64,000 nt of DNA from Planctomycetaceae bacterium (GTDB lineage Bacteria > Planctomycetota > Planctomycetia > Pirellulales > Pirellulaceae): NCBI GenBank assembly GCA_002723275.1, contig PBNZ01000024.1, positions 66,688-130,687 of the forward strand, given 5' to 3'. Shown here one piece after another: positions 1 through 64,000 of the stretch; within the stretch, counting starts at the first letter, position 1; each line of letters begins with the position of its first letter. A model generated the notes under the pieces. That model was given only the letters and a program-made list of their open reading frames with translations. It searched no databases and was not told the origin of the DNA. The position numbers were made by a program, and so were the translations under genes.

Positions 1-3000
1 GGTAGCTCAGGCATGTCGATAAGGACTGAGGGCAGCATGTAGCTGGGTAAACGCTGCGCGAGGCGGCGTCGAATCCCATCTGCAAATTGGGAATCTGCTG
101 ATAAAGTTTCCACCGTCGACGATGGAATCCGCTGCTGGAGATAGGCGACAATCTGCTTACCTGCTGAAGAACCTGATTTTACTTGGTTCGGTTGGTCGAA
201 TATTTCAACTGCGACGTTTGAGATTTCCTCGTTCTGGAGAATCGCTTGTTCGATCTCTCCAAGTTCAATGCGAAAGCCTCGTAACTTTATCTGTTTGTCG
301 GTTCGCCCCAAAAACTCAAGTTGGCCATCATGTCGGATGCGAACGCGATCACCTGTTCGGTATAGGGGTTGGCCGTCGGTAGAAAATGGATTGGGGATGA
401 AGCACTCGGCCGTTAAAGATGGACGCTGCCAATAGCCTCGCGCAAGCCCTCTGCCTGCTAAATAGAGTTCACCGACCATTCCGGTTGGTAGGAGATCAAG
501 ATGCTCATCAAGTACGTAAGCCTGAGTTCCGTCGACAGGGACGCCAATCGGTGAGGTTTGACCAGTCTCGTTGGGGTCCATCAGAGCGACGGTCGAATAA
601 GTCGTGTCCTCGGAAGGACCATACAGGTTAAATACAGCAGGCGTCGCCGACTCGACAGAGTCTTCCGTGAAGCTGTCGTCGGAGTCCTGATTTGATTTTT
701 GAGCATTGTCCATCGCCGAATAAAGATCTCGGACCAGTTGCTTGCTTAATGGCTCCCCTGCGACATTAATCGTTCGTACGCTTGGTGGAATCCCCTGCGT
801 ACGCACCAGTTCTGCAGCCGCACTTGGTACCGTATTCACCAGGGTGATGTCATGGTTTTTGATCGAACTCAGCTCAATCGCGTTTTCAACGAGAAAAATT
901 GACCCACCCGTAGTCAGCGGAACGAAAATTTCGAAGACCGACAGATCGAAGCAGACGGACGTCGAGGCCAGCACGCATCGGAGACGTTCGTTGGAGTAGT
1001 GCTTTCGTGTCCATCGCAAAAGTTCGATGACGCTTCTGTGCTCAATCGTCACGCCCTTGGGAGTACCTGTGGAACCGGAGGTGTATATAATATACGCGGC
1101 GTTGGTTGGGCAGTTGGGCGGCAGCTGGGCTCCACCTGCCAATTGAATTTGATCATCGGAGGGCTCGCGAACACGAATCCGGATTCGATCAGAATCGAGG
1201 AGATCGTGATAGCGAATCGCTGAAACAACAATTTCAGCGGCTGCATCGTCGAGCATGAAATCGATTCGTGACTTGGGATAACTCGGGTCAATCGGGACGT
1301 AAGCTCCGCCAGCCTTCATGATTCCCAGTAATGCGACAATTAAATCCGGGGTTCGCTCCAGACAGACCCCGACGCGAGTCTCAGGAACAACTCCCAGTTG
1401 TCTTAACCGATAGGCGAGCTTTTCGGCTGCGAGGTTCAGGTCGCCGTAGGTCATTTGATGCTGCTGGCTAGTGACCGCAACGGCATCCGGTGTCTTGGCA
1501 GCTTGAATCGCAAAGAGATCACGTAAACAATCACCGCTCAAAGGGGTTGGGTAAAGCGTATCCGCTGCTGTTGCCGGCGATTGCTCGCAAAGCAGGATCT
1601 TTCCGACAGCAATCGATTCGTCTTTCGCAACGGATCGGATAAGCTCTTGAAAGGCTGCCGTCATCGATTGAATCGTTTTTTTCTGAAAAAGATCTTCACG
1701 AAAATCGAATCGGCCAACGAGCTTTCCATCCTGTTCCGACATGGACAACGTCACGTCACATCGCGTCGCGGTCACCGGCAATGGATGCGGGGATATATTG
1801 ATTGATTGGCGGTGGTCGACGTCGGTTTCGGTCCGCTGGATTTCAACTTTGTCTTCATGTTGCCAGAGGAACATGACCTGGAAAACGGGGGAATGATTCC
1901 AGTTTCGATCCGTTCCCAGGTCGTTAATGACCTGGTCCAGTGGCGCGTCCTGGTGGTCGAGTCCGTCAAGAACGGTTTGGCGGACTTCGTTAAGCACGCT
2001 GCCAAAATCTTTCAGCCGGTTTATTTTTGTGCGAAATGCTAGAGTGTTGACGAATAAACCAACAACATTTTCAAATTTCACATCGGGGCGATGTCCAACA
2101 GGACTGCCAACGACGATGTCCTCGGAATTCGAAAAGCGAGCCAGTAGCACCTTGAATGCTGCCAATAGCGTCATGTATAAGGTGGCTTTGTGGCGATGAC
2201 TGATTTGTTTCAATGAGGAATTCAGTTGTTCATCAAGCTCAAAACGAACCTCCCCCGCCGCATGACTCGGGTCCTCGCGGACAGCGTAGTCGATCGGTAG
2301 GTCAATTCGACTCGGTGCATCAGCCAATTGTTTCCGCCAATACTCTCGGCTAAGTTGATTCTCGCGGTGTAATTCCGCCTCGGCATAATCGCTGTATTGA
2401 AGAGTCAGGTTGTCAAATGGAAAACGATCGGATATCGCGCGCTGCTTAAGCAGTGCAAACAGTTCTCGTAACAAGATACGCAAAGACCAGGCATCACCGA
2501 CCATGTGATGCAGGACTAGCAGGATGACATGCTTCGTTTGAGAAAGTTGCACGCACAAGACGCGTAGCAATGGTGATCTGCCCAAATCAAATGGCTTGCG
2601 GGCCTCGTCGGCCAGAAGGTCGCGAAGTTTGTTCTCTTGAGCTTCCGGGGGTTCCTCGGAGAGATCGATCAATCTGACATTAACTGTTTGATGCAGGTCA
2701 ATCTTGCCGCAAGGTTTACCTTCATCGCTCACAACATAGCGTGTGTGTAATACCTCGTGACGGGCACACAGGACCTCAAATGCTTTTTCTAGATCCGCAA
2801 GCGGCAAAGGACCGTCCACGTTGACGGCGACGGGGATATTGTAAGCAGGATTGCTCGGATCGAGTTGAGCAAGCACCCATTGCCGCTGTTGCGCATGGGT
2901 AAGTGGAATCCCATCCGTGTTCGTGGAAGCATGGCGAAGGTGAGTCTGAGTTCGGTCGTTCAACGAAACGCTGGGGGATTCGAATTGCTCGACATAGGCT

Positions 3001-6000
3001 GCAAACGATGACAAGTCCGGTTGGTTGAAAATCGCACGAAGTGGGATTTCGATGCTGAATTCTTCTCGGACGCGAGCGATCATGCGTGCCGCTAGAAGAG
3101 AATGTCCTCCTCGGTCGAAGAAGTTGGCATCATGGTGTTCGATAGGTTGCTCAAGCAACTCCGACCAGATTTTAGCGACACTGGACTCCGCTTCCGACAT
3201 TTGGTCCAAAGTTGACCGTGATTGGGAATCGGACAATCTCGCATACTTCGCATCGAGATCGGGAAGCTGATTGCGATCAATTTTCCCATTTGGAGTGCGT
3301 GGTAGCTCGGCCAGTGGAACAATACGAGGCGGAATCATATGGCTGGGAAGCCGATTGCCGAGGTGGTTTCGCAATTCGACTGTTAACGCCTCAAGGTCGT
3401 GGTTTTCAAAGTCTATCAGCCGACAGAAGGCCACGAGGCAAGCGTTGGCCGTGTTGGGCTTGACCAGTATGACCACGGCAACATCAACAGCGGTATGGTC
3501 CATCAGTTGGGATTCGATGTCGCCCAACTCAATTCGATATCCACGTAATTTGACCTGATAGTCTATGCGACCGAGGAACTCGAGGTTGCCATCGGCGAGC
3601 CATCGCGCCCTGTCTCCTGTCGCATAGAGCCGATTCGATTCTGGATTTTCAGGACCTTTGCGCTCAACGGAACGTGGAGAAATGAATTTTTCATCGGTAA
3701 GTGTCGGCCGACAATGATAACCAGGGCTCAGGCCATGTCCTGAAATATGCAACTCTCCGGGGACACCAATCGGTAATACTTGACCACTTGGGTCCAGGAC
3801 GTGGAATTTCGTGTTGGCAATAGGGCTCCCAATCGGAACAAGTCCCAACGACAGATGTTCCTGAGTAATTTGCAACGCTCCCGACCAGATCGTCGTTTCT
3901 GTCGGACCATACATGTTCCACAGTTCAACATTTTCAGCCAACAGCCGATCAGCTAATTCAGGATCGAGAGCCTCGCCACCGCACAGCACTTTGAGACCGG
4001 CCATGGGGGTATCCGCCTGATCTGTCGATGTCAAAGTGGTTGCTGATTGCGAGAGCTTGCGGCGATTCGAATCGAGGGCGTCCAGCAGAATTCGCCAGGT
4101 TTCGGGCGTTCCCTGCATGAAATTGATCCGATGCTTTTTGATGAGCTGGATCAGGGACTCTCCGTCAGAGACAGCTGACTCGTTAGCCAGGACCAATTGC
4201 GCTCCAACAGTTAATGGTAGGAAGACCTCAAGTGCTGCGATATCAAACGCGACAGTTGTGATGGCCAGCAGTCGGTCATCGGGGCCGATCCCGGGTTGAA
4301 CTGACATGGAAAGCAGCAAATTCATGAGGCTGCGATGCTGGATGGGCACACCTTTGGGATTTCCTGTGCTGCCACTGGTGTAGATCAGATAGGCGAGACT
4401 CAAAGGATCGTGTGGAAGGTTTGTCGCCAGGTTTTCGCGATCCTGCTGCTCAATTTCCTCGGTATGCTCAGGTAAGTGTACCGTCAGTAGATTTTCGTCC
4501 GGTTGGGTATCGGACCAGAGCTGCTCGTCGAGGAGAACTAATTTGGCTCGCGAATCTTCTAAAACGAAACGAATTCGACTGGCTGGATACGACGGATCTA
4601 GCGGAACGTAATGCGCTCCCAGCTTGAGAACCGCGAGCATTGCGGTAATAAGTTGCGGCTTGCGTTGTAAGCAGATGGCAATCGTGTCGTTCGCGTTGCA
4701 ACCCTTCTTAATTAAGAAGTTCGCAAGTTGATTCGCTTTTTCATTGAGCTGGCTGTAACTCCAGGATTCAGATTCAAAAGTAAGGGCTGTTGCATCAGGT
4801 GTTCGCGTTACCTGCTGTTCGAAGTTTCGGTGAACAGGTTCATCGCTTATTTCTGTCGTAGTTTGGTTCCACTGCCTTAAGCAATCTTGTTCTGTATCGG
4901 TTAGAAGAGGGATCTTGCCGACAGGGGTATTAGGTTGCAATGAGACGGCATTGAGGAACGTTTCTAAATGCTGGACGAGACGTTCAATGGTATGGCTGCG
5001 AAAGAGATCAGTTCTGAATTCGATGAAGCCGCTAAAGCCATCAGCTGTTTCCACCAAATCGATGCTTAAATCAAATCGCGATGAAACGTATTCCGCATCG
5101 ACTGGGATAAACTCGACGTCTGCTGCAACTGACTCCGTACGTGTTTGTTCTGGACGCAAAAGAAAGGTTACTTGAAAAAGTGGATTGTGTGCCATCTGGC
5201 GTTCCACTTTTAATGTCTCAACCATCTGTTCAAACGGTACGTGCTGGTTTTTTAATCCGTTAATAACCTTCAGGTGCGTCTGGTTTACAAGGTCGCGAAA
5301 ACGATCCTCGCCCTCAATTTGAGCACGAAAGACGAGATTATTTACGAACAGACCAATAAGGTTTTGCGTCTCAGGTCGATCTCGGTTTGTAACTGTCGAA
5401 CCGACGCATATGTCGTGTTGGCCCGTGTATCGATAAAGGACAGATTGAACAGCTGTTAACAGGAGGCTGTACAGCGATACCCCTTCCGCACGAGCGAGTT
5501 CGACAAGCTTCTGTTTAAGTTCGTCGGGTAGACGAATTGGGACGCGAGCACCGGCATGAGACTGTACTGCTGGCCTTGCGAAATCAGTAGGAAGTTCCAA
5601 TAAAGACGGAGCATCGGCAAGTTCGTCGCTCCAATACTTCATCGATGCATCGGGCTTGGCGAGTTGCTCACGGTGCCATACGGCGTAATCGACATATTGA
5701 ATCGTTAAGTTTGGCAGTTCAGGAGATTTCCCCGCTATTTTGGCAGCGAGTCTTTGCTGAAGTTCTTGTAGTAGGACTCGCAGAGACCAGTAATCAGCGA
5801 CGATGTGGTGAATCGCAAAGTGAAGATAAACTTTCCTAGATTCGTCAGTTTGGATTGTGTCATGGTCGATGTTATCTGTCTTCGGTAAGTCGCAGAATAG
5901 GCAGGCTCGAATCAGTGGTCCGGTGTTTAGGTTAAATGGTTGCGCATAAAAATCGCGAACTGCATCGTTGGATAATTCGCTCACCTCGAGCGAGAGACTG

Positions 6001-6443
6001 TCACAAGCCGGATCAATGATCTGATAGGGCGATCCGTTAACGTCGCCGAAACGAGTCCTCAGAATCTCATGCCGCTCAATGATTTCATGAAGACATTGGC
6101 GTAAGAGCGATGGGCGTATGGTTCCTTCCAGCCGAATGGCTGCTGGAATGATGTATGCTGTCATTCCTGGCTGCAATTGATCAAGAAACCAAAGTCGCTC
6201 CTGTGCTGGTGAAAGTGGGAAGCGTTTTGCCCCAGCAGGTTCATTCGAACGCGAGCTCGATGTCGAGGAATCCTCGTGATATTCCGTTTCGGCGTCAGCG
6301 AGCTCGCTAGGTTCCGGATTCGATGCTGCAGCGTGATCGTCACGGTTCTCGGACGCAAGTAAAGTCGCCAGTAAAACGCGCTTTTCCTCAGCCGACATGC
6401 CGGATAGTTGTTCGGAAGTTGGGCGAGATGGCTTACGGCTCAC
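1..6443 (-). CDS. Non-ribosomal peptide synthetase, C-A-T-C-A..., C-terminus beyond the left edge
   Basis: This is an open frame on the minus strand from a GTG at 6443 to base 1, with no stop, so the 3' end lies outside the window. Residues are numbered from the GTG. An NRPS linker (AEEKRVLLATLLAS) comes first. Condensation domain 1 has HHIVADY near residue 211, with Tyr where the motif usually ends in Gly. Adenylation domain 1 has YTSGSTGNPKG near 691 and ends with NGKIDR. A carrier domain has FFDRGGHSL near 1115. Condensation domain 2 has HHMVGDAWS near 1311. Adenylation domain 2 has YTSGSTGTPKG near 1791 and is cut just before its last motif. Aligning to GrsA by eye, the pocket of A1 reads DILQLGMIW plus Lys, close to the known glycine code. 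The pocket of A2 reads DLFNNALTY, which I recall as an alanine code. The GTG overlaps the stop of the preceding small gene. It likely acts after the 1141-residue NRPS. No thioesterase is visible. Confidence 0.93.
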   Translation of the reverse strand, partial: MSRKPSRPTSEQLSGMSAEEKRVLLATLLASENRDDHAAASNPEPSELADAETEYHEDSSTSSSRSNEPAGAKRFPLSPAQERLWFLDQLQPGMTAYIIPAAIRLEGTIRPSLLRQCLHEIIERHEILRTRFGDVNGSPYQIIDPACDSLSLEVSELSNDAVRDFYAQPFNLNTGPLIRACLFCDLPKTDNIDHDTIQTDESRKVYLHFAIHHIVADYWSLRVLLQELQQRLAAKIAGKSPELPNLTIQYVDYAVWHREQLAKPDASMKYWSDELADAPSLLELPTDFARPAVQSHAGARVPIRLPDELKQKLVELARAEGVSLYSLLLTAVQSVLYRYTGQHDICVGSTVTNRDRPETQNLIGLFVNNLVFRAQIEGEDRFRDLVNQTHLKVINGLKNQHVPFEQMVETLKVERQMAHNPLFQVTFLLRPEQTRTESVAADVEFIPVDAEYVSSRFDLSIDLVETADGFSGFIEFRTDLFRSHTIERLVQHLETFLNAVSLQPNTPVGKIPLLTDTEQDCLRQWNQTTTEISDEPVHRNFEQQVTRTPDATALTFESESWSYSQLNEKANQLANFLIKKGCNANDTIAICLQRKPQLITAMLAVLKLGAHYVPLDPSYPASRIRFVLEDSRAKLVLLDEQLWSDTQPDENLLTVHLPEHTEEIEQQDRENLATNLPHDPLSLAYLIYTSGSTGNPKGVPIQHRSLMNLLLSMSVQPGIGPDDRLLAITTVAFDIAALEVFLPLTVGAQLVLANESAVSDGESLIQLIKKHRINFMQGTPETWRILLDALDSNRRKLSQSATTLTSTDQADTPMAGLKVLCGGEALDPELADRLLAENVELWNMYGPTETTIWSGALQITQEHLSLGLVPIGSPIANTKFHVLDPSGQVLPIGVPGELHISGHGLSPGYHCRPTLTDEKFISPRSVERKGPENPESNRLYATGDRARWLADGNLEFLGRIDYQVKLRGYRIELGDIESQLMDHTAVDVAVVILVKPNTANACLVAFCRLIDFENHDLEALTVELRNHLGNRLPSHMIPPRIVPLAELPRTPNGKIDRNQLPDLDAKYARLSDSQSRSTLDQMSEAESSVAKIWSELLEQPIEHHDANFFDRGGHSLLAARMIARVREEFSIEIPLRAIFNQPDLSSFAAYVEQFESPSVSLNDRTQTHLRHASTNTDGIPLTHAQQRQWVLAQLDPSNPAYNIPVAVNVDGPLPLADLEKAFEVLCARHEVLHTRYVVSDEGKPCGKIDLHQTVNVRLIDLSEEPPEAQENKLRDLLADEARKPFDLGRSPLLRVLCVQLSQTKHVILLVLHHMVGDAWSLRILLRELFALLKQRAISDRFPFDNLTLQYSDYAEAELHRENQLSREYWRKQLADAPSRIDLPIDYAVREDPSHAAGEVRFELDEQLNSSLKQISHRHKATLYMTLLAAFKVLLARFSNSEDIVVGSPVGHRPDVKFENVVGLFVNTLAFRTKINRLKDFGSVLNEVRQTVLDGLDHQDAPLDQVINDLGTDRNWNHSPVFQVMFLWQHEDKVEIQRTETDVDHRQSINISPHPLPVTATRCDVTLSMSEQDGKLVGRFDFREDLFQKKTIQSMTAAFQELIRSVAKDESIAVGKILLCEQSPATAADTLYPTPLSGDCLRDLFAIQAAKTPDAVAVTSQQHQMTYGDLNLAAEKLAYRLRQLGVVPETRVGVCLERTPDLIVALLGIMKAGGAYVPIDPSYPKSRIDFMLDDAAAEIVVSAIRYHDLLDSDRIRIRVREPSDDQIQLAGGAQLPPNCPTNAAYIIYTSGSTGTPKGVTIEHRSVIELLRWTRKHYSNERLRCVLASTSVCFDLSVFEIFVPLTTGGSIFLVENAIELSSIKNHDITLVNTVPSAAAELVRTQGIPPSVRTINVAGEPLSKQLVRDLYSAMDNAQKSNQDSDDSFTEDSVESATPAVFNLYGPSEDTTYSTVALMDPNETGQTSPIGVPVDGTQAYVLDEHLDLLPTGMVGELYLAGRGLARGYWQRPSLTAECFIPNPFSTDGQPLYRTGDRVRIRHDGQLEFLGRTDKQIKLRGFRIELGEIEQAILQNEEISNVAVEIFDQPNQVKSGSSAGKQIVAYLQQRIPSSTVETLSADSQFADGIRRRLAQRLPSYMLPSVLIDMPEL

Positions 6444-6796
6444 GATACCGAATCCTCGATGGAAGACCGCGGTTCAATGCCGACTGTTAGCTCGAACAAG
6501 GCTGCTTTGTGTTGTGGCTTCATCTGTTCCGTCAGATTTGATGTTATGGCGTGCTTGAGAAAGGCAACCTTGCACTTGCCATTCTTGATCCAACGCCCCA
6601 CTCTAGACCTCAACAGCATTTGCAGGATTTTGGTCAAGCCTTCGGCCTCAGGATCAGCCGATATGTCATCTGAAAGTATTCGTTGTTCTTTTGGGTCGGA
6701 CGTTGTCGGTGAAATCAAACAGCTCCACACGTACCCTTGGTTAACGATGGGAGCTGCGAGAACAATCGGCCGGTGTTTAAATTTCTTTGTTTTCAC
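6440..6796 (-). CDS. Small protein of unknown function, translationally coupled between two NRPS genes
   Basis: This 118-residue protein starts at a GTG that overlaps the stop of the upstream NRPS (GTGA). Its own stop overlaps the GTG start of the downstream NRPS in the same way. Such double coupling suggests a real, co-translated gene and not a gap filler. It is basic at the N-terminus (MKTKKFKHRP), then has a hydrophobic stretch (IVLAAPIVNQGYVWSC) and a Lys/Arg-rich middle. I do not recognise the family. MbtH-like proteins often occupy this position in NRPS operons, but the conserved MbtH Ser-x-Trp and Trp-Pro motifs are absent, so it is not an obvious MbtH. It could be an accessory or partner protein of the synthetase, or a remnant of one. 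No signal peptide or clear membrane helix is seen. Confidence 0.6.
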   Translation of the reverse strand: MKTKKFKHRPIVLAAPIVNQGYVWSCLISPTTSDPKEQRILSDDISADPEAEGLTKILQMLLRSRVGRWIKNGKCKVAFLKHAITSNLTEQMKPQHKAALFELTVGIEPRSSIEDSVS

Positions 6797-9700
6797 AGAG
6801 AAATCTCCTCGCGATCGCCGTCGTCTACGACAACATTGACAAGATGCGATAGGTGTGATTTCTGCTCGATCCTTCTCGCAAGTTCAGCGATCGACGGCGC
6901 ATCGAAGAGGTCGATGACCGTGATCTCAACCTGAAAGGTATCCCATACCATTGAAACAAGACGAGTTGCCATCAGCGAATGTCCGCCAAGGTCGAAAAAG
7001 TTATCTTCAACCCCAATTTCACTCACCGTTAGGACTTCCGCGAAAATGACCGCTAACCGTTCTTCCGCTTCGGTACGTGGCTTGATTTTTTCTGCTTCCT
7101 GATTGGCTTGAGGTAACGGGAGTGCAGCGACATCCAGCTTGCCATTTTTAGTCAAAGGAATCGCCTCAATCCATTGAAATGTTGAGGGGAGCATGAACTT
7201 GGGAAGCTCTTCGGCTAGGTAGTCCCGAATCGCGGACTCATTCATGGCATCGGATCCAACAGGAACGCCATAGGAGTCAAGCTGTTGGTCCCCATTGGGC
7301 ATTTTTCGCACACGCACAAGGGCGGCTCGTACCTTGGGATGTTTCTCAAGTACGTGCTCTATTTCACCGACTTCGATTCGATAGCCACGGATCTTGGTCT
7401 GTTGGTCGACGCGGCCAACAATGCGAATTCGTCCGTCCGGCAGGTAACAAGCAAGGTCTCCCGTCTTGTACAGCAAGGGCACATTGTATTTCCGATTCGC
7501 ATCAGGAGGGAACGGATTTGGAATGAATCGCTCAGCCGTTAAGGCTGACTGCTGGTGGTATCCACGGGCGAGTCCAATACCACCAATGTGCAATTCTCCG
7601 ACGACGCCTATGGGCGTTAACTCCAATTCATCGTCCAGCACATAAAGCTGCTTATTGGTGCTCGGTAGAATTGTCGCTTCAGTGGCGTGGCCGTTGCCGC
7701 ACTGAACCATACTTGCGTTAACCGTGGTCTCGGTCGGACCATATGCATTGATAAATTTACGTCCTGGGCTCCATTGTTCGATTAGCTCTTCTGAAGGTGC
7801 CTCGCCCCCAACCAGAACCATCCTCAGCGATGGATATTCGTCGGTGGGAAGTGCAGTCAAGGCGGATGGTGTCATGGTGATATGCGAAACACGATTGTCA
7901 ATGAGAAGCTGACGAAGCTGCCGGCCTGGTAGTAATACGGTTGACGGCGCCACGAGTAAGGTTGCCCCACCCGCAAGTGTCATGACGAACTCTGGCACTG
8001 ATCCGTCGAAGCTGAACGAAAAAAACTGCAGGACACAATCACCCGGCTGGATATCGCACACTCGGATTTTGTCTTCTGTCAGGTTAACCAAGCCCCGATG
8101 CGGTACGAGTACAGCCTTAGGTGTACCCGAAGAACCCGATGTGTAGATCAGATATGCAAGATTGTCGGATGACGCACGAGAAGGCAAGTTGGTGGCCAAA
8201 TACCCGTCGAGATCGATAGAGTCAATATCAATTCGCTCGCAGCCACCGTTTCGTTGGCGATCGTAATCTTCGTCGCCGATCGAAATGTCGCTTGTTGTTA
8301 AGAGGATCTTGGCGTTGGAATCACCTAGGAGGAAAGCGAGTCGTGACTTCGGATAGTTTGGATCCAGAGGAACATAGGCTCCGCCGGATTTGAGCACGGC
8401 CAAAAGTGCGACGGTCATTTCGACTGAACGATCAATGCAGATGGCGACGATGTCTTCAGGACCCACGCCCGCCGTCACGAGGTGGCGTGCTAGTTGATTG
8501 GCTCGCCGATTTAAATCCTTGTAACTCAATTCGATGCGATCCGCTTCAGCCGTAGCAGGATCGAAGATAACAGCGACGGAATCTGGCGTCCGCTCGACTT
8601 GAGCTTCAAAGAGTTCGTGGTAACAAGCATTCTCAGCGAACGCTTTTTCTCGCCGGTTCCATTCCAGCAGGTTGCGGTGGGTTTCATCTGCACCCATGAC
8701 GGAAAGGTCGCCTACGCGACCGTTTGGTCTGTTGGCGATCGAATCAAGCAACGTTACAAAGTGCTCGACCATTCGCCTGACCGTCTCTGGCGCAAATAAA
8801 TCTTTGTTATACTCGAATCCGCCTACTAGGCCCTTCGGAGTTTCATACATATCGACCGCTAGATCCAACTTGGCTGAAACCCACTCTTGCGGCAATCTCC
8901 TGAGCTTGATTCCTGGTAAATTAACCTCCTCAGGTGGTGCGTTCTCAAGTCGAAATCTCACTTGAAATAATGGGCTCAGGCTCATGTCACGATCCGGCTG
9001 CAACGCCTCGACAAGCTTCTCAAATGGTAAGTCTTGGTGTTGATACGCATCGAGTGTTGTTTGGCGCACACGCTTTAAGACGTCAGTAAAGGTTTCGCGA
9101 GGTCTTAACTTCGTGCGGATCGCCAGCGTGTTCACGAAAAGTCCAATCATTCCCTCGACTTCACGGCGGTGGCGATTGGCAATCGGTGTACCCACTAACA
9201 GATCCTGCTGCCCGGAATACCGGCGCAGGAATAGATTGAATGCCGCCATTAGGGTCATAAATAGACTGGCTGAGTATTCCTGGGTAAGCCGTGTCAGTTT
9301 TGATGTTGTGTCAGCCGAAATCGAGAAATGTTCGACCGCCCCGGCGAATGTCTGGACACGCTTTCTTGGATAGTCCGTGGGAAGTTGGAGAGTCGGTAGT
9401 TCACCTTGGAGTTGCTGCTGCCAATATCCCAATTGCTCGGTCAGGACTTCGCCTTTGAGCCATTCTCGCTGCCAAATCGAAAAGTCAGCGTACTGAACAG
9501 GCAGCGCTGGTAATTCCGCAGATTTGCCCAGCAGAGCGGCTCGGTAGTGGCGGTCGAGTTCACGCAAGAGTATCTCGGTGGACCAGGCATCTGAGACCAC
9601 GTGATGAATTGTGAAGAGAACGACCCAGCGAGTATTCTCTACTCGATAAACGGCTACTCGAAGCAACAGATCATTACGCAGATCAAAAGGCTCTTTGGCA

Positions 9701-10218
9701 CTTGAAATTGCGGCCGCACGGACTTGTTCAATTCCGTTCGCCTGACTTCGTAAATCAATTTCATCGATCGCCACCGCCTTTGATTCCGCGATCTGCTGAC
9801 ACGGCTCACCGTTTACAGAAACGAAATTTGTTCGAAGCACTTCATGGCGGCTAACGATCGCATTCAAGCTCGTTTTAAACGCATCAAAATCAAGCGATCC
9901 CTCGATTTCAATAGCAAATGGGATGTTGTAGGCAGGCGAACCAGGTTGCATCTCCTGAAGAAACCAGAGACGCTGCTGGGCAAATGAAAGAGGAATGCGG
10001 GCCGGTCTCTCAAGCCGTGTTATCTCAGTAGTCGGTTCCCCGGTCGGCTGTGCTTGCAGAAACGCAATTATCTCCGCCTTCCGGTCTGCCACTGCCGATT
10101 GAGCTTCGGCAACGATCTGCGCGGGGCCGGTGCACTTCAAGCGGTTGCCGTACGCCGTTAGTCGTACCCCCTCTCGGTACAAACGCCCTAGCAACTGCTC
10201 AACGGACTCGGAATTCAT
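6793..10218 (-). CDS. Non-ribosomal peptide synthetase, TubC dock-C-A-T
   Basis: This complete 1141-residue single-module NRPS starts at an ATG. Residues 1-50 resemble the TubC N-terminal docking domain (VEQLLGRLYREGVRLTAYGN), used to receive an intermediate from a separate upstream protein. A condensation domain follows (about 70-500, HHVVSDAWS), then an adenylation domain (about 530-1030; YTSGSSGTPKAV, NAYGPTETT, YKTGDLA, KNGKLDV) and a carrier domain with LGGHSL near the C-terminus. The specificity residues read by eye are DGPTLGAVN plus Lys, a combination I cannot assign to a substrate. There is no epimerase, reductase or thioesterase. The docking domain and its place as first gene left of the control region suggest that it takes the acyl chain from the second PKS and adds the first amino acid. 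That transfer is inferred. Confidence 0.95.
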   Translation of the reverse strand: MNSESVEQLLGRLYREGVRLTAYGNRLKCTGPAQIVAEAQSAVADRKAEIIAFLQAQPTGEPTTEITRLERPARIPLSFAQQRLWFLQEMQPGSPAYNIPFAIEIEGSLDFDAFKTSLNAIVSRHEVLRTNFVSVNGEPCQQIAESKAVAIDEIDLRSQANGIEQVRAAAISSAKEPFDLRNDLLLRVAVYRVENTRWVVLFTIHHVVSDAWSTEILLRELDRHYRAALLGKSAELPALPVQYADFSIWQREWLKGEVLTEQLGYWQQQLQGELPTLQLPTDYPRKRVQTFAGAVEHFSISADTTSKLTRLTQEYSASLFMTLMAAFNLFLRRYSGQQDLLVGTPIANRHRREVEGMIGLFVNTLAIRTKLRPRETFTDVLKRVRQTTLDAYQHQDLPFEKLVEALQPDRDMSLSPLFQVRFRLENAPPEEVNLPGIKLRRLPQEWVSAKLDLAVDMYETPKGLVGGFEYNKDLFAPETVRRMVEHFVTLLDSIANRPNGRVGDLSVMGADETHRNLLEWNRREKAFAENACYHELFEAQVERTPDSVAVIFDPATAEADRIELSYKDLNRRANQLARHLVTAGVGPEDIVAICIDRSVEMTVALLAVLKSGGAYVPLDPNYPKSRLAFLLGDSNAKILLTTSDISIGDEDYDRQRNGGCERIDIDSIDLDGYLATNLPSRASSDNLAYLIYTSGSSGTPKAVLVPHRGLVNLTEDKIRVCDIQPGDCVLQFFSFSFDGSVPEFVMTLAGGATLLVAPSTVLLPGRQLRQLLIDNRVSHITMTPSALTALPTDEYPSLRMVLVGGEAPSEELIEQWSPGRKFINAYGPTETTVNASMVQCGNGHATEATILPSTNKQLYVLDDELELTPIGVVGELHIGGIGLARGYHQQSALTAERFIPNPFPPDANRKYNVPLLYKTGDLACYLPDGRIRIVGRVDQQTKIRGYRIEVGEIEHVLEKHPKVRAALVRVRKMPNGDQQLDSYGVPVGSDAMNESAIRDYLAEELPKFMLPSTFQWIEAIPLTKNGKLDVAALPLPQANQEAEKIKPRTEAEERLAVIFAEVLTVSEIGVEDNFFDLGGHSLMATRLVSMVWDTFQVEITVIDLFDAPSIAELARRIEQKSHLSHLVNVVVDDGDREEISL

Positions 10219-10560
10219 CTTGATTTAGCTTTCAATGTTTGGGCCGCTGGCCGAAATGGCTGTGGTGGACAGAGTTTCACCATTTTACTATTTTGTAGCT
10301 GGAGTTTCACGAATTTAACGTTCGGGAGCTCTAGCGTTAGATTCAGCCTTTGAAATATAGCCCTGCTTATTGATATTCAGTATCAATTTGATTATTATTT
10401 TATACGAATTGCCGCTTTTCAAGGGTTTTAGGGGGAATGAAACGCTGCACACGGGGGTGGAATGCACCGGTTCCGTGTGGCAAACGCGGAACGTGTTTAA
10501 TTAATTAAATAACTTATGTTCTTTATGGCTGCTGGCCTATTTTCGGCGGCCTGAGGAGCG
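10219..10560. promoter_or_regulatory. Divergent control region of the NRPS and PKS operons
   Basis: This 342-bp stretch separates the leftward NRPS start (10218) from the rightward PKS start (10561). The middle (about 10340-10420) is distinctly AT-rich and holds a 19-bp palindrome annotated separately. Another AT-rich patch (TTAATTAATTAAATAA) is at about 10498. Both operons should be driven from here. I could not place -35/-10 boxes with confidence. Confidence 0.7.
10369..10387. promoter_or_regulatory. Fur-box-like palindrome in the NRPS/PKS control region
   Basis: The site is ATTGATA-TTCAG-TATCAAT, a perfect 7-5-7 inverted repeat. Its inner 15 bases match 12 of the 14 defined positions of the Fur 7-1-7 consensus TGATAATnATTATCA. 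It lies 151 bp from the NRPS start and 174 bp from the PKS start. Thirteen of its central 17 bases also match the palindrome upstream of hemP in this window. Function as an iron-responsive operator is inferred. Confidence 0.5.
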
Positions 10561-13500
10561 GTGTCTGTTCACAATGGGTACCCGTCCCTGCGACCGATGC
10601 AAAACCAACCAGTTCCCGGTATGCCCACTGTCTCTGATTTTTTGACGTTTCGGGCGGCCCAGGACCCAAATCGTCTGGCCCTTCGTGTTGAACGACCGGA
10701 TCGAGTTGAGGACTGGGAAGACCAGTATTTTCCCGTCACATACGGGCAACTTCATGCTCAGGCTGCCGCCGTCGCAGCGAGCCTCCTGCAGGCGAGCTCA
10801 TTTTCGAGCGAATCTCAGCCGCGAGTGCTGGTCGCGACTCCGCCAGGAGTCGATTTCATTGCGTCCTTATTCGGCTGCTTTTTAGCGGGGGCCGTGGCGG
10901 TTCCAATTCATCCACCCACGGAATCGACGCGTCACCAGCGTAAGGTCCGTGGCGAGCGATGGGACAAGCTACTGGCAGATGCGAATCCCAGTCTTGTGCT
11001 AACGGACGCTCCATCGCAGGAACGCGTCCAAAAACTTCTGTCGCGTAATGTTCCCCTCATGACAACGAACTGTGCATCCGAAATCTTAGCGATGTCCAAT
11101 TCGGGGCCAGAAACAGAAGGTTCGGTTTCAGATAGACGACCTGGATCGGAACCAAGGTCTCCAGGCATCGATAGCGAATGCTTAGATGGGGACGGTCCTA
11201 GGAAGATTGCTTTTTTGCAATACACGTCTGGATCGACCGGAGATCCGAAGGGCGTGATCGTCACGCACGACAACCTTTCGCACAACCTGGAGCAGATTCG
11301 ACGGCGATTTCGACACGATGAGACATCGCGCGGCGTTATTTGGTTGCCGCCTTTTCACGATATGGGACTGATTGGTGGCATCCTGCAGCCGATTTACGCC
11401 GGTTTTCCGGTATTGCTGATGGATCCGGCTTCGTTTATTCGAAATCCTTTTCGCTGGCTCGAAGCTATCAGCCGTTTTCGTGGAACCACGAGTGGAGGCC
11501 CGAGTTTTGCCTACGAATACGCTGTACGCCGTATCTCGAAGCAACGCATCGAAGACTTGGATTTAAGTTGCTGGTCGGTGGCCTTTGTAGGTGCTGAAGC
11601 TGTTCGGGCTTCGTCGCTCAATCGCTTTGCGAAAACATTCGAGTGTTGCGGATTTTCGAAGTCATCGTTTCTTCCGTGTTATGGGTTAGCAGAAGCAACG
11701 TTGATGGTGAGTGGCGATCGAATATCTGATTTGAGAACGGTTTCCATTTCGGATGCCCCGGTCAGTACAGAGGCGCCGGGGCACCAACTCGAAGGAGGGA
11801 GCCAGTCCGCAAATTCCAAGAAGAACTTAGTCGATTTGGTTCCTAATGGGACACCTGTGGACGACTTGGACATACGTATTGTCGACCCCGAGACAAGACG
11901 CGAATGCCCGAGAGAACAGGTGGGAGAGATTTGGGTTGCCGGACCGAGTGTGGCGAACGGATATTGGAATCGAACAAAGGAGACGAAGGAAACGTTTGGT
12001 GCAACGCTGGTGCAAAACAGTGATCCCGAATCCAATCAGGTCGAACGTTCGTTTCTCAGAACCGGCGATCTTGGTTCGATTCAGAATGGTGAGATCGTCA
12101 TTTGTGGTCGAATCAAAGACTTAATCGTGATTCGCGGGCAGAACTTCTATCCGCCCGACTTAGAACGTTGTCTTGAAGAAGAGGTCCCCGGCTCTGTGGA
12201 GCAGTCGACGGCAGTGTTCTCGGTGGAAGACGATCATGCCGAACGACTGATCGTCCTTTTCGAAACGAGAAAAGCCATTGGCAACCAAGGGAATTCTGAG
12301 CGGCTGCAGATGATTCGAGCCGTGATCTCCCATCATTACTCGATTCAAGTGCAAACGATCGTTGGTGTGAAGACTGGCAGCTTACCTCGTACGACAAGTG
12401 GCAAGATTCGTCGGCGGGCTTGCCGCGAAGATTTTCTTGCCGGCAACTTGGCTAGGATTGTGAGTTGGTCTGCACCTGCAGATTTGTCACCATCAAACTC
12501 TACGGAGTCGATGCTGCCTGACGAAAATGTTGCATCGCCCCAAGCTGTTACGTCGGATCAAGTCCGAGACTGGCTTGTTAAGCTGCTTGCGGCAAGACTT
12601 GGGGTCTCGCCTGCTGACGTCTCGCCGACGCGGCCTCTTGCAGAGTTGGGCATTGATTCGTTGACGGCCGTTGAGATAGCGGACGCAATGACTCAAAAAC
12701 TCCAGCTCGCGGAGCCATTGCAGCCAACAATAGCCTGGTCTTACCCAACGATCGATGCGTTGATCGCACATGTTTGTTCCAAAGCTCAATCCGAGCAAGA
12801 TCCAGCATTAGAGTTGAACGATGCTGGTAGCGAGGGAGAAAGCGCCGGTGACCCAAATGGGCAAGATCAGACCTTGAAGCCGGTGGTAGAGAATTTACCC
12901 GCGCCGTTAGGTGGTGATTCGGAATCGATCGCGATCGTTGGAATCGCTTGTCGATTTCCGGGGAACGCCGATTCTCCAGAGGCATTTTGGGAGTTGCTGA
13001 GGGGCGGAGTCGATGCCGTCACGGAGGTTCCACCAGATCGATGGGATGTTGATGCCTATTATGATTCAAATCCCGAGACGCCAGGGAAAATGTATACCCG
13101 AGCTGGCGCCTTTCTGGATCGAATCGGTGATTTTGATCCAGAGTTCTTCGGGATCTCCCCGCGGGAGGCGGCGCATCTTGATCCTCAGCAACGACTACTG
13201 CTTGAATCGAGTTATCTGGCATTGGCTGATGCTGGTTTCGATCCACTCAAATTACAAGGGTCAAATACAGCCGTATTCGTCGGGATGACTCAGGATGAAT
13301 ACGCACAGAGAACCATCCGATCTGGTGACCCAATACAGATTCACCCTCATAGCGCGTTAGGAACATCGCGGGCCGTAGCAGCGGGAAGGATTGCCTATGA
13401 ATTCGGCCTGCAGGGGCCCGCAATCCAACTCGACACAACCTGCTCTTCTTCGTTGGTTGCTGTTCATGCCGCGTGCCAATCTTTGCGGACCGGCGAGGCT

Positions 13501-16500
13501 GAGTCTGCCCTTGCGGGGGGCGTCAATCTGATCCTTTCGCCGGAGTCGTCGATTGCGTGCTGTAAGTTGCAAGCGTTATCCCCCGATGGACGTTGCTACA
13601 CTTTCTCGGACCGGGCCAATGGTTATGTTCGAGGTGAAGGTTGCGCAATGATTGTCCTTCAGCGAGTGTCGGATGCAATCGCCGAATCGCGACCGATCTA
13701 TGGCATCATTCGAGGGTCAGCTGTTAATCATGACGGAGTCAGTAACGGATTGACCGCTCCCAATGGAAACGCTCAAGTCGCCGTGGTTCGCCGTGCCCTT
13801 GAGCAAGCTAAAATGCAACCATCCCAGATCGACTACGTTGAGGCTCATGGGACGGCGACACCGTTGGGAGATCCAATTGAACTGGAATCGCTTAGCGAAG
13901 TGTTTGGGGATCGTGATGCGCCACTCTTGGTCGGTTCAGTAAAAACCAATATCGGGCATCTGGAGTCAGCTGCGGGTATTGCCAGTTTGATCAAGGTCGT
14001 CTTGGCGATGCAGCAAGGAATCATTCCGGCTCATCTCCAATGCTCTAGGAAAACAAAACAGTTCAATTGGTCGCAGAGTTCAATTCAAATCGCGCGTACT
14101 CAGGTCGATTGGCCCCGACAAAACAATTCGCGTTCTGCGGGTGTCAGTAGTTTTGGGATGAGTGGGACGAATGCTCATGTTATCGTCGAACTGCCTGATT
14201 CGATCTCGCGACGAGCGTCTTGGGAGCATTCGAATAGTAGCGGTTCTGAATCGCACTCATCGCCATTTAAACGCCAACGCTTCTGGATTGAATATCCGGA
14301 GTTAACGTCGGATCGCTCAACAAAGAGCGTTCCCGTCATTTTAAATGCGGTTAACGAGATTCCACTTGGTGGAACTCGTATGCGCTGCTTCGATGCTAGG
14401 GTGGGGCAAGGCACTTTGTCGCAGCACCAGGTCTGTGGTGCGGCGATTCTTCCCGCGACGGTGCAACTATGGTTAGCTGGTAGTGCGTTTCAGCGAACGG
14501 GCCAGGAAATGTGGCAGGCGACGGATGTGCGTTTTTGGGAGGCTGCCTGTCTTTCTGACTCGGAAGATTCGCGGTTGCAGATACAGATCGTACCCGAGGC
14601 AGCGGAGGGATCTCAATTCGAACTGTACCAAGAAAACCCGGAATCCTGGGTTTTGAAATGTTGCGGTCGAATTGATGGCTGGGACGGTTCCCTTTCAACG
14701 AATCTTCTGCAGTACGAAATGCTACAAGGCATGCCACTTGAGTCAGGCATCCTTTACAGCCGATTTCGTGAACGCGGGATCGATTATGGTCCCCAGTTCC
14801 AATTGGTTGATGAATTAGTTGTTGCGGGTGATCTTGCAATTTCGCGGGTTTCGCTCTCTCCCAGTCGAGATTTTTGGTTGGCCCGATTGTGGGACGCTGG
14901 CCTGCAAAGTGCCGGTGCGCTGTTCGAGCCTGGTCGTCATACTCTCGTTCCGGTTGCATTCGAACGTTTTGCCGCTCATCAAGCCATACCTTTTGAGTCC
15001 GTACAGAAGGCCAATATTATTGTCCGCCGACGACAGGATTGCGTTGACATCTTGTGGCTAAGTCGTGAGCGGGTTCCGGTCGCAGAAGCAATTGGTCTCC
15101 AAGTGGCGCCGTTTGATCCGTCGGCGATCGACAAGCAGAATGTTCACACCACCAACCGTTCAGTTTCTGCATCAGTCGATTTGCACGGGTCTCCCTACTT
15201 TGAACTGTGTTGGGAGAAGCGTGCGAGGCCGCAAGGATGCGGGCAATTCTTTCGTTCTCCGCGTAATGTGTCTGACGCTGCAGGTCCCTTTGTCGAAGAA
15301 CTCTTTTCATCAAGCAGCTTTAAGGAATATGAAACCCAAGTCGCCTGCTGGAATGATCGTGCCAAGAGATATTTTGAGATGGCCGTTGCCAACGTTCCGG
15401 AATCATCGTGGGTTGAACCGTACGGAGCGTTAAGGGAACGAGCTAAAACGCATTCGGAATCAAAGCCGACAAGGGAGGTGCGGGACAAAACGTCGCGATT
15501 CGAGACTGCTCCTGAGGATCAGTTGGTTGATCGTGTGGGATCTCAGTTAATGGAAATTGTAGCCGGAAAAAAAGACGCCATGTCGGTCCTTTTTCCCGAG
15601 GGTAGCACGTCGCTTCTGGCTGAGTTGTACGAGTCGTCTCCGACCGGAGCCTTAGTCAACTCAGTTGTCTCGCAGGTTCTGCGAACGGTTTTTGATTCAA
15701 AGCCAGATCGGCCATTGAGAGTCCTCGAAGTCGGGGCTGGTACAGGCGGAACCACGAGCCATGTGATTGAGGAGTTGCAGAACGCCGGTGTCGATTTCGA
15801 ATATCATTTTACGGATGTGTCTCGATTGTTGCTGAATCAGGCTGAGCAGAGATTCAGTCACGAAGATCTGAAACTGAAGTATTCCAGCCTGGATATCGAG
15901 GAGTCTCCAGCAACGCAAGGGTTTGGGTACGCCGATTTTGATCTCGTCATAGCGGCAAATGTGGTACATGCGACGCGTTCGGTGAATGAATCCCTTCAGC
16001 ATGTGCGGCAGTTGTTGGCTGACGATGGACTGTTGCTTTTGGTCGAAACAACAACGCGTGAACCGTGGCTTGACCTGGTATTCGGTGTAACTGATGGTTG
16101 GTGGCGTTTTAAAGATCATGAACTTCGACCCGATCACGCTCTTGTCGCGGAAGATCAATGGCGAAAAGTTTGTTTGTCGGCTGGATTCAGCGATGTCGAA
16201 GTGCTTGCCGGTTGTGTCGTTGTTGCACAGCAGCAAAAGTCGGCAAGTCCCGCCCGGCCGCAGGCCGTTGCGTTGGCGGACGAAGTAATTGATGTGAGGC
16301 AGCTTGCGTCGAAAGAAACGATCATGACCTTGCCTCGCGTTTGTTCCGCGGATCTTGGCAGTATCGCCATGCGGAATTGCACGGAACTGTTGCAACTAGT
16401 TCAGTCGGTCCTCGCTCAACAGGATGCATCGAATCGACGCGTCATCGTCGTCGCCTCCAATGATTCCGCGGCCGACCGGTTGATCGCGTCTGCCTGTTGG

Positions 16501-18888
16501 GGACTCTTGCAAACGATTTCCATAGAGCACCCTGAACTTAAGGCAACACTGATTTCAAGCGACAGCCCGGAAGCCAGTTGGGACGAAATCTGTAATGGCG
16601 GTGGAGAGTTACGGATTGATCTTCGTGACGGACAGCGTGCCATTGCTAAGCTTGAGCAGGCAACGATTGATCTGAATGGTATGAAGGCGACTGTTGGAGA
16701 GGAAGATTGCAAATATGATTCATCGCTTGCCCAGGAACAAAAAGACGTTCATCGACTCGTTAGCGATGCTACTGGTACGCTCGAAGGGCTTCAATGGAAG
16801 TCTGTTTCACGACGAATGCCGGTTGGCAACGAGGTTGAGATTGAAGTTCATAAGGCTGGTCTTAATTTTCGAGATGTGTTAATTGCGATGGGGATTTATC
16901 CCGATCCAGCTGAGTTGGGATGTGAGTGTGTAGGGGTCGTCTCGCGGTATGGACCAGGCGTCACTGACCTGCAGGTTGGGGAGCGTGTTGCGGTTATTTC
17001 GAGTGGATGTTTTGCCAATTACGTCGTGGCACCTCGTGCCCTCGTCGTGCCAGTGCCGTCCGGCATGGATGCAAGTGTTGCTGCGTCATTGCCAGTTGCC
17101 TTTGCAACGGCGATTCTCTGCTTGCGAAATCTAGCGCGCCTTGAAGCCGGTGATTCAGTACTTTGGCACACGGCGACAGGGGCGGTGGGCCAGGCAGCTA
17201 TTCAAGTGGCACGGTCCGAGGGGGCCAGGATCATTGCGTCTGCTAGTCGCAAGAAATGGTCGAAGCTCAAGGAGCTTGGGGTTGAGGATGTAGTGGACTC
17301 ACGCAGTCTCGAGTTTGTCAATGACGTCCGGCGCATGACGCAAGGAAAAGGGGTGCAGATTGCCGTCAACTGTCTGCCGGGAGAGTTTCGCAGGGCAACG
17401 CTCGATGTAGTAGCCCACGGCGGAAGTTTCATTGAAATCGGCAAAGGCGAGGGATTAACCGCGGAAGAGATTAATCGGTTGAGACCGGATGTTAAATTTG
17501 AGTCGTTTGATTTGAGTAAGCTATGCCTGACCGATGAGGAGGCTGTTGCTAATTCACTGTCATTGGCCGTCGAAAACGTAAGGACAGGCCGATGGAGGGC
17601 GCCCGAAGTATGCGATTATGATTTCGTGCAGGCTGGTGAAGCGTTCCGGACGATGCAACAGGCAAAGCACACGGGAAAACTCCTATTGGATTTTGGCAGG
17701 TTAGCACCGTCGAATGATAATGGTGAAGAACGACTACAGCCGGCAGATAATTCGGTTGTTTTAATCACAGGCGGTCTTGGTGGATTGGGGCTCATGACCG
17801 CCCAGTGGCTCGTGGAACGCGGTGAAAAGCATCTTGTATTGTTGAGTCGAAAGGGAGTCGTATCGGAGCAGCAGAAAGAAGTCGTAGATCGGATACGTAA
17901 CAGCGGCGTCATTGTTGATGTGTTGACCGTTGACGTCTCGGATGCTGACCAGCTTGCCACCGCATTGAAGCGGTTTTTGGATGGGAGTGGGCCCCCGTTG
18001 CGCGGCGTGATACACGCTGCTGGCGTACTGGCGGATCATCGGCTTGAGCAACAAACCGAAGAGACCTTCCAGGAGGTATTCAAACCGAAAGCGATTGGAG
18101 CTTGGAATCTTCACGAGCTAACGAAAGATCTATCGTTGGAATATTTCATCCTGTTTTCATCCGCGGCGGGAGTTTTTGGAGCACCCGGTCAAGCCAATCA
18201 TGCGGTTGCCAATAGTTTTCTGGATGGCCTCGTGCAATATCGGGCTTCATCGGGATTGCCAGCATTAAGTATTGCTTGGGGGCCCTGGGCGGAGATGGGG
18301 GCAGCCACTCGTTATGCTGAGCAGGGCGAGCTCCGGGGATTACCCGGGGTTGAGCTGATTACACCAGATGAGGGCATTCGATGCCTGCAGGAAATTTTTT
18401 CGGTTCAACATAGAACCATTGTTGTTCTTCCGATCGATCGGAGTCGGCTGAATGAGTCTCGTTGGGTTCAAAACGTTGGGTTCGAGATTGCAGATGATTT
18501 AATCGATGTTTCGTCGAGTGGGATCGATACTGAGCCCTTGATTGATTTTAGCGACGGCAAAGAGTTAGGCGCATACCTGCGGGAAAGTCTGGGCCAAACG
18601 TTAGGCATGGCGCCAGATTCGATTGATTCATCGAAGGGCTTTTTTGAAATGGGCCTGGATTCCCTCACGGCACTTGAACTTAAGAATCGTCTGGAACGCG
18701 ACCTGCGGATCGAGTTGCCGTCGACAATCGCGCTGGATTATCCCACGCTCGATGCACTCCAGAAATATCTCAGCGGACTGATGTTTGAAAAGAGTGAGAT
18801 AGCTGAGAAGGATGCGATGGATGAGCAGAATGTTGCCGATGAACTCGATCGGAAGCTCAATGAACTTGATGATTACTTTCGACAATAA
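10561..18888 (+). CDS. Fatty acyl-AMP ligase/AT-less polyketide synthase (FAAL-ACP-KS-DH-MT-ER-KR-ACP)
   Basis: This 2775-residue loading and first extension protein has these parts in order: a fatty acyl-AMP ligase at about 20-610 (YTSGSTGDPKG, LPPFHDMGLIGGILQP, typical of FAAL and not of acyl-CoA ligases); an ACP with GIDSL near 696; a KS at about 789-1210 with active-site DTTCSSS near 960 and EAHGT; a DH with HQVCGAAILP near 1288 and a DAGLQ second motif; a C-methyltransferase with VLEVGAGTGGTT near 1721; an ER at about 2065-2380; a KR at about 2397-2620 with GGLGGLG; and an ACP with GLDSL near 2698. A charged C-terminal tail (DELDRKLNELDDYF) looks like a docking helix. No acyltransferase exists: the KS is followed at once by the post-AT linker motif FKRQRFW. 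His replaces the usual KR Tyr. The start is uncertain: GTG at 10561 sits 2 bases after GAGGAG, and ATGs at 10597 and 10621 are alternatives. Confidence 0.95.
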   Translation: MSVHNGYPSLRPMQNQPVPGMPTVSDFLTFRAAQDPNRLALRVERPDRVEDWEDQYFPVTYGQLHAQAAAVAASLLQASSFSSESQPRVLVATPPGVDFIASLFGCFLAGAVAVPIHPPTESTRHQRKVRGERWDKLLADANPSLVLTDAPSQERVQKLLSRNVPLMTTNCASEILAMSNSGPETEGSVSDRRPGSEPRSPGIDSECLDGDGPRKIAFLQYTSGSTGDPKGVIVTHDNLSHNLEQIRRRFRHDETSRGVIWLPPFHDMGLIGGILQPIYAGFPVLLMDPASFIRNPFRWLEAISRFRGTTSGGPSFAYEYAVRRISKQRIEDLDLSCWSVAFVGAEAVRASSLNRFAKTFECCGFSKSSFLPCYGLAEATLMVSGDRISDLRTVSISDAPVSTEAPGHQLEGGSQSANSKKNLVDLVPNGTPVDDLDIRIVDPETRRECPREQVGEIWVAGPSVANGYWNRTKETKETFGATLVQNSDPESNQVERSFLRTGDLGSIQNGEIVICGRIKDLIVIRGQNFYPPDLERCLEEEVPGSVEQSTAVFSVEDDHAERLIVLFETRKAIGNQGNSERLQMIRAVISHHYSIQVQTIVGVKTGSLPRTTSGKIRRRACREDFLAGNLARIVSWSAPADLSPSNSTESMLPDENVASPQAVTSDQVRDWLVKLLAARLGVSPADVSPTRPLAELGIDSLTAVEIADAMTQKLQLAEPLQPTIAWSYPTIDALIAHVCSKAQSEQDPALELNDAGSEGESAGDPNGQDQTLKPVVENLPAPLGGDSESIAIVGIACRFPGNADSPEAFWELLRGGVDAVTEVPPDRWDVDAYYDSNPETPGKMYTRAGAFLDRIGDFDPEFFGISPREAAHLDPQQRLLLESSYLALADAGFDPLKLQGSNTAVFVGMTQDEYAQRTIRSGDPIQIHPHSALGTSRAVAAGRIAYEFGLQGPAIQLDTTCSSSLVAVHAACQSLRTGEAESALAGGVNLILSPESSIACCKLQALSPDGRCYTFSDRANGYVRGEGCAMIVLQRVSDAIAESRPIYGIIRGSAVNHDGVSNGLTAPNGNAQVAVVRRALEQAKMQPSQIDYVEAHGTATPLGDPIELESLSEVFGDRDAPLLVGSVKTNIGHLESAAGIASLIKVVLAMQQGIIPAHLQCSRKTKQFNWSQSSIQIARTQVDWPRQNNSRSAGVSSFGMSGTNAHVIVELPDSISRRASWEHSNSSGSESHSSPFKRQRFWIEYPELTSDRSTKSVPVILNAVNEIPLGGTRMRCFDARVGQGTLSQHQVCGAAILPATVQLWLAGSAFQRTGQEMWQATDVRFWEAACLSDSEDSRLQIQIVPEAAEGSQFELYQENPESWVLKCCGRIDGWDGSLSTNLLQYEMLQGMPLESGILYSRFRERGIDYGPQFQLVDELVVAGDLAISRVSLSPSRDFWLARLWDAGLQSAGALFEPGRHTLVPVAFERFAAHQAIPFESVQKANIIVRRRQDCVDILWLSRERVPVAEAIGLQVAPFDPSAIDKQNVHTTNRSVSASVDLHGSPYFELCWEKRARPQGCGQFFRSPRNVSDAAGPFVEELFSSSSFKEYETQVACWNDRAKRYFEMAVANVPESSWVEPYGALRERAKTHSESKPTREVRDKTSRFETAPEDQLVDRVGSQLMEIVAGKKDAMSVLFPEGSTSLLAELYESSPTGALVNSVVSQVLRTVFDSKPDRPLRVLEVGAGTGGTTSHVIEELQNAGVDFEYHFTDVSRLLLNQAEQRFSHEDLKLKYSSLDIEESPATQGFGYADFDLVIAANVVHATRSVNESLQHVRQLLADDGLLLLVETTTREPWLDLVFGVTDGWWRFKDHELRPDHALVAEDQWRKVCLSAGFSDVEVLAGCVVVAQQQKSASPARPQAVALADEVIDVRQLASKETIMTLPRVCSADLGSIAMRNCTELLQLVQSVLAQQDASNRRVIVVASNDSAADRLIASACWGLLQTISIEHPELKATLISSDSPEASWDEICNGGGELRIDLRDGQRAIAKLEQATIDLNGMKATVGEEDCKYDSSLAQEQKDVHRLVSDATGTLEGLQWKSVSRRMPVGNEVEIEVHKAGLNFRDVLIAMGIYPDPAELGCECVGVVSRYGPGVTDLQVGERVAVISSGCFANYVVAPRALVVPVPSGMDASVAASLPVAFATAILCLRNLARLEAGDSVLWHTATGAVGQAAIQVARSEGARIIASASRKKWSKLKELGVEDVVDSRSLEFVNDVRRMTQGKGVQIAVNCLPGEFRRATLDVVAHGGSFIEIGKGEGLTAEEINRLRPDVKFESFDLSKLCLTDEEAVANSLSLAVENVRTGRWRAPEVCDYDFVQAGEAFRTMQQAKHTGKLLLDFGRLAPSNDNGEERLQPADNSVVLITGGLGGLGLMTAQWLVERGEKHLVLLSRKGVVSEQQKEVVDRIRNSGVIVDVLTVDVSDADQLATALKRFLDGSGPPLRGVIHAAGVLADHRLEQQTEETFQEVFKPKAIGAWNLHELTKDLSLEYFILFSSAAGVFGAPGQANHAVANSFLDGLVQYRASSGLPALSIAWGPWAEMGAATRYAEQGELRGLPGVELITPDEGIRCLQEIFSVQHRTIVVLPIDRSRLNESRWVQNVGFEIADDLIDVSSSGIDTEPLIDFSDGKELGAYLRESLGQTLGMAPDSIDSSKGFFEMGLDSLTALELKNRLERDLRIELPSTIALDYPTLDALQKYLSGLMFEKSEIAEKDAMDEQNVADELDRKLNELDDYFRQ

Positions 18889-18906
18889 TTAACACGGCGC
18901 GCGACA

Positions 18907-21900
18907 ATGATGGACAGTGACCCACAAAATGAGGCTCGCATGCGACGGGCTCTCGATGTCATCGATAAATTGCAAACGCGTTTGATGGCTGCTGAGCAAT
19001 CAAGCGGCGAACCGATTGCAATCGTCGGCATGTCCTGTCGCTTCCCTGGTGGCGCTGATAGTCCGGAATCCTTCTGGGAAGGATTGTTGGAGGGACGCGA
19101 TGCGATAAGACCGGTTCCGACTGATCGCTGGGATGCCGATTCGTTTTATGATCCCACGGGCAACGCGCCGGGGAAAACGATTGCACGCGAGGGCGGATTT
19201 ATTGAGGATGTGCATTCTTTTGATGCGGACTTTTTTGGGGTTTCTCCCCGCGAAGCCAAAAAGCTAGACCCCCAACAACGATTGCTTTTGGAAGTCGCCT
19301 GGGAGGCGATGGAACGAGCCGGAATCATCCCACGAGAATTGTCTGGAAAGCAAGTTGGCGTCTTTCTTGGTATCAGCAGTAATGACTATTCGAGGTTACT
19401 CGCGACGCAGTCTCGTGATGGAATTGACGCGTATGATGCTACTGGGAATTCGCTGAGTGTTGCCGCCGGGCGGCTCTCCTATGTTTTCGGGTTTGAGGGC
19501 CCGAGTATGAGCGTTGATACCGCATGTTCATCATCGCTGGTAGCCGTTCACGTCGCATGCCAGAGCCTTCGTAACCGAGAGTGTGACGCTGCCCTGATTG
19601 GGGGCGTCAATCTGATCCTGACGCCCGATCTAAGTATTACCTTCTCGCAGGCGCAAATGTTAGCGCCTGACGGTCGGTGCAAGACGTTTTCCGCTTCAGC
19701 CGACGGATTCGCCCGGGCGGAGGGTTGCGGCGTCCTTGTTGCCAAGCGTCTGTCGGATGCTCGCGCGGCGGGTGATCATGTGCTTGCGGTCATTCGAGGT
19801 TCGGCCGTTAATCAGGATGGTCGGAGTGGAGGACTGACGGTTCCCAATGGACCCGCTCAACAACGCGTGATTCAAGACGCCTTGAAGCGATCGAATGTGC
19901 TCGAATCCCAAATCGACTACATAGAAGCTCACGGTACCGGGACGGAGCTCGGTGATCCCATCGAACTCCAGGCACTCGGGAATGTCTTTTCCATGCGTGC
20001 TTCGTCAGCGTCTCCGCTTTTCGTGGGATCGGTGAAGACGAATCTTGGGCATCTGGAAGCAGCGGCAGGAATTGCAGGACTCATGAAGGTTGTACTTGCC
20101 ATGCAGCATGAGCTGATTCCCCGCCATCTTCACTGTGACAAACTGACGACTCACGTTCCGTGGGATCGGATGCCAGTTCAAGTGGTTCAAGAGCCACGAG
20201 ATTGGCAATCGACGGAACCGCGGATTGCCGGCATCAGTTCGTTCGGATTCAGTGGAACAAACGCGCACGTCATACTAGAGAGTTGCGACCTTGCCGGTGC
20301 CGAACAGCCGTCAGATCAAGGTGACAAAGATGGCTACGCGATTTTGCTGATATCGGCGCGGTCGGATACCAGTCTTCGAATGCTGGCGAGTCGTTATGCG
20401 TCGCACCTTGAAGAAGGTGCCGACTGGCTGGATACCTGTTGGAGTTCTCATCAGTTTCGCTCTCAGTTTGAATCACGATTGGCAATTATATCTGATTCAA
20501 ACAGCGATGCAGCCAAGCAACTTCGTCGTTTTTCGGAACATCAGGTAGTGAACCTGCCTGGTCCGGCAGATGTCCCACCGACTGTCGCTCCGTTGATTGA
20601 GACTGCCCAAGGCTTTTGTCGCGGGGAAAAAGTTGCTTGGCCCGGAATTCCGGGAAATCGAATTCAGCTTCCGACCTATGCATTTAACCGAAAGCGTTTT
20701 TGGGTGGATGCCTCATCCAACGTGGAGGACAAGCCATGTGGCATGGTCGATACACCGATTACCCTGGCTCGTAGCGATATGACCTGTAGTCAAGCCGCTC
20801 CGAGCCTCTTTCGAGCGGAGCGTTGGAAAACTCACTGTTTGTCCGAGACACCCGTTATACCCGCGGTTGGACTGATCGAAATGGTGGTTGAAACGCTTGC
20901 TAAGTCAGGTATCAATCCGTCGGATTGCGTGTTTTCCGATATCCGATTTGCAAGTCCTTTGGTTGTTCGGGATGATCAAGTGGCTCAAGTTATTTGCGAG
21001 CGAAGTGATGACGAGATTCAGGCTGAAGTAGTTTCCTGTTCATCCCCGCCAAACTGGACGACCAATTGCCGATTGGATGCCCGGATTGGAGAGACTCAGC
21101 GCAGTTCTATCGTTCCTCCAAGTTTTGATGAGGTCCAGGATCTTCTTCGAGGTCCACAGGAGGTTCCCGCCGACGCGATTTATAATCGGCTGCGTCAACA
21201 AGGCATTACCTATGGAGATGGTTGGAAGATCGTCGACAGGGCACGCATGGATGGTGGACGCGTGGCTGCGAATCTGGTTCTTGACGAGGCAGACGAGAAT
21301 TTCGAATTTGACCCTCTAGTCCTCGATGCTTGTGTTCAGCTGATCGGTGCTGCATTCGTTGAAGAACAACGGGTTGAAACCTATCTTCCAGCGGGCGTCG
21401 GCAAGATGATTTTTCATCAATCACGGATCAGTGGTGGTCAATTTGTCGCATGTGCCGACGTCACACATGGCGAAGATTGGATTTCAGCCGATTTGCATCT
21501 GTTCGATGCTGACGGCTCTTGCTTGGTTTCGTTTGTTGATTTCGTTATTCGTCCTTTCGATATGCAACGGCTCGCTGCGGGTGTAGGAAAGCAGAAGAGC
21601 ATGGGTAGCACGTCGGTTGATGAGAGCGATCAGCGGGGGGTGTTCGATTGGCTCTACCAGTTGCAATGGGTGCCCGAAAAGCTTCCCCCTTCAGGTTCGA
21701 TTGATCCGTCTCGAATTGTGACGTCGCTCAAGCCAGATTTTCGGAGCAAGCTAAAGGAGCCGATGTCCTTAGAATATCTCGAGGGACTTGGCCAACTGGA
21801 TCAATGGGCGGCTACATTCGCACGCGAGATCGCGAAATCAGTTGATCCCGACGAGGTTATTGAAAGTCAGCGGCATTTGTATTCGCATCTGGTAGATGTA

Positions 21901-24900
21901 GCCGGGAGTCTGTCTGGAGCAAGCCTGGACTGGCCGAGGGACTGTGGGCCGGGAATGGCTCATGAATTCCGAATATTGGAACGATGTGCGAAAAATATTC
22001 CGGCTGTGTTGCGAGGCGAAAAATTACCCCTGGAAGTGTTGTTTCCTGACGGAGACAGCGACGAGTTGAATTGGCTGTATGAATCATCAACCGGTGCGAG
22101 GCTGATGAATTCGCAGGTGCGAGCGGTAGTCGAAGGCATTATGGACTCCGCGTTGCGGCCGTTACGGATCCTTGAGATTGGTGGCGGGACAGGGGGAACA
22201 ACATCCTGCTTGGCTCCCCTGTTTAAAGATTTTGGTGAATATGTTTTTACGGACGTTGCCGCCCTGCTGGTTGATCGAGCGAGTCAGCGGTTTGGAGATA
22301 ATTCGAATTTTAAGTTTTGCCGCCTGGATATTGAGTCTTCGCCGTTGACTCAAGGGTTCGAACGGCATTGTTTTGACGTTGTGTTGGCGGCGAACGTCCT
22401 GCATGCGACCTCTGACCTTGATGGCGTTCTTTCCAATATCCACCAGCTACTCAAGCCGACTGGTCAGCTCGTGATGCTGGAGGGCACTCGCTCATTGCTC
22501 TGGCTTGATTTGATCTTCGGACTGACGGAAGGCTGGTGGTCTTTTGCAGATCCAAGCTCCAACGAGAAAGCAACTGCGACATCGAATTCGGATGAGTCTC
22601 GGCAGCATCCCCTGATGTCCATTCAAAAGTGGGAGTCGCTGCTGAATCGGTCTGGGTACGACGTAGCCACGCTTTCGGACGCGGATCTTCCCCAGGCGGT
22701 ATTCGTTTCTGCAGTTGTCAGGGAAGCTGACAGTGTCTCGGATTCGACCCATCCTGTTTTAATCAAGAATTTAGGGGCTGTACATGCGGAGGTTTTGCGT
22801 GAACAGATCGAACCACATTCCGATCTGCAGCGAATGCTTTTCTTCGCCTCCGAGCCAGATTCAGCTTCTTGCACGGAACAGCTACATCGAGATTTAGGCG
22901 GATTATTGGATTGGGTCCAGAGTTGGGTGGCAAGTGAGTCGTTGCCGACTCAGTTGTTCGTCGTGACCCGAGGAGCGACGGGCCCGAATTGTTATCATCC
23001 CTTGGAAGGCGCACTTCAGGGGATGGCACGGACGATCGAATTGGAATTCCCAGAGTTGCATGTCTGTCGAATTGATCTTGATCCAATCGCTCCAATCGAT
23101 CAGCAGTTGGCGGACATTGCGAATGAGATTAATTCAGGGAGCCATGGAAGTATTCTTTATCGAGACCGTCGACGGTTCGTTGGCCGCATGGCGAGAGTGG
23201 AACCTCATGATCGGCTTCCTTGTCATCCGAATGAACCATTCCGGTTGAAACGAAATGATCAGGGTGCGGGCAATCAGATTGAGTTGGAAGCAATGGTGCG
23301 AAGAGCTCCTGGTGAGGCTGAGGTCGAGATCCAGGTGGAGGCTGCCGGTGCGAATTTTATTGATGCTTTGGATATGGCTGGCCTTCTCCCCTTTGAACGG
23401 GATTGGATAGGTGGCGAATTTGCGGGAACCGTCGTCGCGGTGGGCGGCGACGTCGCCAAATTTCAGATCGGTGATCGCGTCGTTGGACTTGCACCTGGGG
23501 CGTTCGCGTCTCACGTGATTGCGCCAGCAGCTTTAGTCGCTTGCTTGCCAGGAGCAAGTCTTACTGGCCCTCATTCTTTTCCTGAAGCCGCAACCATCCC
23601 GGCCAATGTTCTAACCGCAAAGATGGCCCTGTGTGATATTGGCCGATTGAAAGCTGGGGAACGTGTTCTGATTCATGCGGCTGCCGGGGGTACCGGTTTA
23701 GCTGCAGTCCGCGTGGCGATGGCGCTGGGCGCAGAAGTCTACGCAACCGCCAGTAAAGGAAAATGGCAATATCTAAAGAGCATTGGGGTGCGTAACATCT
23801 TTGACAGTCGTTCATTGTCTTTCGCGGGCGAAGTGATGGATGCCACATCTGGCAAAGGTGTTCACGTTGTCCTCAACTCGTTGACCGGTGAATACGTTGA
23901 CGAAGGCTTGAAGATTCTGGCATGTCGTGGGCGTTTTGTTGAAATTGGAAAACGCGATATTCGTTCCAGCGAACAAGTGCACAAAGTACGGACTGACGTT
24001 GAGTATTACGTTTTCGACTTAATGGCAATTTGCGAATCGATTGTTTCGGGAGACCAAGGAAACGTTTCTGCACCGCGTTCCCTTTTTGATGAACATGCAG
24101 AACTCACTATCACACAGCCTCTGCCTAAAACGGTCTTCCCCATGGAAGAAGCATCCCGGGCAATTCGTTATTTGCAGCGTGCTCATCATATTGGAAAAGT
24201 GGTTTTAGATTTTTCTGAAACTCGTTCGCCGATTGCGAAGAATGCAACTTATTTGATTACGGGAGGACTCGGTGGGCTTGGAATCAAAACTGCCGAATGG
24301 CTAGTGGAGCACGGCGCAGGGCGGATTTTATTATTGGGGCGTAGCATTCCAGAGCCGATTCCAGAGCCGCTCCGTCAATTAATGCAGCAGGCCGATACCG
24401 ACATTGAATTGCTTGCATGTGACGTCACCGATTTTGAGCAGCTCCGTAGAGCGATTGAAATTGCCAACTCGAATGGTTTATTGAGGGGGATAGTCCACGC
24501 AGCTGGTGTCCTTCACGATGGGATGCTCAGGCAATTGACATGGTCGGACATGTTCAAAGTCTTGGGACCGAAGGTGCTTGGAGCGCAGCATTTACACCAA
24601 CTGACAATTGGGCTCTCCCTTGACTTTTTTGTGCTCTATTCGTCGGCCGCCTCCTTGATCGGGTCTGCCGGACAGGCCAGCCATGTCTCCGCGAATGCCT
24701 ATCTTGATTCTCTGGCCCATCATCGACGTTGCCTCGGTCTGCCAGCTCAAACAATTAATTGGGGACCATGGTCTGAAGTGGGATCGGCGGCAAGTGAAAA
24801 AACACGCTCCCATCTTGAGCTGCACGGTATCGGGATCATTAATCCTGATGCTGGTTTGGCTGCCTTAGATCGAATTATGCAATGTCCGGATTTGACACAG

Positions 24901-25464
24901 GTGGGGGTTGTCCCGGTGGACTGGTCCCAAATGGCACGTCATGTGCCTGCGAGCGATAGGTTGCTCGTCGACCTCCTTCCGAAATCACAAGATGTTGAGC
25001 GTGCCTCAACTAAGAAGCTGACTGAAGGTGAATGGAGAAAACAGCTGCGAGATCTACCTAGCGGTGCGAGGGAAGCCGCTCTTGTTTCTATGCTGCAACA
25101 CGAACTGGGGCGTGTGCTCGGTTTTTCAAGTAATGAACTACCAGCGATCGACCGTGGCATCTTCGATTTGGGAATTGATTCTTTGATGAGTGTCGAATTA
25201 AAAAATCGATTGGTTCGGAATCTTGGAGTCGAAATCCCCTCAACGTTGTTGTTTCAATATCCGACTATTTCTGCACTCGCACCGAAATTGATCGAATCCA
25301 TGGAGAATCGAGAGCAGGAACAATCGCCCCATGAAGAATCCCAATCGCCACGGGTCTCATTGAATCGATCGGCTGTTGATCGGATTCCACTGGAGGATCG
25401 TAAAGAGGTCGAGTCTGAATTGGAGGCTCTTGAGCGGCTCTTGGGAGATCACGAGAAACCCTAA
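18907..25464 (+). CDS. AT-less polyketide synthase (KS-DH-MT-ER-KR-ACP)
   Basis: This 2185-residue second PKS module begins 18 bp after the first, in the same operon. A charged N-terminal helix (residues 5-35) looks like a class of docking coiled coil. The KS has DTACSSS near 205 and EAHGTGTELGDP. Residues 475-540 still carry the usual KS-to-AT linker (LLISARSDTSLRMLASRYA). The sequence then passes straight to the post-AT linker (LPTYAFNRKRFW, about 590), so the AT is missing. The DH has His near 644, but the motif Gly is Glu (HCLSETPVIP); the second motif DACVQ is intact. The methyltransferase has LEIGGGTGGTT near 1090. The ER (about 1458-1775) has IHAAAGGTGLAAVRVA. The KR (about 1778-2015) has GGLGGLG and GQASHVSAN, with His for Tyr. 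The ACP has GIDSL near 2089. There is no thioesterase, consistent with hand-over to an NRPS. The C-terminal acidic helix may dock to the next protein. Confidence 0.95.
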   Translation: MMDSDPQNEARMRRALDVIDKLQTRLMAAEQSSGEPIAIVGMSCRFPGGADSPESFWEGLLEGRDAIRPVPTDRWDADSFYDPTGNAPGKTIAREGGFIEDVHSFDADFFGVSPREAKKLDPQQRLLLEVAWEAMERAGIIPRELSGKQVGVFLGISSNDYSRLLATQSRDGIDAYDATGNSLSVAAGRLSYVFGFEGPSMSVDTACSSSLVAVHVACQSLRNRECDAALIGGVNLILTPDLSITFSQAQMLAPDGRCKTFSASADGFARAEGCGVLVAKRLSDARAAGDHVLAVIRGSAVNQDGRSGGLTVPNGPAQQRVIQDALKRSNVLESQIDYIEAHGTGTELGDPIELQALGNVFSMRASSASPLFVGSVKTNLGHLEAAAGIAGLMKVVLAMQHELIPRHLHCDKLTTHVPWDRMPVQVVQEPRDWQSTEPRIAGISSFGFSGTNAHVILESCDLAGAEQPSDQGDKDGYAILLISARSDTSLRMLASRYASHLEEGADWLDTCWSSHQFRSQFESRLAIISDSNSDAAKQLRRFSEHQVVNLPGPADVPPTVAPLIETAQGFCRGEKVAWPGIPGNRIQLPTYAFNRKRFWVDASSNVEDKPCGMVDTPITLARSDMTCSQAAPSLFRAERWKTHCLSETPVIPAVGLIEMVVETLAKSGINPSDCVFSDIRFASPLVVRDDQVAQVICERSDDEIQAEVVSCSSPPNWTTNCRLDARIGETQRSSIVPPSFDEVQDLLRGPQEVPADAIYNRLRQQGITYGDGWKIVDRARMDGGRVAANLVLDEADENFEFDPLVLDACVQLIGAAFVEEQRVETYLPAGVGKMIFHQSRISGGQFVACADVTHGEDWISADLHLFDADGSCLVSFVDFVIRPFDMQRLAAGVGKQKSMGSTSVDESDQRGVFDWLYQLQWVPEKLPPSGSIDPSRIVTSLKPDFRSKLKEPMSLEYLEGLGQLDQWAATFAREIAKSVDPDEVIESQRHLYSHLVDVAGSLSGASLDWPRDCGPGMAHEFRILERCAKNIPAVLRGEKLPLEVLFPDGDSDELNWLYESSTGARLMNSQVRAVVEGIMDSALRPLRILEIGGGTGGTTSCLAPLFKDFGEYVFTDVAALLVDRASQRFGDNSNFKFCRLDIESSPLTQGFERHCFDVVLAANVLHATSDLDGVLSNIHQLLKPTGQLVMLEGTRSLLWLDLIFGLTEGWWSFADPSSNEKATATSNSDESRQHPLMSIQKWESLLNRSGYDVATLSDADLPQAVFVSAVVREADSVSDSTHPVLIKNLGAVHAEVLREQIEPHSDLQRMLFFASEPDSASCTEQLHRDLGGLLDWVQSWVASESLPTQLFVVTRGATGPNCYHPLEGALQGMARTIELEFPELHVCRIDLDPIAPIDQQLADIANEINSGSHGSILYRDRRRFVGRMARVEPHDRLPCHPNEPFRLKRNDQGAGNQIELEAMVRRAPGEAEVEIQVEAAGANFIDALDMAGLLPFERDWIGGEFAGTVVAVGGDVAKFQIGDRVVGLAPGAFASHVIAPAALVACLPGASLTGPHSFPEAATIPANVLTAKMALCDIGRLKAGERVLIHAAAGGTGLAAVRVAMALGAEVYATASKGKWQYLKSIGVRNIFDSRSLSFAGEVMDATSGKGVHVVLNSLTGEYVDEGLKILACRGRFVEIGKRDIRSSEQVHKVRTDVEYYVFDLMAICESIVSGDQGNVSAPRSLFDEHAELTITQPLPKTVFPMEEASRAIRYLQRAHHIGKVVLDFSETRSPIAKNATYLITGGLGGLGIKTAEWLVEHGAGRILLLGRSIPEPIPEPLRQLMQQADTDIELLACDVTDFEQLRRAIEIANSNGLLRGIVHAAGVLHDGMLRQLTWSDMFKVLGPKVLGAQHLHQLTIGLSLDFFVLYSSAASLIGSAGQASHVSANAYLDSLAHHRRCLGLPAQTINWGPWSEVGSAASEKTRSHLELHGIGIINPDAGLAALDRIMQCPDLTQVGVVPVDWSQMARHVPASDRLLVDLLPKSQDVERASTKKLTEGEWRKQLRDLPSGAREAALVSMLQHELGRVLGFSSNELPAIDRGIFDLGIDSLMSVELKNRLVRNLGVEIPSTLLFQYPTISALAPKLIESMENREQEQSPHEESQSPRVSLNRSAVDRIPLEDRKEVESELEALERLLGDHEKP

Positions 25465-25467
25465 GGC

Positions 25468-28400
25468 TTAGTTACCGTCGGATGTTCCGGAAATGGGAAG
25501 CACATTATTATGTGGATTGCGATCCGGCAGCATGAGGTAGGAATCGACGCCAAAGCGAGTTGGCTTGTGATCAAGAAACCATTCAACGGTAGAACGGCCA
25601 CTTTTTAGTGACTTCAGTCGTGATTCGATTAAATCATCCTCCGCAAAGCCATGCCCACGGAAGGCATGCAGCCAGACGGGAGTGTCGAGCGGAACCTCCG
25701 TCTCAAGACCTTCGCCGGAAGTGATGAATTTCGCAGCATCAATTTCCGCAGTAAGTTTCCATCGACCATCTGAAGTGGGCTCGCAATTCGCTGCGATGAC
25801 CTCTAGCCGCCACGTTGTAACCCGCTCAAAAATGTCGGCTATTTGAGCGTGGAAATTTTCGTCGACTGAATTTTTTAGGTGCTCCAAGAAATCACGCGAT
25901 GTTGGGTATGGCGCAGAACGATGTCTCCAAGTCTCCAAGAATTCAGCGAAGATTGATTCAAGGTTTTCAACGCCGATCAGGCTGGCTAAGTACACCATCA
26001 GAATGGCCCCTTTTCTTCGGAGAATGGTCGAGTCCTTGATCTCCTCTGAAAAGGCTGCTTCTTCGTCTGCCATTGAGCTGCGGCTGCGAAATAATTCCAT
26101 CGTGTCTTGTAAACGCAAACGGCGATCAACCTCGGGTTCGCGTTGCTGATGCAAATAGAGTGCTGCCGACCAATACGGTAAACCGGCATGCAAGATTTTT
26201 GCTCCCGGAGTATTGGCTGGAATGATCTGGTCCCCAAACCATGACATACCCATTAAGTGGGCGGACATTTGGGCCAAGTCTTGACCGCGACTAACACTCA
26301 AATCTGATTTCCATCCAAGGATCTCTGTCGCAAATGCCAGACCGGAGCGGGCGCCCATCCCGTCATAGTGAAGCGATTGCTCTGCCATTTGAAACGTATC
26401 AAAAGGAGCCGGGCCATATCGGGATACGAAATGAGCCATGGCGGCGTGCAGTTGATGGCCGAATTCGTTGATGACAAAGGTGTGGCGAGGATCATAAACC
26501 ATCGTAACCTCAGGGAGGTCGTCTCGCTGAAATCGTTGCTCCACATAACGCCCGGTTAGGATGACGCTCCAACCGCGATTCCTTTTATCCATCACAAAAT
26601 GGAAAGCCTGACGACCGTTTTCCTCCGTCCAGCGACGCACGAGTTTTCCAGCGTGCAACACGGTTTGGTCCGCGTCCGTTCGAATCGTCATGTCAACGTT
26701 GTCGACCCAACCTAGATGTGCGGTTGAATGTGCTTCGTTTTTTCCAGCTTCAAAGGGTGGAGGTCTCCATGCCTCCCTTAATCCGTATTTTCGCCGTTTC
26801 CATCTCGGTTTGTGTTCAATTCGATCTGAATATCCAACGGCGGGCATCAGCTGCAAATTTAAAAGTGAGCTTCCATTGCCGATGAGTTCCACAGGCAACA
26901 CCTCAGGAGTCCCGTCATTTTTAGCGTGAACTGAGAATCCTTCAGGGGGAGCGTGCGAGGTAACAAACTCCAATTGAATTTGCTCGTTCGGGCGTAATTC
27001 CTTGGCCAGGCGAAATTCAGTTGCATTGAGTTCGGGAGTGACGGATTCGATGGTCGCGTCTGAACTCAGCGCTAAATTTTCAACGACGAGTCCGGGTTCC
27101 GCCAGCACTAAAAGTCGATCAATATTCCGTTGGGATTGATTTTCCAGTGTTTGAGTTCCGCGGAAATGCCAACGTCGTTGACTCGGGTATAGATCAAGCT
27201 CACCCTGAATCGAGACAAGTTTCGGCTGTGGTACGCCTCGCCATTTCGCGGCAAATTGTTTTTCGATTTTCGCCATGTGCTGATCGGGATTTACGGGCGG
27301 CCATGGTGCATTCCAGGTGGACTGTGCCCAGACTTGAATTCCGACGCAGATGAAGGCAGCAATAAGTCCAGAAAGAGACAAAAGGAATTTGGGGCGTCGA
27401 ATGGCACCACGCAACAAAGTTAATCTGGACGGTGGATAGAGTCCTCTGGCATAGCATCCTAAGGCTATCATCCACACGATGGCAGTTCCAAGAGACCAAT
27501 AGAGAACTAGCCAAGCGTGTGCACGTCCAAAGTGACCGTATCCATCCATGAGAGAGTACCAGAAAAAACTCACCCGTCCGAATCGATAAATCGGGTGATA
27601 GAAACCGATCGCGTCGAGCATGATTTCTGATGCGAAAATTAATAACACGATGCACATGGCAACGTACCGTTGTCGAAGGATGACGTTTGCGCCAATTGCG
27701 ATGACAGCAAACCAGAGGTAGTAAGGTGCCTTGAACAGGAAGACATCAACGAAGTAGAGCGGCAACTCGAATTGGTAATAGCCCTTGGCAAGTTGGTAGA
27801 TCAGGTTCACACCGATGGCGATCAACCAGAATACGAACACCACAAACATGAGCACCAGGGTCTTTGATGTGAGTCGGGCTGTATCGCTTGTCGGAAGCGA
27901 CTCGACGAGCTCGCTCACATGATGTGATTGCTCTCGCCAGATAATATCTGTTGCGGTGATGACGATCACCGCTAGAAGTGCTTTGTCGAAATAAAAGCCT
28001 GTATTGTGGAGTAAGAGATCAGTGCTAGGCAGGGAGAACTGATGAGTTACGGCACTTGCGGCGCTCCACCAAAGGGAAAACGCTGCAATCAAAAGCAACA
28101 GCCGGAGGCCAGGTGTGCGACTTACGCAACGCAATTCCCAGCAGAACATTTGTTGGACCTGACGGCCGAATGATGGTGGACCGATCGTTCGTGGCAAAGA
28201 CGATACGATGTCGGACACTTCGGGCCGAGCCCGTGAGGCTCTTCTTCGTTTCCAACTTCGATTACGGTTTGCGTTTACGTATATGGGAAGCGACCAAACT
28301 CCAAGTGCGATAAAAATCGAGCCTATTCCGCACCAGATCATTCGGTTGATCACGATCAGGCCGACGAATGGTGGGAACTCAGTATTCTTTTGGAGAATTG

Positions 28401-29106
28401 TCCAGCCACGCGTGAATTCCGCAGATGCGATGCTCGCGTATGGATCCAACATGGCATAAACCTGGAAAACCTCGTGTCTCAAAATGTCCTGCCCCAGGAG
28501 CATTCTTGTGAGGATCCATATCGCTAGAAAACCGACCACGGCAAGGTAAGCCGCGGTTTGGCGTTGGCGTCGTGCGGAAACCGCGAAGACCAGAGCAGCG
28601 ACAACGAAGTAATTGGGCAAGACGATGATTGTAAAGGCCTGGAGGTAGTGGCTCCCAACAAATGGACCAATCTGCTCCTGCGGGATTCCCGCCATCATGG
28701 AGCCGAGTATGACACCTGGAACGAACATTGCTGCTGTGAGAGCGGCTGTGAAAAAACTGACTACGAACCGCCCTAATGCCAATTCGCATCGCCCGATACC
28801 GGTTGAAAGAATCATCTCGACTGCGCCAGCTTGTCGATCACGACTCATTGACTCTGCCATAATTCCTGCGACGGCAAGAGATCCTAAGATGCTATAGATG
28901 ATCGCGCGTCGAACGATCATGTCGGCGCCGTTTATCCAAATGTTGCCGCTGGCTGTCCACCCACTTTGCACTGTGTCGCCAAACGCAATGGCGAAATAGC
29001 AGACAAAGCAAAACCACACGAAAGGGCGCCGGAATTGCTGGCAAGACTCCATGTAAATGGTTTGCAGCAAGGCCGTTGTGAATCGAGTGAAGCGAGCGGA
29101 GGTCAT
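25468..29106 (-). CDS. ABC-2 type permease fused to a degenerate M1 aminopeptidase-like domain
   Basis: This 1212-residue protein has an N-terminal half with two blocks of membrane segments typical of ABC-2 permeases (residues about 20-280 and 330-610), including the segment with SMSRDRQAGAVEMILST. The C-terminal half (about 620-1130) has the layout of an M1 metallopeptidase. The catalytic signature is lost: where HExxH is expected the protein reads HLMGM (near 950), followed by SWFGDQIIPANTPG. The downstream zinc Glu of the usual NEG motif is replaced in HAGLPYW. The GAMEN-like loop reads GARSG. Permease/M1 fusions are known in Bacteroidetes and relatives. This copy should not hydrolyse peptides but may bind them or play a structural role. 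It pairs with the ATPase gene 18 bp upstream and ends 3 bp from the converging PKS gene. Export of the lipopeptide is possible but unproven. Confidence 0.88.
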   Translation of the reverse strand: MTSARFTRFTTALLQTIYMESCQQFRRPFVWFCFVCYFAIAFGDTVQSGWTASGNIWINGADMIVRRAIIYSILGSLAVAGIMAESMSRDRQAGAVEMILSTGIGRCELALGRFVVSFFTAALTAAMFVPGVILGSMMAGIPQEQIGPFVGSHYLQAFTIIVLPNYFVVAALVFAVSARRQRQTAAYLAVVGFLAIWILTRMLLGQDILRHEVFQVYAMLDPYASIASAEFTRGWTILQKNTEFPPFVGLIVINRMIWCGIGSIFIALGVWSLPIYVNANRNRSWKRRRASRARPEVSDIVSSLPRTIGPPSFGRQVQQMFCWELRCVSRTPGLRLLLLIAAFSLWWSAASAVTHQFSLPSTDLLLHNTGFYFDKALLAVIVITATDIIWREQSHHVSELVESLPTSDTARLTSKTLVLMFVVFVFWLIAIGVNLIYQLAKGYYQFELPLYFVDVFLFKAPYYLWFAVIAIGANVILRQRYVAMCIVLLIFASEIMLDAIGFYHPIYRFGRVSFFWYSLMDGYGHFGRAHAWLVLYWSLGTAIVWMIALGCYARGLYPPSRLTLLRGAIRRPKFLLSLSGLIAAFICVGIQVWAQSTWNAPWPPVNPDQHMAKIEKQFAAKWRGVPQPKLVSIQGELDLYPSQRRWHFRGTQTLENQSQRNIDRLLVLAEPGLVVENLALSSDATIESVTPELNATEFRLAKELRPNEQIQLEFVTSHAPPEGFSVHAKNDGTPEVLPVELIGNGSSLLNLQLMPAVGYSDRIEHKPRWKRRKYGLREAWRPPPFEAGKNEAHSTAHLGWVDNVDMTIRTDADQTVLHAGKLVRRWTEENGRQAFHFVMDKRNRGWSVILTGRYVEQRFQRDDLPEVTMVYDPRHTFVINEFGHQLHAAMAHFVSRYGPAPFDTFQMAEQSLHYDGMGARSGLAFATEILGWKSDLSVSRGQDLAQMSAHLMGMSWFGDQIIPANTPGAKILHAGLPYWSAALYLHQQREPEVDRRLRLQDTMELFRSRSSMADEEAAFSEEIKDSTILRRKGAILMVYLASLIGVENLESIFAEFLETWRHRSAPYPTSRDFLEHLKNSVDENFHAQIADIFERVTTWRLEVIAANCEPTSDGRWKLTAEIDAAKFITSGEGLETEVPLDTPVWLHAFRGHGFAEDDLIESRLKSLKSGRSTVEWFLDHKPTRFGVDSYLMLPDRNPHNNVLPISGTSDGN

Positions 29107-29124
29107 CAGCTTAGATCCTCGCCG

Positions 29125-30024
29125 CTACGATATAGGGATGGCTTGAGATGATGTGACCAAGTGCGCATAAACATCTTCTAAGTCTGGATCTGCTCTTTGG
29201 AATCCCAAGCCAGAGAGATGCGAATGATCTGCCTCGGTGGCAAATAGTCGAACTGAGAAACTACCTGCATCAGGACGAACGGAAAGCAATCGGTAGCCTG
29301 TTTCATATTGGCCTAATTTGTCCTCGGGAACTGTCCGAGTCCAAACGCAATTCTCGAGCGACTGAACGAGGTTTTGTGGGGAGCCGCGTGCAACGATTTT
29401 GCCGTCTGCCATGATGCCGATTTGATCGCAAATATCGACGACATCTTCGACGATATGTGACGAGAGGATCATGACACAATTCTTTGCGGCTTGTACGAGT
29501 AAACGTTGAAAACGACGACGCTCGATCGGATCGAGTCCAGCTGTTGGCTCATCGACAATGACGAGCTTAGGGTTGCCCAGAAAAGCCGATGCTATTCCAA
29601 AGCGTTGACGCATGCCCCCTGAATAAGTTTCAAGCCGGCGGTCGGCCACGTCCCTGAGATTAACAATGGACAGCTGCTCCTCAACCAGCGCTTTTCGTTG
29701 ACGGAATGAAGTGATTCCCTTGAGCGCTGCCAGATAGTTCAGTAGCTCGCGTGCACTGGCCCTAGGATAGGCCCCCATTTCTTGCGGCAGATATCCGATG
29801 CTTCGACGAGCTTCCTGAAGGTTAGCAAATAGATCGTGCCCGTCTAACGCGACGTTGCCTGAATCCGGCAACTGAAGGGTCGCTAGAATGCGCATGAAAG
29901 TTGACTTGCCTGCGCCGTTTGGGCCGAGAAGTCCAAAAATCCCCGAATCGATTCGGAGATCAACCGAGTCTAACGCTCGAACGGGACCCGGATAAGTTTT
30001 AGAGATCTGACAAACTTCCAGCAT
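29125..30024 (-). CDS. ABC transporter ATP-binding protein
   Basis: This 299-residue ATPase has Walker A GPNGAGKST (residues about 35-43), Q-loop LPQEMGAYP, signature YSGGMRQR, Walker B KLVIVDEPTAGLDP and the switch His in SSHIVEDV. The C-terminal 80 residues are a substrate-independent extension common in ABC-2 exporters. It starts at an ATG and is first in a two-gene unit with the permease/M1 fusion, so the two should form one membrane complex. The substrate is unknown. Confidence 0.95.
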   Translation of the reverse strand: MLEVCQISKTYPGPVRALDSVDLRIDSGIFGLLGPNGAGKSTFMRILATLQLPDSGNVALDGHDLFANLQEARRSIGYLPQEMGAYPRASARELLNYLAALKGITSFRQRKALVEEQLSIVNLRDVADRRLETYSGGMRQRFGIASAFLGNPKLVIVDEPTAGLDPIERRRFQRLLVQAAKNCVMILSSHIVEDVVDICDQIGIMADGKIVARGSPQNLVQSLENCVWTRTVPEDKLGQYETGYRLLSVRPDAGSFSVRLFATEADHSHLSGLGFQRADPDLEDVYAHLVTSSQAIPIS

Positions 30025-30694
30025 GATTGGCTTTTGACTTGTAATGTTCTTGACGGTTCGAGGCTAGCCTCAGCGACTCGGTTCCGGGAATCCTGATCCG
30101 CCATCGATAGGAATAGTGTCGGATAACGGTCATTGTTAACGCGGGGTATGTCTACTGATGCACGCGTTCAGTGGAAACCTTGAGAATTAACCGTAGTCGA
30201 AATCCAAGGAAGTAATGCCGCGATAGGTGGAACTCCGGGAATCCCTATTCGATCGACTGAATCATCAGTGATGAATTCGAACTGAACGACTTTCTCCAAG
30301 ACTTCATCGATGACATTCGCGATGCCATGAATCCTTGCCTCCTGAGAATCCTTTTTTTCAGACTAACTGGCCGTTGGTGAACTTGCAAGGATCTCCTGCG
30401 GGCAGCGCTACCTACGCGACAATATCTAGGTTTTAATAATTTCTTATCGCTCTTGGGGTACTGCCATATCTGCCGGTCTCGATTGTCTCTGGTGACTCGT
30501 AGGAACCAATCATGGCCATCGTTCACGTTGTTAGGAAGCTGGTCAGCGGTGGGGGCGAGTTTCACATCTCGGTTTCAGGTACACCTCTAGCGGTCGTCAG
30601 AGCTGCTGCTGACCCATCACCGATGATCGCACCGAGTGATGAATGAAGGACGCTGCCTGGGCTCACCGGTGAATGATCGATTAGCCAAGCCCCC

Positions 30695-30714
30695 GGAGCG
30701 TTTGGGCACGCTCC
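30695..30714. other. Hairpin GGAGCG/CGCTCC in the noncoding stretch
   Basis: Arms GGAGCG (30695-30700) and CGCTCC (30709-30714) are separated by an 8-base loop. No T-run follows on either strand, so it is not a standard intrinsic terminator. It may be part of a structured RNA or be accidental. Confidence 0.3.
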
Positions 30715-31045
30715 TGTGCCTATCGTCTCCCTTCACGTCGTCCCCGTAAGTCCTGGCCATTTACGTCCCTGGAATGAGTCCGACAGGAAGCTGAAGGAGC
30801 GAAGAGATAGCTGGGATAAAAAGCCTGACATCGCTTGTAATCAGTCCCTGATACCCCTCGAAAATGCTTGCCCCGGGTTGCTCGAGTCGAGTCTGCAGGC
30901 CGGCGATTTGTGCCCCTGAGATCGCTTTTTGAGGGAAACGGATTCTGTAAGATGTTTCAAGTGAATTTTTTACGGATATTTTTAGAAAAAAAATGGATCA
31001 GGGATCGCATGAAAAGGGCATGAGACGTTATTATATTGATTGTTG

Positions 31046-31062
31046 TTGAGATTCGATCTCAA
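31046..31062. promoter_or_regulatory. Palindrome upstream of hemP, candidate Fur operator
   Basis: The site is TTGAGAT-TCG-ATCTCAA, a perfect 7-3-7 inverted repeat 86 bp before the hemP ATG. TGAGA...TCTCA half-sites occur in Fur boxes of several proteobacteria, and hemP genes are classic Fur targets. It shares 13 of 17 bases with the palindrome in the NRPS/PKS control region. The regulator is inferred. Confidence 0.5.
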
Positions 31063-31148
31063 TATGCGACTTGCAGTCGTGGGGGCCAAGTTCGCCACCA
31101 CTTCCTGATATCATACTAACCTAATGTATTTTCGAAACGGATTGATTG

Positions 31149-31334
31149 ATGACCACTACAGCACCAAGACCCGTCCAGGATACTTCTTCAGTAGCGGCGC
31201 AGATCCCCGAAAGCGCGCAGACTATTGATTCGGAAGATCTACTTAAAGGCTCGCGGCAACTGTTCATAACCCATCGGGGTTCGATCTATCGATTGCTAGA
31301 AACTCGAAATGGCAAGCTGATTTTGCAAAAGTGA
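31149..31334 (+). CDS. hemP: Hemin uptake protein HemP family
   Basis: This 61-residue protein has the family signature in its C-terminal half: DSEDLLKGSRQLFITHRG followed by IYRLLETRNGKLILQK, matching the HemP pattern of a DS-x-x-LL start, an I-x-H-x-G centre and a TR-x-GKLIL-x-K end. HemP/HmuP proteins accompany haem uptake genes and are linked to their regulation; the biochemical role is poorly defined. The ATG at 31149 is preferred over the TTG at 31146. No haem receptor or transporter gene lies beside it. The next gene is an unrelated PEP-CTERM protein 30 bp downstream. A candidate Fur site lies upstream. Confidence 0.85.
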   Translation: MTTTAPRPVQDTSSVAAQIPESAQTIDSEDLLKGSRQLFITHRGSIYRLLETRNGKLILQK

Positions 31335-31364
31335 CCGTTAATGTGTCGGTTCAGGATTGTCTGC

Positions 31365-32420
31365 ATGGTATCAAAGTGGATTCGTAATTCGGTTGCCCTG
31401 TGTTTCCTTTTGTTTTCCACCTTCGTACAGGCTCAGGATAGCGCGGTCATTAACTTCACGGCGAAGCTGGAAGCCCTCACTGCAACCAACTTTGACGATC
31501 CGTTGGCTTCTGGGCCTCTTGCATTTTTTGCCGCGATTCAACCCGACATCTTGCGTCTCGACGGCCAGATTTGGCTGCAGGATTATAAAGGCGATGGTGT
31601 CTATTCGGCTGGTTTTAATAACGTCACTGGAAACAGGATCCTGATCCACAGCCCGTTGTTAGAGCGTATCGAAGCCCAGACCTGGCGGGCTGAGGATGCA
31701 TCGGATTTTGCTGACGAGCAGGGGGGCCCGGTGGAGCTATCGGGAACAGCCGTTTCGCAGCGCACAAAGTGGTTACTCCCTGATGATACGCCGAATGGCG
31801 TTTTCCAGGTGGGTATTGCTGGTGGTGAGATAACTGGTCTCGAATACCTGTATGACACATCGGTGAATAGTGGTGTGTTATTTTCTGACCCAGACGATGG
31901 GGCATCCAATCCGAACCTTTTCGATATTCGTCTCGACGTATTTGACATTGTCGGTGACGGAAGCAGCTTTGCGAGTCCGCAAAAATTTGCTGCAGGGACG
32001 CAGGGGTTTCTTGATGCTGCTTTTGGATTGAACACCGCTCTGGACTCGACGACCGACATCAACGGTTCATTTGGCGCATTTGCTCCTGGCACGGCTGAAT
32101 CGACCGTCGGCAATTCGACGATCGGAAAACTTATTAATGAGATCAACAACAACACGGATGAGAATGGTGGAAACACAGCAAACATCAGCAATGATGGACG
32201 CCATAATGGAGATACTGGCATTGGTTTGATTACCAATCCCGACCAGGGCGATGGATATCTTGATGACATCTTTGCGGCGACTACCGGAGACCTACATGTT
32301 TTTAACAGTGTTTCCGACTTGGATGTCTCGATTACAGTGACTCAAGTGCCGGAGCCAGCAACATCGACATTGTCGCTGTTGGCGATCATTGCGGTCATGG
32401 TTTTTCGCAGGCGGTTTTGA
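31365..32420 (+). CDS. PEP-CTERM sorting domain protein, exported
   Basis: The protein has about 351 residues. The ATG at 31365 gives a clean signal peptide (MVSKWIRNSVALCFLLFSTF, cut near VQAQ); an earlier in-frame ATG at 31341 adds eight unlikely residues. The body is acidic and rich in Asn, Asp, Gly and Ser, with no catalytic domain I recognise. The C-terminus is a textbook PEP-CTERM tail: VPEPATSTLSLLAIIAVMV and then RRRF. Such proteins are processed by an exosortase and sent to the envelope or extracellular matrix. The genome should therefore encode an exosortase, not seen here. The function of the body is unknown. Confidence 0.87.
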   Translation: MVSKWIRNSVALCFLLFSTFVQAQDSAVINFTAKLEALTATNFDDPLASGPLAFFAAIQPDILRLDGQIWLQDYKGDGVYSAGFNNVTGNRILIHSPLLERIEAQTWRAEDASDFADEQGGPVELSGTAVSQRTKWLLPDDTPNGVFQVGIAGGEITGLEYLYDTSVNSGVLFSDPDDGASNPNLFDIRLDVFDIVGDGSSFASPQKFAAGTQGFLDAAFGLNTALDSTTDINGSFGAFAPGTAESTVGNSTIGKLINEINNNTDENGGNTANISNDGRHNGDTGIGLITNPDQGDGYLDDIFAATTGDLHVFNSVSDLDVSITVTQVPEPATSTLSLLAIIAVMVFRRRF

Positions 32421-32634
32421 GTCTCGCATCGTCGTGGGCGAATCGTGCCGGGAGCGAGTAATACCTGCAAAAATCCAGTATTCTTCTTAATGGGAAGCGA
32501 TAACGTTCCGGGGCGTGCAGGACCGACGCCGATAAGGCGTATAGATTTCTTTGTTTGTTCTTCGGTGGGTGGCTTCTCGATCGACGAGACCCCTCGATTG
32601 CTCGTGGGGTCCCGCGGTGACTCTCACGCCGGCT

Positions 32635-33336
32635 CTACGGTTGCGGAGCAACGTCGTAGTACGATCCGGCGACTTCGCGTTCTGCCAGCAACACGTTCTT
32701 GGCAACTTCGCGACCAGCTTGCTCAGCGCTCTCGGCGTTGCCACCGAAATCCCAGCACCAGCCCTTGTACTTACCGGCAAGCGACTCAACGACCACTCCG
32801 TTCGACGTGAGTGTGATGTCCCAGAAACTGGTCGGTCCGATCTTGTTGGTGAGCCGTAGGCACTCGGACACCGTTAATGTCTGGCCTTCGGGTCTTGTCG
32901 GGGCCGTCTCGTCGACACTCAGCACGCGTCCTTGCTGAGGACCGCCGGCCGCAACAATCACGTATCCCCGATCGGTTTCCACGAGTTGCCAATAGGAGCT
33001 TGCCAACGGCGTTTTGGCCATGATCACGCTATCCACGGCTGCATCGTCGCCCTTGCCAGGGTGCTTGCCTTGGCTGTCGATATACCAGCCCTTGAACCGA
33101 GAAACTTTGGGGCTGAATGATCGTGGTCGACTGACGCTTTTTACCTTGGCGTCCAAGCCGGCGTCTTTTTTCCAGTCTGCTGACAGGTTCGCACCATCCT
33201 GGTCGCGCAACCCTTTGATGAAGGCGGCATTTCCGTCTGCAGGTTCAGCGGCATAACTCACTATGGGGCTAATCGCCATTGCCAAACAGACGACTGACAG
33301 CAGCGTAAAAGGGCGCCGCTTCTGATTGATCTTCAT
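32635..33336 (-). CDS. Secreted protein of unknown function
   Basis: This 233-residue protein has a good signal peptide (KRRPFTLLSVVCLAMAISPI, cut after SYA). A clear AGGAG lies at 33346-33350, nine bases before the ATG, one of the few strong ribosome sites in the window. The mature part has aromatic and Gly-rich segments (SRFKGWYIDSQGK, SYWQLVETDRGYVIVAAGG, GWCWDFGG) spaced in a way that faintly recalls a beta-trefoil or lectin-like fold; that is a guess. It stands alone between converging neighbours. Confidence 0.75.
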   Translation of the reverse strand: MKINQKRRPFTLLSVVCLAMAISPIVSYAAEPADGNAAFIKGLRDQDGANLSADWKKDAGLDAKVKSVSRPRSFSPKVSRFKGWYIDSQGKHPGKGDDAAVDSVIMAKTPLASSYWQLVETDRGYVIVAAGGPQQGRVLSVDETAPTRPEGQTLTVSECLRLTNKIGPTSFWDITLTSNGVVVESLAGKYKGWCWDFGGNAESAEQAGREVAKNVLLAEREVAGSYYDVAPQP

Positions 33337-33731
33337 CGCTCGTAACTCCTAACAAACAATACCGCGGGGTTTTCATCGGGACTGTGCCTGAAACGATTTT
33401 AGGCGTATTTCCGCCACCATGTTACATTGTCGAGCCCCCGCCTGTGCTTCGAACCTCCTGAAAATCCTGCGAATTTCAACATTTCCGAGACGGGAGTTTA
33501 CTTGGCGTTGCTACGAAGAGCGATCGAATCTCATTTTAGGTGTCATTCTTAAGGTACGCCGCAGCTCAGAGATGTCGGGGCAAGAGCGAAAGCGATCGAG
33601 CCGATGCAGTCATCAGACGCGATAGCTCTCAAATTGATTCCTGAAAAAGATTAGGGAGTCGATTCGCTTCGGTATCTTTTATACTCAGGGCTCAGACGAC
33701 GAATCAGGTTTTGTTCCGGAATGTCCTTCTG

Positions 33732-35141
33732 ATGAGAAAGAGTGCGATGAGCGCGGAAATAAGTCGACGGGGTTTTATCGCCAATTCAGTGGGTTCGACG
33801 GTTGCAGGCGCTGCTCTCGGTCAGGTTTCGGTTGCAGCTGAACAACCGGGGGAATTGCGGCTGTCGACGTTTCGGTATGACGTAACGCCGCCGGTGGGGC
33901 ATTCTCTTTGCGGTGGTTGGATTAAGCCTGTTGTGGGGATGGATGATCCCTTGGAAGCGATCGGCTATGTGCTGCTGGGCGCAGGCAAGCCGATTGTGGT
34001 GTGTGCTGTGGATTGGACCGGCATTATGAACTCCGCCCATCTGCAGTGGCGTCAGGTTTTGGCCGACGCGGCGCAGACAACCGTGGATCGCGTAGCCGTA
34101 CAAAGCGTGCATCAACATAACGCCCCCTTTGCTTGCATGGATGCGGAAGAAATTGTGCTGGCTCAGGGCGACCTGCCGCATATTATCGAGCCTGGTTTTT
34201 TTCGGCGTTGTCTAGATGCGGGCCATAAAGCGGTCGCCGAATCTATCAAGAAGACGGTTCCAGTCACCCAGATCGCTCATAGTGAAGCTCGCATTGAAAA
34301 GGTCGCTGGGAATCGGCGAATCATTGGCCTCAATGGCAAGGTAATGTCACAGCGAGGTAGCTCATCGCGAAATCCCGATCACCAACGCCTTCCCGAGGGC
34401 CTGATTGATCCAATGCTCAAGACGGTAGCGTTTTACAATGGCGAAAAAAAAATTGTGGCTTCGCATTATTACGCGTGTCATCCGATGAGCTATTACGGTG
34501 ACGGGATGGTCAGCGCCGACTTCTGTGGGCTGGCGCGGCGTCGAAGACAGGAACAAGAACCAGGTTGTGTTCACCTCTACTTCAATGGGTGTGGCGGCAA
34601 CATCGGCGCCGGCAAGTACAACGATGGTTCGAAAGAAGCACGCGTCGAATTGACGAAGAGGATGTTTGATGGGATCGTCGCGTCGGAGTCAGAACTCAAG
34701 CCACTGCCTATTAAATCGGTGGCGTGGGAAACAATGGATATCCTGCCAGTGCTCAACACCGCGTTTGATGAAGAGCGATTGATGGCTGGAATCTCCGACA
34801 AAAACAACCGAGTGGTGGCGCGAAACCGGCCCGCCTACACCGTTGCCTTCATGCGACGAATCAAGGCGAAGCGGCCAATCACGCTGAGTGCCTTGAATGT
34901 GAATGATGTTTCCATGCTGCACCTTCCCGCTGAGTGTTTTGTTGAATACCAGTTCCGGGCGCAGGCAGCGGGGGGAAGTCGATTTGTCGCCTGTGCCGCA
35001 TACGGCGATGGAGGCCCTTGGTATATTCCGACCGAGGAAGCATATCCCCAAGGAGGCTACGCGGTAAGTATGGCTTGGTGTGCACCGGAGGTGGATCAGC
35101 TTCTTTCTGATGGGATTCGGTCACTGCTTCCCGTGGGCTAA
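33732..35141 (+). CDS. Neutral/alkaline ceramidase-like enzyme, Tat-exported
   Basis: The protein has about 469 residues from the ATG at 33732; the ATG at 33747 is equally possible. The N-terminus is a Tat signal (SRRGFIANSVGSTVAGAALG). The body matches the neutral/alkaline non-lysosomal ceramidase N-terminal family found often in planctomycetes: the early segment FRYDVTPPVGHSLCGG, a possible metal-site segment VQSVHQHNAPF, YACHPMSYYG, and FNGCGGNIGAGKY near a predicted active site. True ceramidases are longer (about 650 residues) and carry an extra C-terminal domain that is absent here. The substrate is therefore uncertain: sphingolipid or another amide. Confidence 0.8.
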   Translation: MRKSAMSAEISRRGFIANSVGSTVAGAALGQVSVAAEQPGELRLSTFRYDVTPPVGHSLCGGWIKPVVGMDDPLEAIGYVLLGAGKPIVVCAVDWTGIMNSAHLQWRQVLADAAQTTVDRVAVQSVHQHNAPFACMDAEEIVLAQGDLPHIIEPGFFRRCLDAGHKAVAESIKKTVPVTQIAHSEARIEKVAGNRRIIGLNGKVMSQRGSSSRNPDHQRLPEGLIDPMLKTVAFYNGEKKIVASHYYACHPMSYYGDGMVSADFCGLARRRRQEQEPGCVHLYFNGCGGNIGAGKYNDGSKEARVELTKRMFDGIVASESELKPLPIKSVAWETMDILPVLNTAFDEERLMAGISDKNNRVVARNRPAYTVAFMRRIKAKRPITLSALNVNDVSMLHLPAECFVEYQFRAQAAGGSRFVACAAYGDGGPWYIPTEEAYPQGGYAVSMAWCAPEVDQLLSDGIRSLLPVG

Positions 35142-35203
35142 TCCGTCGCTCGGTATTGTGAGAATCGAAGGCCTTTCACCAGGCGCCTTTCACCACCTGT
35201 CGG

Positions 35204-35650
35204 CTAGCGCCGTGATCCGCTGACGGTGAAGTTGCAAATGTTGTTGCCTTCCTTGACCGTGCACTGCAGCGTGGATGTTGCGTATGTCGCGTAGTCTTTA
35301 TTCACGTGTCGCCCGTGGTTTTGAGGACTTGGGTCTCCTGGATTCTGTGGCATCAAAAAAGGAGTTGGCATGATCGCTTGAATGACCACAACTTTGTGCT
35401 CTCCCGCTACGGCACCATCGCCGGCTTCAAACGTTCCCAGTTCATAGTTGCCATTGCGATCAATCTTTCCGCGAGCCGTCAGCTCATGTTGTCGATTGTA
35501 GAATTCGATTGAGCCAAATCGGACGGGAACTCCGTCTTCGAATTGCACTTTTCCGGTCGTCGGATACGTAGGAAGCTGATCCGAATTGCAACCGGTAATC
35601 GCCAGAGTGCAAAGAATCACAGTCGCTGGGAGAATCTGCTGAAATACCAT
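35204..35650 (-). CDS. Small lipoprotein of the planctomycete type
   Basis: This 148-residue protein starts at the ATG at 35650. An open frame extends further upstream but overlaps the DUF1559 gene, so I use the start that gives the lipoprotein signal. The signal is MVFQQILPATVILCTLAITG followed by the lipid-bearing Cys. The mature part has a carboxypeptidase-regulatory-like beta-sandwich pattern (TGKVQFEDGVPVRFGSIEFY, KIDRNGNYELGTF). It lies 13 bp after the DUF1559 gene, an arrangement seen repeatedly in planctomycetes. The role is unknown. Confidence 0.82.
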   Translation of the reverse strand: MVFQQILPATVILCTLAITGCNSDQLPTYPTTGKVQFEDGVPVRFGSIEFYNRQHELTARGKIDRNGNYELGTFEAGDGAVAGEHKVVVIQAIMPTPFLMPQNPGDPSPQNHGRHVNKDYATYATSTLQCTVKEGNNICNFTVSGSRR

Positions 35651-35663
35651 TTTCAGATCAGTC

Positions 35664-36674
35664 TTAACGAGGGAACGAATCCGGACCGCCACCGTTGTTA
35701 CGGTGTGATAACTTCTCGAGTAGCCGGGTGCTCGTATCCGTTGCGAGCGTGACGACAGAGCAGTCCGCCATGGCAAAATTGCAGACTCCCGGGTGGGCAC
35801 TGCCGAATGCCAATGGGCTTGCGTACTCGTCAGTTGGACCAAAGGCGATGGGAGCACCAGGACCTGCAATGCGGGCAAAGCCCCCGAGGTAATCGCCATC
35901 GAATGCAGGTGGATCATCGGGGAATTTTTGAAGACGCGATCGTGGTACGTGTCGCTCACCAAGCAAAATGGTTTTACTCATCCCATCCTTGATCTTCTTG
36001 TCAGAGATGCGGTCAATCCAGCTAACCGGTTGATTTGCGTGGCAGGCCGGACGGCTTGTGATAATGACGCCTGTTCCATTTCCACCATAGTAGAAATCAC
36101 TTGATCTTCCCGTCGCGCCGGGACTCATGTCACCGTGATTCCCGGCGTAGTCCGTCGCGATGCCGGTTATGATCTCAGAGGAATCGTTGTCTGTTGTGGT
36201 GTAAACGCAGCCGCAAGCAGCTCTTGTTGTCGTGAGCTTTCCCTTGGCCACCTCTCGGCTTACCTCTGCTCGATCAAGCCCTCTGCGGGATGGGCAGAGG
36301 AACCCAGCGATCTGAGGATTGCGAGCCTCATCTGAGTTTTCGTGCCAGGGGCGATAGAGATTCCATTTCGCGTAGACGTGCTCTTCCTCAAGGTAAGGCA
36401 ATATTCTGACAAGCCAGGTGGCTTCAGCGCCCCCACATTGATTCGAGTCGCCTGGACGCGACATCAGTCGCGCTGGTGGGAAGGCCTGGTGAGTTGAGTG
36501 ATGGTTCTCGGTGGCAACGGCTAACTGTCGCAAGCGATTCACGCATTGCGTGCGACGAGCGGCTTCTCGTGCCGAACTGATTGCCGGCATTAGCATCGCC
36601 GCCAAAAGTCCAATAATGACAATGACGATCAGCAGCTCGATAAGCGTGAATGCTTTTTGATGTCTTCGTGTCAT
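35664..36674 (-). CDS. DUF1559 protein with prepilin-type N-terminus
   Basis: The protein has about 336 residues from the ATG at 36674; in-frame starts exist further upstream. The N-terminus is a type IV pilin-like leader and helix (KAFTLIELLIVIVIIGLLAA), followed by the conserved block PAISSAREAARRTQCVNRLR found in this family. Near the C-terminus the family's usual ending is present (FAMADCSVVTLA). DUF1559 proteins occur in large numbers in planctomycetes and are thought to form pseudopilus-like or surface structures; their function is not established. It is the first gene of a pair with the lipoprotein. Confidence 0.9.
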   Translation of the reverse strand: MTRRHQKAFTLIELLIVIVIIGLLAAMLMPAISSAREAARRTQCVNRLRQLAVATENHHSTHQAFPPARLMSRPGDSNQCGGAEATWLVRILPYLEEEHVYAKWNLYRPWHENSDEARNPQIAGFLCPSRRGLDRAEVSREVAKGKLTTTRAACGCVYTTTDNDSSEIITGIATDYAGNHGDMSPGATGRSSDFYYGGNGTGVIITSRPACHANQPVSWIDRISDKKIKDGMSKTILLGERHVPRSRLQKFPDDPPAFDGDYLGGFARIAGPGAPIAFGPTDEYASPLAFGSAHPGVCNFAMADCSVVTLATDTSTRLLEKLSHRNNGGGPDSFPR

Positions 36675-36927
36675 GGCGATCTCGGGCAAAGGGCGAACCA
36701 TCGATTTTATCATAGTTGATCGGACTTCACCCCTGCGGAAAATGATAGGCGTTTGCCGGAAAAACAGCAATAACTTGGGAGCTGGAAAGCCGTTGTAATC
36801 CCTGCGACTATTTTACCCGGTTGATTCGTCCCACTGATCCGCTCACCGCGAAATGAAGAAGTTGGGGACCAGTGAATTCGCGATGAAACCTTTGGTATTC
36901 CGCGGGCACTGAGGGTCGGGTTTGGTT

Positions 36928-38340
36928 TTAGAGAATTAAATCTTGAACCACTTTTCCATGCACATCCGTGAGTCGGAAGTCTCGGCCCTTGAATCGGTAG
37001 GTGAGTTGTTCATGATCGATTCCAAGGCAGTGCAGGATGGTTGCCTGGAGGTCATGAACGTGAACTTCGTTTTCAATCACGTTGTATCCCAATTCGTCGG
37101 TGCGACCATAGTTGACGCCCGGTCGAATGCCACCACCTGCCATCCAGATGTTAAAGCAACGCGGGTGATGGTCTCGTCCATATTCTTTGCCGCGATTGTG
37201 TTGGCTGTATGAGGTTCGACCAAACTCGCCGCCCCAGATGACCAGGGTGTCCTCCAATAATCCGCGCTGCTTGAGATCCTTGATTAATGCGGCACACGGA
37301 CGATCGACTTGAGGGATCTTGTTTCGCATCGAGCTATTCACCGCGCCGTGATGATCCCAGCCACGTTCATAGAGTTGGATGAATCGGACACCCCGTTCTG
37401 CCAGCCGCCTCGCCAGCAGGCAATTGTTGGCGAAGGACGATTGACCGGGTTGAGCCCCGTACATCTCTAAGGTTTGTTTGGTTTCACTCGAGAGGTCCAT
37501 GAGCTCCGGAACACTTGCCTGCATCCGAAAGGCCATTTCAAAGGCGTCGATTCTGGCTTCAATTTCTGGATCACCGATCTCTTGGTATCGCATGCGATTC
37601 AATTGATTCATGCGTTCAATCATTTGGCCGCGATTGTTTCGGTCGATTCCTTTGGGATCCGACAGGAACAGGACTGGATCGCCTTGCGTTTGGAATTGCA
37701 CGCCTTGATGACGACTCGGCAAAAATCCATTGTGCCAGTAGCGTGAAAGCAGCGGCTGGCCGCCGCTAGAGACCAAGACCACAAAGGCTGGTAAATCCGA
37801 ATTCTCGGTGCCTAATCCATAGGACAGCCAACTGCCCATGCAAGGTCGCCCCTCGACGCCACTTCCGGTTTGCAGGAAGGTGACCGCGGGATCATGATTG
37901 ATGGGTTCCGTATGCAGGCTGCGTACAATGGAAATGTCATCTGCAACACCTGACAAGTGTTTGAACAAGACATTCATCTCATGTCCGCATTGGCCCATGC
38001 GATTGAACTCATGCTCGGATTGCGCGATTTTGGGATCGTAGCCACTGGTCATGCTGGTTAACCGCTGGCCTTGACGAATGGATTCTGGAAGCGGTTGACC
38101 GTGTAATTCCCGCAACTTGGGTTTCGGGTCAAAGGTCTCCATTTGGGAGGGTCCGCCGCTCATGAACAGGTAGATCACGCGCTTGGCACGCGCTGGGAAA
38201 TGATTTTTTAGCTCAGCGGCGTTTGATGGCCCCATCAGCTGGCTGAGGGCGAGTGCACCTAAACCACCTGCCGACCGAGTCAGGAATTGTCGACGAGCGA
38301 GTCGTTGTTCGAGCGGTCTATTCACGGGTAATGGCCTCAT
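36928..38340 (-). CDS. DUF1501 protein, Tat-exported, first copy
   Basis: This 470-residue protein has a twin-arginine signal (ARRQFLTRSAGGLGALALSQ). The body has the sulfatase/alkaline-phosphatase-like pattern of DUF1501: VIYLFMSGGPSQMETFDPKP near the start, WGGEFGR and GRDHHPRCFN in the second half, then HDLQATILHCLGIDHEQLTY and a terminal DVHGKVV. The start overlaps the end of the upstream DUF1549/DUF1553 gene by 23 bp, the standard planctomycete pairing. The pair is thought to act in the periplasm on complex organic matter; the reaction is unknown. Confidence 0.93.
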   Translation of the reverse strand: MRPLPVNRPLEQRLARRQFLTRSAGGLGALALSQLMGPSNAAELKNHFPARAKRVIYLFMSGGPSQMETFDPKPKLRELHGQPLPESIRQGQRLTSMTSGYDPKIAQSEHEFNRMGQCGHEMNVLFKHLSGVADDISIVRSLHTEPINHDPAVTFLQTGSGVEGRPCMGSWLSYGLGTENSDLPAFVVLVSSGGQPLLSRYWHNGFLPSRHQGVQFQTQGDPVLFLSDPKGIDRNNRGQMIERMNQLNRMRYQEIGDPEIEARIDAFEMAFRMQASVPELMDLSSETKQTLEMYGAQPGQSSFANNCLLARRLAERGVRFIQLYERGWDHHGAVNSSMRNKIPQVDRPCAALIKDLKQRGLLEDTLVIWGGEFGRTSYSQHNRGKEYGRDHHPRCFNIWMAGGGIRPGVNYGRTDELGYNVIENEVHVHDLQATILHCLGIDHEQLTYRFKGRDFRLTDVHGKVVQDLIL

Positions 38341-41300
38341 CCAGATTTATGACAATGCTTGCCACATTGGTCCACGCTGCCAATGTTGCGGTTGGGTGGT
38401 CAGAGCCGGATAGCTTGGCCGAATTAATTAAAGCTTCGGCGGCGGTGTTGTCCGCAGCATAGATTTCCAACTGGTCGTTGAACGTCGATACAAGCACCTT
38501 TAATTCGACGTCAGTCGGAAAACGACTCAATACCGATCGAAATAGGAAACAAGCTCTGTCACTGACTTGTGCTGCTTGTTCTTTAGACACATGCTCGAGA
38601 GTCTTTTGGGCTAGGGATCCAGCGGCTTCCAGAAACAGTGGATCGTTCATCATGACCAATGCTTGTAAAGGAGTATTCGTCCGAGGTCGAACCGCCGTGC
38701 AAATCTGTCGGCTCGGAGCATCGAAGATCAGATGGGCTGGAAACGGGGCTGTTCGTTGCAGGTAGGTATAGAGGCCGCGGCGACGGGACTCGAGGCCTTT
38801 GTCGACAGGCCATTTCTGTCCGGAGTTGGCGGAGAAATAATTGAGTGGTTGGAACGGTCGTACGCTGGGGCCGCCGATTTTGCGATTGAGCAGCCCGCTA
38901 CTGGCTAGCGCCATGTCACGAATTTCCTCAGCGGACAGGCGATACCTGGGTGACTGACTGTGTAGACGGTTCTGAGGGTCCGTCTTGAGAGTCGTTTCGT
39001 TAAAGGCAGACTGTTGTCGGTACGTGGCAGAAGTGACGATTTTAAATATCAATTCTTTTGTGTTCCAACCACTCTCAACAAAACGATGGGCTAGCCAGTC
39101 CAGCAGTTTTGGGTGGGATGGCAATTCGCCCTGCGTCCCGAAGTCGCCAGCAGTCCGCACCAGTCCTGTACCCATCAGCATTTTCCAAAGATGGTTGACA
39201 CGGACGCGACTCACCAGCGGATGATCGTCTCGAGTCAGCCATTCGGCAAGATCGAGTCGCGTATTGAGCTGGCCTTCTGGGAGACGGCCCAGGATGGACG
39301 GCACGTTCGGTTGCACCTGTTGTCCCGGTTGTTGGAAATCGCCGCGTGCCAGGATGTAAGCAGGGTTTCGGTTCTTCATTTCACGCATCACCATGGTCGT
39401 GGTTTGCGTTTTAAGCTGCTTGAGCTGAGCTTTTATCTCGGTCATGTCGAGAAAGGCATTGCGAAGTTCTGGACTCGCACCCGGATCGACAGACGTCACA
39501 AAATACCGAACCAAAGTCTGCCATTTTTCGGGCGTCCAATCGGTTGAGTTTGTTGCGATGATATCGGCAATTTCTCGTGGCACGGCCTCGTAGGTGGTCT
39601 CAATCGAAAACTTGCCAGCGAGGTAAGCGCCGACCGCACCTCGTTCTTCTGATGACAGTGCGCGATCATAAATTAAAACTTCACCGACGGCCGCGTTTGA
39701 TTTTTCGGCTCCGGCATTATTGGCGCCGATCGTGATGGCATGATTGACGTACGGCGAGAGTCCTGGGCTTCCGCTGCCGCCTGTGTGCCCATTGAGTTCC
39801 AGCGATACCTGTTTGTCGCCTTGTTGTTGGAATACGTAGGCAACCGCCGCATTGCCTGATGGTAAGGGTTGATTTCCAACGACATCGGCGCCGTAACCGT
39901 TGAAGGAAAGAGTTGGGTTATCGCCAGCGGTTCGCCATAACGCGCGGCGTTTGCCCTGCGATTCATCGCCCCACATCAACAACATCTGGTGCGTCGAATT
40001 ACCCTTGAACGATACGGCGGCAACCATGGTATAGCCATCCTGAAGAAGTTCACCACCCGTGGCGGTTCGCATGAAATCCTGCTGGCCATCAAATCGAACA
40101 GCAGGAGCTCGACCTAAGAAACCATCGCGTATCCAACGTGGTCTTCCAGTGGCGACCGCGTTTCGTTTCCCCTTCGATTTGTCTTTCCATTGAGTCAGTG
40201 GCTGTTCGGGTGCGTCTCGTTGGCTCGCGTCTGATTCCCCGTCAGCGTCAACGTCGGCTGCATCGAGATGCAGGACCAGGCCTTCGAGGACCTTCAATTC
40301 GCGGTCTTTCTCTGTTTGCTTTTCTCGATTTGCCCATTCCAGGATGGCGTCCTTGAAGTCGCTCTCGCCCTTCACGAGCTGAAGGGTTTTCTCCGCTGCC
40401 TTTTCCGTGGTCTGTTTCAGTTCGAGGGTGAGGTGATCAAATTGTTGCGTTCTCAATGGAGAAGTTGCCGCCATGGTCGGCGGAACGGGGATTCCGTGAT
40501 GACCGTTTTCTCCACCACCTCCAGGCTCTCCTTCGACGCTATTGAAAAACGCATAGAACTCGTAGTATTCCTGATGGGAAATGGGATCGTATTTATGACT
40601 GTGACATTGAGCGCATCCGAATGTGAGTCCTAGCAACGCCTGTCCCGTTGTGTTGGCTCGATCAACCGCGTAGACAACACTGAATTCCTCCGGATCCGCG
40701 CCTCCCTCCTCGTTAAATGGAGCGTTTCGATTGAAGCCGGAGGCGATATGCTGTGAATCGGTGGCACTGGGCAGCAAATCTCCCGCGATCTGTTCTCGAA
40801 CAAACTGATCGAATGGCATGTTGGAGTTCAACGCATGAATGACCCAGTCACGATAAAGCCAAACATCTCGGTGGCTGTCGGCGTGATAGCCGTTGGTGTC
40901 GCCATAGCGCGCCAAATCCAACCAATCAATTGCCAGCTTTTCTCCAAAGTGTTCTGACTTCAGGAAACGGCGAACCAAATCTTCGTAGGCGGTTGTCGAC
41001 GTATCCTTCGTAAAAGTATCAACCTCGTCGATGGTTGGAGGTAATCCCCTTAGATCAAAAGAAAGTCGCCGAATGAGGGTAACCCGGTCAGCCTCGGGTG
41101 TTGGATTCATCTCGGACTGCATGAGGCGCATGCCAATGAACGCATCGATTGAGTTTCGTTGCCATTGAGGGAAAGAGGCTTTGGGGATTTCAGGCTGTTC
41201 GACCTGTTGGAATGACCAGTGCGTTTCAAAACTGGCGCCATTGGCGATCCATTCCTTCAGGATCTCTTGCTCTCGATCGGTTAACTGTTTTCTCGAATCG

Positions 41301-41791
41301 GCTGGCGGCATTCGTTCGTCGATGTCCGAGTGAAAGATCCGCCGAACAAGTTCGCTGTTGGCAGGGTCATTGGGGATGATCGCACGCATGCCTGAGGGCA
41401 AGATCGCCAGAGCATCTTTCGGTTGGTCAAATCGAAGATCCGCCTCACGAACGGCGTCATCGGGGCCGTGGCAGGCGTAGCATTTTTCGGCAAGGATCGG
41501 TCGAACGTCTTTTGTGAATTCCACCTCGGCATAAATTTGGGTGGATGAAATAAGCGTCAAAAAAATGGAAAGATATCCTGCCGCTAAAACGAAGGCGACT
41601 CGTGATTTCAGCGGCGCCAGGTTTGAGTCGACATTGAGTCGGATTCGATTCGACGGATGGTCTTCCCTTCGTAAGTTGCCAGTGAGGCATTCTCGCGGCT
41701 GCGACGGATAGAAAACGTTTGAATGGGTGACCGGTTTGATCATCGAGCTTCCCAATCTGGAATGCGAGAGCCGTGAGGGGGATCGGTCCAT
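38318..41791 (-). CDS. Planctomycete cytochrome C, DUF1549, LamG-like, DUF1553 protein
   Basis: This 1157-residue protein has an N-terminal signal helix near residues 62-90 (ending IYAE), then a cytochrome domain with haem motif CYACH. DUF1549 follows (about 215-430; RVTLIRRLSFDLRGLPPT, WLDLARYGDTNGYHAD). A second CxxCH (CAQCHSHKYDPISHQEYYEF) comes next, then a coiled segment rich in Lys and Glu. A concanavalin/LamG-like insert occupies about 520-730 (LVLHLDAADVDADG, VGEVLIYDRALSSEE). DUF1553 is at about 830-1110 (RVRVNHLWKMLMGTGLVRT, NTPLQALVMMNDPLFLEAA). The signal peptide sits unusually far from the ATG at 41791; an ATG at 41743 shortens this but does not remove it. The protein is likely periplasmic and works with the overlapping DUF1501 protein. 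Confidence 0.92.
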   Translation of the reverse strand: MDRSPSRLSHSRLGSSMIKPVTHSNVFYPSQPRECLTGNLRREDHPSNRIRLNVDSNLAPLKSRVAFVLAAGYLSIFLTLISSTQIYAEVEFTKDVRPILAEKCYACHGPDDAVREADLRFDQPKDALAILPSGMRAIIPNDPANSELVRRIFHSDIDERMPPADSRKQLTDREQEILKEWIANGASFETHWSFQQVEQPEIPKASFPQWQRNSIDAFIGMRLMQSEMNPTPEADRVTLIRRLSFDLRGLPPTIDEVDTFTKDTSTTAYEDLVRRFLKSEHFGEKLAIDWLDLARYGDTNGYHADSHRDVWLYRDWVIHALNSNMPFDQFVREQIAGDLLPSATDSQHIASGFNRNAPFNEEGGADPEEFSVVYAVDRANTTGQALLGLTFGCAQCHSHKYDPISHQEYYEFYAFFNSVEGEPGGGGENGHHGIPVPPTMAATSPLRTQQFDHLTLELKQTTEKAAEKTLQLVKGESDFKDAILEWANREKQTEKDRELKVLEGLVLHLDAADVDADGESDASQRDAPEQPLTQWKDKSKGKRNAVATGRPRWIRDGFLGRAPAVRFDGQQDFMRTATGGELLQDGYTMVAAVSFKGNSTHQMLLMWGDESQGKRRALWRTAGDNPTLSFNGYGADVVGNQPLPSGNAAVAYVFQQQGDKQVSLELNGHTGGSGSPGLSPYVNHAITIGANNAGAEKSNAAVGEVLIYDRALSSEERGAVGAYLAGKFSIETTYEAVPREIADIIATNSTDWTPEKWQTLVRYFVTSVDPGASPELRNAFLDMTEIKAQLKQLKTQTTTMVMREMKNRNPAYILARGDFQQPGQQVQPNVPSILGRLPEGQLNTRLDLAEWLTRDDHPLVSRVRVNHLWKMLMGTGLVRTAGDFGTQGELPSHPKLLDWLAHRFVESGWNTKELIFKIVTSATYRQQSAFNETTLKTDPQNRLHSQSPRYRLSAEEIRDMALASSGLLNRKIGGPSVRPFQPLNYFSANSGQKWPVDKGLESRRRGLYTYLQRTAPFPAHLIFDAPSRQICTAVRPRTNTPLQALVMMNDPLFLEAAGSLAQKTLEHVSKEQAAQVSDRACFLFRSVLSRFPTDVELKVLVSTFNDQLEIYAADNTAAEALINSAKLSGSDHPTATLAAWTNVASIVINLDEAITRE

Positions 41792-42102
41792 CTGTCACGG
41801 ATGGTCGCCTCGTACTTACGTCGATTTGTTCGTATATGATACACAACAAAATTGCCGTGCGCATTCCTTCAGGCAATGGCAAGGTCCTGGATTTCCTTGC
41901 CTGTGAGGTCTCAAAAGGGCTCAAGTCTCTTGAGAGGATTTCCCACGTTATGTTGTTTGGAGCGAAGCGAATTCAGCTTTGCTGAGGCAAAAAGGATGAC
42001 GACCCGATCTACCGGGTCAATTGTTTGCTGATTCGATCGTCTCGGTCGTGAGATAGGCTTTGATCCGTTAACAAAGGCAGTCAAGATTGCGGATTAACAG
42101 CA
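41792..42102. other. Intergenic region with a hairpin
   Basis: This 311-bp space follows the yhaN-like stop and precedes the DUF1549 start on the minus strand. It holds a 7-bp hairpin, GGCAAGG (41878-41884) and CCTTGCC (41895-41901), without a T-run. It presumably contains the end of one transcript and the promoter of the next. I see no gene. Confidence 0.4.
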
Positions 42103-45100
42103 TTAACGACTCTGTATAGGAGTCAGGAAGAGATCATCCTGGGATAGATTCTTCTGCGCGAGATCGACAAGGTGTTGATGATGGGTGAAAAAGATGACTT
42201 GGGTTTGTTTCGATAATTCGGCCAAGACCTGAAGACCGGCGATGGCGCGAGCATCGTCGAAGTTTAAAAGAACATCATCGATAATAAAGGGTAGGCTTTC
42301 GTGATGACGTAACCAGTTTTCAAGACTCGCTAACCGTAAAGCCAGGTACAGCTGATCACATGTGCCGTCACTCATGCCTGCGACGGTAACTTTTTCTTCA
42401 CCAGAAGCACGCACGCCGGTCAGCACGGGAGCGCCGCGTTCATCGAAGTCTGCCTGGAGACCGGAAAAACGATTTAGCGTGATGCGCTGGAAAATCTCGC
42501 TTGCTCGAGCAAGGACCGGTCCCTGATTGTTTTCGCGGTACTCTTCGATTGCCGCATGAAGAACGGCCGAAGCCAGCCTTAATTTGGCAAGCTCCTGAAT
42601 TCGTTCCGCTAAGCGTGATTCGATGCTCTCGCATTGGAGCGTTAACTCAGAGGCTTTCGAGCTGCCGTCGATTTTGGCCAATTCCAGTTTTTCTTCTTTG
42701 AGTTGCCCGATAACTTTATCTCGCTCAAGGTTGTATTCCTTGATTTGGTTGTCGAGTTGATCGATTCGGGGTGGGATCGAGTCAATTTCCAGGGTTTCAG
42801 ACTCGACTTCTTGCAGGAATGTATTGAAGTCCATGCCACCGCTCTGGCCACTAATGGAAGTCTCGAGGCTTTGGACCGTGTTTTCGAGTTCGCTGCGACG
42901 GCGTGATTGTACTGCAGCCTGAGATAATTGGTCGTGCGATTCACAGGCTGCCAGCCTGCACATTTCGCCAAGTGCCGTTTGTGCCTCGGCGAATGCGCTG
43001 TTCGCGGTTTTGAGTTTGTGCTGTTGTTCCTCGAGTTGACGTTTTAGAGAATCGTACCTCTCTTGAGCGGATCGGGCTTCCTTTAAACGCTCTGATAGTA
43101 AGGGGACCGCATCTTCGGGCGACTTCTCGGCGAGTTCCGGCAACGTTTTGCCGACGAGTTCCTTTACCTTGGCTGCAAAATCGCGAGCATCGCGGTCAAT
43201 CCCCTCCAAGCGTGCTCGGAAATTTGCTGATTCCTGGAACTTCTGGAACAGACGACCGATGTCTCGCATCACGCTATTAGCTTGAGAGGGTATTGCATCA
43301 TCCGACAAACCAAGGGACTCCATTTCGTTGGCCCAGTTATTCTTCCAGTCGGCTAAATCTCGTTCGGCTTCTTCAAAACGAGCTTGGGCATCGGCAAGGT
43401 CGGTGCGAGCTTTTGTCAGATTGTCGTTGAGCTGTTCTCGCCGGTTTTGCGCCTTGGTCGTTTCGGAAATCTTATCGGTGGCGAGATTTAGCAGTTCGTT
43501 CAAGGAACATTCGTCGAGTTCGCAATCGACATCGACTTTTCGAATTGCCTCTTTCAGGCTTCCCAGCATTTCGTCAATACGCGACATAAGTGTGTTTTCG
43601 TGAATTCGCCGGGTTCGCAAATTACGGGATTTTTCAATGAGTTGTTGCTGGTTCCTGAGCCAGTCTCGCATTTCAGTAGGTGGTAATGGCGTAATCGAAA
43701 GAGACGCCCAGAGTTTGGTCCAGAGATCTTCAATCTTCGAAGACTCTTTTCGGAGATATTTCAGCTCTTTGTCGAGCTTTTCAAGATTGCGTTCGCACTG
43801 CGAGATTTCTGATTGGATCCGAGTTTTGGTGGCAACCTTTTCGGCGTCTCTTCTCAGTTGATCGCCAATCTTATCAACGTTATCGACACTTTGCCGATAG
43901 GCCCCGAGGAGCGATGTGCAGGTTGGGAAATGTTGGAGGAAGTTTTCGGCGTTCTCACCCAATTCAGATTTGTTTTCCCATGACGCAAGAATCAACTGCC
44001 ATCCCTGATCCCGCAGCGTTCGGGCGTGCGTGAGTTCTTCCTCCGACGGAACAGCTTGCCCAAGTTCGAGTGCGGCGAGTTGCTGATCGAGTACGGATTT
44101 TTCGTCTTCACGCTCGGTGACTCGTGTTTGAACCGATTTGATTTCGGCCCTTTTTTCCTGCATGTCATCGGAAAAACGTTCGACCGTAGCCTGGGAGGGT
44201 ACTGATAATTCTTCTAGCGTTTGAAGATCGCCCGACCACAATCCGAGTTGGCTCAATTCAATATTGGCAGTCGCTTGCAGGTCTTCGATCTCGATTTGGA
44301 GTGACCTTAATTGTTCTTCGCAGTCTCCATCACTTTGGTGATTTCTGAGGATATGTTGCAACTCTTCATCGTCAGGAAGGTTCTGATAAGCCTCGATTTC
44401 CTGTTCCAGTTCGGTGATGGCGTCCCGGAATCGCTTGCAATCTCGTTGTGAAGCGCTGACTCGCTCGAATAGTCCTTTCTGTTGATTTCCCAGGTCTTGA
44501 ATTCGGATTGTTTTGTCGTTTGGAATCCGCAGTTCCTCGATCTTCGCCAGATCCGGTGCACGTCCGAGTTCTTTCAAAATCTCTCGCGCGTCATTCTCTG
44601 CCTCCTCAAATTGAATCTCGAGCTTGGGCCGATCAGCCATCGCTTTTCGATGCTCGCCGAGTTTGTCACGAATGGATTCCGTGGCGTCTGCCTCGGTCAG
44701 CAGTTTCTCCGGGAGGATTAATCCCGTGAGCTCTTGGTTGAGTGACCCAATCGATTCGTTGGCATCGGCCATTTGTTGTTCTGCGGTTCGAAGGGCGAGT
44801 AACAGATCATGACTGTTCTGTTCAAATTCGGTGGGCAGAAGTGGCGTGTTTGCGACGTCGGCCAGATCGATCTTGGCCTTTTTCCATTGTCCGATCGCGG
44901 ACGTTGCATCGCGAATTCGGATGAGCCGATTTCGTTCCCCTTGGGTTGCGCGGATTCGTTCGTCGAGCGAATCGCATTGTCGTTGAGCTGATTGAAATCG
45001 CTCGTCGTGGGTTTTCCATGTGTCTGCCGTAACGAGAACCGCTTTGACCGCATCCTTCGATTTTTTGTAGTCCTTGATGTCATCGAGAATCTCGCCACTC

Positions 45101-45636
45101 CGGCCGCTTGATTTCAATAAAAGATCGGCTTCCTGATGGAGCAGGTTTTGAGCCGACTGCAATTGAGTGATGCCTGCGCCGGCCGAGAAAAGAAGTTCTC
45201 CAATTCGCCCACCACCCTGAACGATTTCCTGACCTCCCTGCCTTAATCGTTCATGATCAATTCCAAACATCATCATGAACAATTCGCGATCGACATCGCC
45301 GAGGAAATGTTCGAGAGCTGTGTCGGCCAAGGGTTTCGAATCGACCGCGTCAAAAAGGGATTTTTTGTTCGCTTTTCTGCGAATCATCTCCAGAATCTTG
45401 CCGTCGCTGTGTTGTAGCTCACCGCCAATTCGTAACTTGGGATAGGGGTGGAGAAAGTTATCCGGCGTGCGTGGGAGGAAGCCATACAATAGATCGGTTA
45501 TCGCGCGTAAAGAGGAGCTTTTTCCGGCTTCATTGGGGCCGTAGACAATGTGAAGTCCCTGTTCGCCACCCGATAAATCCAGGCTCGTGTCGGTGAAGGG
45601 ACCGAAAGCTTTCAGGTGGAGCTGCAGGATTTTCAT
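42103..45636 (-). CDS. SbcC/YhaN-like AAA ATPase with long coiled coil
   Basis: This 1177-residue protein has an N-terminal ATPase half with Walker A YGPNEAGKSS (residues 35-44) and the family segment FGIDHERLRQGG near 122. It then has about 800 residues of Glu/Gln/Leu/Arg-rich coiled coil. The C-terminal ATPase half has an ABC-like signature AGMSDGTCDQLYLALRLA, Walker B LPFIIDDVLLNFDD and the His switch IFFTHHQHLV. This is the architecture of YhaN/SbcC/Rad50 relatives. I see no CxxC zinc hook in the coiled coil, as usual for YhaN. The start overlaps the end of the nuclease gene by four bases (ATGA), so both are translated together and should form one DNA-end-processing complex in the cytoplasm. 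Confidence 0.9.
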   Translation of the reverse strand: MKILQLHLKAFGPFTDTSLDLSGGEQGLHIVYGPNEAGKSSSLRAITDLLYGFLPRTPDNFLHPYPKLRIGGELQHSDGKILEMIRRKANKKSLFDAVDSKPLADTALEHFLGDVDRELFMMMFGIDHERLRQGGQEIVQGGGRIGELLFSAGAGITQLQSAQNLLHQEADLLLKSSGRSGEILDDIKDYKKSKDAVKAVLVTADTWKTHDERFQSAQRQCDSLDERIRATQGERNRLIRIRDATSAIGQWKKAKIDLADVANTPLLPTEFEQNSHDLLLALRTAEQQMADANESIGSLNQELTGLILPEKLLTEADATESIRDKLGEHRKAMADRPKLEIQFEEAENDAREILKELGRAPDLAKIEELRIPNDKTIRIQDLGNQQKGLFERVSASQRDCKRFRDAITELEQEIEAYQNLPDDEELQHILRNHQSDGDCEEQLRSLQIEIEDLQATANIELSQLGLWSGDLQTLEELSVPSQATVERFSDDMQEKRAEIKSVQTRVTEREDEKSVLDQQLAALELGQAVPSEEELTHARTLRDQGWQLILASWENKSELGENAENFLQHFPTCTSLLGAYRQSVDNVDKIGDQLRRDAEKVATKTRIQSEISQCERNLEKLDKELKYLRKESSKIEDLWTKLWASLSITPLPPTEMRDWLRNQQQLIEKSRNLRTRRIHENTLMSRIDEMLGSLKEAIRKVDVDCELDECSLNELLNLATDKISETTKAQNRREQLNDNLTKARTDLADAQARFEEAERDLADWKNNWANEMESLGLSDDAIPSQANSVMRDIGRLFQKFQESANFRARLEGIDRDARDFAAKVKELVGKTLPELAEKSPEDAVPLLSERLKEARSAQERYDSLKRQLEEQQHKLKTANSAFAEAQTALGEMCRLAACESHDQLSQAAVQSRRRSELENTVQSLETSISGQSGGMDFNTFLQEVESETLEIDSIPPRIDQLDNQIKEYNLERDKVIGQLKEEKLELAKIDGSSKASELTLQCESIESRLAERIQELAKLRLASAVLHAAIEEYRENNQGPVLARASEIFQRITLNRFSGLQADFDERGAPVLTGVRASGEEKVTVAGMSDGTCDQLYLALRLASLENWLRHHESLPFIIDDVLLNFDDARAIAGLQVLAELSKQTQVIFFTHHQHLVDLAQKNLSQDDLFLTPIQSR

Positions 45637-46892
45637 TCCTCCACCTCCACGCCTATAAGTCGGCTGATTAGCAGCGGTTCCGCGGCAGCGATCGCTTCGG
45701 ACAGCCAGTCCTCGTCCTGCTGCCTTACACGGTCCTTGAGTTCTGCCGGTAACTTTCTGATAAGGTCATCAAGCTGAAAGCCCAGTTCGGCTGCCCGAGC
45801 TGAATTCTCTTTGATTTGACGAAACAATGCGACGACTTCACTCATGGCATCGTCGGGGGTTTGCATTGCAACCGATTTCGAAGCTGGATCGGTTGTTAGC
45901 AAACGTACCTTCTCGATCCAGAGATCACCTTTCCCGACGTCGATAGCAAGAGATCGAATTTCATTAGTCCAATGGTGCTTTTTGGCATGGAGTTGGCGAT
46001 TGGCCGAGGTAGCTCCGGTTAACTCAATTCGCATTGCCAGCGGCCGTCCGTCCGCATTTCCATGACGGGACGCGAGATTGGATGCAATTTGTTGAAGTAC
46101 GTCATCGGTACCCCGGCAAGCCTCGAGATTGATCTTTGCCCGATCCCACCGCAAAACGTCCAGTGGCTTGAATTCCGTTTGCAAGGTGCGATCGTCATTC
46201 ACAGTGACCAAGAGACAGCCTTTCGCATCTGTTTCGCGGATATGCCGTCCTTGGATGTTTCCCGAGAAGGCAATGAAAGGTTGCTCTGACAAAACCTCTC
46301 GCTGATGGACATGGCCCAGCGCCCAGTAGTCATAGCCCTTCGATTTCAATCCGTCGATCGAGCAAGGGGCGTATCGATCGTGTCCCTCCCGACCCGCCGC
46401 ACAGGTGTGAAGCATGCCAATGTTGAACGGTCCTGAGTCGGCGGCGGGATAAGCCTCGGAAAGATCGTCGTAGACGGCAGCGGTGGCGAAACTTTGACCG
46501 TGGATCGCAACATCGAGGTCTGAAATGAATGCTGTTTCCGGTTTCTTTGCCGAAAAGAACGTCACGTTTTCCGGAAGCTTCAGCGTATGAGTCATCCTGT
46601 TGGCGGCGTCATGATTTCCGGAAATCAAATACAGCGGGATGTCGGCTTCACGGAGTCGCCGCACCTGGTCGACAAAGAAGAGCCCCGTATTATAGTCCCG
46701 CCAATCACCATCGTAGAGATCACCGGCAATCAAAACGAAGGCAACAGCCTGTTCAATCGCAAGATCAACAAGGTTACTCAAGGCACGACGGGCCGCATTT
46801 CGGATTTCATCAACGGGCGCGCCATCGTATTGTTCCAGCCCCTTTAAGGGACTGTCCAAATGAATGTCGGCAGTATGAATGAATTTGAACAT
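45633..46892 (-). CDS. SbcD/YhaO-like metallophosphoesterase, putative DNA repair exonuclease
   Basis: This 419-residue protein has the calcineurin-like phosphoesterase motifs in order: HTADIHLDSPL (residues 6-16), GDLYDG near 57, GNHD near 96, the His in MLHTCAAGREGHD and GHVHQRE near 197. The C-terminal half is a capping/partner-binding region. It matches the YhaO branch of SbcD/Mre11 nucleases. It is first in a two-gene operon with the yhaN-like ATPase. Likely role: processing of broken DNA ends; Mn-dependent activity is known for the family. Confidence 0.92.
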   Translation of the reverse strand: MFKFIHTADIHLDSPLKGLEQYDGAPVDEIRNAARRALSNLVDLAIEQAVAFVLIAGDLYDGDWRDYNTGLFFVDQVRRLREADIPLYLISGNHDAANRMTHTLKLPENVTFFSAKKPETAFISDLDVAIHGQSFATAAVYDDLSEAYPAADSGPFNIGMLHTCAAGREGHDRYAPCSIDGLKSKGYDYWALGHVHQREVLSEQPFIAFSGNIQGRHIRETDAKGCLLVTVNDDRTLQTEFKPLDVLRWDRAKINLEACRGTDDVLQQIASNLASRHGNADGRPLAMRIELTGATSANRQLHAKKHHWTNEIRSLAIDVGKGDLWIEKVRLLTTDPASKSVAMQTPDDAMSEVVALFRQIKENSARAAELGFQLDDLIRKLPAELKDRVRQQDEDWLSEAIAAAEPLLISRLIGVEVEE

Positions 46893-47384
46893 GAGTTTAT
46901 TTCCGTATTGGCTCTCTAGTTCATCTTCAGTGCTGGATGGGCTGCTTAAGTAGGTGATTCCGCAGGGCCATGTCTCTATGGGGTGTCTCTGTGGTACCGA
47001 AGGGTTCGGCGATCGATGAGTCTGTCGCCGAGCGCGCTTTCAGATTTTAAAGAGTTTCGCCTTCGGACCAAAGGTTGCTCCCAAAATAGATCAGTGGGAG
47101 CACTCGCCCGGCACTTCTGGCTTGCGGAACTCGACCAGATTTCAGCGGGTGGAGCTACTTGGCGAACGTCGCCTCCATGCCCATATCGCAGCTCTTTTCA
47201 GGCAAGACTGCTTTCTTGACTGGTGAAATGAGAGGTTTTATCGAGCGGCCTTGAGCTGCGATGGTGCCGCTAATGGACCCGATTGCTGTCGATTAGATCG
47301 ACAGCAGCGGGTAAATATGAACAGAATTCAATTCGCGGTAACGGGCTGGCAGTTCGCGGCAAGGAACAAATGCCGCCCGCTGCA
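46893..47384. other. Intergenic region
   Basis: About 490 bp lie between the nuclease gene start and the stop of the frameshifted membrane-protein gene. It should contain the promoter of the nuclease/ATPase operon. A strong hairpin at 47285-47305 is listed separately. I see no convincing gene. Confidence 0.45.
47285..47305. terminator. Perfect 9-3-9 hairpin downstream of the frameshifted gene
   Basis: Arms GCTGTCGAT (47285-47293) and ATCGACAGC (47297-47305) enclose TAG. It lies about 80 bp past the restored stop of the minus-strand membrane-protein gene. No T-run follows on either strand, so it could be a Rho-assisted end, an mRNA 3' protector or a protein-binding site. Confidence 0.4.
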
Positions 47385-47683
47385 TCAAAAAACAAAGTTT
47401 GCCAATAACCCCACGACGATACACGCCGTCCAGACCCACATGACGGTCCCGAGCCCATCCATCCAACCTTTGACGAATGCGACCAAACCGCCGATCCCAC
47501 AAAAATCAGCACAATATAAGCGATTCCCAATCCAGTTTGCTCAGTCTTGAACAAATGAACAATGACAAGAATGAAATAGATGAGGCTGCCGATGCCGGCA
47601 ACAGCTGAAGCGATGTGGTGAGTGGATCTGCCGTGACTCGATCTTCCCTCAGAATTCTGAAGTGAATAAACGCTTCCGTTCAA
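47385..47683 (-). pseudogene. Small membrane protein gene with a one-base frameshift
   Basis: From 47683 the minus strand encodes a hydrophobic protein (IASAVAGIGSLIYFILVIVH, then GLGIAYIVLIFVG). In that frame the sequence turns into non-membrane, Ser-rich text after VG. Stepping one base at the G-run at 47496-47498 restores a second membrane part: IGGLVAFVKGWMDGLGTVMW, then a helix ending LLANFVF and a stop at 47385. The fit is seamless with one extra G, so either the gene is broken or a base is missing in the read. Restored, it has about 99 residues and three membrane segments. The start codon is a TTG, or lies further in. The family is not recognised. Confidence 0.65.
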
Positions 47684-47866
47684 TTCTCTGACAACGGCGT
47701 CATTGTCGTTATTTGTCGATCAAAAGTAAAGATTTGTTTTGATCCGACGCGATCGATGTCGGTGCTCGCTTCGAGAGAACTCAACCCATAGATCTGGCGT
47801 GGTTTCCTTGACGCAGTGAGTGTGCCTACGTCATGGCACCATTCGTTGTCGAAATCGCGAAGATGG

Positions 47867-48313
47867 TCAGGTCTGGGGCTCGCAGTTACCACAATGGCCG
47901 CGGATCATGATTTCCGTAATCGTGCCGAGCTGTTTGCGTCGTCGGCCACGAGATGGAGTGATCTGGATCGAGAAATCATTCATGCACGAAAGCTGTCCAC
48001 AGTCGACGCACATGAAATGCGGGTGAGTGAATTCCTCTCGGGTTGAGGAATCTCTAAACTCAAATCTTCGCGTTTGATCGCCAAGATCGAGTCGAATCAG
48101 GATTTCTGCATCCGCCATCTCATTAAGGCATCGGAACAATGTCGATTGATCAAATCCGAATTCGGCGAGCGATTCGACGACCTCGGCGTGCGTAATTGGA
48201 GACGCTTGCGAAGCAAGTAACTTGATGACGGCGACCCTCGCCGCGGTCGCACGTAGGCCAACATCACGTAGGATCTGTTTGGCGTGGGCGGTGTCTAGCT
48301 CTGAAACGGGCAT
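47867..48313 (-). CDS. Fur-family metal-responsive regulator, Zur-like
   Basis: The protein has 148 residues from the ATG at 48313. The winged-helix part reads KQILRDVGLRATAARVAVIK and ITHAEVVESLAEFGFDQSTL. Metal ligands are visible: HPHFMCVDCGQLSCM near 100 and a terminal GHCGNC, two Cys pairs typical of the structural zinc site in Fur/Zur proteins. An open frame continues to 48442, but that start would lie inside one operator and the frame would span the other, so I choose the shorter start, which also gives normal Fur length. It is divergent from the MerC-like gene with two palindromes between them. The neighbour points to zinc or another thiophilic metal, but the metal is not determined. 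Confidence 0.85.
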   Translation of the reverse strand: MPVSELDTAHAKQILRDVGLRATAARVAVIKLLASQASPITHAEVVESLAEFGFDQSTLFRCLNEMADAEILIRLDLGDQTRRFEFRDSSTREEFTHPHFMCVDCGQLSCMNDFSIQITPSRGRRRKQLGTITEIMIRGHCGNCEPQT

Positions 48314-48374
48314 GGCAAGGTCTTCGGGGGTGATCGTGTCTGATATCTCAAGTCTACGCCGTATCTTAGTGAAT

Positions 48375-48389
48375 TGCAAATACATTGCA
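48375..48389. promoter_or_regulatory. Operator-like palindrome, proximal to the Fur-family gene
   Basis: TGCAA-ATACA-TTGCA is a 5-5-5 inverted repeat, 62 bp before the regulator ATG. It is nearly the same as the second copy 57 bp away (both read TTGCAAnTnCATTGCAT). The size and 7-1-7 symmetry fit a Fur-family dimer site. Autoregulation is inferred. Confidence 0.55.
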
Positions 48390-48431
48390 TGTGTAGAAAG
48401 GGCGGTAAGTGGGCCTTGGTTTGATACTACT

Positions 48432-48446
48432 TGCAATTCCATTGCA
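48432..48446. promoter_or_regulatory. Operator-like palindrome, proximal to the merC-like gene
   Basis: TGCAAT-TCC-ATTGCA is a perfect 6-3-6 inverted repeat, about 30-115 bp upstream of the possible starts of the MerC-like gene. It is the better of the two copies in this region. Likely target: the divergent Fur-family regulator. Confidence 0.55.
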
Positions 48447-48488
48447 TTACGGTTATTCTTCTAGCGAACAGCAGTCGTGATTAGACCA

Positions 48489-49133
48489 ATGAGGCAATCT
48501 CTTCAGGGAAAACACGACACCGTGCGAATCGACACACTGGAAATGCTTAGGATCAACCGAATGTCTCAGGGATTATCCGTCGTTAACATCGCTACTGAAT
48601 CATCTCGATGGGCGTGGGCCGATTGGGCTGGCATGACTGCCTCGATCGGATGTGCGATACACTGCGCAGCGATGCCGCTGGTTTTGGCCTATTTGCCTTT
48701 GCTCGGCCTGGAGTGGTTGGCTGATGAAGGATTTCACCAGTACATGGCGATCCTGTGCGTGGGTTTGGCAATCGCTGCGTTTGTGCCCGGTTGGCGAAAG
48801 CATCGTAGCTTGACCCCGATGGCGTGGGGAATCGCGGGCCTTTTCCTGCTGAATGGTGCTGCCTTCGGACTTGAGGACACTTGTTGCCCGCCAGCTGGTG
48901 GCGAAGAAGTGGTTAGTTGCACCGAGAGCGCCTGTTCGGCATGTGAGGTTGTCGAAGAACCGGCCGATGTTGGTCCAGTTGCTATGGCTGGCTTGGTGAT
49001 TCCCTTTGTAACGCCGATCGGTGGGCTCTTGCTGATCGTCGGTCATGTCGTGAATCATCAAAAGCGAGGTCGCTGCCAAAACCCGGAATGCTGTCTGGCT
49101 ACCGACGCCGGCGATGAATCAAACAAGGCATAG
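48489..49133 (+). CDS. MerC-domain membrane protein, putative metal transporter
   Basis: The protein has about 214 residues from the ATG at 48489; ATG 48561, just before the conserved part, is also possible. The motif WADWAGMTASIGCAIHCAAM is the MerC first helix with its paired Cys-containing GCAIHC site. Three further membrane helices follow. Between helices three and four is a Cys-rich loop (CCPPAGGEEVVSCTESACSA), and the C-terminus has more Cys (GRCQNPECC), giving many possible thiolate ligands. MerC transports mercury in mer operons, but MerC-domain proteins outside mer loci have been tied to zinc or iron homeostasis. No other mer gene is present. Divergence from a Fur-family gene with shared palindromes supports regulated metal uptake or trafficking. 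Confidence 0.82.
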   Translation: MRQSLQGKHDTVRIDTLEMLRINRMSQGLSVVNIATESSRWAWADWAGMTASIGCAIHCAAMPLVLAYLPLLGLEWLADEGFHQYMAILCVGLAIAAFVPGWRKHRSLTPMAWGIAGLFLLNGAAFGLEDTCCPPAGGEEVVSCTESACSACEVVEEPADVGPVAMAGLVIPFVTPIGGLLLIVGHVVNHQKRGRCQNPECCLATDAGDESNKA

Positions 49134-49246
49134 CTTGTCGATCATCGGTCGATTATCCCATGAAGATGTGGGGTGTGGCGACAAAAGCGAGTCAGCCACA
49201 ATGTCTTAGTCCGAGCCGTCTGAAATGAAGAGGGCTCGCCTGGGCC

Positions 49247-50650
49247 TCACGCGAGAATCTCTTGCACGACATGTCCGTGGACATCGGTGAGCCGACGATC
49301 GATACCGTTTTGTCGGAACGTGAGTTGCTCGTGATCGATGCCAAGCAGATGCAGGATGGTTGCGTGCAGATCGAAACACCAGGTAGTGCCTTCGGCGGTC
49401 TTGTAGCCCCAGTCATCGCTTTTGCCATAGCTTGTACCGGCTTTGATTCCAGCTCCCGCGAGCCAAGTTACAAAAGTGCCGCCATTATGATCCCGGCCGT
49501 CTCCGCCTTGAGCAAAGGGTGTACGGCCGAATTCGGTTGTCCAGATCAAGAGCGTGTCTTCGAAAAGGCCGCGTGATTTCAAATCTTCAATCAAGCTTGC
49601 AATGGGTTTGTCGACGCTTTCGGCGATAGGCGGTAACTCCTTGGGGATGCTCGCGTGATTGTCCCAGTTTCCGGTCGCTCCTTGGGGACCGCTCCAGACC
49701 TGGACGAATCGCGTACCTCGCTCACAGAGTCTACGAGCGAGCAAACAACGACGGCCAAAGTCCTCCGTCACGGGATTGTCGAGGCCATAAGCTTTGTGCG
49801 TTTTTTGTGTTTCTCGTGTTAAGTCAAAAGCCTCGGGAGCCGATAGCTGCATTTTTGCTGCCAACTCATAAGAGCGAATTCGGGATGCAAGGCGAGCGTC
49901 CTCCGTTCGATCGGCCGCATGGACCTCGTTCATCGATCGCAGCAACGCTAATCCTTCTTGGTCCGCCTGAGGGTTTGCGAATTTGAATCTTTCGTGCGGG
50001 AAAAGGTCTGGGACTGTATTCGTCGTATGGGTCTTGATGACCGTACCCTGATGGACTGCCGGAAGGAAGCCCGCCGAGAAGGGGCCTCGTTGGTTGTAAG
50101 GCAAGCCTTTTGCGTCCGGCATGACGACGAAGGTCGGCAGGTTGTCCGTGAGATTGCCCAGACCGTAAGAGACCCACGCACCCAGACATGGAAAGCCAGG
50201 CAGCAGGGAGCCCGAATTCATCATGTAAGTTCCCGGGCCGTGAACATTCGTTTTGGAGGCCATCGCCATCAGGAAGGCCATTTCGTCAACCCATTTCGCC
50301 TGATGCGGGAAAACGCTGCTGACCCAACGTCCCGATTCGCCGTGCTGTTTAAATGAGAACGGACTTTTCATGATCGCGCCGGGCGCTGCAGTGAATCCCT
50401 CAGGTTTCTCTTTGGGGCCAAGTTCTTGACCATGTAGCTTTTCCAGCACGGGCTTGTAGTCGTAGGTGTCCATCGGGCTGACGCCACCCGTCATGAATAG
50501 TTGGATGATGCGTTTCACCTTTGCAGGATGATGCAAGCCACCGTTAAATTCAGGCCTTGGCGTTGCCTCGACGTCAGTACTTAGCAGATGAGTCATCGCC
50601 AGCCCACCGAAGCCACCGCCAATTTGCCAAAGGAATGCTCTGCGATTCAT
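49247..50650 (-). CDS. DUF1501 protein, second copy
   Basis: The protein has 467 residues from the ATG at 50650, four bases after the stop of the DUF1549/DUF1553 gene; a TTG at 50665 would overlap it. The N-terminus is a Tat-like signal (MNRRAFLWQIGGGFGGLAMT). Family features: RIIQLFMTGGVSPMDTYDYK, LIWTTEFGRTPFAQGGDGRD and NGGTFVTWLAGAG, DLHATILHLLGIDHEQLTF and terminal DVHGHVV. It is clearly a homologue of the copy at 36928-38340 but not a recent duplicate. Periplasmic partner of the next gene upstream. Confidence 0.93.
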   Translation of the reverse strand: MNRRAFLWQIGGGFGGLAMTHLLSTDVEATPRPEFNGGLHHPAKVKRIIQLFMTGGVSPMDTYDYKPVLEKLHGQELGPKEKPEGFTAAPGAIMKSPFSFKQHGESGRWVSSVFPHQAKWVDEMAFLMAMASKTNVHGPGTYMMNSGSLLPGFPCLGAWVSYGLGNLTDNLPTFVVMPDAKGLPYNQRGPFSAGFLPAVHQGTVIKTHTTNTVPDLFPHERFKFANPQADQEGLALLRSMNEVHAADRTEDARLASRIRSYELAAKMQLSAPEAFDLTRETQKTHKAYGLDNPVTEDFGRRCLLARRLCERGTRFVQVWSGPQGATGNWDNHASIPKELPPIAESVDKPIASLIEDLKSRGLFEDTLLIWTTEFGRTPFAQGGDGRDHNGGTFVTWLAGAGIKAGTSYGKSDDWGYKTAEGTTWCFDLHATILHLLGIDHEQLTFRQNGIDRRLTDVHGHVVQEILA

Positions 50651-50654
50651 GCCG

Positions 50655-53600
50655 TCAATCCACAAAGAGAAATTCGTTGCTGTTCAGGAGCGTTCGACAA
50701 AAGGCTGCAAGGCCGTATTTTCGCGTGTAGTCAGTGAACGCGATTTGTTCTCTGGCGGACGGTGTTCGCAGCCAAGCTAACGCAACGGCCCGACTCACCT
50801 GGGCCTCGACTTCGTCGTGTTCTTGAGCCACTCGTCGCGCGAACCATTGGCTGCTGTGAAGTACAAAGTCGTTGTTGAATACCGATAGCGACTGCAAGGC
50901 GGAGACGGAATGGCCCCGCTTTGGAGCAAGCAATCCAAGATCCGGAAAATCCAACGCTTCCATGAATGGATCTGGAATACCTCGCCAGACAACTCGATAG
51001 ATACTGCGGCGTGATGCGCCGGGAGACTGCCAGTCGTAAGCCGAGTAATCGATCTCTGGCGTGGTTTGTGGCCCCTTCTCTTTCGTGAATTGTTCAATCC
51101 CGGGCCCCCCCGTCGTCAAGTCAAGGCGGCCTGTGACTCGCAATACCGAATCGCGGAAAACATCGGCATCCATTCGTTGGCGATGCATTCGCCACAGTAA
51201 CCGGTTCTCCTCATCGAGAGTCCGATGGTTTGGGTTGGCAGCTTCTTTGGCGAGGACGGCTGCCGTTGCATTTGGTCTGATACGGCTCGATTGCTGCCAG
51301 GTTTGGCTTGTCAGGATCAAGCGATGGAGTTGTTTGAGCGAGCCATCTGCTTCATCCCGAAACCAGACGGCGAGCCAGTCGAGTAACTCAGGGTGCGTTG
51401 GCTCGCTGCCCATCCTGCCAAAATCATTGGGGGTGTCGCAGAGTCCACGGCCAAAGTGGTAATGCCAGACGCGGTTCACGATGCTGCGCCATGTGAGTGG
51501 ATTGTCATGGTTCGAAAGCCAATCGGCTAGGGCCGCACGACGTTGAGATTCCTGATTCGGATTCGGAATCTCAAAACGCCCTGGTAACCAGTCGATTGCG
51601 CTCAACGCGCCGGGACCGACCTCCCTGACAGGCTTGTCGAAAGCTCCACGCCGTAACAAGTGGACGACCTTCGGTTGTTGAGGTGAGGGAAGTTTTTTGG
51701 CGTGCGACCATGAGGAGGAGACAGCGTAGACGATTTCTTTCGGAGGGAGCACCACGAGTTGTTGTTGTGCGTATTCCCGTAACGCGAATGCCGCAATCGC
51801 AGTCGCCTCGAGTCGTGTTCGCCGTTCAGATGGTTTTTCCAGTCCCGCGATGACGTCGGCAGGGAGCGTCTGAGCCGATGCACCCTCGGCATCCGTGACG
51901 GAAAGTCGAAAGCGACCGATGATGTGTTTAGGGGGATTCAGTTGTTTAAGAGTGACTGCTAAACTTCCGCCATGAGTCACATCGATCGGAGTTTCCAACT
52001 CGAAAACAATATGGTGCGAATGACCCACGTTCGGGAAGATCGCCCAGCCAGAACGCTGATCTCCATCGATGGCCTGGCCAGCAGTCCACCCCTCCTGATT
52101 AAAATCGGCGGAGGCCTGTCGAATGGCGAGGGCAGTGGGCGCGTCGCCGCCTTTAGAAAACCATTGCAGCGCGACCTCGGAAAGGTGCAGGTTGCCATTT
52201 TCGGCTCGCCCCGGTCCGTTCTTAGGGAGTGATTCATCGGGGAATACTTCGAGGCGAAGGGCAGAGAGTCGTTCTAAGGGTATTTCTGAGGTAACGGTGT
52301 AGTTTTCTTGGTCGGGCAGCGCACCGCTGGCAAGGATCGATCCGTCCTCTTGTTTCGTGAGCGTGGCACCGCCCGTCGAAACAAAAACATCGGGGCTCAA
52401 TGTCTGCCACGTGATTCGTCGTGAGGGTTGATCTGCTGTCCATTGTCGAACGAGATTTTCGTATTTTGGTTGCAGTAAAACGTCGGCATTGAGAGCATCC
52501 GCTGCAGAAACGAGTCGCTCCAAATCCTGGCGACGTTGCATGACTTCAGCAGACGAATCAAATTCGATGTCGCCTTTCCCGATGCCTGCGAATACGGCTT
52601 GAAGAGCGTAATAGTCTTCTTGAGAGATTGGGTCAAACTTGTGCGAATGGCAGCGAGCACAATTTGCCGTCGTGCTGGTAAAGGCTGCCATCGTTTGCGT
52701 CACCATGTCGTCGCGGTCCAGATAATCGAACGAGACGGGGGCTGTCTGCGCGCGGCTCAACTCTAAGGGTCCAGCGGCGACAAACCCTAATCCCGCCATG
52801 TGCTGTGGAGACTCAGGGTAAAAGACGTCCGGTGCCAGCTGTTCCCGAATGAACTGTCCCCAGGTGACGTCGGCATTGAGCCGGTCGATCACGTAGTCAC
52901 GATACCGCCAGGCGTAATCGCGCTTGTCGTCGTGTTCGCAACCGTGCGTGTCAGCAAAGTGGACCACGTCTAGCCAATGCCGTGCCCAACGTTCGCCATA
53001 ACGCGGCGATGCGAGGAGACGATCGATAAGGCTGGCGTAGGCGGTGGGGTTCGAGTCGTCAACGAATGTTCGGACCTCCTCTGGGGTCGGCAAAAATCCA
53101 TGGAGGTCAATGTAGAGACGGCGGATCAGCGTCACTCGGTCAGCTGACTGATTCGCACGCAGATTCTTGTTGGCCAGCTCGCGATCGATGAAGGCATCGA
53201 TCGGGTGCCCTTCGCCAGGCACATCCGGTACAGAAAGTTTTTTAAGAGACCACCAGTCGGTCGGTTGATGGGATAAAGGGGTAATCGTTCGTGGGTCGTT
53301 TGCGCCATCTTGAACCCATTGAACGAGGATTGCGATCTCTTCGTCGCTGAGCTTCTCCTCGGGAGGCATCTGTAAATCGGGATCCTCGTAACGGATCGCT
53401 TGGATTAACAGGCTGGCAACGAGGTCCCCTGGGACAATCGCCGGTCCGCGGTCGCCTCCTGTGGCCCAACCGGCGCGTGAGTCGAGTGTGAGGCCACCTT
53501 CCATTTGCCTGTCGGAGTGCGAGTGGCAGGTGAGGCACTTCTCTTGAAGTAGAGGCTCGACCTTGTCCTGGAAGAAATTGTCATCGGCCGCTTTCGACGT

Positions 53601-53672
53601 CACCGTAATCGCACAGCTGACTGCGATTCCGATCGCTGCAATCGTCGCCGATGGATAAGGGCCTCTCTGCAT
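50655..53672 (-). CDS. Planctomycete cytochrome C, DUF1549, DUF1553 protein, second copy
   Basis: This 1005-residue protein has a signal peptide (SATIAAIGIAVSCAITVTSK, cut near AA), cytochrome domain with haem motif CLTCH, and DUF1549 (about 155-320; RVTLIRRLYIDLHGFLPTP, HWLDVVHFADTHGCEHD). A second CxxCH is CARCHSHKFDPISQEDYYAL. A central beta-rich region (about 420-620) replaces the LamG part of the other copy and looks like a carbohydrate-binding or discoidin-like fold. DUF1553 (about 700-970) has RSIVNRVWHYHFGRGLCDTP and SALQSLSVFNNDFVLHSS. It forms an operon with DUF1501 downstream. The different central domain suggests a different substrate from the 38-41 kb copy. Confidence 0.92.
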   Translation of the reverse strand: MQRGPYPSATIAAIGIAVSCAITVTSKAADDNFFQDKVEPLLQEKCLTCHSHSDRQMEGGLTLDSRAGWATGGDRGPAIVPGDLVASLLIQAIRYEDPDLQMPPEEKLSDEEIAILVQWVQDGANDPRTITPLSHQPTDWWSLKKLSVPDVPGEGHPIDAFIDRELANKNLRANQSADRVTLIRRLYIDLHGFLPTPEEVRTFVDDSNPTAYASLIDRLLASPRYGERWARHWLDVVHFADTHGCEHDDKRDYAWRYRDYVIDRLNADVTWGQFIREQLAPDVFYPESPQHMAGLGFVAAGPLELSRAQTAPVSFDYLDRDDMVTQTMAAFTSTTANCARCHSHKFDPISQEDYYALQAVFAGIGKGDIEFDSSAEVMQRRQDLERLVSAADALNADVLLQPKYENLVRQWTADQPSRRITWQTLSPDVFVSTGGATLTKQEDGSILASGALPDQENYTVTSEIPLERLSALRLEVFPDESLPKNGPGRAENGNLHLSEVALQWFSKGGDAPTALAIRQASADFNQEGWTAGQAIDGDQRSGWAIFPNVGHSHHIVFELETPIDVTHGGSLAVTLKQLNPPKHIIGRFRLSVTDAEGASAQTLPADVIAGLEKPSERRTRLEATAIAAFALREYAQQQLVVLPPKEIVYAVSSSWSHAKKLPSPQQPKVVHLLRRGAFDKPVREVGPGALSAIDWLPGRFEIPNPNQESQRRAALADWLSNHDNPLTWRSIVNRVWHYHFGRGLCDTPNDFGRMGSEPTHPELLDWLAVWFRDEADGSLKQLHRLILTSQTWQQSSRIRPNATAAVLAKEAANPNHRTLDEENRLLWRMHRQRMDADVFRDSVLRVTGRLDLTTGGPGIEQFTKEKGPQTTPEIDYSAYDWQSPGASRRSIYRVVWRGIPDPFMEALDFPDLGLLAPKRGHSVSALQSLSVFNNDFVLHSSQWFARRVAQEHDEVEAQVSRAVALAWLRTPSAREQIAFTDYTRKYGLAAFCRTLLNSNEFLFVD

Positions 53673-54035
53673 GGCACTGCCACTCCATGTGTAATTAACG
53701 CAAAGCTATCGTAACATAGCCGCGACGACGGACAAATGTTGCCTTCATTCAGGATGTGCACGGCTTGTAAAACGCGATGATTTACCCTCCCCCATCTCGG
53801 AGGTTTGATGAATTCCCGATAACTAGTGTTTCGATCGTCGCGTCTATCTGGCTTAACATGATGCAATCTGGATAAATGAGCGACCTTTGCAGGGTGACTC
53901 TCCCAGTTGCTGATTGGATTGGGTAAACTGCCACCAGCCTGTCGAGCTTCAGTCACGGATGATCTGGAATTACACCTTGGGATTTGAGGGAAGTGATCAT
54001 TGGTCACGCGTTGGTGACCTGTCGAGTTCAGTCGA
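53673..54035. other. Divergent intergenic region
   Basis: This 363-bp region lies between the leftward DUF1549 gene and the rightward hydrolase gene and should hold both promoters. I saw no clear palindrome, RNA motif or small gene. Confidence 0.4.
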
Positions 54036-55280
54036 ATGAATCGAGCTCTCTTTAGCGGTCTGCTGTTTTTCTCGATTGTTGGAATCGCCGGCATTTCAAA
54101 CGCTGTTGATTTGGACGATTTCAAGGCAGCGACCTTTGTCGATTCGTCGGGCTTCCAGATGCCCTACCGTCTCTTTGTGCCGCCCGATTATGACAGCAAT
54201 CGTTCCTATCCCATTGTCTTGTTCTTGCATGGCGCAGCCGGATGTGGAACCGACAACCAAAAGCATCTCTCAAATGCAAATCAACATGGTTCGATGGTGT
54301 GGGCGCTGCCAGAGAATCAAGCAAAATCGCCTGCCTTCATTTTAGCCCCTCAAGCTTCTGTTGGAAAATTAGCCTGGGGCGTGATGGGACAAGCTCCGTC
54401 TGCTTCGCTTCAGGCTGCGTTGGAGCTAATGGATTATCTGGAAGGTGTTTTCCCGATTGATGTGCGCCGTGAATATGTCACGGGTCAGTCAATAGGCGGG
54501 ATCGGAACGTGGGCTGCTCTCACAACGCAACCGGTCCGATTTGCCGCAGGTGTGCCGCTTTCCGGTGGAGGTGATCCAAGCGTCGCCGCCAAAATCGCTC
54601 ATATTCCACAATGGATATTTCACGGTTCACTGGATACCGTCGTTCCGCCTGAACATTCGCGTCAAGTCGTGGATTCCTTGTTGGCCTCTGGCGGTGAGCC
54701 ACGCTATACCGAGTATGGTGATGCAGCGCACGGCATTTCCAAGACGGTTTACCACAATCCTGATTTGCATGAGTGGCTTTTTGCTCAGGCCAAGCCGCTT
54801 TCCACGCCGCTCGGTGATTTCAATCGAAGCGGTGTATTGGATATCACAGATCTTGAGCTGTTGGTTGAGGCGATAGACGCGACCTCGCATCGCGATTTCG
54901 ACATTAATCGAGATGATCAGATTGATAACCGAGACTTGTTCACTTGGATTACGGATTTGAAGAAAACTTGGCTAGCTGACGTGAACCTCGATGGTCAGTT
55001 CGATAGCTCGGATCTCGTGAAAGTGTTTGAGGCGGGGAAGTATGAAACGGATCAGAAGGCCGTGTGGACGGAAGGCGATTGGAATTTCGACAATCGTTTT
55101 GAAGCGGGCGACATCGTTGCGGCCTTTGTTGAAGGTGGATTCGAAAAGGGGCCACGACAGGAGGTTGTTGCCGTACCTGAATCGATTTCCGTGCTCCCCT
55201 TGATCGTTGTTGCGTTGATGATGTTGCGAGTCATGCGGCACCGAAGGGATTCGCGGTTCCTCACGTCGATGAGGCGGTAG
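54036..55280 (+). CDS. Exported alpha/beta hydrolase with dockerin-like repeats and PEP-CTERM tail
   Basis: This 414-residue protein has a signal peptide (LFSGLLFFSIVGIAGISNA). The hydrolase domain spans about 35-250: IVLFLHGAAGCGTDN, nucleophile GQSIGG near 152, Asp in FHGSLDTVVPP and His in YGDAAHGIS. This resembles esterases of the PHB-depolymerase/feruloyl-esterase type. Next are EF-hand-like dockerin-type repeats: GDFNRSGVLDITDLELLV, DINRDDQIDNRDLFTW, DVNLDGQFDSSDLVKVF and GDWNFDNRFEAGDIVAAF. The tail AVPESISVLPLIVVALMML then RVMRHRR is a PEP-CTERM-like anchor, less perfect than that at 32.4 kb. Likely an envelope-bound esterase; the polymer target is unknown. Confidence 0.87.
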   Translation: MNRALFSGLLFFSIVGIAGISNAVDLDDFKAATFVDSSGFQMPYRLFVPPDYDSNRSYPIVLFLHGAAGCGTDNQKHLSNANQHGSMVWALPENQAKSPAFILAPQASVGKLAWGVMGQAPSASLQAALELMDYLEGVFPIDVRREYVTGQSIGGIGTWAALTTQPVRFAAGVPLSGGGDPSVAAKIAHIPQWIFHGSLDTVVPPEHSRQVVDSLLASGGEPRYTEYGDAAHGISKTVYHNPDLHEWLFAQAKPLSTPLGDFNRSGVLDITDLELLVEAIDATSHRDFDINRDDQIDNRDLFTWITDLKKTWLADVNLDGQFDSSDLVKVFEAGKYETDQKAVWTEGDWNFDNRFEAGDIVAAFVEGGFEKGPRQEVVAVPESISVLPLIVVALMMLRVMRHRRDSRFLTSMRR

Positions 55281-55390
55281 GCGGGAGAGGCTTGTGCGTT
55301 TCGGGTTTCTGAGATGCGCGTTTTTTGAGGGATGACTCGAGATGGCTTTCCGTCGTGGCCTGGCGTTGAACCCTTAGCAAACAAAGAGGT

Positions 55391-56245
55391 TCACTCGTCT
55401 CCATTTTCTGTTGTTGGAAACAATCCAACGTCATCGAGATAGATCTCTCCGTGACCGCCATCGATCGCGCCTGTGACGAAGCGGAACGTCAGCAACAAAG
55501 ACTTGGACCTCTGCGGAGTAACCAATTTTGGGATCTCAATTTTCGTCCATTCGTTCATTGGCCCGCTGAAGGCTGTAAAATCGGTTCGGCCGGTCGATCG
55601 CCCGTCGGCATCGAACCATTCGAGATGGTACTGCGAAACAAAACTTGGACCGATGCTGATCGGTTTGATCCAGAAGTTCAGCCGGTAGGTCTGGTCGCCC
55701 GCAACGGGGATGACCGAGCGCAGTAAACCCTCGCACGGCGTTGCTCCATCGTTAATCAGGAGCGAGTGAATGCTGTGGTTGCCTGTTTTGGCTTCTTCTT
55801 CGCTACGCATCAGTGGATGGACAGGGGAAGTTTTCCAGTTGTCGGCTGAATCGTTATTTCCTGCTTCGAAATCACCGTTCTCAATTAAGTTCGCAGCGGA
55901 TGATAACTTCTTGAGCAATGCCTCGCCTTCAGCACGGCTGACCCCCAGTTGCTTAAGCTGTTCGTCGACCTCTTCTTCCGAAAGAGTGCCGTTTGCTTTG
56001 TCTTCCAGTAACTGAGCAAACTCGAAGGTGGCCTTGGCTTCGCGAGCTGTTAAGAGACCACTCGTCACCGCTCGCCTGAATAGAAACGGGTCGATAGGAC
56101 CAAATGTTTTGTTCTGCGTTGTGGAGGATGCCTTCGCAGTATCACTGTCCGGCGTGTCAGAAGCGACGGTTGGTTGTTGGGGCCACAAGAAAAACAGTGG
56201 GGTGAGAACGAGCGACATTCGCTGGAGGAGTGGGAATCGTTTCAT
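55391..56245 (-). CDS. Exported protein with C-terminal carbohydrate-binding-like domain
   Basis: This 284-residue protein has a signal peptide (MSLVLTPLFFLWPQQPTVAS). The middle (about 45-125) is helical and charged with an acidic hinge (KANGTLSEEEVDEQLKQLGV). The C-terminal half starts NLIENGDFEAG and ends GEIYLDDVGLFPT, the usual frame of a CBM4/9-type beta sandwich. No catalytic domain is seen. It converges on the hydrolase gene and could assist in polysaccharide binding, but that link is only positional. Confidence 0.75.
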   Translation of the reverse strand: MKRFPLLQRMSLVLTPLFFLWPQQPTVASDTPDSDTAKASSTTQNKTFGPIDPFLFRRAVTSGLLTAREAKATFEFAQLLEDKANGTLSEEEVDEQLKQLGVSRAEGEALLKKLSSAANLIENGDFEAGNNDSADNWKTSPVHPLMRSEEEAKTGNHSIHSLLINDGATPCEGLLRSVIPVAGDQTYRLNFWIKPISIGPSFVSQYHLEWFDADGRSTGRTDFTAFSGPMNEWTKIEIPKLVTPQRSKSLLLTFRFVTGAIDGGHGEIYLDDVGLFPTTENGDE

Positions 56246-56516
56246 GGTGAGACGGGTGTTGCGAGGCCGTTTAATTGGAATCGTATCTAGTGTAAATCAT
56301 GAAGGAAACGACACCAAGTCTTTGGTCGGTCGTTGCCTCTCAGGTGTCGGACTGCATTTTCATGCGAAACGTACGATTTGCGAAAAGAAAGGGCGGTCGC
56401 GAAAAGGGAAGGATTGTTGGTGCGTCTCGAATTTTTGAGCGTGCGGCTTGCACGAAATCAGCATCGTGACACAATCAATTCAGAGGCGGTTTTGGAGTGG
56501 ATATTTGGTGATTGGG

Positions 56517-57524
56517 ATGAATGACGGAAAACCCTTGAATCCCGAGTCTTGGATTTGGCATCTCCTAGGATTTGTGAATCCGACGATCGTGATTGTAGGC
56601 AATCTCACGGGGGGATATTGGGTCGCGACCAACGTGATCTATATGCTGGGAATTGGGCCCTTGTTGGATACGCTGCTTGGTCGTGCGCGCAGACCAAAAC
56701 CCCCGCGTGAATCGGGCGTTCCCTTCGAATTGATGCTTTACGTGCATGCGGTTGTGCAGGTGGTTGTATTGCTGTCGCTGATTTATCGAGCATCGATAGA
56801 CGGTCCTGCCTGGACCACCTGGGTGGCTGCCATCAGTACTGGGCTTTGTTCAGGTGCTTCTGGGCTGATCGTCGCGCACGAATTAGGGCATCGTAAGCCG
56901 GGATCGTTTGCTTGGTGGCTGGGGCAACTCAACCTGCTTGGTGTTCTCTACTTGCATTTCGCCGTCGAACATAACTTCACTCACCACAAACACGTAGCGA
57001 CGGTGACCGATCCGGCTTCTGCTCGCTTGAATGAGTCTCTCTGGAGGTTTATCCCCCGCACGATCCCGGCGCAATTTCGAGATGCGGTTGTCGTGCAAAA
57101 TCGAAAGGGCCGCCGTGGTTTGGGGAACCCTGTCTATCGCGGATTGCTCGCGCAACTCGTCTTTGTGGCGATGTTGTACGGGGTTGCGGGCGCGTGGGTC
57201 ATTGCCGCCTTTGTGATGCAGGCAGGCTTTGCAATCTTTCTGCTCGAATATATCAACTACATTCGACACTATGGGCTCCATCGCGAGTTGGGTGAGCGTC
57301 AAACTGAAATGCACTCATGGCAGTCCGAAGAGCGTTGGTCACGTTGGACCTTGCTTGAGTTGACGCGGCATCCTGCTCACCATTTGAAGGCCACCGATCC
57401 GTTTTGGAAATTGCAGCCTTTTGAGAATTCACCGAGTTTGCCGAGCGGCTATTACGGATGTTTTTGGATCGCCGTCATTCCGCCGCTTTGGAAGCGAATC
57501 GTTCACCCACGCTTGCCTGCCTAA
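56517..57524 (+). CDS. AlkB-type membrane alkane/fatty-chain hydroxylase
   Basis: The protein has 335 residues from the ATG at 56517; an in-frame TTG lies at 56448. Histidine boxes of membrane di-iron hydroxylases are all present: HELGHRK near 122, EHNFTHHKH near 150, NYIRHYGLHREL near 247 and RHPAHHLKATDPFW near 285. Several hydrophobic helices surround them. The layout matches alkane 1-monooxygenase (AlkB); the usual NYxEHYG carries Arg in place of Glu. No rubredoxin or reductase gene is adjacent, so electron partners must be elsewhere. It could act on alkanes, alcohols or lipid chains. It is not close enough to the PKS locus to assign to it. Confidence 0.88.
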   Translation: MNDGKPLNPESWIWHLLGFVNPTIVIVGNLTGGYWVATNVIYMLGIGPLLDTLLGRARRPKPPRESGVPFELMLYVHAVVQVVVLLSLIYRASIDGPAWTTWVAAISTGLCSGASGLIVAHELGHRKPGSFAWWLGQLNLLGVLYLHFAVEHNFTHHKHVATVTDPASARLNESLWRFIPRTIPAQFRDAVVVQNRKGRRGLGNPVYRGLLAQLVFVAMLYGVAGAWVIAAFVMQAGFAIFLLEYINYIRHYGLHRELGERQTEMHSWQSEERWSRWTLLELTRHPAHHLKATDPFWKLQPFENSPSLPSGYYGCFWIAVIPPLWKRIVHPRLPA

Positions 57525-57902
57525 CCCCTTCAGTAGAGTTGCGCTGCCATTGCGTATCGTCATGTTTGCGCTATCATGGTGCCGGAGGTCTGGCCGGAAG
57601 ATCGTTGGATGGCCATCAGTGTCGCCCTGTTTTTCTTGTCTTCCCTGGCGAAGTCATTTCTACGCCCTTGCGTTGAAGCGAGATCTGTTCCAAGTCGACT
57701 CGTGGAAGACACGTTGGGAGACAGCCGCCATTGCCGTGAGGTTCAGAGGGGACTGGTTTGCGAGTGGGGGGATAAGGCACCAGCTTACGATGGAGCTTCC
57801 TGTGAATTGTGAAGCTGTTCGCATGGAAGTCGAAGCCAGGGGAGATGTGGATTAATCTTCACGCCTCATGTCGGTTCATGGCGCTGGGCAGTTCGACAGT
57901 GG
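57525..57902. other. Intergenic region between converging genes
   Basis: This 378-bp space lies between the alkB-like stop and the stop of the kinase gene. Overlapping short frames read through it but show no features of a protein. I saw no T-tract terminator. Confidence 0.4.
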
Positions 57903-60332
57903 CTAGGGGCCAGTCGGTGCCGCCCACGCATTGTTCCAGCCCGTGTAGAGATCGTGCAGGAAAGCCCGCCATTGCTCGGTCGTGCGCGTGACTGGATAAG
58001 GAATCGGCTGTTGGGGTTGCGAAGCTGTCCAGATGATTTCGAATTGACCGTCTTCGCCTACCTGCCCGATCCGCGGAGTTTTGAAGGTGTGCTGAGTTGC
58101 AGGGTCAATGCGGATGTCGCCACCCGGAGCATGCATTCTTTGGTTTCGCAACGAACGGCGTATGTCCGAAGTGTCCGTTGTGCCGGCATCTGCGACCGCT
58201 TTGGCCCAAAGCTTGACGCCGGAATAGGCCGCCTCCATCGGGTCGGTCACGACGCGCTGAGGACCGTAGCGCGATCGAAAAGCTGTGACGAAATCTTGGT
58301 TTTCATCGGATGGAACGCTCTGGAAATAATTCCATGCCGCGTAGTCACCGGCCATCGCGGATACGTTTAAATGTTGAAGTTCAGCTTCGCCAATGCTAAA
58401 GGAAATCGTGGGGATGTTTTCTGGAGTGATACCCGCGTTACGTAGTTCAGCAAAGAAAGCGATGTTCGTGTCGCCGTTGATCGAGTTCAGGATCACATCA
58501 GGCTTTAATTCTTGGATCTGTTGGACGGTCGTTTTGACGTCAGGTGATCCGAGGGGTATGAACGCTTCTCCCGTGAGTTCAGCTCCCAATTCCTTCAATT
58601 GATCTTTGATGATCTCATGGGCGATGCGGGGAAAAACGTAGTCAGAGCCAACTAAGAAAAACTGCCGTTTGTTCTGAAAGGCATAGGCCCATTTGATTGC
58701 TGGAATGATCTGTTGATTGGGAGCTGCGCCCAGGTAAATCACGTTAGGCGACTCCTCGATGCCCTCATATTGCACCGGGTACATCAGCAGATGATCGAGT
58801 TCCTCAAAGACCGGAACGACGGTTTTTCGGCTGGCCGATGTCCAGCATCCGAACACGGTACATACCTGATCCTGTTGGATTAATCTTTCGGCTTCCTGTG
58901 CAAATATCTTCGAGTCAGAACGTCCGTCCGCCACGACCGCCTCGACAGGACGTCCCAGGACACCGCCAGATTGGTTGAGTTCATTGACGGCTAGGAGCAC
59001 TGCATCGACGACCGGTGATTCACTTGACGACATCGTGCCAGTGAGTGAATGGAGGACGCCGATCCGGATGGGATCTCCAGCTGGAGCCGGAAGGGGAGGG
59101 GACGCACTCGGATCGGTCGGTGTACTGGCTAGGTTACCACCCGGAGGATTTTCGTTCTGCAAGCCATTGCCGAAGATAAGAAAGGCTGCAACGGCGACCA
59201 TCGCGATAATGCCCAGCAGGCCCGCTCCGAGAAAAAGGTTGTTCGGCCGATTCGCTGAACTCTCCGGTGTGGATGTAGCCGGTGCGACTGCCGGTGCAGG
59301 CTGCGTTGATGTCGTTCCTGGTACTGGCGTTGCAGATTTGCTGGGGAGCTCGATTCCCGTGCCGGAAATTGCAGCTAATACTGCCTCCAAGTCAACTCGC
59401 ATCTCCCCCATCGAAGCGTAACGATCCTCTGGGTTTTTCGACATCGCTCGTTCGATGATGTGAGAACAAGCGGCCGGTACGTCTGTTCGTATTGCACGGG
59501 GATCGGGTGGATCAGAGTTGCAATGCGCGTACATGACCTGGACGACGCTGTTGCTGTCGTAAAATGGATTCTTCCCTGTGAGTAAGCTGTAGTAGGTTGC
59601 TCCCAGAGAATAAACATCACTACGCGCGTCGACTTTTTGTGATTCGCATTGCTCCGGACTCATGAAGTAAGGAGTCCCAATAATTTGTCCGGCCTGCGTC
59701 ATCTGCAGCGTTTCGCCTTCGGCGCGTTTGGCGAGACCAAAGTCAGAGATTTTGACGGATCCATCCTCAGTGAGCAGCAGGTTGGACGGTTTGATATCAC
59801 GGTGAATCAAACCTGCTCGGTGTGCTGCGGTCAGGCCATTGCAAGCTTCGATGATCATCCGTGTGGCTGCGGCGACGGAATAGCTGCCCTGCTTTTCCAG
59901 GTGATCCTCCGCGCTGCCACCGGCAACAATCTCCATCACCAGGAAATGGGTTGAGTCTTCTTGCGAGATCTCATAAATGGTGACGGTATTGGGGTGGTTT
60001 AGTTTTCCGGCGCTCTTCGCTTCCGAGAGGAACCGACCTAGGGCAACTTCATTGGTGGAAAGTTCTGTTGGCAATACTTTGATTGCAATATCACGCTCAA
60101 TCGATGGATCGTGTGCTTTGAGGACAACGCCCATGCCCCCGATGCCAAGCACTCCTGTGACTTTGAAGCGACCTAGCTGGCGACCGACCCATGCTTCTGG
60201 ACTTCGGGCTGCTCCCCTAACGCCCGCTGATGTATCACCCTCAATCGCCATCGTTTCATTGTTGATGTCGGGCGACTTGGATTTTATATTTTGTTTTCCT
60301 GGAGCGGGATGTTCGGACTCGTTGGAGTTCAT
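57903..60332 (-). CDS. Receptor Ser/Thr protein kinase fused to a UrtA-like ligand-binding domain
   Basis: The protein has about 809 residues from the ATG at 60332. The frame continues to 60554, but the extra 74 residues look non-coding. The Hanks-type kinase is at about 50-320: glycine loop GIGGMGVV, Lys in DIAIKVLP, HRDIKPSNLL, DFGLAKRA and SPEQ. A Pro/Ala/Thr-rich linker follows, then a single membrane helix (FLGAGLLGIIAMVAVAAFLI) near 375-395. The outer part (about 425-800) is a periplasmic binding protein of the urea/amide (UrtA/AmiC) class: IRIGVLHSLTGTMSSSESPV, NELNQSGGVLGRPVEAVVAD, FGCWTSASRKTVVP and LMYPVQYEGIEESPNVIY. A PBP used as a receptor for a protein kinase suggests direct sensing of a small nitrogen compound. 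No urea transport or urease gene is near. Confidence 0.9.
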   Translation of the reverse strand: MNSNESEHPAPGKQNIKSKSPDINNETMAIEGDTSAGVRGAARSPEAWVGRQLGRFKVTGVLGIGGMGVVLKAHDPSIERDIAIKVLPTELSTNEVALGRFLSEAKSAGKLNHPNTVTIYEISQEDSTHFLVMEIVAGGSAEDHLEKQGSYSVAAATRMIIEACNGLTAAHRAGLIHRDIKPSNLLLTEDGSVKISDFGLAKRAEGETLQMTQAGQIIGTPYFMSPEQCESQKVDARSDVYSLGATYYSLLTGKNPFYDSNSVVQVMYAHCNSDPPDPRAIRTDVPAACSHIIERAMSKNPEDRYASMGEMRVDLEAVLAAISGTGIELPSKSATPVPGTTSTQPAPAVAPATSTPESSANRPNNLFLGAGLLGIIAMVAVAAFLIFGNGLQNENPPGGNLASTPTDPSASPPLPAPAGDPIRIGVLHSLTGTMSSSESPVVDAVLLAVNELNQSGGVLGRPVEAVVADGRSDSKIFAQEAERLIQQDQVCTVFGCWTSASRKTVVPVFEELDHLLMYPVQYEGIEESPNVIYLGAAPNQQIIPAIKWAYAFQNKRQFFLVGSDYVFPRIAHEIIKDQLKELGAELTGEAFIPLGSPDVKTTVQQIQELKPDVILNSINGDTNIAFFAELRNAGITPENIPTISFSIGEAELQHLNVSAMAGDYAAWNYFQSVPSDENQDFVTAFRSRYGPQRVVTDPMEAAYSGVKLWAKAVADAGTTDTSDIRRSLRNQRMHAPGGDIRIDPATQHTFKTPRIGQVGEDGQFEIIWTASQPQQPIPYPVTRTTEQWRAFLHDLYTGWNNAWAAPTGP

Positions 60333-60703
60333 GGGTAAAGAAAACCCGTGGTTTCTGTCTGTGCGAAATCGATTTTGGTAACCTACCACAGCCTGTTTAG
60401 ATTCGCGAGACTGATGGCACGCTATGGATTCGGGGCCGTCATTATGGGGGAGTAACAGGGACAGTGATGTCATGCTTTCGTGCGCGGGTGATTCACCGGA
60501 TGCTTTGGATTCTTCAATGACGATGGCCATTTCCGATTGTTCCAACCGTGGCACCGAGGTCGCTTCGCTTGAATCGACGGATTAATCGATGATTTGTCGA
60601 TCTGGGATGCGAAGGTGGGGGTGAGATCTTGCGGAGCATGCGCCGCGATAGGAAGAAGCGGTCGAATGCCTGACAGAAAATGGGCTTTTGTCGCCTTCAT
60701 GTT
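60333..60703. other. Upstream region of the kinase gene
   Basis: About 370 bp lie between the preferred kinase start and the sialidase stop. The kinase frame remains open to 60554, so part of this may be coding if a more distal start is used. No other gene is convincing. Confidence 0.35.
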
Positions 60704-61867
60704 CTAGGGGTGTGCGGTCTGCAAATCCGGGACGTTTCCATCACCGGTCAATTCACCTTCGAGCAGCCAGGAGAGATTGAATCGAGCCAAATGGGCTCCT
60801 TTGAACGGATCGTGTTCGTAATGAAGATAGATCCAACCCTCCGTTGACGTGTTCGCGCGACCTGCTACCAGTGATGAATAGCCGCTGCGGCCAGGATCCA
60901 CGAGTCGCTTGATCGGCCAAGTGTCTCCACCATCAAAACTTGCCCACACTGTCACTCGCTCGCGATGAGCAGCGTCTGTGTCCAGGTTACTGAAGATCAA
61001 GATATCCTGTTGGGTGGTTGGGATTCTCGTGAGGCCACCCATGCAGCCATAAGCGCGACCCTGGTCACCGTCGGGTAACGCATCGATGATCCTCCAGTTC
61101 TTCCACGACGCGCCACCGTCAACGCTGGAGGCGTCTCGGCGACGACGATTCTTTGGTCCCTTTGGCCAATGCATTCGCGAGTTGTAATAAAGGCTGCCGT
61201 CGGAAAGTTCAACGAGTGCAGCTTCGCCCGTTCCCTTTTCTGGAAATGGGGCGCTGGTTTGCCAGGTGCGTCCGCCATCATCGCTGTAAATCGCGTTGGT
61301 GTACTGTTCGGGCCACGTTTCTTGACCATTACGGACCGCGTAGAATCGAGAGGCTCGGATCAACCGACCGCGGTGAGGCGGGCGCGTTAAGGTGATGCCA
61401 TGTTCGTTCATATGCATCGATGGAACGTTACCCTGTGCATCGGGCTGAATGGTGATGGGGGCAGCATTCCATGACTGACCATCATCCTGGCTTCGATAAA
61501 GTGTAAGAGGGGCAGGGGGCTGCCGATCTTCGACAAAGACGAGAATGTCGCCAGTGTTGGGGTCCGCGATCGTTCCGCCGCCATGATAGCCCTCCTCGGC
61601 GATTGTGATGGGGGCTTCCCAGGTTTGACCGCCGTCTTCGCTACGTCGTACAACGACTCCTGAATTTCCCCATACAGCGAGCACTGTTCCTCGCCGACTC
61701 ACAACGACATTCGGATAACGTTGGTCGTCGAAGAGTCTTTTCTTGTCGAAAGCGGGTGCACCCAAGAATGGTTTCAGCCGTTCGTCAGCGTGTGTTTGGA
61801 TGGTCAAGAGCATCAAGGTTAATAACGATAAATCGAATGATCTTAATCGGTGCATAATACGACGCAT
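60704..61867 (-). CDS. Exported sialidase-like (BNR repeat) protein
   Basis: This 387-residue protein has a signal peptide (FDLSLLTLMLLTIQTHADE). At least five Asp-box (BNR) repeats are visible: SEDGGQTW, SQDDGQSW, SDDGGRTW, SVDGGASW and SFDGGDTW, spread over a six-bladed propeller length. Segments YPNVVVSRRG, EAALVELSDGSLYYNSR and GYSSLV match the positions of catalytic loops in exo-alpha-sialidase families (Glu in EAAL). Function on sialic or other acidic sugars is plausible; many planctomycete members have unproven substrates. The gene is solitary, after a 128-bp gap from the ATP-grasp gene. Confidence 0.85.
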   Translation of the reverse strand: MRRIMHRLRSFDLSLLTLMLLTIQTHADERLKPFLGAPAFDKKRLFDDQRYPNVVVSRRGTVLAVWGNSGVVVRRSEDGGQTWEAPITIAEEGYHGGGTIADPNTGDILVFVEDRQPPAPLTLYRSQDDGQSWNAAPITIQPDAQGNVPSMHMNEHGITLTRPPHRGRLIRASRFYAVRNGQETWPEQYTNAIYSDDGGRTWQTSAPFPEKGTGEAALVELSDGSLYYNSRMHWPKGPKNRRRRDASSVDGGASWKNWRIIDALPDGDQGRAYGCMGGLTRIPTTQQDILIFSNLDTDAAHRERVTVWASFDGGDTWPIKRLVDPGRSGYSSLVAGRANTSTEGWIYLHYEHDPFKGAHLARFNLSWLLEGELTGDGNVPDLQTAHP

Positions 61868-61995
61868 TCGTGATACTTAGGAATCGCTGCGGTATGGCAT
61901 AACGTGCCATCGGTCAATCTCTCACCACTTTAATCAATTCGACGTTGTCGTGTGCGGATGAGTGTTAGCGATTGGCGAGAATAGTCGTGCAATCC

Positions 61996-63198
61996 CTATG
62001 CATTTTCATCGATAACAAAGTCAATGCTCTCGCAGATATCCACGCAGGCTAATTCAGCCTCTTCAGCAGTAGGCTGTTTTACCACGACGTGGCCGATTCG
62101 ATCAGGACCAACGCTAAATCGTTTCACGCCTTGGCCAGGTTTAATATCGATTTGGATCGATACAATGTCGTCGCGTTTTTTTAGCGACTCCGGCACGATG
62201 ATGTCGCGGACGACACCCGTCGTGGAACTGCGCATCAGCAAGGCCGCGTTGGCTTGGCAAGGCATCTTGTCGAGGGGCGGTAGAGAGGGCTTGTCACCCA
62301 TCGTGAGGGAGAGCAGGTATTCGTAGGTGTCAAAGCCTGCGTAAGTAGTGATGTTTTCGGGGATGCATGTTGCGCCCATTCGGGCTGCGATCTCCAAAAT
62401 GTACGGTTCTGAATCGACGAGCATATAGTCGACATTGCAGATCGAATCGCGGATTCCCAATACGTCGACTGCAGCCTCGGTCATCATCTCCAGCTTTTCA
62501 GTTTCAGCTGCGGACAATGTATAGGGCATTGCATGTCCAATGGGAGTGCTTACCGGAGGCGGTGTTACCGTATCGGAATGCAAAAAGAGTCGCTGCATTT
62601 GGTTGCCAACGACGAAGGCTTGAGCTCCAAATTCGGTACCCGTGAGATACTCTTCGACGAGAATGACGTTTGTACGCGATACCGCAATGGCAGCATTCCA
62701 TGCTAGTTCGAATTCGTTGGCCGTACAAACACGCGTTACACCGCGCGAGCCTGATGAATCAATCGGCTTGATGATTACCGGAAAGCCAATGGAGTTGGCA
62801 AAATCCAGGCCGTCGTTGGCATTGTCGGTGTAAAGATAAGCCGCGGTGTTAATGTTGTTGGATCTCAGGGTGTCCTTCATCAACGTCTTGTCCGCACAAT
62901 GCACGGCGGCCTGATGTGAGACACCTGACAATCGCAGCGAATCATTGACGAGGCCCATGCTCGGAACGGAAACATCCGTGCCTGTTGTCACGATGGCGCG
63001 GATCCCCTGTTCGGTGGCCGCTGAGCGGATCGCAATTTGGTCGGTTGTATCGATGGGCAGAAAAAGATCTGCTTCTTGAATTCCTGGGTAGTTCCCAGGG
63101 GTGCTGGCGACGATCGTGCGCAAGCCCATCGCTTTGGCTGTCCGAATCAACGGCACCTGGTAGATGCCGGCACCCAGAATCATCACGGCAGAGGTCAT
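61996..63198 (-). CDS. ATP-grasp carboxylate-amine ligase
   Basis: This 400-residue protein has an N-terminal pre-ATP-grasp fold (VMILGAGIYQVPLIRTAKAM) and a lid/ATP-binding region with FPVIIKPIDSSGSRGVTRV and NVILVEEYLTGTEFGAQAFV. Mg ligands are in NVDYMLVDSEPYILEIAARM. The C-terminal part has the PGQGVKRFSVGPDRIGHVVV segment usual in PurK/carbamoyl-phosphate-like members of peptide-ligase families. It would join a carboxylate to an amine or similar nucleophile with ATP. It is divergent from a CapK/PaaK-like adenylating gene across 517 bp, and the two may belong to one surface-polymer or small-peptide pathway. Confidence 0.88.
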   Translation of the reverse strand: MTSAVMILGAGIYQVPLIRTAKAMGLRTIVASTPGNYPGIQEADLFLPIDTTDQIAIRSAATEQGIRAIVTTGTDVSVPSMGLVNDSLRLSGVSHQAAVHCADKTLMKDTLRSNNINTAAYLYTDNANDGLDFANSIGFPVIIKPIDSSGSRGVTRVCTANEFELAWNAAIAVSRTNVILVEEYLTGTEFGAQAFVVGNQMQRLFLHSDTVTPPPVSTPIGHAMPYTLSAAETEKLEMMTEAAVDVLGIRDSICNVDYMLVDSEPYILEIAARMGATCIPENITTYAGFDTYEYLLSLTMGDKPSLPPLDKMPCQANAALLMRSSTTGVVRDIIVPESLKKRDDIVSIQIDIKPGQGVKRFSVGPDRIGHVVVKQPTAEEAELACVDICESIDFVIDENA

Positions 63199-63715
63199 AT
63201 CATGCGGTTGTTGCTAAAGGACGGTTCAGATTGTGCGTGCACGTGGAGCAAGTAACGTATACGTGAAACATACGACAAAAGTGAAAATGTGGATAAGGGT
63301 GTTGCAGGTGCTCAGCATTCCAGATGGGTCGGTTATCCATCATCTTGTATGAAATGGCGGATCAGAGATCGTTGTTGGATTGGCGGACAACGGTGCTCGA
63401 GGCGGATTGGGATCATGCGAAAGTCTGAATAATCGATACGTTTGGTAGAACCCATTGGAATTGAGGGGATCCAATTCCGTCTGTGGGGACGATGAAGAGG
63501 GGCAAGTCTATTTTTTGACCTCATTTATAGGTGTTTCTCTGCGGCCGGTCAGACACCATGATTTTATCGGTCAAATCGTTCGGCGTTGCACATAGCGTGG
63601 AATATCCTTTCATAGGGAAAGTTTGAAGGCAAAACAATACGCTGTTAGACTTCGATTTGAATGAGCACGGTTGAGCGGTTCGAGTGACCGTCTGACAGGC
63701 AAGGGATGAAGTGAA
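63199..63715. other. Divergent intergenic region, ATP-grasp and CapK-like genes
   Basis: This 517-bp space should hold two promoters. A short palindrome CGTATACG lies at about 63256. AT-rich segments occur near 63500-63560 and 63600-63660. No gene seen. Confidence 0.4.
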
Positions 63716-64000
63716 ATGTTTGATGCGTTAACACGGTATATTTCCTTTTTTCGGTCAGCAAAACCGTCTGATGTTGAAAGCACTATTCTTACAAGAGTCA
63801 CGGACGCCTGTCGTTATGTGCCGTTTTATCGGGAATTGCTGAAGACGGCGGGTCTGTCTTCCAACGACTTTGTTTGTCTTCAGGATGTGATCGATAAATT
63901 CCCGAAAATCTCGACGTCTCAATACCGCGATGCTCAGCAGAACTACGGTCATGAGTGGATGATCGATGAGCGATTCGATATCAATCATCTCAAGCAGGAT
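63716..64000 (+). CDS. CapK/PaaK-like adenylate-forming protein, N-terminus only
   Basis: The open frame runs from the ATG at 63716 to the right edge with no stop (95 residues seen). AAGGGA about 11 bases upstream is an acceptable ribosome site. The translation (RVTDACRYVPFYRELLKTAG, then DVIDKFPKISTSQYRDAQ) matches the start of phenylacetate-CoA ligase/CapK-type proteins, which open with a VPFYRE-like segment and a LPIITK-like turn. The catalytic AMP-binding motifs would lie outside the window, so the call rests on the N-terminus alone. Confidence 0.65.
   Translation, partial: MFDALTRYISFFRSAKPSDVESTILTRVTDACRYVPFYRELLKTAGLSSNDFVCLQDVIDKFPKISTSQYRDAQQNYGHEWMIDERFDINHLKQD

Follow-up and report, generated by a model that had tools for sequence, protein, structure and literature searches.

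Two acyltransferase-less, C-methylating polyketide synthase modules of cis-AT affinity in a planctomycete, and FabD as the candidate source of their extender units

Two neighbouring polyketide synthase (PKS) proteins of a planctomycete, P0001 and P0002, were found to carry one extension module each (M1 and M2) without an acyltransferase (AT) domain, and both ketosynthases (KSs) group with those of cis-AT modules. The sequence comparisons support descent of both modules from cis-AT modules by in-frame excision of the AT core, and not a classical trans-AT organisation. FabD probably loads malonyl onto the extension acyl carrier proteins (ACPs) in trans while the C-methyltransferases (cMTs) add methyl branches, the two proteins being AT-less modules of a lipopeptide line. 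The window, meaning the whole stretch of DNA analysed, is 64,000 nucleotides long.

P0001 (10561..18888, + strand, GTG start, 2775 aa) has the order FAAL-ACP-KS-DH-cMT-ER-KR-ACP. Its N-terminal FAAL-ACP part, overlooked in the initial annotation, consists of a fatty acyl-AMP ligase domain (FAAL, 10651..12453; AMP-binding at residues 31-469, fatty-acid--AMP ligase models reaching to about residue 633) and a loading ACP (12631..12840) assigned by HMM and by its GIDSL serine motif at 12649-12663. Then follow the M1 KS (12922..14043; TTCSSS, EAHGT and KTNIGH), the DH, cMT, ER and KR (14341..18330) and the extension ACP (18571..18780, GLDSL at 18652-18666), the latter being the second of two PP-binding stretches matched by Pfam in this protein. 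P0002 (18907..25464, +, 2185 aa) reads KS-DH-cMT-ER-KR-ACP, with the KS at 19009..20136 (TACSSS, EAHGT and KTNLGH), the DH, cMT, ER and KR at 20797..24786 and the ACP, again matched by Pfam and motif, at 25087..25296 (GIDSL at 25171-25185). All these features lie on the + strand.

In both proteins Pfam matched KS, DH, methyltransferase, zinc-type ER, KR and ACP at E<=0.001, and at the same threshold Acyl_transf_1 was absent from both; an HMM made here from AT domains likewise found no AT in either. The domain content given in the initial annotation is thereby borne out, and the four AT matches of the genome all lie elsewhere. Assembly error is an unlikely source of the absence since both reading frames are intact and the first protein is equally AT-less in two other genomes. 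The two modules differ in what was retained around the excised core. P0002 keeps a KS-AT linker domain (20152..20544, +; KAsynt_C_assoc and CurL-like_PKS_C, with LLISARSDTSLRMLASRYA at 20344-20400), whose structure model is mostly confident except for residues 463-474, followed by a junction and post-AT linker (20569..20706, +) with LPTYAFNRKRFW at 20668-20703. From the KS end (NAHVILE) to LPTYAFNRKRFW there are 129 aa. Of 40 AT-bearing modules, 22 allowed both end points to be located, and in these the distance is 423-459 aa (21 modules) or 368 aa (one). A stretch of about 300 aa, corresponding to one AT core, is thus missing upstream of LPTYAFNRKRFW. All three motifs quoted in the initial annotation are present. 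P0001 has, as also described, only FKRQRFW (14266..14286, +) left of the post-AT linker, and its KS-AT linker is gone together with the AT.

The cis or trans affinity of the two KSs, a phylogeny proposed in the initial annotation, was read from a tree of 83 rows (44 of 190 AT-bearing, all 25 AT-less, 14 of 22 trans-AT and none of 8 undecidable). These were drawn from a set of 245 KSs that excluded 13 overlapping loci and KS matches shorter than about 330 aa, and trans-AT loci were labelled from annotation and absence of AT. The comparison loci had been chosen for their similarity to a set of aligned AT-less modules, as the best 80 of at least 585 relatives; among the 165 KS modules of these best 80, 150 have an AT, 10 (in 6 loci) have none and 5 are undecidable. 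Both KSs fell inside a 57-row cis-AT group of 40 AT-bearing, 17 AT-less and no trans-AT rows, with support of 100 and 99 under two models. Moving M1 and M2 to the trans-AT rows made the tree 103.8 log units worse (AU p=0.026); of the 14 trans-AT rows, 13 were used, without L060_1_1, which carried the trans-AT label but grouped with AT-bearing rows. The best cis-AT KS is 63% identical to M1 and 68% to M2, and the three top-scoring trans-AT rows are 43-47% and 46-49% identical, respectively. The conclusion drawn earlier, AT loss from a cis-AT ancestor, thus agrees with the tree and the HMM searches.

The reason first given for that conclusion is not diagnostic. Retained linkers had been taken to indicate cis ancestry, but they are no proof of it because trans-AT modules keep them too: a part of a review (PMC11907408) describes the KS-AT linker as kept by trans-AT KSs, and a recognisable LPTYPF-type motif occurs in 5 of 12 listed trans-AT references. 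Linker retention was accordingly dropped as an argument for cis ancestry. Nor does the linker shell of the AT-docking type, present in M2 and absent in M1, discriminate in the other direction, because cis-AT modules have it as well. A classical trans-AT line, its dedicated AT missed or hidden in an assembly gap, would explain AT-less modules with a retained shell, and the M2 model and the trans-AT KS of bacillaene align over some 610 columns, with a target-normalised TM-score of 0.85. It is nevertheless highly improbable given the KS placement, and given that no second discrete AT was found in this genome, whereas the comparison genome G020 encodes FabD and, on its PKS contig, a further discrete AT.

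Within the cis-AT group the 17 AT-less modules are scattered over other Planctomycetota, Acidobacteria, Desulfobacteraceae and Proteobacteria, and a single clade for all of them was rejected (p=9e-7). Bacteria thus seem to have lost the AT on several separate occasions, and the loss is not peculiar to the P0001/P0002 pair but found in several lineages. For the pair itself the trees favour two independent losses, M1 and M2 as sisters being 44.3 log units worse, although this arrangement was not rejected (p=0.204). G037 and G056 also have AT-less KSs (L046, L047, L050 and L051; 8 rows), which lie outside the cis-AT group and are not among the 17. One line in G059 contains both a module with and a module without AT, and the two are 92% alike in their KS-linker DNA. 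It is an even call whether cis-AT modules have repeatedly become, and are still becoming, dependent on housekeeping FabD by clean excision of the AT core, a second route to AT-less PKSs independent of the old trans-AT lineage, with its natural stages still visible. The stages in such a reading would be the G059 pair at 92%, the AT gone with the linker kept, and the linker gone too as in M1. That AT loss generally requires a C-methyltransferase is unsupported, as one is present in 4 of the 17 AT-less cis-group modules and was not found in 13, and the argument that methylation by a cMT lets malonyl suffice is to that extent not general. No account of recurrent AT excision from cis-AT modules was found among the titles and abstract openings listed, which came mostly from openly accessible papers, and a prior description is possible. 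Lohman reportedly treated the evolution of AT-less KSs in 2015.

The initial annotation held that the extender units must come from an AT elsewhere, and this can be narrowed to FabD as best candidate, its role being unproven. Searching the genome in all six frames (E<=0.001) gave four AT matches (C29:157033, C29:218557, C24:41363 and C24:28313); no dedicated discrete AT accompanying the line was among them, although at 96.6% completeness in 47 contigs an AT could be unseen. The only discrete AT found is FabD-like. It passes the TIGR00128 fabD model with 307.4 bits against a cut-off of 260.9, and its gene is part of a run that includes fabG, acpP and fabF. TIGR00128 alone cannot separate FabD from a trans-AT, because the presumed dedicated trans-AT of G020 likewise passes. 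Two further genomes, G006 and G059, have the same first protein, FAAL-ACP-KS-(no AT)-DH-MT-ER-KR-ACP, and in both, too, the sole discrete AT found is FabD-like; the remaining AT match of G059 is that of its own second module. The FabD gene of G006 lies with fabG and acpP, whereas no fabG, acpP or fabF match was found within the 12 kb fetched around that of G059, which counts against the operon argument. Six more genomes have AT-less cis-group modules; five of them have 1-3 discrete ATs besides cis-ATs, and G065 showed no discrete AT among its AT matches. The inventory of these six does not single out FabD.

The genome encodes three multidomain PKSs, two on the contig of P0001 and P0002, whose ATs may act in trans. 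An AT of such a PKS, most plausibly of the AT-bearing pair at C24:28-42 kb, could load the ACPs across proteins. This pair, two KS-AT-KR-ACP proteins, lies about 35-50 kb upstream in a run of NRPS and PKS genes, and in G059 the partner module 2 has an AT. Such cross-loading is rather unlikely: the cis-ATs here sit in complete modules themselves, the AT-less cluster of G006, at 5.12 Mb, has none of that genome's six AT matches nearby, and cognate AT-ACP pairs are preferred at least 10-fold according to part of a review (PMC6164871). Self-malonylation or another AT-free route is most improbable; the PipC ACP self-acylates at >=25 uM, but in the excerpted account (PMC12828459) this is background to FabD catalysis, and nothing in this locus points to self-loading.

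With FabD as the preferred source, the FAAL would prime the first ACP with a fatty acid, and FabD, the housekeeping malonyl-CoA:ACP transacylase, would load malonyl onto both extension ACPs in trans. Each KS would then condense, each cMT would put on a methyl branch, so that malonyl suffices as extender, and KR, DH and ER would reduce fully. The predicted product is a fatty acyl chain longer by 4 carbons with methyls at C2 and C4, which would be handed to the divergent NRPS. The PKS pair is head to head with NRPS genes. The nearer one (6793..10218, -; L008:13483-16905) is a C-A-T protein with an N-terminal TubC_N docking domain and is the probable next station of the line. The other (1..6443, -) extends past the window start; its full-length product of 2719 aa contains three condensation and two adenylation stretches. 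On the other side lies an ABC transporter pair (25468..30024, -; a permease-like protein of 1212 aa and an ATPase of 299 aa), possibly an exporter.

Among known systems the closest likeness is to the cis-AT fully reducing methylating modules, such as those of Acaryochloris (L096), Nostoc mirabile (L082) and Gloeocapsa (L053), with KSs 63-68% identical to those of the window and the same order KS-(AT)-DH-MT-ER-KR, but with the AT present. CurL, also cis-AT and with a solved structure, is the best single PDB relative of the M2 KS. The modules thus share the KS group of the cis-AT class and not its AT inside the module. With trans-AT PKSs of the bacillaene type they share AT-less extension modules and, for M2, the outline of the KS-linker shell, but neither the KS clade nor a dedicated AT gene, none having been found in this genome. 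The pseudotetraivprolide PipC and barnesin BrnF lines also have a cluster without AT, with FabD reported as the serving AT (excerpts of PMC12828459 and PMC13096860): FabD was kinetically demonstrated to load the PipC ACP in the former, and barnesin was produced in E. coli in the latter, implying FabD. Both papers call these lines trans-AT PKS. The two modules here are FAAL-primed, C-methylating and, by their KSs, of cis ancestry. Another parallel is DEBS module 6 with its AT deleted, a cis-AT module rescued by FabD/MCAT in trans (PMC6164871, in part), which is laboratory-made whereas P0001 and P0002 are natural. For mixed cis/trans assembly lines the text consulted (PMC10394414) does not state the KS clade of their AT-less modules. 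If the FabD reading is true, assembly lines can lose the gatekeeping AT, draw their extender units from primary metabolism and yet stay outside the trans-AT lineage, and nature repeatedly made what engineers built as AT-null DEBS. The natural excision boundaries, AT core out with KS-AT and post-AT linkers kept, could then guide engineering, and AT-less modules grouped as 'trans-AT' may have two different origins.

It may also be asked whether the modules are decayed or non-elongating, the line being dead or skipping them. P0001 is without its KS-AT linker as well as its AT, and the DH motif of P0002, HCLSETPVIP, is atypical with Glu at the place where Gly is the usual residue of the consensus. 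Decay is quite improbable, as both modules have unbroken reading frames, KS and SAM motifs without defects and all carrier serines in place, and the equally AT-less first module is intact in G006 and G059. The catalytic Tyr of the KR is replaced by His in both modules, and this was rejected as an oddity because His is found in 28 of the 59 KRs from ER-bearing modules whose motif could be read, a further 60 KRs having failed to match the pattern.

Two adjoining genes on the + strand encode P0001 (window 10561-18888, 2775 aa) and P0002 (18907-25464, 2185 aa), and the window (G000:C24:66688-130687, from a 6.8 Mb genome in 47 contigs) also holds PSCyt1, PSD1 and DUF1501 genes, which suggest a planctomycete. 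Pfam, NCBIfam and HMMs built here read P0001 as fatty acyl-AMP ligase (FAAL)-ACP-KS-DH-C-methyltransferase (cMT)-ER-KR-ACP and P0002 as KS-DH-cMT-ER-KR-ACP. The initial annotation saw no acyltransferase (AT) in either protein, and this was borne out by Pfam and our own HMMs, which found none at E<=0.001. In both, the KS motifs, the SAM motifs of the methyltransferase and the carrier serines are intact. Both KRs of the pair (10561-25464) have His where the catalytic Tyr is usual, a replacement common to 28 of 59 readable KRs of ER-bearing modules. NRPS genes lie head to head with the pair, the nearest starting with a TubC_N docking domain, and an ABC transporter pair lies downstream; the whole cluster would be a lipopeptide line primed by a fatty acid.

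KS trees were built from 245 and 83 KSs, the 83-row set being rerun under a mixture model, and in all of them both window KSs sit among AT-bearing modules. The two careful trees put the modules of P0001 (M1) and P0002 (M2) inside a 57-row group, here the cis group, in which 40 rows bear an AT, 17 are AT-less and none is trans-AT (support 100/99). The sister of the M1 KS is a cis module of Nostoc mirabile (99/92 in both trees) and that of the M2 KS a cis module of an Alcaligenaceae MAG (99/92 and 98/94). Four AT-bearing rows, two of them from the other PKSs of the source genome G000, lie outside the group. Constraining M1 and M2 to group with 13 trans-AT rows was 103.8 log units worse (p 0.026), and M2 alone 106.5 log units worse (p 0.0285). 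The top single KS in a PDB sequence search was CurL (609 bits), followed by Lsd14 and DEBS, with trans-AT PksL at 423 bits; the score of the top-listed 7zma adds up two KSs (~354 and ~362 bits). The cis-AT ancestor proposed initially is thus upheld: the line works like a trans-AT one but descends from cis-AT modules whose ATs have been lost. Its KSs lie outside the trans-AT clade, the genome-wide AT search found no dedicated AT, and the integrated AT of cis-AT lines is missing.

In P0002, 129 aa separate the KS-end NAHVILE from LPTYAFNRKRFW. Both anchors were found in 22 of the 40 AT-bearing modules listed, at 423-459 aa in 21 and 368 in one, and in 13 of the 17 AT-less cis-group modules, at 121-155 aa in 12 and 209 in one. 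The gap between the two ranges corresponds to roughly one AT core, both the KS-AT and the post-AT linker having been kept; in P0001 the KS-AT linker is gone along with the AT. The initial annotation was right about the linkers of P0002, but their retention was ruled out as a stand-alone sign of cis origin because trans-AT modules keep them too: the motif is present in 5 of 12 trans-AT reference modules listed, and the accessible part of a review describes trans-AT KSs as retaining the KS-AT linker (PMC11907408). A structure model of P0002 residues 1-640 (pLDDT 80.1, pTM 0.81) is closest by sequence to the cis KS CurL (52% identity). Without an AT, this modelled region fits the outline of the bacillaene trans-AT KS (38% identity over ~610 columns; TM-score by target 0.85).

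AT-less cis-group modules recur in related loci. Within the window's taxonomic order, G006 has two and G059 has one, its first module; in these two genomes the first protein has the FAAL-ACP-KS-DH-MT-ER-KR-ACP make-up of P0001. Others, from the best 80 of 585 relatives, belong to Ca. Methylobacter oryzae (two), single Desulfobacteraceae, Magnetococcales, Proteobacteria and Planctomycetota MAGs (one each) and an Acidobacteria MAG (four), and two more to Methylosinus trichosporium OB3b; the Acidobacteria and Methylosinus modules were called AT-less by HMMs built here alone. Pfam at E<=1e-5 likewise found no AT in six of the other AT-less cis-group proteins, from five genomes. The AT-less label changes 15 times on the KS tree, a count that also takes in 8 AT-less rows outside the cis group, and 9 or 10 changes are forced by well-supported branches. 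A single clade of all 17 AT-less cis-group rows was rejected (291.7 log units, p 9e-7), as was one of the five from the window's order (p 0.0009); M1 and M2 as sisters were not rejected (p 0.204). In G059, 943 bp covering the latter half of the KS plus its KS-AT linker are common to the AT-less and AT-bearing modules at 92% DNA identity (locus L044, 9184-10126 vs 15761-16703), so a near-identical stretch exists both with and without an attached AT, which suggests gene conversion or recent duplication. Elsewhere in the order AT loss looks uncommon: in 20 fetched stretches (59 of 196 genomes matched) no module qualified as AT-less, three end-of-stretch KSs being unjudgeable.

Long multi-KS proteins of mostly AT-less modules, with KSs outside the cis group, occur in G056 and G037 (L046, L047, L050, L051), and two are FAAL-primed. 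Partial AT matches (52-97 profile positions) in PKS proteins of related genomes (G007:C292:89285-89527, G037:C15:51566-51721, G056:C162:12181-12465) may be degenerating or merely divergent; in G007 our own HMM detects a second AT piece.

Of the four AT matches in G000, three lie within other PKSs; the fourth is a discrete 316-aa protein that passes TIGR00128 (fabD) and neighbours fabG, acpP and fabF. The sole discrete AT among six matches in G006 also passes and is flanked by fabG and acpP. G059 has two matches only, a discrete TIGR00128-passing protein and the AT carried by module 2 of its line; no fabG, acpP or fabF match was found within the 12 kb fetched (L180, G059:C1:1966001-1978000), so a housekeeping role there is predicted from the protein sequence. 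The trans-AT comparison genome G020 differs in having its own discrete AT on the PKS contig besides FabD; it too passes TIGR00128, but scores 148 bits against the G000 FabD, versus 379-419 bits for the FabDs of G006, G020 and G059. Among six further genomes with AT-less cis-group modules, five hold, in addition to cis-ATs, between one and three discrete ATs and G065 showed no discrete one, inventories that neither single out nor exclude FabD. For the AT elsewhere proposed initially, the best candidate in G000 is the discrete FabD-like protein. In the accessible parts of the reports, FabD serves AT-less NRPS-PKS lines, by kinetics for PipC (PMC12828459) and, as implied by heterologous production, for barnesin (PMC13096860), and AT-deleted DEBS module 6 was rescued by MCAT (PMC6164871). 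A malonyl-only supplier would be enough for the window modules since each has a cMT, an argument that is not general because no MT was found in 13 of the 17 AT-less cis-group modules.

Catalogues already include mixed cis/trans lines (473 of 8799, in the accessible part of PMC10394414), which makes the window line less surprising. Of interest are that excision recurred at similar boundaries and that some lines (G000 and G006, as fetched) showed no AT at all; no description of this appeared among the titles and abstract openings listed in the literature searches.

Upstream on the same contig (G000:C24:18-62 kb) lie two AT-bearing PKSs, several NRPSs and a MatE exporter, of one or several pathways. 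At window 57903-60554 (- strand) an 883-aa protein joins a protein kinase domain to a Peripla_BP_5 periplasmic binding domain, a fusion that looks unusual.
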